Positions 1 through 32,793 of a stretch of DNA of 32,793 nucleotides are shown here, in pieces. The position numbers were made by a program, and so were the translations under genes. The DNA comes from a virus: the IMG/VR virus record IMGVR_UViG_3300030118_006862, positions 1 through 32,793 of that record. One strand, 5' to 3'. Under the pieces are notes generated by a model. The model searched no databases. It saw nothing but the letters and a program-made list of their open reading frames with translations, and was not told the DNA's origin. Numbering within the stretch: position 1 is the stretch's first letter; each line of letters opens with the position of its first letter.

Positions 1-34
1 TTTTGTTGCTCTCAGAAATAATAATTTTTATCAT
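1..34 (-). CDS. 5' end of an unknown gene, cut by the window edge
   Basis: An ATG at 34..32 opens a frame that stays open to the window edge and reads MIKIIISESNK. A Shine-Dalgarno-like GGGAGA (complement of 44-49) lies 9 bases upstream, which is why I call it a start. Only 11 residues are visible, so no function can be given. The run IISES resembles the leaders of the small proteins at 1351 and 4774 (both of the form ..ISE..L), so it may belong to that set, although it lies on the opposite strand. It would follow the unknown gene at 89-835 in the same direction. The gap between them is AT-rich. Confidence 0.45.
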   Translation of the reverse strand, partial: MIKIIISESNK

Positions 35-88
35 CTTAATCTGTCTCCCGTTTTTTATATATATTTTACAGATATTAGAAATTAATAT

Positions 89-835
89 TTAATTATCTAT
101 ATTCTTATTTTTAACGCCTCTGAGAGATATCTGAGCAATCTTTGCTTTGCTATTAAAGCTTAAGAAAGGTATTTTACCTGATGCTGCAGCTGCTAACAAA
201 GATACATGTCCTTTATCTTCATCACACATTGTAAAAATAACATTACCTTCAGTATATTCTGTATAGTATATCAAACCATTTTCTGATATAGAATAGTTTA
301 AGTTTTTAAATGTTTTATTATGAATATTAGCATTGACTTCAGATATTTCTGTAAATACTGGAGGTATTGTTATTATATAGACAGAATCTTTTTCACTAAT
401 GCTTTCAGCACCTATAACTACATCTTTGCTATCTTTAATTAAAAAATGAAATAGCTGTGACTTTTTAAATCTATTTAAATCTATAGCAGCTATACCTTTT
501 GTCATTTTTTCTGTATTAAAAGGTTCTATCTTCAAACTTATTCCAGGAATTATCTTTGGATATAACTTGACTATATTAGGTACATCATTTAAATACCCTA
601 AAGGTTTTGATTCTAGTGTATGAATATTATTTTTTGCTGCTTCTAATTTAGTAATATTCTTATTTAGAAACTCAACTATTTTTTTATGATATACGTTTTT
701 AAATTTATTAAAACTTACTTTATTTGTATTGTTAATATCTATATCTTTTTTATTTTCTGATAAATAAAGTTTGTTTTCAAAAATATTATCAATTTCTTTT
801 GTTGATATATTATAAAGAATATCTGAAAGTTTCAT
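89..835 (-). CDS. hypothetical protein, 248 aa
   Basis: I do not recognise this protein. It starts at an ATG with an AAAGAG-type ribosome site 18 bases after the dCMP deaminase stop, so the two are probably co-transcribed. The N-terminal ~75 residues are Lys/Asn-rich and look helical. The remainder alternates short hydrophobic stretches (for example VYIITIPPVFTEI and GLIYYTEYTEGNVIFTM), suggesting beta structure. A small Ala/Gly-rich patch (SLLAAAASGKIPFLSF) lies near the C-terminus. There is no signal peptide and no clear transmembrane segment. Being next to nucleotide-metabolism genes does not by itself imply a metabolic role. Confidence 0.8.
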   Translation of the reverse strand: MKLSDILYNISTKEIDNIFENKLYLSENKKDIDINNTNKVSFNKFKNVYHKKIVEFLNKNITKLEAAKNNIHTLESKPLGYLNDVPNIVKLYPKIIPGISLKIEPFNTEKMTKGIAAIDLNRFKKSQLFHFLIKDSKDVVIGAESISEKDSVYIITIPPVFTEISEVNANIHNKTFKNLNYSISENGLIYYTEYTEGNVIFTMCDEDKGHVSLLAAAASGKIPFLSFNSKAKIAQISLRGVKNKNIDN

Positions 836-853
836 ATTTAACTCTTTTTATTT

Positions 854-1273
854 CTAACTATTATATTGAGTTACTTTTATTCCAGAAGCTTCTAATATTC
901 TTATGCCTGTATCATCTCTATACTTTGTTTTATAAACAACACTTTTTATCTTACTATTAACAATTGCCTTTGCACAATATTCACAAGGGCTTAAAGTTAA
1001 ATACATTATCTTTTCTTTAGGGTTATTATAATCAAGCTTTAACAAAGTATTTATTTCAGCATGTATTAATCCGCTCTCACCAGGAACTGTAGATTGAGGT
1101 GCGTTTGACATTCCTGCAGCATTACCATTATACCCTAAAGCAAGCACCTGAGTGTTATCTGACGTCACTATCAATGATCCTACTTTCCACTCTGGATGAT
1201 GACTTCTTTTAGCAATCGTCTCTGCTACTGTCATCCAAATTTCATCCCAATCAGGTCTGTTTATATTTTCCAT
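854..1273 (-). CDS. deoxycytidylate (dCMP) deaminase
   Basis: It converts dCMP to dUMP, supplying substrate for thymidylate synthesis by the ThyX at 24295. At 139 residues it has the cytidine/deoxycytidylate deaminase signature: HAE (H71, E73) and PCEYC (C97, C100). His and the two Cys bind the catalytic zinc and Glu shuttles the proton. The N-terminal region with KRSHHPEWKVGSLIV and the ALGYNGNAAG turn is typical of dCMP rather than cytidine deaminases. The start ATG has an AGGA ribosome site and lies downstream of a promoter-like sequence at 1308-1336. It is the first gene of a short leftward unit with the gene at 89-835. Confidence 0.95.
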   Translation of the reverse strand: MENINRPDWDEIWMTVAETIAKRSHHPEWKVGSLIVTSDNTQVLALGYNGNAAGMSNAPQSTVPGESGLIHAEINTLLKLDYNNPKEKIMYLTLSPCEYCAKAIVNSKIKSVVYKTKYRDDTGIRILEASGIKVTQYNS

Positions 1274-1307
1274 ATTTTTTTCCTACGCAAGCTTTAAAAT
1301 TATTTTC

Positions 1308-1336
1308 ATAATATAAGTAATATTTATATTGTACAA
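1308..1336 (-). promoter_or_regulatory. sigma70-like promoter candidate for the dCMP deaminase gene
   Basis: On the minus strand, TTGTACA (1336-1330) is followed after exactly 16 bases by TATTAT (1313-1308), 34 bases ahead of the deaminase ATG. The spacing is the same as in five other minus-strand promoter candidates in this window. This copy departs from their GTGTAAA in the -35 element. The -35 sits inside a palindrome (ATTGTACAAT), and the region also precedes the plus-strand gene at 1351. Confidence 0.5.
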
Positions 1337-1350
1337 TGAAAGGTATAAAA

Positions 1351-1620
1351 ATGAGAATTTCTGAAAGACAACTTAAAGCTATCATTAAAGATGTTATTGC
1401 TGAATCTTATCGTGAAGATATGCCAGCAGGAATGGATCAACATGAAGATCACATTCTATCAAGAGAAGATCACATGTCTCCCGACATGTGTGATGATGCA
1501 TGCTCAATCCAAGATATCTGTGATGCAGAGCTTAGAGACTACTGCATTGCTTGCTGGTGTGCAAGACATAACTGCGGAAGACAAGAATTTGATGACGCAT
1601 GTTCTAGAGGAAGAAGATAA
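1351..1620 (+). CDS. small Cys-rich protein with prohead-type leader motif
   Basis: This is an 89-residue protein of unknown function. I start it at the ATG at 1351, which has AAAGG seven bases upstream. An in-frame ATG 15 bases earlier lacks a ribosome site. The N-terminus, ISERQLKAIIKDVIAES, matches the leader of the protein at 4774 (ISEKHLRKVIREIIIES) and ends in I-A-E, a T4-type prohead protease site. The middle is acidic and His-rich. The C-terminal half holds eight Cys between residues 47 and 84 (47, 51, 57, 65, 68, 70, 75, 84), suggesting a metal-bound or disulfide-linked mini-domain. It is the only plus-strand gene in this area, and its stop abuts the stop of thymidine kinase. Confidence 0.75.
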   Translation: MRISERQLKAIIKDVIAESYREDMPAGMDQHEDHILSREDHMSPDMCDDACSIQDICDAELRDYCIACWCARHNCGRQEFDDACSRGRR

Positions 1621-2187
1621 TCATTTGTTAAAAGCTGAATAATGCTTCCAACATCTTGGTTCGTACATACCCTCAGCACCAACTTTTTCTTCAGCTGATG
1701 CATTATTAATATCAAATAGTGCTTCTGTAAAATATGCATCTTGATCGCACTTTGAACATACAGCTGAACAAATCTCTATTTTTGTTGCCCAAGGCATCAT
1801 GTCTCTAATAGACTCAAAAGGCTTCTCGCCTGCGTCTAGCTGAATAGATGAAACTATTATTGTTATACCACTGTGATATAATCCAATTAAAGCATCAGCT
1901 ATTCCAGATATCATAAATGCTTCATCTACTGCTACAACATCTATCTTTTCATAAGAATCTAACTCTTTATATAAAGATAAAAGCTCTTCGCTTGTATTTA
2001 CACAGTATGCATATGTTGAACCACCATTATGAGAACATATTTTATTTCGATCATATCTAATATCTTTTTTAGCTTTAAATGATATTACATTCTTTCCTTT
2101 TCTTGAAAATCTATCAATATCACCTAACAATCTCGTAGTTTTAGAACCAAACATAGGTCCTGTATAAATTATAAACTGAGGGTTCAT
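1621..2187 (-). CDS. tdk: thymidine kinase (type II)
   Basis: It phosphorylates thymidine to dTMP (salvage). At 188 residues it has the usual length for the bacterial/vaccinia type II family. The N-terminal P-loop reads GPMFGSKTT (residues 10-18). Position 15 is Ser where the family has Gly (usually GPMFSGKT), an unusual Walker A. The Walker B region is VVAVDEAFM (D88, E89), again varying from the usual DEAQF. A zinc-binding lasso is visible as C144-x2-C147 and C179-x2-H182. The start has AGGAGAATAG before the ATG, and the gene lies 8 bases after the kinase/TS-like fusion gene, so they form one unit. Confidence 0.92.
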   Translation of the reverse strand: MNPQFIIYTGPMFGSKTTRLLGDIDRFSRKGKNVISFKAKKDIRYDRNKICSHNGGSTYAYCVNTSEELLSLYKELDSYEKIDVVAVDEAFMISGIADALIGLYHSGITIIVSSIQLDAGEKPFESIRDMMPWATKIEICSAVCSKCDQDAYFTEALFDINNASAEEKVGAEGMYEPRCWKHYSAFNK

Positions 2188-2195
2188 CTATTCTC

Positions 2196-3083
2196 CTAAG
2201 GTACAATATGTGCTGATCTTATGTTTAACTTCATTCGAATTTCTTTATCTTCTAAATTTAACTCTTCAATAGTCTGGCATGCTAATATTTTTAAAAACTC
2301 ATAGTCAGCCCATAAAGTTCTTACAACATTAGAAGACCTCATTACTACATTAAAGTCAACTATATTATTTCTAAACAACAAATGAATCATAGAAATACAA
2401 CTGTCATCTGTATAAATAAATCTTCTACTGTCATGTTTTTGTGGCTTATTATGTTCGTTTAAACCCATGAATTCTTTTGAAATCTTAGTAAGAAATGAAT
2501 TTGTAATTTTTTTATAATATTCTTCTTCTTCTTCAAAATATAAAGCTGTAACGTATAGATCATTTTTATCAATATAAGTCGTACAACTTACATCAATCAA
2601 CTCATTCTTTTTACTTTCAACAACTAAGTTCTTTATAAGGTTTGATCCTTTTTCTTTGTTAAGATAATCTAGTCTAGATAAAACTTTTCCAACGCTTTCC
2701 ATCTTATTAGTTGCATCTATTATCATAAAATTACAAAAATTATTTGAAAATATTTTTCTTGCCTTAGAATTAAATGCATCCCAAACTTCTACAATTGTAT
2801 TTTCATCCTGAATATTGTCGCCTCTTTTTTTAATTCTTCTAACAACTTCTTCTTTAGGCGGTAATAATAAAACATATAAAGTATCTAGTCTTTTAATATC
2901 TTCTATAAGCTTGTCATACCAAAAGTCTTTATCTCTATTGTACATAGATGCAAAAACATACATAGAAAAACAACTTCTATCTTGTATGTTGTATCTATAA
3001 TTTGTTTCTTTATGTATGTTATTAAACAATGTAGTCTTACCACTACAATCAGGTCCTTCAAGGCATATATTTGTAAATCTCAT
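2196..3083 (-). CDS. deoxynucleotide kinase fused to a thymidylate synthase-like domain
   Basis: Residues 1 to ~145 form a P-loop kinase of the thymidylate/deoxynucleoside kinase type: Walker A GPDCSGKTT (10-18), a VLLLPP strand and an RRIKKRGD lid-like segment. Residues ~165-295 look like the catalytic half of thymidylate synthase or dCMP hydroxymethylase. C229, R249-S250 and H292 fit E. coli ThyA C146, R166-S167 and H207 in order, and the Cys-to-Arg distance is 20 in both. The position of ThyA Asn177, which reads uracil, is Asp here (D260), as in T4 dCMP hydroxymethylase. ThyA Asp169 is Asn (N252). The N-terminal half of a full synthase appears shortened. The fusion is seen directly; substrate use on cytosine nucleotides is inference. 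An alternative is a non-catalytic nucleotide sensor. Confidence 0.75.
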   Translation of the reverse strand: MRFTNICLEGPDCSGKTTLFNNIHKETNYRYNIQDRSCFSMYVFASMYNRDKDFWYDKLIEDIKRLDTLYVLLLPPKEEVVRRIKKRGDNIQDENTIVEVWDAFNSKARKIFSNNFCNFMIIDATNKMESVGKVLSRLDYLNKEKGSNLIKNLVVESKKNELIDVSCTTYIDKNDLYVTALYFEEEEEYYKKITNSFLTKISKEFMGLNEHNKPQKHDSRRFIYTDDSCISMIHLLFRNNIVDFNVVMRSSNVVRTLWADYEFLKILACQTIEELNLEDKEIRMKLNIRSAHIVP

Positions 3084-3101
3084 TAAATTCCTTTTTATAT
3101 T

Positions 3102-3130
3102 ATTATAATTAATAATATTTATATTTACAC
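3102..3130 (-). promoter_or_regulatory. sigma70-like promoter candidate for the kinase/TS-like and tdk genes
   Basis: Minus-strand GTGTAAA (3130-3124), 16 bases, then TATAAT (3107-3102), 18 bases before the ATG of the fusion gene. It has the same motif and spacing as the sites at 8641, 21617 and 24272. The spacer also contains TATAAATA, the T4 late promoter consensus, on the minus strand (3123-3116). It sits in the 72-base divergent gap shared with the plus-strand gene at 3156. Confidence 0.65.
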
Positions 3131-3155
3131 ATATTAAAATTACTGAGGCGCATAA

Positions 3156-4751
3156 ATGAGTAAACTAAATAGAAAAGAATTTAAAGATCTATTAATTGAG
3201 TGGAATCATTCACTAAATAATGATTTACTATTAGAGATAAGTAGAAATGAAGTCATAGATATTATAGGTCAAGATGATTATAATACTCTAGTCAAATTAA
3301 ATAGAAAAGCTTCTCAAGATCAAAACTTTCTTCAAATCATCATCAATACATATAACTCAAATCAAAACCACACTATAGAAGATATTCTAGGTTTATACCA
3401 AAATTATACAAGATTCATAGCATCTAAATGGAATCAAGGTGACACTGCTGATATAGATGTTCCTGGCGGATTAAGAGCTAGCTTAACACCTGACTCAACA
3501 ACTTATGACGACATGCTAAAATTTATTGATGCAGCTTCTTCAATGATTCTAAAATCTAAAGCATATATTAATTGTTTAAAACAAGGACCAGTTAATACTG
3601 ACTTTGAAGTGATAATTAACGACTCAGATTGGATCATATGTTACCCTAAAACTATAAAAGGTTCTATTAGTCTAGCACGTTCATTCTGGAATGGGAGTGA
3701 ATTAGAATATGACAAGAGTGTTAGTGGTGGAGAGGGTAGAATGATCGGTAAAATGAATTGGTGTACAAGTATAGTTTCAGGCGGAAATATGTTTTTGAAT
3801 TATCATAGAAAAATGAATTTGCACATATATTATTGTATAAAGAAAAATATGAGTGTAAGTGATCCTGATAGGAAGTTATGTATTAGTTTTTCTAAGAAAT
3901 ATAATAAAGTTAAATTTAATGAAGGTCATTCTTCTGTAGATGGAAATAATAAAATTACTAGCGAAAAAGAATTTAGAAGCTATATTGGAGATAAATTTGA
4001 TGTTTTATTTAGAGATGCAGAGAATCCTGAAAGACTTGAGATAGACGAGAAAGCTTATTATGAGTCGATAAGTTTAGAGCAATATAAAACATTAAGAGCT
4101 GCTAATGAAGATAATTTAGAAGATTTTTTCAGGGAGTTAGAAGGAATATTAACTTATTCTAGAGATAGAATAAAAATATTTAAATTATCTCTTGCACAAG
4201 ATGGATCTAATGAATCTTTTAAACGTTTAGTAGTTAAGCGTAAAGATTTATTACAAGCCGACCCTACAGGTGAAATAATTAAACAACTAGCTACAGATGA
4301 AGATATTAATGTTAGAGTTGCAGTAGCTCGGCGTGAAGACTTATTAGAAGCTGATCCTACAGGTAAAATAATTAAACAGCTAGCTCAAGATAAAAATAAA
4401 TGGGTTAGAGAGAAAATAGCTTATCATAAAGATTTATTAGAAGCTGATCCTACAGGTGAAATAATTAAACAGCTAGCTCAAGATGAAGATGGTGATGTTA
4501 GAGTTGCAGTAGCTCGGCGTGAAGACTTATTAGAAGCCGACCCTTCAGGAAATTTAATCAAACAACTAGTTACAGACAAAGATAAATGGGTTAGACAACA
4601 AATTGACCCTACAGGTGAATTAATCAAACAACTAGCTCAAGATGAAAACGAATATATTAGAGCAGAAATAGCTAAAAGATATGATTTGTCAAAACTATCA
4701 AGCAGTACAAATGAGTCTCTATTAAGAAGCTATATTAAATACTTATTATAA
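3156..4751 (+). CDS. putative packaged head protein with WCT-type domain and HEAT/LRV-like repeats
   Basis: A 531-residue protein of unknown function. It starts at an ATG with GAGG 8 bases upstream. Residues 1-27 (MSKLNRKEFKDLLIEW and on) form a leader shared with the proteins at 8695, 10208 and 11198, with L-I-E at 13-15 and L-L-E at 25-27, both T4-type prohead protease sites. A globular domain at ~145-295 carries a WCTS...GGNMFLNY...LHIYYCIKK pattern and is clearly paralogous to the same region at 11198. Residues 356 to ~520 hold tandem ~31-residue helical repeats of HEAT or leucine-rich-variant type. The C-terminus, NESLLRSYIKYLL, resembles the end of the 11198 protein. I infer a protein packaged with phage DNA; the enzymatic role, if any, is unknown. 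Confidence 0.85.
   Translation: MSKLNRKEFKDLLIEWNHSLNNDLLLEISRNEVIDIIGQDDYNTLVKLNRKASQDQNFLQIIINTYNSNQNHTIEDILGLYQNYTRFIASKWNQGDTADIDVPGGLRASLTPDSTTYDDMLKFIDAASSMILKSKAYINCLKQGPVNTDFEVIINDSDWIICYPKTIKGSISLARSFWNGSELEYDKSVSGGEGRMIGKMNWCTSIVSGGNMFLNYHRKMNLHIYYCIKKNMSVSDPDRKLCISFSKKYNKVKFNEGHSSVDGNNKITSEKEFRSYIGDKFDVLFRDAENPERLEIDEKAYYESISLEQYKTLRAANEDNLEDFFRELEGILTYSRDRIKIFKLSLAQDGSNESFKRLVVKRKDLLQADPTGEIIKQLATDEDINVRVAVARREDLLEADPTGKIIKQLAQDKNKWVREKIAYHKDLLEADPTGEIIKQLAQDEDGDVRVAVARREDLLEADPSGNLIKQLVTDKDKWVRQQIDPTGELIKQLAQDENEYIRAEIAKRYDLSKLSSSTNESLLRSYIKYLL
4221..4658 (+). repeat. tandem 93-bp repeats coding for 31-aa HEAT/LRV-like units
   Basis: Units run 4221-4313, 4314-4406, 4407-4499, 4500-4592, then a shortened 66-base unit 4593-4658, followed by a divergent start at 4659. 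The protein pattern is VRVAVARREDLLEADPTGE followed by IIKQLAQDEDGD. Units 2 and 4 share 38 identical bases at their start, while units 2 and 3 share most of their second half, which suggests recent unequal exchange. The fifth unit lacks nine residues (the ARREDLLEA part) without breaking frame. Confidence 0.9.
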
Positions 4752-4773
4752 ACATACATTAAAAGGAAATAGA

Positions 4774-5055
4774 ATGATAATCTCAGAAAAGCATTTAAGA
4801 AAAGTAATTAGAGAAATAATAATTGAAAGTGATGAAGATAATCAATCTCAAACTTCATTTGAAAAAGTATTAAATCAAGTTATAAATAAAGGTCAAAGTG
4901 AAGAGGAGAAAAAAAGAAATCAATTAACTTATCTTTCAAGAGAAAATGAAACTGGTATTACAAAAGTAGAAGAAAATATACCAGACCACAGTCTTCAAAG
5001 TTTAATAGACAGAGATCGTAAGAACACACAAACACAAATCAATCGAAAGCGCTGA
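4774..5055 (+). CDS. small charged protein with prohead-type leader motif
   Basis: A 93-residue protein of unknown function. The start ATG follows AAAAGGAAATAGA, a good ribosome site. The leader ISEKHLRKVIREIIIES parallels the protein at 1351 and ends in I-I-E followed by Ser (residues 16-19), a possible prohead protease site. The rest is very hydrophilic, rich in Glu, Lys, Gln and Asn (for example GQSEEEKKRNQLTYLSR), and probably disordered or helical, as are many internal head or scaffold peptides. It lies 22 bases after the repeat protein, so the pair is probably co-transcribed. Its last 17 bases overlap the end of the oppositely oriented polymerase gene. Confidence 0.7.
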   Translation: MIISEKHLRKVIREIIIESDEDNQSQTSFEKVLNQVINKGQSEEEKKRNQLTYLSRENETGITKVEENIPDHSLQSLIDRDRKNTQTQINRKR

Positions 5056-8000
5056 TTTTTCTAACTTTTCCAGAGTTTGTTGACATTCCCCATCCACCAT
5101 CGTTCTTAACTTCAGACATCCAAGTCGTATATTCTATATCGTCGTCTATATTTCCCCAAACTCTTAACCAACCACTTCGATTATCAGAGTCAACACACTT
5201 CCAACGCATAAAAGGCTTACCTGTCTTTGTTGTCTTTCTTATAACTTCAGTCACTGTAAACCAACCAATTCCTTTATTACCACTCTCTATATCAAATACA
5301 GAGTTAACTGACTTATCTTTTAGTCTTTGCAATAACTCAGGCGGAAATAACAAATCATCAGAAGCATCATTCGATAAATCAAAATAGTTTCTAATCTTCT
5401 CAGATCTACTCCAATCTTCTAAATCTTTGTATTCATCAACTAACCTATCAACAATTCTTACAGGCTCTTCACCATTTTTTATAAGTCGCTTATAAGCAGT
5501 TTTTGTTATTCCCCACTCTCCTCTTTTAAGATCATTATAATTTTCAATAATCATATCATGAAGCTGCTTATGATGATTCAGTTTGTTATTTTTAAACTCA
5601 TCTAATGATTTAAATGATTCCATCTTAGAAAGTGAAACGAACGCTGTTTTATTTAACTTTGAATGTTTCCATTTGCCTTCTTCATCATAAAACAAATCTT
5701 GCAAGTCTTTATAAGGCCTATTGTTAAATACTTCTTCTACAGCCTTATCTCCAACGCCTTTTAATGAAGTCAAAGGTGGAACAAATGCAGATAATTCTTC
5801 AGAGTATTCCCATTCTGTTCCTGAGTGATTGATGTCTACTGCAGCAATTTCATATCCAAATGATTTAATCTCTGATATTGTTTTTGACATACCTTTAGGA
5901 TTGCCATTTTCAGACTGTAATATTGCTGCTAACCATTCTGTTTCGTAATGAGTATGCAACCAAGCTGCGTAATAAGACCCAATAGCATAAGCAATTGCAT
6001 GGCTTTTATTAAAGCCGTAAACAGCGAAGTTTTCTATTTCTTGCCATAACTTAGATGATATATGTTCAGGTACTTCATTTAACTCTTTTGCGCCTTTAAT
6101 AAACTTTTCTCTAGCAATTGCTTTTTCAGATCCTTTAGAATGTAATGTATCTAATGACTTTTTAACAAGAGTCTTTCTAAGCTTATCAGCTTCACCAGGA
6201 TTAAATCCACTAAGCTCTTGTGCAAGCAACATAAACTGCTCTTGAAATACAACATAATTGTATGTAGGTCCTAGTATTTTTTCAATAATAGGGTGGTCAT
6301 ATTTAATGTCAGATACATTTCTTTTTGCTTTGACATATTTCTTATGGACATTTGCCTTAAGTGGTCCTGGACGATAAATAGCAGTTAACGCAGCCAACTC
6401 TTCAATAGAATCTGGTTCAGCTTCAATAGCAAAGTTTCTAGCACCTGGAGCTGTAAATTGGAATATACCACAAAACCTACCGTTTTTATATACATGTTCC
6501 CATACTTTAGCATCGTCTTGCTTTACAAATCTACAGTTTAAATGTTTATCAAAAAAATCTTTTGCATCTAAAAATGATGGGTTTTTGTTTCCTCTTTTTT
6601 TAAGAATACGATAAATACAATTTTCTACATCTTTAAGAAGAGTTAGTCCTAAGAAATCAAATTTAAGAAATCCATTATCTTCAAGATTTCTAAAGTTCAT
6701 ACCTTCAGTCCAAGGAGTTTGCAATTCACCTCTAACACCTACAATAGGCATAGACTGTTCAAGCTTATCTGCATCAGCTATTATCACGCCACCTGCATGT
6801 CTACCAATAGCTCTGTTTTGCATAAATAGAGTTTCAACATGTTCAGCTACTTCTGGATACTTTGTCATAAATTCATTGTACTCGAGAGAGTACTTCATAC
6901 AATCTTCATGTTTAAGAACAAATACAGACTTTTCTTGATTTTTATCCATAGCAAGCTGCATAACTTGTTCTTGTAACGGACCAGTTACTTTATTTACTTC
7001 ATCATAAGGTATATCATAAAACTTTGCAATATCCTTGACCAGAGACTTTAGTTTAAGAGTATTAAAGTTAGAAACAGGAATAACAGCATCATTGCCATAT
7101 AACTCTCTAGCTGCATTTATTAATTCATCACGATCACCTGCATCAGTATCAATATCAGGCCAAGAAGTTCTATGTCTACCTAAGAATCTAGCCCAAAGAA
7201 GATTATAAGGTATTGGATCAATTTGTGTAATACCTAATAAGTAATTAACTAAACTACCTGCACCTGATCCACGTCCTGCTCCAAACAAAGTCTTTGTTTC
7301 AGCTTTTTTAAAAATTTCATACATTGTAATAAAATAAGCAGCATGTCCTAAGTATTTAATATCAGACAACTCATACTTTGCTCTTTCAATATACACTTTG
7401 TTATCATGAAGTCCTTCTTTAACTAAAGCATTTTTAACAAGATCGCACAGGTGCTGAAATGGTGTTTTGTTTGGAATTGATATTGTTGGCAATTTTGCTC
7501 TAACATCGATCCACGTATCTTCAAAGTTTTCCCAAGTAATATCATGTGTTCTTTCAATTGATTCTTTAACTAGCTCTTCATTTCCTTTGTAAAAATCGTA
7601 TAAAGGATATGAATCTAAAAATTCATCCCACATTTGTTGAGCGTTTTTTGGATATAACTCGCATTTTAAATCTTCAAACTCAGGCAAAGTCATTCCGTCT
7701 CTTTTACCTAACCAGCCAAGCTTTTTATATAATTCTCTTGCTTGCCACTTATCATTTGTTGGATAATGAGAGTCTGCTGTAGATATAAGAGGTATACCTG
7801 TTAATTTGTGGTGTTCAATAAGAAAATCATTTACCATGTGCTGTTTTGGAAGTTTATTAAACTGAAGCTCAAGTTTAAAGTTTTCCAAACCAACAGCGTC
7901 AACAAATTGATCAGTCAGATTTTGCAAATCATTTTGTATTTCTTTTCTACTTTTATTTATTACATTTCCTCTTAAAATTCTGTTACTATAAATACCACCT

Positions 8001-8614
8001 AAACATGCTGTTGATACATGTAACCCTTCACCATGCTCTTTTAACATTTTAAAGTCAATTCTAGGATATCTATAAAATCCGTATTTATAAGACTTTTTTA
8101 CTAATGTAAATAGATTGTTAAGACCTTTTCTATTTCTTGCTGTGACAACTAAATGGTATCTTCTTTTCCACTCGTCTTTTAATATGTCTATCTTTTTTGT
8201 TTCATCCTCGTCTTCTATAACTAGTCCACCACTTTCATCATCAGCACTAATATCAACTTTTTCTTTTGCCTTCTTTTCAGCAGCTGCTGCTGTTTTTGCA
8301 TCTTTGACAGCTTGACGATGTGCTGCATATTCATCAGACCATTGTTGCAAAGAAGGTACAAAATAGAATTCAACACCATAGACTTGTCTAAACTTTTGAC
8401 CATTCTTTTGCATTTTAACTGCATGAGAATGCGCATGAGCAAGACCGTTTCCATTTCCATGATCAGTAAGCGCCCAAGCATCCATTCCTTGTGATTCAGA
8501 AAGCACGAAGTTAATGTGATCTGCTGGATAACCTAATCCATCAAAAGTGCTAAAAGTTGAATGTGAATGAAGAGATACAAATCTATTTGGAGGTGTTATT
8601 AATTCAATAGACAA
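5039..8614 (-). CDS. dnaE: DNA polymerase III alpha subunit (DnaE type)
   Basis: The phage replicative polymerase, 1191 residues, family C. An N-terminal PHP domain begins with FVSLHSHSTFSTFDG and continues through LTDHGNGNG and YGVEFYF. The metal-binding His/Asp residues seem intact, so intrinsic 3'-5' exonuclease activity is possible. The palm has GAGRGSGAGSLVNYL and WPDIDTDAGDRD (~residue 485, two catalytic Asp) and FLKFDFLGL (~651, third Asp). A finger region with RPGPLKANVHKKYV and a C-terminal OB-fold-like segment (WFTVTEVIRKTTKTGKPFMRW) follow. An acidic/Ala-rich insert lies near residues 100-140. It starts at TTG with AAAGG upstream, and there is no ATG before the PHP motif. No clamp or clamp-loader gene is in the window. 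Confidence 0.96.
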   Translation of the reverse strand: MSIELITPPNRFVSLHSHSTFSTFDGLGYPADHINFVLSESQGMDAWALTDHGNGNGLAHAHSHAVKMQKNGQKFRQVYGVEFYFVPSLQQWSDEYAAHRQAVKDAKTAAAAEKKAKEKVDISADDESGGLVIEDEDETKKIDILKDEWKRRYHLVVTARNRKGLNNLFTLVKKSYKYGFYRYPRIDFKMLKEHGEGLHVSTACLGGIYSNRILRGNVINKSRKEIQNDLQNLTDQFVDAVGLENFKLELQFNKLPKQHMVNDFLIEHHKLTGIPLISTADSHYPTNDKWQARELYKKLGWLGKRDGMTLPEFEDLKCELYPKNAQQMWDEFLDSYPLYDFYKGNEELVKESIERTHDITWENFEDTWIDVRAKLPTISIPNKTPFQHLCDLVKNALVKEGLHDNKVYIERAKYELSDIKYLGHAAYFITMYEIFKKAETKTLFGAGRGSGAGSLVNYLLGITQIDPIPYNLLWARFLGRHRTSWPDIDTDAGDRDELINAARELYGNDAVIPVSNFNTLKLKSLVKDIAKFYDIPYDEVNKVTGPLQEQVMQLAMDKNQEKSVFVLKHEDCMKYSLEYNEFMTKYPEVAEHVETLFMQNRAIGRHAGGVIIADADKLEQSMPIVGVRGELQTPWTEGMNFRNLEDNGFLKFDFLGLTLLKDVENCIYRILKKRGNKNPSFLDAKDFFDKHLNCRFVKQDDAKVWEHVYKNGRFCGIFQFTAPGARNFAIEAEPDSIEELAALTAIYRPGPLKANVHKKYVKAKRNVSDIKYDHPIIEKILGPTYNYVVFQEQFMLLAQELSGFNPGEADKLRKTLVKKSLDTLHSKGSEKAIAREKFIKGAKELNEVPEHISSKLWQEIENFAVYGFNKSHAIAYAIGSYYAAWLHTHYETEWLAAILQSENGNPKGMSKTISEIKSFGYEIAAVDINHSGTEWEYSEELSAFVPPLTSLKGVGDKAVEEVFNNRPYKDLQDLFYDEEGKWKHSKLNKTAFVSLSKMESFKSLDEFKNNKLNHHKQLHDMIIENYNDLKRGEWGITKTAYKRLIKNGEEPVRIVDRLVDEYKDLEDWSRSEKIRNYFDLSNDASDDLLFPPELLQRLKDKSVNSVFDIESGNKGIGWFTVTEVIRKTTKTGKPFMRWKCVDSDNRSGWLRVWGNIDDDIEYTTWMSEVKNDGGWGMSTNSGKVRKISAFD

Positions 8615-8640
8615 ATTATATACCTTTCTTGTTTTTATTT

Positions 8641-8669
8641 ATTATAATTAATTAATATTTAATTTACAC
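8641..8669 (-). promoter_or_regulatory. sigma70-like promoter candidate for the polymerase gene
   Basis: Minus-strand GTGTAAA (8669-8663), 16-base spacer, TATAAT (8646-8641), 26 bases ahead of the TTG start of the DnaE-type polymerase. It is one of the closest matches to the shared minus-strand promoter pattern in this window. It overlaps the leader region of the divergent gene at 8695. Confidence 0.65.
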
Positions 8670-8694
8670 GTATAAAAACTACTAAGGATCATTA

Positions 8695-10146
8695 ATGAGC
8701 AAGCTTAATAGAAGAGAATTTAAAGAGTTGTTAACTGAATGGAAGCAAAATTTTATTAGTGAAGCTAATAGAGTTATTATGTCTGATCCTGAAGATTTTA
8801 AAGGCATATATGCCCATAAAGGTACGCAAGCTTCACGTGTTCAAAGTAGTCTTATGACTAAAGAAATAGAAGATATGACAAATTTAAGTGTAGAAGATAC
8901 ATTAAAAAAGCTAATAAACATTGCAGATGAAAATGTATTTATTCACTTTCTAACTAAACCAGACAAATTAGTTAAAAGCAAAATTACTAGTGACAAAATA
9001 AAAACACTTTCAGTAAACCCTGGAGTTAACTGGGGTGATCAACAAGGAATATTTAGTTACAAGCTTAATAAGCAAGGATTAGTTAATTTAATAGAGAAAG
9101 GTAAGCCTGCAAGTGGAGGTTATGGAGCTGCAGCTAATTATTTTCAAGTATTTAAAATTGATGATGCAAGAACTGTAAAGGCATTTGAAAAAGATGAACA
9201 TGTAAATGTCACCTTACCAATTTTACTTTATCCAATTACAGATAGAAATTTGCAAAGTAAACTAGAAAGTCTAATAAAAGAATCTTTTAACTTAATATCA
9301 AGAAAAAATGAAAAGAGTCCTGACTTAAAATTTTCTAGATCAACAGAAATAATAGTATTTTTATACTTAAGTGCTCTAGAATCTAAAGATTTTAACAGCT
9401 TTATTCCAAGAATAAAAAATAAAATAGAAATTGCTGCAAAAAAGAAATTAATTAAATATTACGGTGACTTATCATCATCAAGGGCTATTTATTATTTAAA
9501 AAATAAAGAAACTAAATTCTTTATAATGCTTGCACTTTATGTAAGTTTGATTTCTGATGTAATAGCCTCTATAAATAAAACCACTGCAGCTCAATATGGC
9601 AGTTTACTTTGGCATTTATTAGGTGTAGAAAACATAGATGACCAAGGAGTTGGTTTAATTCATTCAAATGAAATGGCGCAAGCAGTATCTTTTGATTTTT
9701 CAGGTGAATCATTAAAGCCTATCGGTACATTTAAAAATTATTTCAAAGATCGACCAATTGGTCAATACTATAATATGTTTATTGATATTATTAATGACGA
9801 AGATGTAAACTGGGATTTTGACATAGTTACTAAAGATTTTAATGAAATATCTGACCCTAAAGAATGGGATTTAAAATATTTAAAAAAAATGTTAAAAGTA
9901 AATAACCCAAATAAAGTGTATCAAGATAAAGATCTTTGGTATTACTGGAATGACACAATGGAAGGTGTATTATGGGCTTTTTCTGAGCATGAAGATAAAG
10001 ATACTGGACTTTTATTGTTAAAATATGTAATAGATAATTACCCAATTCTTAAAGATACTGCAACTCGTTACTATGAAGAACTTAAAGAAAATGATAGAGA
10101 AGCTGATTATTGGAAGGATAAAGAAGACTTATATTATAAGAGTTAA
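8695..10146 (+). CDS. putative packaged head protein, 483 aa, unknown domain
   Basis: Function unknown. The start ATG has AAGGATCATTA upstream. Residues 1-23 are the shared leader (MSKLNRREFKELLTEW...FISE) with L-T-E at 13-15 and I-S-E at 21-23, both possible prohead protease sites. The body (~70-180) has an IHFLTKPDKL...NPGVNW...GIFSYKLN pattern and a later LLWHLLGVENIDDQGVGLIHSNE segment, which look like conserved globular domains. I cannot assign them to a named family; an ADP-ribosyltransferase-like or toxin-like enzyme is conceivable but unsupported. The C-terminus is acidic. It differs from the 3156 and 11198 proteins beyond the leader, so the leader is shared across unrelated cargo. 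Confidence 0.85.
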   Translation: MSKLNRREFKELLTEWKQNFISEANRVIMSDPEDFKGIYAHKGTQASRVQSSLMTKEIEDMTNLSVEDTLKKLINIADENVFIHFLTKPDKLVKSKITSDKIKTLSVNPGVNWGDQQGIFSYKLNKQGLVNLIEKGKPASGGYGAAANYFQVFKIDDARTVKAFEKDEHVNVTLPILLYPITDRNLQSKLESLIKESFNLISRKNEKSPDLKFSRSTEIIVFLYLSALESKDFNSFIPRIKNKIEIAAKKKLIKYYGDLSSSRAIYYLKNKETKFFIMLALYVSLISDVIASINKTTAAQYGSLLWHLLGVENIDDQGVGLIHSNEMAQAVSFDFSGESLKPIGTFKNYFKDRPIGQYYNMFIDIINDEDVNWDFDIVTKDFNEISDPKEWDLKYLKKMLKVNNPNKVYQDKDLWYYWNDTMEGVLWAFSEHEDKDTGLLLLKYVIDNYPILKDTATRYYEELKENDREADYWKDKEDLYYKS

Positions 10147-10177
10147 AAAGATTACATAATATAGTTAATACTTAATT

Positions 10178-10185
10178 TATAAATA
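10178..10185 (+). promoter_or_regulatory. TATAAATA, T4-like late promoter candidate
   Basis: An exact TATAAATA lies 22 bases ahead of the ATG at 10208. In T4-like phages this octamer is the late promoter. The block downstream to the ribosome site (ATTAAAATTA..CAGG) resembles the stretches at the same distance upstream of the genes at 3156 and 8695, where the octamer positions read TACACATA and TACACGTA. In such AT-rich DNA a chance match is possible. Confidence 0.35.
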
Positions 10186-10207
10186 TTAAAATTAATCAGG
10201 ATTATAA

Positions 10208-11164
10208 ATGAGCAAGTTAAATAGAAAACAGTTTAAAGATCTATTGCTTGAATGGAAACAAAACTTTATTAATGAAAGAGTTTCACAAAGTTTAAGTAGT
10301 CATATTAAATCAAAGCATGACTTTGTAGTAGTACAGATAGAAGAGAAAAATCCTAACTTTTTGAAAAAACTTGTTGAAGCTGAAATTAGCTATTCTATAC
10401 TTGGTCAAGTTGTTAAACTTTTAGTATGTAATAAAGAAGAAAAACTTGAAGAAGTATTAAGAAGTTTTGAAAAAGATAACGAAAACAAAGCACTTCTAGA
10501 ATTATATTATAATCAAAGTTATCCTATTTTAGTAGCTTCTGGTACATCTGGTGATTTATTTAGTGAAGAAAATGTTAATTCAAAAGAAGAATGTTTAGAC
10601 TGGTGCATTCATGATTTATATCACACAATTTTTGACCGTGGTTATAGAGGTCAATCTGAGTTTTTAGACGTTGATTATAAAGCAGAAGAGCTTATAAAAA
10701 AGTATAAAGACGAATTATTTACAGATCTAAATTATGATTTTGAAGAATTTGCTATGGATAATCTAATGGATTATGATGAAGAATATTCAAAGTATTTAAT
10801 AAGTTATCATAAACAAAATAATAAAGAAGATGAGGAACTTAGAAAAGTAAAAGACATTGTAAAAAGTAAAGAGCCTAAAAAAGTAATAGCTGAAATTGTT
10901 GATTATTTTCAAAGAATAAACTTTACCTACGGTATTGAATCTGATGACTTGATCGCTAGTATTTTCTCTTATTGCTTAATCAAAATGCCTGATCCTGATG
11001 ATATTCAAGGTTTAAAAGAACTATTTAGAACATCTAATCTTTCTGATGAAGCTAAGATTTATTTGCTAGTTTCTAATGATATATCTAAAAGAAACTTTAA
11101 AAATATTGTCTTACCAGAATTTAAAGATAAAGTTCTATTTATTGACTTAAGCATTAGTAACTGA
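10208..11164 (+). CDS. putative packaged head protein, 318 aa
   Basis: Function unknown. The start ATG follows AGGATTATAA. It bears the shared leader MSKLNRKQFKDLLLEW...FINE, with L-L-E at 13-15 and I-N-E at 21-23. After the leader the sequence is acidic and mostly helical. An H-D-x-x-H-x-x-x-D motif (CIHDLYHTIFD, residues 134-143) is reminiscent of metal-binding HD-type sites, but I see no other supporting motifs. It is followed 33 bases later by the next leader-bearing gene, so 8695, 10208 and 11198 probably form one rightward cluster. Confidence 0.85.
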   Translation: MSKLNRKQFKDLLLEWKQNFINERVSQSLSSHIKSKHDFVVVQIEEKNPNFLKKLVEAEISYSILGQVVKLLVCNKEEKLEEVLRSFEKDNENKALLELYYNQSYPILVASGTSGDLFSEENVNSKEECLDWCIHDLYHTIFDRGYRGQSEFLDVDYKAEELIKKYKDELFTDLNYDFEEFAMDNLMDYDEEYSKYLISYHKQNNKEDEELRKVKDIVKSKEPKKVIAEIVDYFQRINFTYGIESDDLIASIFSYCLIKMPDPDDIQGLKELFRTSNLSDEAKIYLLVSNDISKRNFKNIVLPEFKDKVLFIDLSISN

Positions 11165-11197
11165 ATATTTAAACTAAATAAAGGATTAAATTATAAA

Positions 11198-13153
11198 ATG
11201 AGTATGCTCAACAGAAAAGAATTTAAAACATTATTATCTGAGTGGTCTCAAAGTTTTAATAACAAACTGCTTTTAGAGATTAAGATCTCTGAGTTAGAGT
11301 CTGTAATTGGTACAGACAACTTAAACAAATTAGCAAAGTCAAAAGCTTTCAAAGATCAGCTTTTTTTACAAGTTGTTAAGAACACTTTTATAAACAAAGA
11401 AGGGCATGAAATAGAAGATATTTTAGGAATATATGATGATTATAGCCTACATATTAAAAAAGACTGGACAAAAAATAAAATAGCAAAAATAGACATACCC
11501 GGAGGATTAAGAACTGAAATTTTTCCTAAAACTTCAAGTTATGATACTATCAGCGAATTTATATCTGCAAAAAAAGAATTTAATTTAAGTTCAAAGTCTT
11601 ATATTGAATGCTTAGAAAATAGTAGTTTCAATACAGGATCTACAAACAAAGATTTTGATGTAGTAGTAAATAGTTCAGAATGGATAATTTGCTATCCAAA
11701 ATCTCCTGCTGGTTCAATAGCACTGTCAAGATCTTATTATGATAATTTAGAAGATAGACTAATATATGACAAAACATCTTCAGGTAGAAATAAAGGTGAA
11801 GAAATAGGCATGATAAGATGGTGCACTTCTAATTTTGGAGGTGGAAATATGTTTTTAAATTATTATAGACATAAAAATCTTCACATGTATTACTGTATTA
11901 AAAAATCATTTATCAAAGAAGATCCAAACAAAAAGATCTGTATAAGTTTAGAAAAACAAAATAACAAAATAAACTTTAGTGAGGGTTCAGCATCTGTAGA
12001 TTCTTTAAATAATAGACTTAGCGAGCAAGACTGCAAAGAGATAATTGGAAGTCTATATAGCTTATGTATAAAAGATGCATCTGATATCAAAAGAAAAGAA
12101 GTAGACTACAAGTCGTATTACGAGTCTATAAACTTAACACAATATAGAAATCAAAGAGTAGCAGCTGACGATAATCTGATTGACTTTATTAAAGAATTTA
12201 AAGGTATTATACAACATTCTAGAGACAAAGATCTTATTCATAAAGAAGCAATTTCAGATGTTTCTCCAATAATTAGAAAAGCTTTGATTAGTTCAAACAA
12301 TGCTTTGAGTAGAGATACAATTCAATATTTAATAGATACAGATGATGACTATGAAGTTAGATATAGAATAGCTTTAATGTCTAATTGTCCTATAGAATTT
12401 ACATTAAGCCTATTTAAAAACGAAGAATTTAGATCACACGAATTATTTGATGAAGAAATCTTATTGAATCTTGCAATTTCAATACTTAAAATTGAAAATA
12501 TTAATTTACTTGACAATAATACAAAAGAAGAAATTAAAGACATATTAAAAGAAGGTATTGAAGAAGAGACTTTATATGACATCTTTGAGCTAATAGAAGA
12601 AATACATCGTAACAAAGAGCCTAGTAAAAATATATGGAATTTTTTATTTGACGAGGTTATTGATTTATCAGAACAACATATATCTTATGCTGATATTTCT
12701 ATGTTGTTGCGATTTGAAAATATTGATGATAATTCATTAGAAGAAGCTTTTAATTCTTTTTCATCAAACCTAGAAGACTTAAGTGCTTTTCCTTTAGTTT
12801 TAAGTCATGAAAAATTTCCAGATTATCTCTATGAAAAAGTATTTAATATGTGTTTAGAATATTCTAATAGTCAAAATAACTTTTTAGATAAAAGTGTTAT
12901 GTTTGTCTTAGGAGGTATTGACTTGATACCTATTCTTACAAGAATTGCTAATTCTAAAAAGACACCAACAAATGTTCTTATAAAAATGTCAAAAATAAAA
13001 AATAAAAGCTTTAAAGATATTGTAAATTCTGCTAAAGATAACTATAAAAAAAGATTCCCTAGAGAACAATTAGTCACAAATCAAGACGTATTAGAAGTGC
13101 AAAGTGAATCAATTATTAAAAAGTATATTAGATCTTTTTTAATCGAAAGTTAA
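11198..13153 (+). CDS. putative packaged head protein, paralogue of the 3156 protein
   Basis: A 651-residue protein of unknown function. It shares with the 3156 protein the leader (MSMLNRKEFKTLLSEW...KLLLE; L-S-E at 13-15, L-L-E at 25-27), the region ~30-130 and the central domain with WCTS...GGNMFLNY...LHMYYCIKK (W near residue 208). The C-terminal half diverges. Instead of crisp repeats it has degenerate helical segments (around ISDVSPIIRKALISS and DDYEVRYRIALM) that may be worn HEAT-like units. It ends with SESIIKKYIRSFLIES, a C-terminal version of the leader motif of the small proteins at 1351 and 4774. A ribosome site AAAGGA lies unusually far (about 11 bases) from the ATG. Confidence 0.85.
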   Translation: MSMLNRKEFKTLLSEWSQSFNNKLLLEIKISELESVIGTDNLNKLAKSKAFKDQLFLQVVKNTFINKEGHEIEDILGIYDDYSLHIKKDWTKNKIAKIDIPGGLRTEIFPKTSSYDTISEFISAKKEFNLSSKSYIECLENSSFNTGSTNKDFDVVVNSSEWIICYPKSPAGSIALSRSYYDNLEDRLIYDKTSSGRNKGEEIGMIRWCTSNFGGGNMFLNYYRHKNLHMYYCIKKSFIKEDPNKKICISLEKQNNKINFSEGSASVDSLNNRLSEQDCKEIIGSLYSLCIKDASDIKRKEVDYKSYYESINLTQYRNQRVAADDNLIDFIKEFKGIIQHSRDKDLIHKEAISDVSPIIRKALISSNNALSRDTIQYLIDTDDDYEVRYRIALMSNCPIEFTLSLFKNEEFRSHELFDEEILLNLAISILKIENINLLDNNTKEEIKDILKEGIEEETLYDIFELIEEIHRNKEPSKNIWNFLFDEVIDLSEQHISYADISMLLRFENIDDNSLEEAFNSFSSNLEDLSAFPLVLSHEKFPDYLYEKVFNMCLEYSNSQNNFLDKSVMFVLGGIDLIPILTRIANSKKTPTNVLIKMSKIKNKSFKDIVNSAKDNYKKRFPREQLVTNQDVLEVQSESIIKKYIRSFLIES

Positions 13154-13319
13154 AAAATCTTACTACATCATTATTAACTAATACTTTGTATGACTCTAAG
13201 TTTTTTAAAATCTCTTTGTTTGTATTTTCTATTTTAGACATTTTAACTTTTGAAACAACAATACCTATTTCTTGTATTCCGGTTTCCATGTCAATAAATA
13301 CTAAATCACCTATAATCAT
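13128..13319 (-). CDS. small protein, 63 aa, probable SH3-like beta barrel
   Basis: A short gene downstream of the nine-gene array, 13 bases after the last member's stop, reading in the same direction. The ATG lacks a clear ribosome site. The sequence begins MIIGDLVFIDMETG and continues with IGIVVSKVKMSK, a pattern common in small SH3-like phage proteins (a strand with GDLV, then a strand with IGIVV). I infer the fold only. Its last 26 bases overlap the end of the oppositely oriented 11198 gene, which argues for compact packing but lowers confidence in both end regions slightly. Confidence 0.6.
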   Translation of the reverse strand: MIIGDLVFIDMETGIQEIGIVVSKVKMSKIENTNKEILKNLESYKVLVNNDVVRFFNFRLKKI

Positions 13320-13332
13320 TTTATTAACTAGC

Positions 13333-13812
13333 TTATATAGAATATACCAATAAGTTTGTATTACAAAATTGATCTGTTGCTGTAGATCCGTCCCAATTAG
13401 TTAGCTGATGAAAGTCTATCTGTCTTCCATTAGCATGGCTTGCAGTAGATATTCTTAATTGCCTAGCACCTGTCCAAGTTGGCAAAACATATCTATAAGT
13501 ATTACAGTATCTCATCTTTTGATCAGATCCGCCAATACCCATATTTTTAGTAAACCTTGCATCTATTTCTGTCCAAGTACCTAAAACATAATGCTGTAAT
13601 TCTAAACCTATAAAGCCGTTGTCATTTATTATTTCTGAGTAAAACATTATTTCATAAACTACTTTAGTTGCATTCGGATATGGACTATAAGTAATTTCAG
13701 AACCAGATAATATAACTTCAGTATTAGCGTTAGAAGAAGAAGTTTGTTGTGATGTATGTGTTGTTATAATTGCTTTTGGATTTTTTATTATTTTATCTGC
13801 TACGTAACTCAT
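13333..13812 (-). CDS. array member A1 (beta-rich virion-type protein)
   Basis: A 159-residue member of family A and the last of nine array genes. It starts at an ATG with GGAG eight bases upstream and the common MSY/MTY opening. The features shared with A2 and A3 are TKVVYEI near residue 50, LPTWTGARQLRI around 110-121, HQLTNWDGS and the ending FCNTNLLVYSI. No signal, transmembrane or coiled region is visible. The alternating pattern suggests a compact beta sandwich of C1q/TNF or fibre-head type. I infer a receptor-binding or capsid-surface role; it could equally be a decoration protein. Confidence 0.85.
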   Translation of the reverse strand: MSYVADKIIKNPKAIITTHTSQQTSSSNANTEVILSGSEITYSPYPNATKVVYEIMFYSEIINDNGFIGLELQHYVLGTWTEIDARFTKNMGIGGSDQKMRYCNTYRYVLPTWTGARQLRISTASHANGRQIDFHQLTNWDGSTATDQFCNTNLLVYSI

Positions 13813-13814
13813 TT

Positions 13815-14303
13815 TTATAACTCCATTACAATCAAAGAAGGATTATAATAAACATTGTTTTGAGCTGCATTATCATAATATGTTGCACGATGTAATTGTG
13901 CTTCGTTTGAAGTAGAATATGATCTTGCTACTAGTCTAAGATAATTTGAGTCAAAATTTTCTAATATAAATATTGGGCTAACTGGAATAAAGTAATGTTC
14001 ATTTTCAGTATCATCAGACGATACATTTACTTGACATCCTGGAATGTCGACAATATTTGAAGAAAAGTTATCATTGCTTTTTTGAAGCTTTACGTGTATA
14101 AAAACAGGCAAATCATTACTTACTCCTGATTCAAATTTTGTACTTAAAAAAAATGAATACTTATATACAATTTTGTTGTTTAAAAAAGTATTTTTGACTT
14201 CACATTTTGATCCAGTTAGTTCTACATAAGAAGTTGATATATATTGTGCAGAAGGATTGTTTTCTGTTTCCGTAAGAAAGAATTTTTTTAAATTATAAGT
14301 CAT
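13815..14303 (-). CDS. array member B1 (beta-rich virion-type protein)
   Basis: A 162-residue member of family B. I place the start at 14303, where ATG overlaps the TGA stop of C1 (ATGA), giving MTYNLKKFF, in line with the other members. An earlier in-frame ATG would extend into C1. Family marks shared with B2 and B3 are STSYVELTGSKCEV, VYKYSF, VKLQKSNDNFSSNIVDI, a LRLVARSYS segment and an ending in YYNPSLIVMEL. The segment VKLQKSNDxFSSNIVD is the most conserved stretch of the family. Translational coupling to C1 suggests fixed stoichiometry. The fold and role are inferred as for the other array members. Confidence 0.85.
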   Translation of the reverse strand: MTYNLKKFFLTETENNPSAQYISTSYVELTGSKCEVKNTFLNNKIVYKYSFFLSTKFESGVSNDLPVFIHVKLQKSNDNFSSNIVDIPGCQVNVSSDDTENEHYFIPVSPIFILENFDSNYLRLVARSYSTSNEAQLHRATYYDNAAQNNVYYNPSLIVMEL

Positions 14304-14791
14304 GACATCACCGAATATATTGAAACATGAGGGCAGCAACCAGATCCTTCACCACTAGTAGGTATTGTATTATAATTTCTTCCAAAAGTAAACTCTTCAG
14401 TATACCTATGAGCTCTTCCTGCTAGTCTTAGTTTTCTTTCACCGCTCCACGCATCTAGAACATAAGTATTTTTAATATTGTGCCATTGATAATCTGCTGA
14501 AGGTGACTCGTTTCCTTCTATTAATTGTGTACCGCTTATTGTTGTCCATGATGTCCCGCCATCAGTAGAATATTGTAGTCTAGAGCAAGAGTAAGAAGAT
14601 GTATTGTCTGGATTCCAAGCTATTTGAAAATTGCACTCATATATAACTTTAGTTGCGCCTGTAACTGGTGTATAAGTAACTTCAGTACCAGGATAATATA
14701 TAATCGTTGTAGTCACAGCTTGCTTTGTAAAACTAGTATCTACATTATGAACGTAGTTTTGTATTGGGCTTATTTCAGCTAAATAACTCAT
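14300..14791 (-). CDS. array member C1 (beta-rich virion-type protein)
   Basis: A 163-residue member of family C. It starts MSYLAEIS with AAGGAG about 12 bases upstream. Family marks shared with C2 and C3 are HNVDTSFTKQ, YYPGTEVTYTP, KVIYECNFQ, TRLQYS-like SRLQYSTDGG, WTTISGTQLIEG, W(S)GERKLRLAGRA and an ending of CPHVSIYSVMS. Its last ~35 coding bases are identical to those of C2, pointing to recent duplication or gene conversion. The stop overlaps the B1 start by four bases. Confidence 0.88.
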   Translation of the reverse strand: MSYLAEISPIQNYVHNVDTSFTKQAVTTTIIYYPGTEVTYTPVTGATKVIYECNFQIAWNPDNTSSYSCSRLQYSTDGGTSWTTISGTQLIEGNESPSADYQWHNIKNTYVLDAWSGERKLRLAGRAHRYTEEFTFGRNYNTIPTSGEGSGCCPHVSIYSVMS

Positions 14792-14817
14792 ATTTGTTTA
14801 TAACTCCTTATATATAA

Positions 14818-15303
14818 CTATATAGAATATACCAATAAGTTCGTATTGCAAAACTTTAAATAATTAGTAGTATCTGAAGAACCGTCCCAATGACTAATTG
14901 CATGATGAGGAGATTGATAATTTGCTTGATTATGTGATATATTTAGCCTTAAATCTCTAGAACCTGTCCAAGAAGGCAATACAAATCTATAGTGAATGTA
15001 CCACCTACCATCATTTGTTCCATAGTTTCCAAAATTTTTTCTATATTTATCATTAATTTCTGACCAGCTTCCTGAAACATATTGTTCTAAGTAAACAGCG
15101 TGAAATGTAGTACCTGATAATTTTTGAGTGTAATAAGATATTTCATACACGACTTTAGAAGAATTTACTTCTGGTTCGTATGTAATAGCTGATCCTAAAA
15201 TTATTGTTCCTGTGTTAGCAGAGTTTGATGTTTCTTGTGCTGATGTATGAGAAGTTACTAGATACTTTGGTTTGTTTAATATAGAATTTGGAATATATGT
15301 CAT
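14818..15303 (-). CDS. array member A2 (beta-rich virion-type protein)
   Basis: A 161-residue member of family A. The start at 15303 (MTYIPNS) is preferred over an ATG 12 bases upstream because GAGG lies seven bases before it and it restores the M-T/S-Y opening. It carries SKVVYEISYY, LPSWTGSRDLRL, ISHWDGSS and the ending FCNTNLLVYSI. The ribosome site overlaps the last codons of B2, and the stop of B2 is one base upstream, so translation is probably coupled. Its C-terminal coding end is nearly identical to those of A1 and A3. Confidence 0.87.
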   Translation of the reverse strand: MTYIPNSILNKPKYLVTSHTSAQETSNSANTGTIILGSAITYEPEVNSSKVVYEISYYTQKLSGTTFHAVYLEQYVSGSWSEINDKYRKNFGNYGTNDGRWYIHYRFVLPSWTGSRDLRLNISHNQANYQSPHHAISHWDGSSDTTNYLKFCNTNLLVYSI

Positions 15304-15304
15304 T

Positions 15305-15793
15305 TTATACCTCAATCACAAGCAAACTAGGATTATATTTAACATTACTAGAAGTACTACCATCATAATGTTCACTTGTATGTAATTGTGATTTTGTTGT
15401 TGATGAATATGAACGAGCTACAACTCTTAAAAACTGCGAATCAAAATCTTCTACAATAAAAAAGCATGAAGAAGCTTTATAATATGCTTCTGAATCATTA
15501 TATGTATCTCCTGATATTGAGAAATTCTGTCCTACAACATCAACTATATTAGAAGAAAAATTATCATTACTTTTTTGTAGCTTGATATTTAAATGAGGTT
15601 TTTTGCTATTAGGATAGTCTGTTAAGTCTACCATAGTATAAAACGTATATTTATATACTAATGTTGGATTAGGATTAACTGATTTTATCTCGCATTTAGA
15701 TCCAGTTAATTCTACATACGATGTTGATATATTTTGAGTTGATGGATTACTTTCTGTTTGAGCAAGAAAGAATTTGTTTAAATTATAAGTCAT
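15305..15793 (-). CDS. array member B2 (beta-rich virion-type protein)
   Basis: A 162-residue member of family B, closest to B1: shared MTYNLxKFFL, STSYVELTGSKCEI and LQKSNDNFSSNIVDV. The start at 15793 overlaps the C2 stop as ATGA, exactly as B1 overlaps C1. A longer reading is possible but lies inside C2. It ends in KYNPSLLVIEV, with the LRVVARSYS and LHTSEHYDGS segments matching family B. It has no secretion or membrane signal. Confidence 0.87.
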   Translation of the reverse strand: MTYNLNKFFLAQTESNPSTQNISTSYVELTGSKCEIKSVNPNPTLVYKYTFYTMVDLTDYPNSKKPHLNIKLQKSNDNFSSNIVDVVGQNFSISGDTYNDSEAYYKASSCFFIVEDFDSQFLRVVARSYSSTTKSQLHTSEHYDGSTSSNVKYNPSLLVIEV

Positions 15794-16293
15794 GACATCA
15801 CCGAATATATTGAAACATGAGGGCAAGATCCATTACCTTCGCCTGAACTGGGTATTGTATTGAAAGATCTTCCTATTTGATATTCAGAAGATGAATCATA
15901 TGCTCTACCTGAAAGTCTTATTTTTCTTTCTCCTGACCATGAATCAATAATAAATACAAAAGAACACATATGCCAATCATAATCATTTATAGTACTATTT
16001 TCTCCTTCCATCATTTGTGTACCACTTATTGTTGTCCAAGTACCGTTTGTATAGCTTGTACTGTTTGTAGAATATTGTAGTCTTGTGCACGGATATGAAT
16101 TTGTACCGTCAGGAGGCCAAGATAATTGTAAATTACATTCATATATAACTTTACTAGATCCAGCAGGAGGCGTATAAGTTACTCCTGTTCCTGGATAATA
16201 CTCTATTGTTGTAGATATTGACTCTTTAATAAAACTAGTATCTACATTGTGAATAAAATTTTGTATTTTTTTAGAATCTATTAAATAACTCAT
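15790..16293 (-). CDS. array member C2 (beta-rich virion-type protein)
   Basis: A 167-residue member of family C. I choose the ATG at 16293 (MSYLIDSKK), which has AAGGA about six bases upstream; an ATG 18 bases earlier lacks one. It shares with C1 HNVDTSFIKE, YYPGTGVTYTP, WTTISGTQMMEG, SWSGERKIRLSGRAY and CPHVSIYSVMS. A small insertion (NSTSYTNG) lengthens the loop before the WTTISG motif compared with C1 and C3. The final 40-base stretch spanning the C2/B2 junction recurs exactly at the C1/B1 junction, about 1490 bases away. Confidence 0.88.
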   Translation of the reverse strand: MSYLIDSKKIQNFIHNVDTSFIKESISTTIEYYPGTGVTYTPPAGSSKVIYECNLQLSWPPDGTNSYPCTRLQYSTNSTSYTNGTWTTISGTQMMEGENSTINDYDWHMCSFVFIIDSWSGERKIRLSGRAYDSSSEYQIGRSFNTIPSSGEGNGSCPHVSIYSVMS

Positions 16294-16317
16294 ATGAATC
16301 CTTAATAACAAATATAA

Positions 16318-16797
16318 TTATATAGAATATACCAACAAGTTTGTATTGCAAAATCTATTTGTTATAGATCCAGACCCATCCCAGTCTGTTACTTGATGAT
16401 ATGTAGCATCATAATTAGAGTAGTGAGGTGACGATCTTAATCTTAAGTCTCTAGAACCAGACCAAGTAGGTATTATATATCTCATGCATAAAAAGTCTCT
16501 AAAATATTGACCGTTACCAAAAACTCCAAAGTTTTTACCAAATTTAACATCTGGCTGTTCCCAACCGCTATTGTTCCACTCTAATATAATATGTTGAAAT
16601 CCATGTTTGTTTTTAATTTCAGCATAAAAACCAATTTCATAAACAACTTTGCTAGCTGTGCTATCTGGCGTATAAGATATTGTTGATCCGTTTACAGTAA
16701 TATATGTATTTGCTGTAGTTGAAGTTGTTTGTGCTGATGTATTTACTGTATAAATTGCTTGCGGGTTTTTTCCATAAGATAAATTCAAATAAGTCAT
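16318..16797 (-). CDS. array member A3 (beta-rich virion-type protein)
   Basis: A 159-residue member of family A. It starts MTYLNLSY with GAGG six bases upstream, the ribosome site lying in the last codons of B3. It has TSAQTTSTTANT near the N-terminus, SKVVYEIGFY, IPTWSGSRDLRL, HQVTDWDGSG and the invariant ending FCNTNLLVYSI. The middle is the most diverged of the family, including WEQPDVKFGKNF where A1 and A2 have WTEIDARF and WSEINDKY. Divergent centres with constant ends fit variation at an exposed binding face, which is inference. Confidence 0.87.
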   Translation of the reverse strand: MTYLNLSYGKNPQAIYTVNTSAQTTSTTANTYITVNGSTISYTPDSTASKVVYEIGFYAEIKNKHGFQHIILEWNNSGWEQPDVKFGKNFGVFGNGQYFRDFLCMRYIIPTWSGSRDLRLRSSPHYSNYDATYHQVTDWDGSGSITNRFCNTNLLVYSI

Positions 16798-16798
16798 A

Positions 16799-17278
16799 TT
16801 AAACCTCGAACACTACTAGTGATGTATTATAAAACTTGTCTGTTACAGTTGATCCATCAAAAAATCTATTTTCATGTGTCCATGCTGTTTTATTAGTATC
16901 GTAAGCTTTACAAACTAATCTTAAGTTATGAGGTGTTGAAAATGAATCGACTACAAATAATACTGTGCTTACTTTGTAAAAATGATCTGAGCCAGAAACT
17001 GTATCGTTAGCAATATTATAATTAGCGCCTTCTATGTCAACAATATTTGATGAAAACTCATCGTTACTTTTTTGAAGCTTTACATGTAAAAAAAATTTTG
17101 TGTCACTTGAATTTTGTGTAATATAAAAAGAAAACTTATAAACTAATTTATTTGTAGATAATTTTGGATCAACATAACAATTAGAACCTGTAATCTCTAC
17201 ATAAGAATCACTTATTATTTGATTTGCAGGTTGCAAAACAGTCTTGTTCAAATAGAATTTTTCTTTTATATATGACAT
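16799..17278 (-). CDS. array member B3 (beta-rich virion-type protein)
   Basis: A 159-residue member of family B, the most distant one. It starts MSYIKEKFYL with GGAT-type upstream pairing. Shared marks are SDSYVEITGSNCYV, LVYKFSFY, VKLQKSNDEFSSNIVDI, LRLVCKAYD, FFDGS and the ending YNTSLVVFEV. It follows C3 with a 4-base gap rather than an overlap, so this junction differs from the two ATGA junctions. Together with C3 and A3 it forms the promoter-proximal and probably oldest or least homogenised cassette. Confidence 0.86.
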   Translation of the reverse strand: MSYIKEKFYLNKTVLQPANQIISDSYVEITGSNCYVDPKLSTNKLVYKFSFYITQNSSDTKFFLHVKLQKSNDEFSSNIVDIEGANYNIANDTVSGSDHFYKVSTVLFVVDSFSTPHNLRLVCKAYDTNKTAWTHENRFFDGSTVTDKFYNTSLVVFEV

Positions 17279-17282
17279 TATT

Positions 17283-17765
17283 TTATCCTACAGAGTATAT
17301 TAAAACATGCGGGCAAGCTGAAGCTCCTTCTGTGTAAGAACCTAAAAATTGTCTACCAATTGTATACTCACTATAGTCAGCATAAGCTCTTCCAGCAAGC
17401 CTGATTTTTCTTTCGCCAATCCACGTATTTAATGTATATATATACGTCATTTGAAGCCAGTCCATATCAGTTTCTAAAGAGTATGTACCCTCTATAGACA
17501 AAGTATCGTCTATAGTTGTCCACGCTGAGCCACCATCTGTAGAGTATTGGACTCGAGTGCAAGGATATGAACCTAATCCATCAGGATTCCAAGCTAACGT
17601 GTAGTTAACTTCATATATAACATTTGTAGAATTTGCTGCGGGTGTATAAACAACTTCAGTTCCGTTGTAACCAACAACAGTCGTAGATATTACTTGCTTA
17701 GTAAAACCAGCTGTATCTACTGTAGATACATAATTACTAGCAAAGCTTCTTTTAATATAAGTCAT
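17283..17765 (-). CDS. array member C3 (beta-rich virion-type protein)
   Basis: A 160-residue member of family C and the first gene of the array. It starts MTYIKRSFAS with GAGG ahead of the ATG. Shared marks are VDTAGFTKQVISTTVV, YNGTEVVYTPA, VIYEVNYTLAWNPDG, TRVQYSTDGG, WTTIDDTLSIEG, WIGERKIRLAGRAY and the ending CPHVLIYSVG. The family's pairing of a WNPDG loop with a later WxGERKxRL strand is fully kept. No promoter matching the shared minus-strand pattern lies in the 34 bases before it, so transcription probably continues from upstream genes or uses a different late signal. Confidence 0.86.
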   Translation of the reverse strand: MTYIKRSFASNYVSTVDTAGFTKQVISTTVVGYNGTEVVYTPAANSTNVIYEVNYTLAWNPDGLGSYPCTRVQYSTDGGSAWTTIDDTLSIEGTYSLETDMDWLQMTYIYTLNTWIGERKIRLAGRAYADYSEYTIGRQFLGSYTEGASACPHVLIYSVG

Positions 17766-17799
17766 TTAAAATTACCTCGCGATATAAAGTAAATATTCT

Positions 17800-18567
17800 T
17801 TACACGGCTTTTTTTAGGTAAATAAGATGTCTTGTCCCGTCATAGTTTTTGTTTTCAATATTATCAATTAACCAATAATGACCGCTTTGCTTTATCTCTC
17901 TATAAAAGTCGTCCATTAGCACAACATCAATATTAACACCTTGTTCTTTTAAAAGATCAGCAGCAAGCAAATTAGAGTTAAATTTTCTATCTCTTCTAAC
18001 AGCTTTTGTTTCAACGTATCTGTCTTCTTCAGGATGATAAAAGTCAGGCGTATAAACTTTTTCTTTGCTACCATATAATACTTTAAAAGTTTTATACTCG
18101 TATATATATTTTCTACCAATTGCATTACAATATCTTGCATAGTCAGCTTCTAAAGAAGACTTAAAAAAGTATTTAGGATTCAGGTCTTTTCTAAATCCTT
18201 TTCTACCATTAGAAGGTATATCTGATAGCCCACTACTTTGTGCAACAAAAGAGCATGTTCTACTACAAAACTTAGTTTCTTGTCCTACAGGCTTCTGATA
18301 TTCTTTGCCGCATGTTTGACATTTTAAGTCTACTCTTGCTTTCTTTACGTCTTTTTCATAGCATGCTCTTGAGCAATATGTTTTTGCTCTTCCTGCTTTA
18401 AACTTTTTTTTACAAACTTTACAGCTATATTCTTCTTTAAAACTTCTTGCATCGTCCATACATGTTTTAGAACAGTATTTAGAATTTTTTGCCTTTGAAG
18501 GAGGCATCTTGTATTCTTCACCACATTGAACACATTTTAATAATACTTTGTTACTTTTTCTTCCCAT
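17800..18567 (-). CDS. zinc-finger PD-(D/E)XK nuclease, possible homing endonuclease
   Basis: A 255-residue protein. The N-terminal half has three consecutive Cys4 zinc modules: C12/C15/C32/C36, C49/C52/C65/C69 and C83/C86/C101/C105, each of the form CxxC...YCS..C. Residues ~136-230 read as a PD-(D/E)XK nuclease core: SSLEADYARYCNAIG (E140), then VYTPDFY (D175) and YVETKA (E186, K188). Free-standing endonucleases that pair short zinc modules with a Vsr-like or PD-(D/E)XK core are common mobile genes in large phages, so a homing role is plausible. A role in DNA repair or packaging cannot be excluded. It has a GGAG ribosome site and lies directly upstream of the nine-gene array. Confidence 0.85.
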   Translation of the reverse strand: MGRKSNKVLLKCVQCGEEYKMPPSKAKNSKYCSKTCMDDARSFKEEYSCKVCKKKFKAGRAKTYCSRACYEKDVKKARVDLKCQTCGKEYQKPVGQETKFCSRTCSFVAQSSGLSDIPSNGRKGFRKDLNPKYFFKSSLEADYARYCNAIGRKYIYEYKTFKVLYGSKEKVYTPDFYHPEEDRYVETKAVRRDRKFNSNLLAADLLKEQGVNIDVVLMDDFYREIKQSGHYWLIDNIENKNYDGTRHLIYLKKAV

Positions 18568-18609
18568 AAAAGATTACTCCTATATAGGGTAAGTATAACG
18601 AATATTATA

Positions 18610-19596
18610 TTATTTTGGAAAATGTTTTGTTAAATCTACGTTTGAATTTTTTGCTTCTTGTAAATATTTAAGTGGATTATATTCACCGCTGTCATTCATT
18701 ATTGAATCAATTGACATTTTAATTCCTAAGTCTAAGTCTATTTTAGGACTCCAGTCTGTATCTCTTTTAATTTTAAAATTGTCAAGAGTATGATTACCTA
18801 AATAGTCAGTTTCAGGATGCCACTTTAATGTTGAATTTAAATCAGAATTTAAAGCACGTTCAATCTTTTTTATAATATCCATAGTTTTGTATGGATTTAA
18901 AGCAGAAACATTATAGTCTTCATTTCTAATATCACTATTTATTAATGATAAAATTGCCGTACAGAAGTCTTGTACATGCATATAGTCTTTAATCTTTTCA
19001 GGATTTAAAAACATATCAATATTTTCTATATTGTTCTTTTTAGAATAGATTGACTTTGCAATAAGTGAATTCATATCACCTTCACCACCGTAAGCAAACA
19101 AAGGTCTAATAACAAGCCAATCTTTTGATGTGTTTCTAACAATCATTTCAGCAGCATATTTTTGTACTGCATAGTCTGTTTTAGGTCTTACAGTACTGTT
19201 TTCATATATAAATCTATCCTGATATAATACTGTATCATATATAACAGTTGTACCAATAAATACATTTAATATTCCAGCTTTATTAGCAGCATCTGTAATA
19301 ATTCTTGATCCTAAAATATTTGTTGATATTGCTTCTATAGGATTTAAAGCAACAACATCTGTTCCTACAACAGCAGCATTATGAACAATTACATCTAGCT
19401 TTAAATCTTCAAACAATAAAGTCCAGTCTATAGTTGAATTCCTATAAACGCAAACTTCACCAGACTTTGTAAACTTCATGTTTTTTAATGCAAAATCTGA
19501 TTTATCAAGCGATACAAATTCATGCTCTGAACTTTCTATTAAGTTAGATAAGTTTTTTGCAATGAAACCTTTTTCACCTGTAATTGCTATTCTCAT
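18610..19596 (-). CDS. NAD(P)-dependent sugar-nucleotide epimerase/dehydratase family protein
   Basis: A 328-residue extended short-chain dehydrogenase. The Rossmann motif is AITGEKGFIA (G7, G10), a VHNAAVVGTD segment follows, then the catalytic Thr region FIGTTVIYD and the YAVQK motif (Y142, K146). The second half has VIRPLFAYGGEGD and DYMHVQDFC, both typical of UDP/GDP-sugar epimerases and reductases. The exact sugar cannot be told. Phages carry such enzymes to make or alter surface sugars, DNA-linked sugars or host lipopolysaccharide; here no glycosyltransferase is in view. The start ATG follows AGGTATAATA. Confidence 0.9.
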   Translation of the reverse strand: MRIAITGEKGFIAKNLSNLIESSEHEFVSLDKSDFALKNMKFTKSGEVCVYRNSTIDWTLLFEDLKLDVIVHNAAVVGTDVVALNPIEAISTNILGSRIITDAANKAGILNVFIGTTVIYDTVLYQDRFIYENSTVRPKTDYAVQKYAAEMIVRNTSKDWLVIRPLFAYGGEGDMNSLIAKSIYSKKNNIENIDMFLNPEKIKDYMHVQDFCTAILSLINSDIRNEDYNVSALNPYKTMDIIKKIERALNSDLNSTLKWHPETDYLGNHTLDNFKIKRDTDWSPKIDLDLGIKMSIDSIMNDSGEYNPLKYLQEAKNSNVDLTKHFPK

Positions 19597-19614
19597 TATT
19601 ATACCTATTTGTTT

Positions 19615-19938
19615 TTAAAGATTGTTTTTATTTATTTTTATTTCAAATATACCTTTGTCGTTTTCATCGTTAAGGTATATTTTCTTACCGTTAGTAAACT
19701 CTATTGATATTTTACTTTTATTATTTAAATCATCAGACCAAATGCAGTCTCTTTTAAAATTGCTATAAACATTAAGATGGTCTACTTCAAAACAATATAA
19801 GCCATCTTTAGAATAAATATTTTTTAATGTTCTTCCATTAAGAGCAAATAAATTTACTAAAATATTTTGAACATAATTTATATCAATAATGTTTGCTTTT
19901 TTTATTTCTTGATTAATAAACTGTTTAATTTCAAACAC
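19615..19938 (-). CDS. hypothetical protein, 107 aa
   Basis: I do not recognise it. I prefer the GTG at 19938, which has AAGGA eight bases upstream and removes an overlap with the preceding gene; an in-frame TTG 18 bases earlier lacks a ribosome site. The N-terminus is helical (IKQFINQEIKKANIIDINYV). The remainder shows alternating strands (LYCFEVDHLNVYS, KISIEFTNGKKIYL, GIFEIKI), so a small alpha/beta protein is likely. It lies in a leftward run between the deoxyribosyltransferase and the epimerase. Confidence 0.7.
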   Translation of the reverse strand: MFEIKQFINQEIKKANIIDINYVQNILVNLFALNGRTLKNIYSKDGLYCFEVDHLNVYSNFKRDCIWSDDLNNKSKISIEFTNGKKIYLNDENDKGIFEIKINKNNL

Positions 19939-19942
19939 TTTT

Positions 19943-20167
19943 TTATTCCTTCTCAAGAATAACTTTTAATTTATCAACTATTTCTTTAAGTTTATTTTTT
20001 TCCAGACTAAAAGTTAAAGTACTATTTTGTTTTTGATCTGAATATGAAGGATAAGTTTTGTACTCTATTTCATTTAAGTTAAATAAATCAAAGTAAACGA
20101 TATCTTCATTAAATAACTTTTTATAAACTTTTACATTGTCTTTGTAGTAAATTATATCTTTACTCAT
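19943..20167 (-). CDS. hypothetical protein, 74 aa
   Basis: A small protein I do not recognise. ATG start with only a weak GAG upstream. The first half has aromatic-rich strands (DIIYYKDNVKVYKKLFNEDI, VYFDLFNL); the C-terminus is an amphipathic Lys/Glu-rich helix (NKLKEIVDKLKVILEKE). It lies 7 bases after the deoxyribosyltransferase stop and 4 bases before the next gene, consistent with co-translation. Its size and placement are typical of accessory phage genes. Confidence 0.65.
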   Translation of the reverse strand: MSKDIIYYKDNVKVYKKLFNEDIVYFDLFNLNEIEYKTYPSYSDQKQNSTLTFSLEKNKLKEIVDKLKVILEKE

Positions 20168-20174
20168 TTTTTAG

Positions 20175-20621
20175 TTACTCAATATTTTTATCATAAGGTT
20201 CATATGGTAATTCTTTTAATTCAATTGTTTTATCAAGATATTCTTCAAGTTGATCAAATGATGTGCAAACTTTAACTCCACTTCTTGCTAACATTAAATT
20301 AAACTTTGCGCCTTCAGGTAAACCAGCACAAAAATATACAATAGGCTTTGCATAAGCATGTGCATAACCTGCTTCCCAAATTGTGCCAATATCTTTATCT
20401 CTAGTGTTAACTAATAAAAAGTCTGCCTGTTGTATATGTCTAAGATTACCATAAAATGTTTCATCTTGTACTTCTTTTGGAGCGTTTGGAGGACATACGA
20501 AAATCCTTCTAGGTGAAGATAGCTTAAAAAAGCCACTTCTTTTATCAAAAATATCTTCTAATTTTGTTAATTCTTCTGCTTGAACTGGATTAAACCAGCC
20601 ACTTGCTAAATAAATTTTCAT
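20175..20621 (-). CDS. nucleoside 2-deoxyribosyltransferase-like protein
   Basis: A 148-residue protein of the nucleoside 2-deoxyribosyltransferase fold, which moves deoxyribose between bases or hydrolyses deoxynucleotides. Visible marks are the N-terminal KIYLASGWF, the QADFLLVNT strand (D67), and DIGTIWEAGYAHAYAKPIVYF, where E83 fits the family's catalytic Glu and GTxxExGYA is the family signature. It follows AAGGAAAATAC before the ATG. It lies directly after the ThyX-like gene, suggesting joint action on pyrimidine deoxynucleotides. Related proteins act as DNA-base-modification or nucleotide-sanitising enzymes; which applies is unknown. Confidence 0.85.
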   Translation of the reverse strand: MKIYLASGWFNPVQAEELTKLEDIFDKRSGFFKLSSPRRIFVCPPNAPKEVQDETFYGNLRHIQQADFLLVNTRDKDIGTIWEAGYAHAYAKPIVYFCAGLPEGAKFNLMLARSGVKVCTSFDQLEEYLDKTIELKELPYEPYDKNIE

Positions 20622-20630
20622 GTATTTTCC

Positions 20631-21590
20631 TTAAAATTGCTCTTTAATATTGCTGATGTATGATATATCTTCATTCCACATTTTTGTAAATATTTTTTCT
20701 TGACCTGAGTTATTTCCATTTATTTCTTCTCTTCTACAAGAATAAATGGAATCATTTTCATTAAATTCAAACAAGTCATTTTTAGGTTCAGGATGATAAA
20801 GATTTGTACCTCTTGATGTAAACGTTCCATCTGGTTGCTCTACTCTAAACGTCCTAACATAATGCATATCAGGCTTGTTAAAGTCTAAACAGGTTGCAAC
20901 CTCAGGAATTCTATCACATATAATCCTTGCAAATCTAGTTGCAATAATATTATCAACTTCAGGTTGAATTTGAACATCTTGACGTTGCTTAATAAATCCA
21001 ATTAAATCTTTTAAATTAAATCTTGCAATATAAAATGTTTCTAAACACTTTGGAAGAATAACTCTTGCATCCATCATTGAAACTTTTTTGCTATCGACCA
21101 TTTCTGCATATAACTGTTTAGCATCATTAGCAATTTTTTGAAATCTATTATAAAAACTTGAATTTTCAACAGACTCAGGGACTAGAGCATTATCAAACCT
21201 TAAGTCTCTGTCTCCTGTACATTGTGCTGCAAAAGAACCAGCACGATGCCTAATTAAATGGGTAACAGTTTGTGTATCAATACCACTTATTTTAAAAGTA
21301 AATCCTAAACACTCCATAGGCGTTGGAAGAGCTCTAAAATTTAAAACGTCTTGCAAGTTTTGCGACAAATCTTTTTGAGAAACATTATTAAAACTTGTTA
21401 ACTCAGGCGTGTCAGCCCACGTTGCTTTTGTCATATTCCAAGCAATGTTTTGAGCTTGCTCTCTTGTAGGACCATCAATTAACTCGATCTTTAAAGACTC
21501 TAAATTATTTATAAATTGTGTTCTAATAGCTTGATTAAACTTAAGAACCATTGGAAGGTTAACTGGTACTAAATCATTATTAATTGGCAA
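20631..21590 (-). CDS. ThyX-family paralogue (FAD-dependent thymidylate synthase-like), variant active site
   Basis: A 319-residue, longer-than-usual member of the ThyX family. The signature RHR is at 114-116, but the following seven residues (AGSFAAQ) lead to Cys124 instead of the family Ser (RHRx7S). The usual Asn-Glu before it is Ala-Gln. Further ThyX marks are ARVILPKCLETFYIARFNL and FIKQRQDVQIQPEVD. A second, canonical ThyX lies at 24295. I infer a divergent role such as a modified pyrimidine or loss of dUMP methylation. The TTG start has a strong AGGAG seven bases upstream, and a matching promoter precedes it. Confidence 0.85.
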   Translation of the reverse strand: MPINNDLVPVNLPMVLKFNQAIRTQFINNLESLKIELIDGPTREQAQNIAWNMTKATWADTPELTSFNNVSQKDLSQNLQDVLNFRALPTPMECLGFTFKISGIDTQTVTHLIRHRAGSFAAQCTGDRDLRFDNALVPESVENSSFYNRFQKIANDAKQLYAEMVDSKKVSMMDARVILPKCLETFYIARFNLKDLIGFIKQRQDVQIQPEVDNIIATRFARIICDRIPEVATCLDFNKPDMHYVRTFRVEQPDGTFTSRGTNLYHPEPKNDLFEFNENDSIYSCRREEINGNNSGQEKIFTKMWNEDISYISNIKEQF

Positions 21591-21616
21591 TTTAATCTCC
21601 TTTTATTAATATCTTT

Positions 21617-21645
21617 ATTATAATTTAATTTTTTAATTTTTACAC
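21617..21645 (-). promoter_or_regulatory. sigma70-like promoter candidate for the ThyX-like operon
   Basis: Minus-strand GTGTAAA (21645-21639), 16-base A/T-only spacer, TATAAT (21622-21617), 26 bases ahead of the TTG start. The arrangement mirrors the polymerase promoter at 8641-8669. It probably drives the leftward run of ThyX-like, deoxyribosyltransferase, two small genes, the epimerase and perhaps the nuclease. Confidence 0.65.
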
Positions 21646-21649
21646 AATA

Positions 21650-22576
21650 TTATTTTATTAATTTTTTAACTTTTTCTATAAATTTATTGTCTTTAACTAC
21701 TATTATGTTTTCATGTCTTGCATTTTTATTATATGGGAAATCAGGCATTAAAACCTTAACATCATGTGTAGCATATTCCATTGCATGTTTTGGACTATCA
21801 TCAATTGCAAACTTAACATCTCCTGAAGTATAATAGTCTTGTTTTGATACCCAGATATACTTTTCATATGCAAAAGATAAGTTATCATAGCATACGTTAT
21901 TATTGTTTAACCACATATAAGTTTGATACTTACATTTAAGATTATTGTCAGGTCTACTTGTAAGAAGCTGAATATAAAAACCTTTTTCTTTTAACTCATT
22001 AATTAAATTTACTGTATTTTCAATCAAAGGTATATTAAGCAACTCATTGTTTTGCATAAATACTTCAAAAACACCTTCAGGACTCATACCATAATCTTTT
22101 ACTTCTTTAGATGAATAGTAAGAAGTGCTATCTTTGTTTATTCTGATATTGTATGTTTTATAAAGCCAATCATTAAAATATGATCTAAAGCTGCATATTA
22201 CATCATCAATATCAATTACAGCAACTGGAGTCCCTGGTATATGTTCTTTTAGTAGTTTTCTTTTTTTCAAGTATAAGTCTTTTTCATTATATGCTGATAT
22301 AAATTCTTCTGGTTTTATATTGTAAAGTCCTAATATAGCAAGTATATATCTAAAAGAATCAACTGAGTTATACACTATTTCATTTTTATTTGCTTCATAA
22401 ACAGACTTGTCAAATACCTTAAAGTTTGTTGCTGTAACGATTTGAGAAACTTCATGGTGCAATGCAAGGCAAAGTGTTTTTAGTAATTCTTCTTTTTGTT
22501 TGTCTGATAGTTTTTCTACATTATAGTAATCTTTTGTAAACTCTTTATGTTTTAAAAGTATATCTTTAAAGTTCAT
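21650..22576 (-). CDS. MazG-like domain fused to a HAD-type (deoxyribo)nucleotidase
   Basis: A 308-residue two-domain protein. Residues ~20-105 resemble the all-alpha NTP pyrophosphatase (MazG/dimeric dUTPase) fold: LCLALHHEVSQIVTATNFK, then VDSFRYILAILGL and EEFISAYNEKD. Several acidic metal ligands seem lost (the family has E-x-x-E; here E-V-S-Q). Residues ~115-308 form a HAD phosphatase: AVIDIDDVI (D122, D124), LLTSRP and FAIDDSPKHA. The HAD part is close in style to 5'(3')-deoxyribonucleotidases. I infer a nucleotide house-cleaning enzyme in which the MazG-like part may have become structural. Its start overlaps the preceding stop as ATGA. Confidence 0.85.
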   Translation of the reverse strand: MNFKDILLKHKEFTKDYYNVEKLSDKQKEELLKTLCLALHHEVSQIVTATNFKVFDKSVYEANKNEIVYNSVDSFRYILAILGLYNIKPEEFISAYNEKDLYLKKRKLLKEHIPGTPVAVIDIDDVICSFRSYFNDWLYKTYNIRINKDSTSYYSSKEVKDYGMSPEGVFEVFMQNNELLNIPLIENTVNLINELKEKGFYIQLLTSRPDNNLKCKYQTYMWLNNNNVCYDNLSFAYEKYIWVSKQDYYTSGDVKFAIDDSPKHAMEYATHDVKVLMPDFPYNKNARHENIIVVKDNKFIEKVKKLIK

Positions 22577-23220
22577 TTATTACCTTTTATTTGCTGATAT
22601 ATTGATATAATTTCAGATTTTATTTTTTTGTCTTTTAATTTATTATTTAAGTATTTAATAAAATTTACACCTAATATTTCTGACTCTAATAAGAAATACT
22701 CAAACTCTGCAAACATTAAAATATTATTTTTTCCTTCTAGTTTAATTCCCATTCTATTTCTTAGTATAGCATATTGAATTTCCCTTGCTAACGAAGGAAG
22801 TAAAGAATACTTTATTTTTTGATAGTCTTTTATAGAGCATTCAATTTTTAATATTGAATCAACTATTCCAGAATCAAATCTATCTTTCATATCATAATAA
22901 AATCTAGTCTGATTAAAGTTTTCTTTAAACTCAATTTTATTTTTAATAGACATGTCAATTGTTAGAGATGTTAAAGGTGAATAGAAAAAGTAATGATTAA
23001 AATTTATTTTGTTTTCAAACAACTTAAACTTTTCAAGTTCGTTTTCATCTATTATAGTTATAGTATAGCCATAAGAGTCAACGCTTACATTTATTACTAA
23101 CTCTTTTAGCATACCTAAATAATAAATTAAAGGTTCTTCTATTATGTTATTCCAAATTTGATTTGCTAAACTTGATGCTCTAAAACTTTTTTTATAGTAG
23201 ATAGCATCAAGTAAAATCAT
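22573..23220 (-). CDS. hypothetical protein, 215 aa
   Basis: I do not recognise it. The protein is rich in Ile, Lys, Asn, Tyr and Phe. An early segment (KELVINVSVDSYGYTITIID) is beta-like, and later ones (LPSLAREIQYAILRNRMG) are helical. It follows the MazG-like gene by 2 bases and is translationally coupled to the MazG-HAD gene by an ATGA overlap, so it probably belongs to the same nucleotide-related unit. No membrane segment is evident despite the hydrophobic patches. Confidence 0.8.
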   Translation of the reverse strand: MILLDAIYYKKSFRASSLANQIWNNIIEEPLIYYLGMLKELVINVSVDSYGYTITIIDENELEKFKLFENKINFNHYFFYSPLTSLTIDMSIKNKIEFKENFNQTRFYYDMKDRFDSGIVDSILKIECSIKDYQKIKYSLLPSLAREIQYAILRNRMGIKLEGKNNILMFAEFEYFLLESEILGVNFIKYLNNKLKDKKIKSEIISIYQQIKGNK

Positions 23221-23222
23221 AG

Positions 23223-23639
23223 CTAATAACCGTTAAGTAACCTATCTCTTATTATCTTATCTTTTTTCTTAAATGCAGAATAGAATTCATCAACATCTAC
23301 TCCTATAAGTATTATCAGAGAAAAGAAGTAATTAAAAGAGTCTACAATTTCTTCTAGAAACTCCTCTCTATCAACTTGAGGAACTTCAGTTTCTCTATGT
23401 GGTTTCCAGTTTTTTAAATGACCTAATGCTTCAAACATTTCTTCAACACCTTTAAGTGCTGTTTCTCTGCATACTTTTTGAGAGTTTTTAGAAGATAGAT
23501 CTACAGGCCATGAAGGATATGTATCCTCAAATTTTGCCTTTATCATTTTCATAAATGATTCTCTATTTTTAAATATCTCTTCAAGCTTATCAGGATTGTT
23601 CACTTGATTCACTTTCTTCTTGAGTTGACTGCTCAGCAT
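23223..23639 (-). CDS. MazG-like / all-alpha NTP pyrophosphatase (dUTPase/dCTPase type)
   Basis: It hydrolyses an NTP or dNTP to the monophosphate and pyrophosphate. The metal-binding helix reads ETALKGVEEMFEALGHLKNW and the second one REEFLEEIVDSFNYFFSL, with Glu and Asp residues intact, then VDVDEFYSAFKKKDKII and a terminal RDRLLNGY. This is the classical all-alpha phage dUTPase/dCTPase layout. T4's dCTPase/dUTPase belongs to the same superfamily. The start is uncertain: the ATG at 23639 overlaps the preceding gene by 50 bases and lacks a ribosome site, while GTG codons at 23612 or 23603 are equally possible. A trimeric dUTPase is present too (29502), so the substrate may not be dUTP. Confidence 0.88.
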   Translation of the reverse strand: MLSSQLKKKVNQVNNPDKLEEIFKNRESFMKMIKAKFEDTYPSWPVDLSSKNSQKVCRETALKGVEEMFEALGHLKNWKPHRETEVPQVDREEFLEEIVDSFNYFFSLIILIGVDVDEFYSAFKKKDKIIRDRLLNGY

Positions 23640-23847
23640 TTTTAACCATTGTTTCTAAGCTGTTATCAAAAATACTTCTATATTCATCCTCTAAAACAAG
23701 AACAGCATTGTCTTGAGTATGTGTTTTAAGTCTAATCATTCTCATGTGATCAACAATATCAGTTCCTGTTAATAAAGCAACTTGTAAAAGTTTTGCTACA
23801 TGTGATACTACTGAATCGTCAAGTTTTTGAATATTGTCTTCTGCCAT
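23590..23847 (-). CDS. hypothetical protein, 85 aa
   Basis: A small, acidic, mostly helical protein I do not recognise. The start ATG has GGAG upstream. It contains DDSVVSHVAKLLQVALLTGT and HMRMIRLKTHTQDNAVLVLE, and its tail is Ser/Glu-rich (QEESESSEQS). It sits between the 124-residue protein and the MazG-like gene in the unit driven from 24272. No metal-binding or catalytic motif is apparent, and the acidic tail hints at a protein- or DNA-mimic-type interaction only speculatively. Confidence 0.75.
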   Translation of the reverse strand: MAEDNIQKLDDSVVSHVAKLLQVALLTGTDIVDHMRMIRLKTHTQDNAVLVLEDEYRSIFDNSLETMVKNAEQSTQEESESSEQS

Positions 23848-23856
23848 TTTTACTCC

Positions 23857-24231
23857 TTATAAAATTAATGGTGATTTTTCTAAAGTTGCATTTATTATAT
23901 CATTATCATGTTCCATAACTTTTACCATATCAACACCTTCAACTTTCTTTAAAGATTTTGATACTTTTACTAACCTTGTTTGATCATTTTTAGACTTGAT
24001 AAACTTTGGTAAATATGAAACATTTATCTCTATTATTCTATGACCTGCATTTGTAATTACATCGCTAATTGGTCTTGTCTGTCTAACTGTTACTATACCT
24101 TGAAGAGCCCGCATGTCAGTCATAATATCTAATACAGTTGGATCTTCTCTGTCTTCGATCATAATTCTACATCTTGCAAGTATATTTTCTAAGTCTTTGT
24201 GTGCTTCTAATAATAATTTTTTTTCGCTCAT
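23857..24231 (-). CDS. hypothetical protein, 124 aa, possible ferredoxin-like fold
   Basis: Function unknown. I choose the ATG at 24231, eight bases after AAGGA. It has an N-terminal helix (LLLEAHKDLENILARCRIM), then TVLDIMTDMRALQGIVTVRQ, an arrangement of helix then GIVTV strand typical of small alpha/beta (ACT- or ferredoxin-like) domains, followed by a strand INVSYLPKFI and a helix RLVKVSKSLKKVEGV. It is the first gene after the promoter at 24272-24300 and heads the unit with the 85-residue protein and the MazG-like enzymes. Confidence 0.78.
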   Translation of the reverse strand: MSEKKLLLEAHKDLENILARCRIMIEDREDPTVLDIMTDMRALQGIVTVRQTRPISDVITNAGHRIIEINVSYLPKFIKSKNDQTRLVKVSKSLKKVEGVDMVKVMEHDNDIINATLEKSPLIL

Positions 24232-24271
24232 TGCTAAAATCCTTTTCAACAATGTTAAATATTATTAATTT

Positions 24272-24300
24272 ATTATAAAATATTTATATTTTTTTTACAC
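24272..24300 (-). promoter_or_regulatory. sigma70-like promoter candidate
   Basis: Minus-strand GTGTAAA (24300-24294) overlaps the last codons and stop of thyX. It is followed after 16 bases by TATAAT (24277-24272), 40 bases ahead of the ATG at 24231. TATAAATA is present in the spacer (24288-24281), as at 1321 and 3116. It would drive the leftward unit from 24231 to 21650. Confidence 0.65.
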
Positions 24301-24987
24301 ACTTTTTTTATAACAGTCTAAAGTTATCGGCCAAAGATCTTTTATTATATCTAACATTCCGTTTGCTAACTGCTGTATTTCCCACTGTGCTCCTTCATGT
24401 GTTCTAAGACCAATAAATTTAAGTATATTATTTAAATTTGCAGTAGCATAATATTCAGTATACATTGCTTGTGGTAATATTGCTCTTGCCTGTTCCCTAC
24501 ATATTCCATTTTCTAGCATGCTTTCAAACAAAGAAATAGACTCTTTGCAATGCTCCTTATATAAAGTTGAAGCTTTAGCTGCACCTCCCCATGTTCCAAT
24601 ATCAAGCTCTGGGTTAATTTTTTCTTCTATATTAGAAGACTGTCTATTTGACTTATGTTGTGTTCTAAATTCTTCAGGAACATAAAATTCTATATTTGAA
24701 TTAGTATACCTTCTAGAAATCTCGTTATATGACCAAGTTCTATGTCTATGATGTTGACTTCTAACAAATAACGGAACTTTAATTCTAAAAGTTGCTATAT
24801 TATGCTCTAATGTAGATGTATGCTTATGCCTAATTAAATAATTAATAAGTTTTTCATCTTTTTCATCTAAAGTTTCTTTATGTACTCCAAAAGAAACTCT
24901 TGCAGAATTTACAATAGTTATATCTTTCCCCATCGAGTCTACTAACTCTATTGACCCAATACCATCTTGATATAAATATTTTTTCAT
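24295..24987 (-). CDS. thyX: flavin-dependent thymidylate synthase (ThyX)
   Basis: It makes dTMP from dUMP using methylenetetrahydrofolate and FAD. The full signature RSQHHRHRTWSYNEISRRY is present (RHR at 81-83, Ser91), plus ARVSFGVHKET at the N-terminus and EQARAILPQAMYTEYYATANL and FIGLRTHEGAQWEIQ later. Length is 230 residues from the ATG at 24987, chosen because AGGAG lies five bases upstream; a TTG 30 bases earlier lacks one. It lies between the endolysin and the next unit, with its own promoter candidate. With dCMP deaminase, thymidine kinase and dUTPase it provides a phage dTMP supply. Confidence 0.95.
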   Translation of the reverse strand: MKKYLYQDGIGSIELVDSMGKDITIVNSARVSFGVHKETLDEKDEKLINYLIRHKHTSTLEHNIATFRIKVPLFVRSQHHRHRTWSYNEISRRYTNSNIEFYVPEEFRTQHKSNRQSSNIEEKINPELDIGTWGGAAKASTLYKEHCKESISLFESMLENGICREQARAILPQAMYTEYYATANLNNILKFIGLRTHEGAQWEIQQLANGMLDIIKDLWPITLDCYKKSV

Positions 24988-25007
24988 TTGTTCTCCTATT
25001 TTATTTG

Positions 25008-25036
25008 ATAATAACAAATAATTTTAAATTTTACAC
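25008..25036 (-). promoter_or_regulatory. sigma70-like promoter candidate for thyX
   Basis: Minus-strand GTGTAAA (25036-25030), 16-base spacer, TATTAT (25013-25008), 20 bases ahead of the thyX ATG. One element departs from the common TATAAT (as in the site at 1308), so it is a weaker match. Confidence 0.55.
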
Positions 25037-25041
25037 TTAAA

Positions 25042-25818
25042 TTATAATCCGTAGTATAATTTTTCTGCCCAAGGAATAACATCCCACTTTTTAGCTGAAA
25101 TGTTATGATGACCTACAATACTAAATTCTTTTGCTTCTTTAACAGGATAGACTTTATTGTCTTCACATATAGGCTTTTCTTCTAACTCAACAGCATATCT
25201 TAATGCTGATAAAAAGTCCCTGCTAATAGATGCAAATTCATCACCTAACATTGCAATTTCACCGCTAGGAACTCTTTTATCACCACCTGTATATTCTTCT
25301 AATGTTGCATCAGGATACCACTTACTTGTTTTATCCCAGTACTTTGCTAAAGGATGCATACAAATATCAACGCCTATAGAATACTTATTAAACTTTCCTG
25401 CATGATAAGCAACTAATCCTGTATCTAAACATTGTAATATTTCATATTTATTTTTTTTATGATTTTTTCCAATAAGGAAATGTGAAGATACATGCCTTCC
25501 TCTTGCTAGATTAAAAACATTGTAACAGTGTCTAGAGTTTAAACCACCCCAATGAACACAAATAGATTCAGGATCTGTTTTTCTTAAATACCAGTTTTTT
25601 GTTCCATCATCTAATTCATATAGCGGCGCTGACATATCTATTTCAATAGGGAAATCAATAGGTACAACTTTTCCCATATGAAATATAACATTTCCATAAT
25701 GTTCAATTACAGCTTTATGAGTTCCTGGACCGTATATTCCATCAGCATAAGCCCCTACTTCTTCTTGAAGCTTTTTTACGTATGCTTTGTTTTTATTTAT
25801 GTGTTTAAACTGCTCCAT
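25042..25818 (-). CDS. N-acetylmuramoyl-L-alanine amidase endolysin (Amidase_2 / PGRP fold)
   Basis: It cleaves the amide between muramic acid and L-Ala of the cell wall at lysis. At 258 residues it has a short peptidoglycan-binding-like N-terminus (VKKLQEEVGAYADGIYG) and an Amidase_2 domain: VHWGG (H89), SSHFLIGKN, LVAYHAG, YSIGVDIC and SIVGHHNISAKKWDVIPW. H89, H237 and D246 fit the zinc ligands. No signal peptide or transmembrane segment is visible, so release would need a holin, which I do not find in the window. I start it at the ATG at 25818, with AAGG six bases upstream. Those bases lie in the hairpin at 25823-25852. Confidence 0.92.
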   Translation of the reverse strand: MEQFKHINKNKAYVKKLQEEVGAYADGIYGPGTHKAVIEHYGNVIFHMGKVVPIDFPIEIDMSAPLYELDDGTKNWYLRKTDPESICVHWGGLNSRHCYNVFNLARGRHVSSHFLIGKNHKKNKYEILQCLDTGLVAYHAGKFNKYSIGVDICMHPLAKYWDKTSKWYPDATLEEYTGGDKRVPSGEIAMLGDEFASISRDFLSALRYAVELEEKPICEDNKVYPVKEAKEFSIVGHHNISAKKWDVIPWAEKLYYGL

Positions 25819-25822
25819 AATC

Positions 25823-25852
25823 AACCTTAACTTTCTTTGTAGTTTTAAGGTT
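25823..25852 (-). promoter_or_regulatory. hairpin covering the endolysin ribosome-binding site
   Basis: The minus strand reads AACCTTAA, a 14-base loop, then TTAAGGTT (an 8-bp perfect stem), and the AAGG of the endolysin ribosome site lies in the 3' arm. It falls between the clpP stop and the endolysin ATG. In T4 a similar hairpin blocks translation of lysozyme from read-through transcripts and is absent from late transcripts. Here the same logic is an inference; the stem is A/T-rich and only moderately stable. Confidence 0.45.
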
Positions 25853-25854
25853 AA

Positions 25855-26457
25855 TTATTCCACTACGATGTCAACATTTACATTTATTTTCATCTCTGGT
25901 ATTCTTATATGATCTATTAAACCATGTTGTTTTGCCTCTTCAGCTTCTAAAAACCAATCTGAATGACCTTTATCATGAATTAAATTTAGAAAATAATCGT
26001 CTGCTTTTCCACAATTTCTTGCCATCATTGTATAAACTTTTTTATTCAATCTTTCAGCTTCTCTAACATCTGACTTAAGTTCTTCTATTTTTCCAAAAGC
26101 AAAAGAAGATACATCATGAATCATCATTGTTGCATCTTTATCCATAAACCTAAGACCTTCAGATCCAAATGATGCAAGAATAGCTCCACAGCTCATGGCT
26201 TTACCATGAACAATAGTAGCAACAGGTACCCTAGAAGCTTTTATAGAAGATATCATAGCCATAAGTGAGTAAGCTTGTCCTCCAAAAGAGTCTATTTCAA
26301 TTGGAATAACTTGCTGGCCACTATTTTGTGCATGGCACATTCTTTCATTAAATTTAATAACAGACTCTTCAGTAAATTCATTAACAGTAATAATAACAGG
26401 CTGTTGCCTTAATTCAATTTCTTTAATAAGCGGTGATATTTCTGTAAAATAATGCAT
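25855..26457 (-). CDS. clpP: ClpP-like serine protease
   Basis: A 200-residue cytosolic Ser protease of the ClpP family. The catalytic triad is readable: Ser89 in GKAMSCGAIL, His114 in MMIHDVSS and probably Asp162; Ser-to-His spacing is 25 as in E. coli ClpP. SFGGQAYS and WFLEAEEAKQHGLID are further family marks. Phage copies may act with host Clp ATPases or degrade host factors; no Clp ATPase is in this window. A head-maturation role is less likely given its place in the nucleotide/replication run. The ribosome site before the ATG is weak and distant. Confidence 0.92.
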   Translation of the reverse strand: MHYFTEISPLIKEIELRQQPVIITVNEFTEESVIKFNERMCHAQNSGQQVIPIEIDSFGGQAYSLMAMISSIKASRVPVATIVHGKAMSCGAILASFGSEGLRFMDKDATMMIHDVSSFAFGKIEELKSDVREAERLNKKVYTMMARNCGKADDYFLNLIHDKGHSDWFLEAEEAKQHGLIDHIRIPEMKINVNVDIVVE

Positions 26458-26463
26458 TATTAA

Positions 26464-26712
26464 CTATAGACCTCTTAACTCTTCAATGTTTTTATAACCA
26501 TTAAGTCTATTAACTTCTTTATTACTTGATAAATTTATTTTAACAAAAGTAGGTACAGACTTTACTTCGTGAATAACAAATTTTTCCCAATTACTGCTAT
26601 CAAGTATTTCAATGTTTAATTCGTTAATAATTTCATCTGTTAACTGTGACTTTGCCAAGTTACAAGGTGCACAAGATTTAGAACTAAAAAATAGTATTTT
26701 TGTTTCTTTCAT
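26464..26712 (-). CDS. thioredoxin/glutaredoxin-like protein
   Basis: An 82-residue redox protein, probably the electron donor for the adjacent ribonucleotide reductase, as T4 NrdC is for its own. The active site CAPC (C14, C17) follows ILFFSSKS, and the cis-Pro motif is SVPTF. The start ATG follows GAGGTAATT. It is immediately downstream of nrdB, in the same orientation, and 6 bases before clpP in the run. It is shorter than bacterial thioredoxins and more like phage glutaredoxin-type proteins. Confidence 0.88.
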   Translation of the reverse strand: MKETKILFFSSKSCAPCNLAKSQLTDEIINELNIEILDSSNWEKFVIHEVKSVPTFVKINLSSNKEVNRLNGYKNIEELRGL

Positions 26713-26738
26713 AATTACCTCATTTAAATTTTGATTAA

Positions 26739-27701
26739 TTAAATATTATCCCAACCCCAGTCATCACCGCTCATACCATCTGCATTATAGTCTGTAACAG
26801 TGCCTTCAAAGAAGTTTTTAAACGAATCACCATTTATAATCCAGTCTAACCAGTCTAGGGGGTTGTCTTTTACTTTAAAATTAGGTTTAAGTCCAAGTTG
26901 TATAAGTCGTCTATCAGCAAGGTATCTAATGTATTCTTTTACTTCAGACTTTTCAAGACCTTCTATTGATCCCATTTCATAAGCTAAATCAATAACTTTA
27001 TCTTCTAAATTAACAGCATCTCTATACATTTGATATACTTCTTTTTTAAATTTGTCATTTACAATTCTAGGATGCTCACTTAAGTATTCTCTAAATAATC
27101 TTGTCATTCCTTGAACATGCATTGTTTCATCTCTAATGCTCCATTCAACAATTTCACACATACCTTTCATTTTACCAAATCTTTGATAATTTAAAAGCAT
27201 AATAAACGCTGAAAATAACGACATTCCTTCATTACATGCAGATTGTGCTATTGCAAGACCAAGACCTTTTTTAGTACCAACATCATTGTTTTGCATAAAC
27301 TCTATTTTATCACTCATCTCTTGGTATTCTAGAAAAGCACCATATTCTTCTTCAGGCAAACCTAGAGTATCGTTTAAAAGAGCATAGCTACGTTGATGCG
27401 TACCTTCACGATTTGCAAAGCTTAATAGCATACTCCTAATTTCATTGTTTTTAAATTTAGGAATAAACAGATCACAATAGTTTCCGCCGACTTGAACATC
27501 ACTTTGTGTAAACAACCTTAGTATTTGAGTGATATGATTTTTTTCTTCTTTAGATATTTTACCGCCTTTCCACTGGTTAACATCTTCTTGAAGCTTAGCT
27601 TCCCAGCTTCCCCAGTGAATCTTCTCATGTGATTCAGCAATTTCCATTGCCCACTGATATTTGAAAGGTTTATATGTTTTATTATACTTTAGTAATGACA
27701 T
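26739..27701 (-). CDS. nrdB: ribonucleoside-diphosphate reductase beta subunit
   Basis: The radical-generating subunit of class I ribonucleotide reductase, 320 residues. Metal ligands are readable in order: Asp in FTQSDV, Glu and His in ANREGTHQRSY (with the radical Tyr kept), Glu in ACNEGMSLF, and Glu and His in IRDETMHVQGM. The C-terminal tail is acidic and ends GDDWGWDNI, the region that docks on the alpha subunit. Its ribosome site AAGGATAATATA overlaps the last codons of nrdA, so the two are translationally coupled. Confidence 0.96.
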   Translation of the reverse strand: MSLLKYNKTYKPFKYQWAMEIAESHEKIHWGSWEAKLQEDVNQWKGGKISKEEKNHITQILRLFTQSDVQVGGNYCDLFIPKFKNNEIRSMLLSFANREGTHQRSYALLNDTLGLPEEEYGAFLEYQEMSDKIEFMQNNDVGTKKGLGLAIAQSACNEGMSLFSAFIMLLNYQRFGKMKGMCEIVEWSIRDETMHVQGMTRLFREYLSEHPRIVNDKFKKEVYQMYRDAVNLEDKVIDLAYEMGSIEGLEKSEVKEYIRYLADRRLIQLGLKPNFKVKDNPLDWLDWIINGDSFKNFFEGTVTDYNADGMSGDDWGWDNI

Positions 27702-27705
27702 TATA

Positions 27706-29490
27706 TTATCCTTGACAACTTAGACATTCATCGTCTTCAAAGTCTTTTAATTTGTTTTGTTCTACTTTTTGGCTAACCTTTTCAGCTGATGCTCCTGCAT
27801 TAGTTCTTAAGTAGTATAATCCTTTTACTTTTCTTTTCCAAGCTCTTACATGAACATTGTTAACAACTTTTTTTGAAGTTCCTGCAGGAAAAAACAAGTT
27901 CAAGCTTTGACCTTGGCAAATAAATTCTTGTCTGTCAGCAGCATGATCTACAACCCATCTTTGATCTAGTTCAAAAGCAGTTTTAAATACTTCTTTTGTC
28001 CATTCTGATAAGTAATCTAAATGTTGCACAGATCCTTCGTTTAAAATAATTGACTTCCATTGCTTTTTTAGCCAATCGTATTTATTTTCTATCTTATTTT
28101 CTTCAGCGTAACTTATTAATACTTTTTCTAGCTCTGGATTCTTAACCAAATAAGATCCTACTCTAGTCCTGTGAGTATATGCATTACTTTTCCAAGGTTC
28201 AATAGAAGGACTTGTGCAAGCTATAATAGAAGAATTAGCATTAGGAGCAATTGCAATTAAATGTGAATTTCTTATACCTAGACCTTTAGCATCTGGACAT
28301 TCACCTTTTTCTTTACCAAGTTTAGCAGTTTGATTTTTTGCTCTGATTTGTATTTCTTCAAATATCTGAGTATTCATACCTTTTGCAATTACAGATTCAA
28401 ACGGAATACCTTTTGATTGCAACAAAGCATGGAATCCCATTGTTCCAAGTCCTAAGCTTCTTTCAGAGTATGCTGAATATTTTGCTTTGTGAAGTGAGTT
28501 TGGTGCATTAAGTATAAAGAAAGATATAACATTGTCAAGATAAGTAATTAAATCTTCTACTATTTTTGTATCTTTCCACTCTTCGTACTTTGCTAAATTA
28601 AGAGAACTTAAGCAACATACAGCACTTCTATCTGTAGACGTAGGCAAATAAATTTCAGAGCACAAGTTACTCCCATGGATTTCAAGTCCTAAGTCTTTTT
28701 GATATTGTGGCAACTTTCTATTTGCTTCGTCTATAAAACAAAGATATGGCTCTCCTGTTCTAAATCTAATTTTTAAGATTGTTTTCCATAAAGATCTTGC
28801 TTTCATTGTATCTCTAATTGTTTTATCATTAGGATCAACTAAATTCCAGTCTTCATCATTTATTACAGCTTCCATAAACTTATCTGTAATGTTTATTGCA
28901 TTATTAAGGTTGAAACATTTTCTATTAACATCACCACCTGTTGGTACTCTTATGTTTAAAAACTCTAAAATATCAGGATGACTAACATCTATATAAGCTG
29001 CGTAAGATCCTTTTCTAGTTTTACCTTGTCTATAAGCTGTCATATCAGAGTCGACAGTCTTTATAAAGGGAATTGGGCCTGGAGATATATCACTATTAGA
29101 TCTAATACTGCTCCAATGACCACCAACACCTCCTCCTTTTACTGACATCCATCGTAATTCATCAGTATGTTCAATTAGGCCTTCTAAAGTATCGTCAACA
29201 TAAGTTAAAAAACAGCTTATAGGCATTCCTTTAGCAGCTTCTCCTGGTTTTGGTGCATTTGACAATATCGGTGAGCTAAACATAAACCACTGTTTAGATG
29301 CGTAATTGTATATTCTTTGTGCTAATTCAATATCACTTTCGCTAAAAGCTAGAGCAGCTCTTGCAAAACTTTCCTGAGGTGAGGTTTCATCTTTGATCAT
29401 ATAGTAGTTTTTTAATAGATTTTTTGAAAAGTCATTTAGCTTTTCATCTAAACTCGTATCAATTTCAATTCCACAATACTCTTTAATCAT
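27706..29490 (-). CDS. nrdA: ribonucleoside-diphosphate reductase alpha subunit
   Basis: The catalytic subunit of class I ribonucleotide reductase, 594 residues. Redox-active Cys are seen in PISCFLTY, SNLCSEIYLP (also the Asn-Cys-Glu radical site) and VCCLSSLNL, plus a C-terminal CLSCQG pair that exchanges disulfides with thioredoxin. The radical-transfer pair is in LYYLRTN. It lacks an N-terminal ATP-cone, so it probably has no overall activity regulation by dATP, as in many phage enzymes. The ATG follows AAAGAGGGATAT. It is followed by nrdB and the thioredoxin-like gene, a complete dNTP-making unit. Confidence 0.96.
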   Translation of the reverse strand: MIKEYCGIEIDTSLDEKLNDFSKNLLKNYYMIKDETSPQESFARAALAFSESDIELAQRIYNYASKQWFMFSSPILSNAPKPGEAAKGMPISCFLTYVDDTLEGLIEHTDELRWMSVKGGGVGGHWSSIRSNSDISPGPIPFIKTVDSDMTAYRQGKTRKGSYAAYIDVSHPDILEFLNIRVPTGGDVNRKCFNLNNAINITDKFMEAVINDEDWNLVDPNDKTIRDTMKARSLWKTILKIRFRTGEPYLCFIDEANRKLPQYQKDLGLEIHGSNLCSEIYLPTSTDRSAVCCLSSLNLAKYEEWKDTKIVEDLITYLDNVISFFILNAPNSLHKAKYSAYSERSLGLGTMGFHALLQSKGIPFESVIAKGMNTQIFEEIQIRAKNQTAKLGKEKGECPDAKGLGIRNSHLIAIAPNANSSIIACTSPSIEPWKSNAYTHRTRVGSYLVKNPELEKVLISYAEENKIENKYDWLKKQWKSIILNEGSVQHLDYLSEWTKEVFKTAFELDQRWVVDHAADRQEFICQGQSLNLFFPAGTSKKVVNNVHVRAWKRKVKGLYYLRTNAGASAEKVSQKVEQNKLKDFEDDECLSCQG

Positions 29491-29501
29491 ATATCCCTCT
29501 T

Positions 29502-29972
29502 TTAATCTGAACTTCCGATTTTTCCTTCTTTTCTCAAGGATTTATCGGTTAATCTTACATATTCTTTTTCACCAATAACAGTAAAATGATTATCACACTT
29601 TACAACAACAATTTGTACTGGCAGCTTGTCGCCCTCTTTAATAATTTTATCTTCATTTGAGAGATTTACTAAGTTGACAAAAACTTCACCAGTATAACCA
29701 GAATCTATTACTCCTGCTCTTACTTTCAATGTATCTTTAACAATAGATCCTCTTTCTCTTATAAGCGCAACGTAACCTTTAGGAACTAATAAATGAACTC
29801 CTGTATTTATTAAGCACTTTTGATTTTCAACTATTGGTTTAACTATTACATCACTGCCAGAATTATATAAATCAATACCAGCACTCTCTCCATTATATGC
29901 AGGAGTATATTCTTTTACATTATTGTTTTCTAAAACTTTTATTAAAGATTCATTGCAGAAAATTTTAATCAT
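29502..29972 (-). CDS. dut: dUTP pyrophosphatase (trimeric dUTPase)
   Basis: It hydrolyses dUTP to dUMP, keeping uracil out of DNA and feeding ThyX. At 156 residues the five dUTPase motifs appear as SAGIDLYNSG, RERGSIV (variant of PRSG), GVIDSGYTGEV, GDKLPVQIVV and a C-terminal RKEGKIGSSD. Motif 2 departs from the usual PRSGLA. The gene overlaps the helicase gene by four bases (ATGA), so translation of the two is coupled. Confidence 0.93.
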   Translation of the reverse strand: MIKIFCNESLIKVLENNNVKEYTPAYNGESAGIDLYNSGSDVIVKPIVENQKCLINTGVHLLVPKGYVALIRERGSIVKDTLKVRAGVIDSGYTGEVFVNLVNLSNEDKIIKEGDKLPVQIVVVKCDNHFTVIGEKEYVRLTDKSLRKEGKIGSSD

Positions 29973-31339
29973 TTTTTATTAACCTCATTCCATTTTTCTT
30001 TTAGTTTTTGTTTTATGCTATGTTGATCTTGAGCTACTGCCTCATTTAAAGTTAGTGCATTATCATCAAGTATTGTAAATTTAGACATAGCAGTATCAAT
30101 ATTAATTGGAAATAGTAGACCATCTTTGCCTGCTCGGTTCTTTGCAACAAATATTCTTCCTGAGCCATGTGCTTTTTCCATAGGCTTTCTACTAATTGAT
30201 AGAACAACATCAGCTACTTGTGCTTTACCATAAGCTTCGCCTAAATTATCAAGACCTACAACTTCAGACTTAGAAGAATCTCTGTTAGCTTGTGAAGCTG
30301 TCCAAATAGGTATATTAAGATCAACTGCAAGATTTCTTAATTCTGTATAGATTAGTTTTAGCTCATGCCTTAAAGAGTCATATGCCTTAGATGACTTCAT
30401 TACATCAGCGTAATCAACTGTTACAAGACTTGGTTTTATGCCTTTTAATGTAAGCTTTTCTATATGGTTTCTTAACGTCATTACAGAAGCTGAACCTGTT
30501 GGGTATTCTTTAATGATAAGTTTACCTAACTCCATATTTTTGTATTTATCTATTACTTCTTTTTTTCTTTCTATTACTTCATTAGAAGGTATACTACACA
30601 GATGTGAGTCGTATCTTTTTCCTGTTTCGTGTTCAGAAAGCTCAAAAGTATAGTGAATAACATTTTTACCTGCTAACATTGCAGCACATCCCATAGCAAC
30701 TAAGAAATGAGATTTACCTACACCTGTATTTGCTGCAATAACGCCTAACTCACCTCTACCTAAACCTCCTCTTAGAATTTCTTGTGAATCAATTTTTTCT
30801 AATCCTGTTGGACAGACCTGTCTATTAATCTGTACGAACCTAGCTTCAATATCATCAAAGAAGTTATGACCAGTTGAATTAGGCATACCAACTGATATTG
30901 CATTCTTCATAATGTTAAGAACAGATTCATACTTTTCAGTTTGTATTAGCTCTACACTTTGTTCTAAAGCTTCTTTAAATGCTTGTCTTTTACAAAACTC
31001 TAATGACTTATCTTTTACATACTTTAAGTCACCCATGTCTGGGTTTGTTTTCATTCTATGAAGATACTCAATTATTTGATCTCTTAAAACAATGTCCTTA
31101 GACTTTGTAAGATCTTCTTTGATAATAGTTATAAGTATTGTAAGTGTTGGAAATGTTTTGTATTTGTTGTAGTAAGAAAAGTATTTTTGACAAAGATATG
31201 AAAGATATTTTAAATCAAAGTAATCTGGATCTACTACTTCGATCATTTGTGCTGCCCAAGTTTGGTCAGACAGCATACTTTGAAAAACTTTTTCTTGAAA
31301 AGGCTTACCGAATTTTGAGAAGTTTCTTTCTAAACTCAT
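29969..31339 (-). CDS. DnaB-type replicative DNA helicase
   Basis: A 456-residue hexameric helicase that opens the replication fork. The C-terminal RecA-like ATPase domain has Walker A ANTGVGKS (residues 203-210), FELSEHETGKRYDSHL, Walker B LVTVDYADVM and WTASQANRDSS. The N-terminal ~150 residues are helical and fit the DnaB N-terminal dimerisation domain. The C-terminal end is Lys-rich. No primase gene is visible in this window. The ATG at 31339 lies 6 bases after the exonuclease stop. Confidence 0.93.
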   Translation of the reverse strand: MSLERNFSKFGKPFQEKVFQSMLSDQTWAAQMIEVVDPDYFDLKYLSYLCQKYFSYYNKYKTFPTLTILITIIKEDLTKSKDIVLRDQIIEYLHRMKTNPDMGDLKYVKDKSLEFCKRQAFKEALEQSVELIQTEKYESVLNIMKNAISVGMPNSTGHNFFDDIEARFVQINRQVCPTGLEKIDSQEILRGGLGRGELGVIAANTGVGKSHFLVAMGCAAMLAGKNVIHYTFELSEHETGKRYDSHLCSIPSNEVIERKKEVIDKYKNMELGKLIIKEYPTGSASVMTLRNHIEKLTLKGIKPSLVTVDYADVMKSSKAYDSLRHELKLIYTELRNLAVDLNIPIWTASQANRDSSKSEVVGLDNLGEAYGKAQVADVVLSISRKPMEKAHGSGRIFVAKNRAGKDGLLFPINIDTAMSKFTILDDNALTLNEAVAQDQHSIKQKLKEKWNEVNKK

Positions 31340-31345
31340 TTATTA

Positions 31346-32305
31346 TTAAGTCCTTATATTTACTTTTAAGGTTAAAAAGAAAGAGTGAATATCAAACATA
31401 TTAAGACCTTGTTGATTTAAGATTTTTATAAGGTCCATTTTATTTAATTTTTCTTCTTTATTATCATATTGATAGTTTATTGATTGTATTTGTGTTGCGC
31501 TTAACATTGCAGAGTCTAGATACATTAATTTCCAATTTTTTATTAAGTCCTGTTCAGACTCTACAATTTCTTTAAACAGCTTTAATTTGCTGCCGTTTTT
31601 AATTTGTTCCTTAGACTTAATGACAATATCATTAATTGACAAATTATTACACACACCTAATTCTGGAAATCTTTTAACCATCACTTTGAATCCTGCACCT
31701 TTAACACCTTTGAGACCATCACTTTGGTCTCCTGCAAAGCATCTTGCAAGACAAAAATTTTCTGATGTGATTTTCCATTTATCTAATACATATTGTGAAT
31801 CGATTAAAATTCTTTTATTTGGAGACCAAATTTTTGTCTTCTCATCCATTAACTGATAATAGTCTTTGTCTGATGTCACAATTATTTTTTTAAAGTCTGT
31901 CTTTTTTGTTTTACATAGGTATGCAATAATATCGTCAGCTTCACAGTCATTAACATAGATTTGTGTAACAGGAGTTTTATAGAGTATTTTTATTAGCGTT
32001 TTAAGCTGAAAGTCTCTATTCTCAACTGTATCTGGTATATCACCAATTAGTTCGTTTCTATTAAGTGATACTGGTCTTCTACCGTTTTTATAGTTAGGAT
32101 CTATAGATTTTCTTCTTAAAGATCCGCCGCCTTCCCAAACTACTACTATTTTACATGGAGTAAATCTTTCAGATAGCTGCTGAATGTTTTTTAACATTCC
32201 TACAATGCCACCACATAGTTGTCCATTAATAGACTTAGCAGGATTTGCAGCAAAATGTCTCATAAAAACATTCAAGCCATCAATATAAATCTCTGGCTTG
32301 TTCAT
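31346..32305 (-). CDS. 5'-3' exonuclease / flap endonuclease (FEN family)
   Basis: A 319-residue structure-specific nuclease, like T4 RNase H or T5 exonuclease, that removes RNA primers and flaps. It begins EIYIDGLNVFMRHF (first catalytic Asp), has NYKNGRRPV, NDCEADDIIAYL, TSDKDYYQL and a helix-hairpin-helix region with DQSDGLKGVKGAGF. The acidic residues expected for the metal sites are present. The start ATG lies 18 bases after the RecA stop, and the gene is co-directional with RecA, helicase and dUTPase. Confidence 0.93.
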   Translation of the reverse strand: MNKPEIYIDGLNVFMRHFAANPAKSINGQLCGGIVGMLKNIQQLSERFTPCKIVVVWEGGGSLRRKSIDPNYKNGRRPVSLNRNELIGDIPDTVENRDFQLKTLIKILYKTPVTQIYVNDCEADDIIAYLCKTKKTDFKKIIVTSDKDYYQLMDEKTKIWSPNKRILIDSQYVLDKWKITSENFCLARCFAGDQSDGLKGVKGAGFKVMVKRFPELGVCNNLSINDIVIKSKEQIKNGSKLKLFKEIVESEQDLIKNWKLMYLDSAMLSATQIQSINYQYDNKEEKLNKMDLIKILNQQGLNMFDIHSFFLTLKVNIRT

Positions 32306-32323
32306 TTTAAATGTTTCTTTCTA

Positions 32324-32793
32324 TTAAATTATTTCTTTATATGCTTCAGCATCAGATCCCATAATTTCATCATGAACTGCTTTTACTTCTTCATAACTTT
32401 CATGATCAATATCTGGATCGTCTTCATTGTTTCTTCTAATCATTGCTTTTTCTAGTAGCAAGTCAACATATCTACCATATTCAGGATTATTAATAATTTC
32501 ACCAAATCCTGCCTTATAGAATTTTTTATCTACAATTAGCTCACCGTTATTATCATAAACATGTAGATGTTTCCATGCACCTCCTCCTCCAACTTCTATT
32601 TGATATCCATTTATTGTTTCTCCACCATGCTTTCTTAGCAAATCAAATACTTGCTCATGTTCAACAATACCTTTACCAAAGTGAATCTCAAAGTTACAAG
32701 TCCTAAAAGGCGCTGATACTTTGTTTTTAATTGTCTTTGCTGAAACGTTGATTCCAATTGGCTCTTTGTTTTTATTAAGAATTTGTTGACCAG
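32324..32793 (-). CDS. recA: RecA-type recombinase, C-terminal part (start outside the window)
   Basis: The frame stays open to the window edge with no start; the visible part codes for 156 residues. NVSAKTIKNKVSAPFRTCNF followed by EIHFGKGIVEHEQVFDLL is the typical RecA segment (compare KVVKNKVAPPF...DIMFGKGI), and a Gly/Trp turn and an acidic C-terminus (RNNEDDPDIDHESYEE) follow. A shorter reading from a TTG at 32641 would drop the RecA region, so the longer partial gene is right. The Walker A motif is not in view. It probably drives recombination-dependent replication and repair together with the exonuclease and helicase. Confidence 0.9.
   Translation of the reverse strand, partial: GQQILNKNKEPIGINVSAKTIKNKVSAPFRTCNFEIHFGKGIVEHEQVFDLLRKHGGETINGYQIEVGGGGAWKHLHVYDNNGELIVDKKFYKAGFGEIINNPEYGRYVDLLLEKAMIRRNNEDDPDIDHESYEEVKAVHDEIMGSDAEAYKEII

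Follow-up and report, generated by a model that had tools for sequence, protein, structure and literature searches.

A hairpin masking the endolysin Shine–Dalgarno sequence at the clpP–endolysin junction of an uncultured marine phage

Introduction

The closest described counterpart of the junction analyzed here lies upstream of the muramidase gene e of phage T4, which begins 37 nt beyond the nudE stop codon. According to the part of PMC3014915 drawn on here, long T4 transcripts form the e structure and yield ≈100-fold less lysozyme than transcripts lacking it, transcripts from two late promoters do not carry the 5′ part of the hairpin, and some T4-type phages harbor e without the structure. 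Both promoters have the sequence TATAAATA and are found at −34 and −21, in the arm and the loop, respectively. A related leader hairpin is reportedly that of mobE in phage Aeh1, an entry in the reference list of a review; neither mobE nor T4 soc, 49, or I-TevI is a lysis gene, unlike the endolysin gene considered here. The leaders of these three T4 genes place the Shine–Dalgarno (SD) sequence or the AUG in a helix, as does the leader described below (PMC3014915, same part).

A second arrangement is translational coupling, in which a downstream gene is often silenced by structure over its ribosome-binding site and opened by translation of the upstream gene, the lysis gene of MS2 included, and in which efficiency drops with distance (PMC12548453, in the portion used here). 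In the MS2 coat–lysis, Escherichia coli rpmI–rplT, and f1 VII–IX pairs described in that portion, the structure over the downstream site lies near or within reach of upstream ribosomes, as it does here; spacings are −50, +52, and −4 nt in these systems and +36 nt in our case, for which coupling is predicted.

Here we analyze the leader of an endolysin gene in a 32,793-base virus record (IMGVR_UViG_3300030118_006862), the whole length of which we refer to as the window. The gene follows clpP after 36 nt, and when the two leaders are folded side by side over the same span, minimum free energies (MFEs) of −14.9 kcal/mol for T4 e and −13.5 kcal/mol for the window are obtained; a preliminary description had likened this hairpin to that of T4, and position and predicted energy are indeed close. 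In both cases the SD sequence and/or AUG of a gene for a lysis enzyme is within a stable intergenic hairpin, the enzyme being an Amidase_2 protein here rather than a muramidase. Transcription from far upstream, which has been described for T4 (PMC3014915, in part), would have to be assumed in the window, and the two T4-type late promoters have no exact counterpart in it. The window matches the T4 brake and, as far as can be seen, not the bypass. The hairpin is a new example of an already known type of control; in the portions of the open-licence literature on lysis-gene hairpins and coupling covered here, we recognized no work on this marine lineage and met no ClpP-dependent lysis gate.

Results

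The window has a GC content of 29.6%, and its minus strand encodes, in order, a 5′–3′ exonuclease, a DnaB-like helicase, dUTPase, NrdA, NrdB, a thioredoxin-like protein, ClpP, an Amidase_2 endolysin, and ThyX; the endolysin gene looks like the end of one long replication/nucleotide operon (Table 1). Two ThyX-like proteins are encoded in the window (24295–25017 and 20631–21590, minus strand), and nine successive ORFs of similar size (159–174 aa; 13333–17765, minus strand) are possible paralogues. Viral contigs hold endolysin relatives at 51 loci; a further scan based on an alignment likewise yielded 51, of which two (L196 and L198) were new; a tblastn search of 50,697 named phage records with the endolysin gave no match. 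Two of the relatives' contigs encode tail-sheath, major-head, and baseplate proteins, a UvsX-like recombinase, and a gp32-like protein. Some T4-like proteins are therefore present in this phage's lineage, which we infer to be one of large, uncultured marine myoviruses with distant T4 affinities. Neither PF02916 (gp45) nor T4 gp55 was matched in any of seven contigs, in searches that had no working positive control.

Table 1. Features of the clpP–endolysin region and related elements (window coordinates unless a locus is named)
Feature	Position	Strand	Basis or remark
Endolysin, 258 aa, Amidase_2	25042..25818	−	Pfam E 2.4e-9; PHROG endolysin
ClpP-like protease, 200 aa	25855..26457	−	Pfam E 2.9e-25; PHROG head maturation protease / ATP-dependent protease
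Thioredoxin-like, NrdB, NrdA, dUTPase, DnaB-like helicase, 5′–3′ exonuclease (upstream of clpP)	26464..32305	−	
Hairpin 5′ arm; pairs with SD arm, includes clpP stop codon	25845..25858	−	Inverted repeat, RNA fold
Hairpin loop, 14 nt	25831..25844	−	Three more weak pairs predicted at loop edge
Hairpin 3′ arm; carries SD and first two bases of endolysin ATG	25817..25830	−	
Endolysin SD, AAGG	25825..25828	−	
clpP stop codon TAA, within hairpin 5′ arm	25855..25857	−	
clpP–endolysin spacer, 36 nt	25819..25854	−	
GTGTAAAT-N15-TATAATA, exact	3101–3130, 8640–8669	−	Candidate promoter class
GTGTAAAT-N15-TATAATA, one mismatch	21616–21645, 22641–22670, 24271–24300	−	Candidate promoter class
SD-masking hairpin after 201–203-aa gene	L213:14903–15130	−	
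SD-masking hairpin after 201–203-aa gene	L200:11426–11725	+	
SD-masking hairpin after 201–203-aa gene	Loci L271–L292		
Stem before ≈1,100-aa gene	L199:14013–17378	+	z −4.0
Stem before ≈1,100-aa gene	L219, start 16646	−	z −4.6
Stem before ≈1,100-aa gene	L229, start 5448	−	z −1.0
Stem before ≈1,100-aa gene	L235, start 3300	+	z −1.7

An SD-masking hairpin is present upstream of the endolysin gene. An inverted-repeat search returned arms of 14 nt each that are 93% complementary and lie 14 nt apart, and the RNA fold of −13.5 kcal/mol has a z score of −4.8, with none of 200 shuffles equally stable; a repeat of the shuffle test on the clpP–endolysin spacer gave z −5.3 and none of 1000. The preliminary description had reported an 8-bp stem (25823–25830 with 25845–25852) that hides the endolysin ribosome-binding site, and both points hold: these 8 bp form the core of the longer stem, and the AAGG, which begins 10 nt 5′ of the ATG (25828 to 25825, with the A of the ATG at 25818), is in the 3′ arm and has a predicted unpaired probability of 0.01. 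That description did not mention that the stem also includes the stop codon of clpP, as well as the A and T of the endolysin ATG. The endolysin leader has the lowest fold energy of the window's 41 leaders; the second strongest (−10.3 kcal/mol) is that of an endonuclease-like gene (17800–18567, minus strand; L201:10134–10913, plus strand), in which the start codon is paired and the SD sequence is at the loop, and which also folds strongly in the contig of L001 (−12.8 kcal/mol). An intrinsic terminator was considered and rejected (no T-run follows the stem, and a terminator scan lists nothing at the site), and no family of Rfam 15 reached its gathering threshold anywhere in the window.

We surveyed 582 SD-bearing leaders from six contigs; an MFE as low is found in three of them (the endolysin leader included) and an SD sequence as inaccessible in 10, with the endolysin leader alone combining both traits. 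In 60 sets of the 582 leaders with shuffled upstream parts, a mean of 0.37 hairpins this strong fell over an SD sequence and 19 sets held at least one, so that a single case in six contigs is unremarkable by itself; scaled to the 33 surveyed window genes, the expectation is about 0.02. SD-occluding folds below −10 kcal/mol are in slight excess overall (6 observed versus 2.4 expected), and weaker ones are at chance. Given these frequencies, the case for function must rest on conservation.

Conservation was examined in 50 rows (the window and L001–L049), in which the gene directly 5′ of the endolysin is clpP in 31, another ORF in 14, and was not obtained in 5. The clpP–endolysin gap is 24 to 37 nt in 14 of the 31 rows, 10 to 12 nt in 11, where the clpP stop codon touches or adjoins the SD sequence, and 99 to 108 nt in the remaining 6, where a further small gene is possible. 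In a phylogeny built from 39 distinct endolysins, that of the window is on a long branch and clusters with L001 and L041 (97/99), joined next by L002 and L003/L005 (93/91, drawn open); the sister group is represented by L008, L037, L011, and L047, and the 10- to 12-nt gaps include its members L008, L037, and L038. From 49 rows we obtained 34 distinct endolysin leaders, excluding L033 (leader too short), L198, L050, and L051 (without a gene start); L196, which is outside the 34, has an open leader (SD unpaired 0.59). The four lowest SD accessibilities among the 34 belong to the window (0.01), L041 (0.20), L002 (0.22), and L001 (0.26), followed by values of 0.31 to 0.34; in L003–L005 another gene follows clpP, and the endolysin SD accessibility is 0.58.

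All four leaders with low accessibility keep a CCTT or TCTT facing the AAGG across spacers that vary from 24 to 36 nt, and arm and loop sequences differ among near relatives. The strength of the stem is uneven: spacer-only z scores are −5.3 for the window, −2.1 for L041, −0.4 for L001, and +0.1 for L002, such that the stem is distinct from shuffles in the window, weakly so in L041, and at shuffle level in the other two, and the energy needed to open SD and AUG falls in the same order (12.8, 8.8, 4.8, and 3.4 kcal/mol). Taken together, the 34 endolysin leaders do not differ from those of other genes in MFE (p 0.25) or SD accessibility (p 0.19). The masked SD sequence is thus a feature of the window's clade, of uneven strength, and not of the family, in which the site is open elsewhere. 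A DNA pattern derived from the relatives' spacer matched seven contigs, three of them already known (L243–L245), and a palindrome pattern matched 24 stretches. At L057 and L058 (both 4001–4660, plus strand), clpP is followed by a different gene, whose SD sequence is predicted to be partly paired within a stem.

Promoter-like sequences were analyzed in fetched pieces of the lineage (L199–L239, both strands). GTGTAAAT-N15-TATAATA occurs at 23 exact and 48 one-mismatch sites, as compared with no exact and one one-mismatch site for the reversed pattern, and represents a clear candidate class of phage promoter. All five window copies are downstream of the endolysin on the minus strand; none was found in the 6,975 nt upstream, where the best match (three mismatches, 4.1 kb away) is at background level. 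In the contig of L001 (G007), a site of this class precedes the gp32-like gene (L200:11747), after which come, on the same strand, a UvsX-like gene, a putative exonuclease-to-thioredoxin-like set (matched to that of the window by size and order), clpP, and the endolysin.

Late-type sites are less distinct. A motif search of leaders without GTGTA returned AT-rich or SD patterns, and 30 structural-gene leaders gave a TATAATTAGA-like motif too weak for calling single promoters. At three motif widths, the score of this motif in the window's endolysin leader is no better than that of random stretches (null fractions 0.64, 0.36, and 0.07), and the clpP–endolysin spacer holds no exact copy of a GTGTAAAT-class or late-type site. 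Exact TATAAATA or TATAATTA is found in 11 of 67 structural-gene leaders, 69 of 858 other leaders, and none of the 34 distinct endolysin leaders, the window's included; the window's 5′ arm carries AATAATTA, one mismatch from TATAATTA, at −41. With enrichment this mild and a one-mismatch copy in the arm, the absence of an exact late core is weak evidence, and a divergent late promoter could be missed since the motif itself is weak. We rejected exact TATAAATA as a lineage promoter; it is not clearly enriched over its reversed form on both strands of seven contigs of relatives (346 versus 307 sites; 77, 103, 45, 30, 29, 33, and 29 per contig versus 73, 77, 41, 33, 34, 27, and 22). In L001, where the endolysin ATG is at 5001 (plus strand), the loop of the weaker hairpin carries AATAAATA at −21, which is the position of the second TATAAATA of T4.

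For the leader taken from −45, the computed energy required to open SD and AUG is 14.6 kcal/mol. When a ribosome positioned at the stop codon of clpP masks the 5′ arm, this falls to 2.4 to 3.0 kcal/mol (the stop was set one base too far upstream in this calculation, which should not matter for the 11- to 15-nt masks), and for RNAs starting at −30, −26, and −20 it falls to 2.9, 2.8, and 2.2 kcal/mol. Relief is thus similar by a late start or by a ribosome at the clpP stop, and either route of release is possible.

A second type of hairpin follows a gene of 201 to 203 aa, the end of which, CC-N-TTT-T(A/G)A, can pair with the SD sequence of the next gene. The analysis covered 22 loci and L200, which give 18 distinct leaders. 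In this layout the stop codon of the first gene falls in the 5′ part (helix or loop) and the SD sequence in the 3′ arm, and 14 of the 18 leaders have z scores of −1.8 or below. The three pairs beside the CC/GG core remain intact in 13, 15, and 14 of the 18, the first occurring as A-U, G-U, and U-A, with a permutation p of 0.007 for the three jointly and 0.14 for the first alone. The arm is also coding sequence for the C terminus of the upstream protein, a constraint that may by itself keep the arm conserved. Among the hairpins of this layout encountered here, the one at this junction is the best conserved. AT-rich loops such as TAATAAATATATAATATA in these hairpins resemble late-type sites. Long stems over the SD sequence, unrelated in sequence, are also found before an unannotated gene of ≈1,100 aa among the structural genes (Table 1).

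Discussion

The hairpin probably acts to slow translation of the endolysin gene at the end of what looks like a long operon. The fuller reading that we tentatively prefer is a brake specific to this lineage, acting on a presumed long replication-operon mRNA and relieved at least in part by ribosomes that end clpP translation. It builds on the computed hairpin, the burial of the SD sequence, the stop codon in the arm, and the lack of a recognizable promoter of the gene's own; folding in the cell, lowered translation, and opening by clpP ribosomes would be its steps. At a free junction, the 5′ arm would pair with the SD sequence and ATG and endolysin synthesis would be slow, whereas a ribosome terminating clpP would cover the 5′ arm and free the SD sequence, the 36-nt gap giving a second ribosome roughly enough room to bind. 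The endolysin would then be made at a low level linked to clpP translation through RNA unfolding. As expected of coupled genes, the clpP stop codon lies within the structure that masks the downstream SD sequence; the 10- to 12-nt gaps of the 11 related rows have coupling geometry; and the recurrence of the stop-in-arm layout after the 201- to 203-aa gene also speaks for this reading. Against it count the weak stems in relatives, the 34 endolysin sites that are no more structured than those of other genes, and the drop of coupling efficiency with distance (PMC12548453, in part). The upstream stop of T4 e is equally near, yet its long transcripts reportedly yield ≈100-fold less lysozyme, so a nearby stop need not unlock such a stem.

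That the spacer is AT-rich sequence with a chance palindrome in one phage, without selected function, we consider somewhat unlikely. An equally strong hairpin arose in 19 of 60 shuffled sets, the strong stem is confined to the window with L001 and L002 at shuffle level, and the site is open across the lineage, all as chance would have it; yet no spacer shuffle among 1000 reaches the hairpin, only about 0.02 are expected among the window's surveyed genes, and the CCTT/TCTT–AAGG pairing persists in four phages despite changing spacer length. These same four have the lowest SD accessibilities, which shared ancestry explains in part. Narrow conservation is not unusual, given T4-type phages that carry e without the structure. 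An element of another kind is very unlikely. Inverted repeats at operon junctions are often terminators, RNase processing sites, or protein-binding operators, a general point in favor of such an element here, whereas the arm and loop sequences change among near relatives.

The preliminary description proposed a timer of the T4 gene e type. In the form weighed here, the hairpin would block read-through mRNA and a late transcript starting inside or after the 5′ arm would escape. The near-identical layout and energy, the low opening cost of RNAs starting at −30 to −20, the AATAATTA core in the 5′ arm and AATAAATA in the L001 loop, and the position of the endolysin downstream of replication genes in a lineage with T4-like proteins are all in keeping with it. 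The separate late 5′ end did not find support, on evidence that is itself weak: no exact TATAAATA was found in the window and neither core in any of the 34 leaders, the structural-gene motif is at the level of random stretches, TATAAATA hardly exceeds its reversed form, and gp55 was unmatched (again with no positive control). Of the claim that clpP read-through transcripts are blocked, the masking stands, whereas the clpP stop in the 5′ arm, where a terminating ribosome could open the stem, was overlooked. That description had named a stem not conserved in relatives, together with no separate late 5′ end, as grounds against the timer; what we find goes halfway, with a stem confined to the nearest relatives and mostly weak and no late start recognized. 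A late bypass of the T4 type is quite unlikely in our estimation, and coupling to clpP, tentative as it is, is the likelier means of relief.

Should the brake prove functional, an uncultured marine lineage would have a lysis gene under translational lock in the manner of T4 or MS2, with an endolysin that, at the end of the replication operon, would otherwise be made early. The relatives form a natural series, from a stop codon touching the SD sequence through a spacer without a stem and a weak stem to a strong one. It is an unlikely but broader proposition that SD-masking hairpins starting at the preceding stop codon are a recurring device of these marine phages, used by the window's clade between clpP and the endolysin and, on a far wider scale, between the 201- to 203-aa gene and a small gene (or longer fusion), as in the 18 distinct leaders. 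Were this so, the output of the lysis enzyme would depend on translation of the ClpP-like protease.
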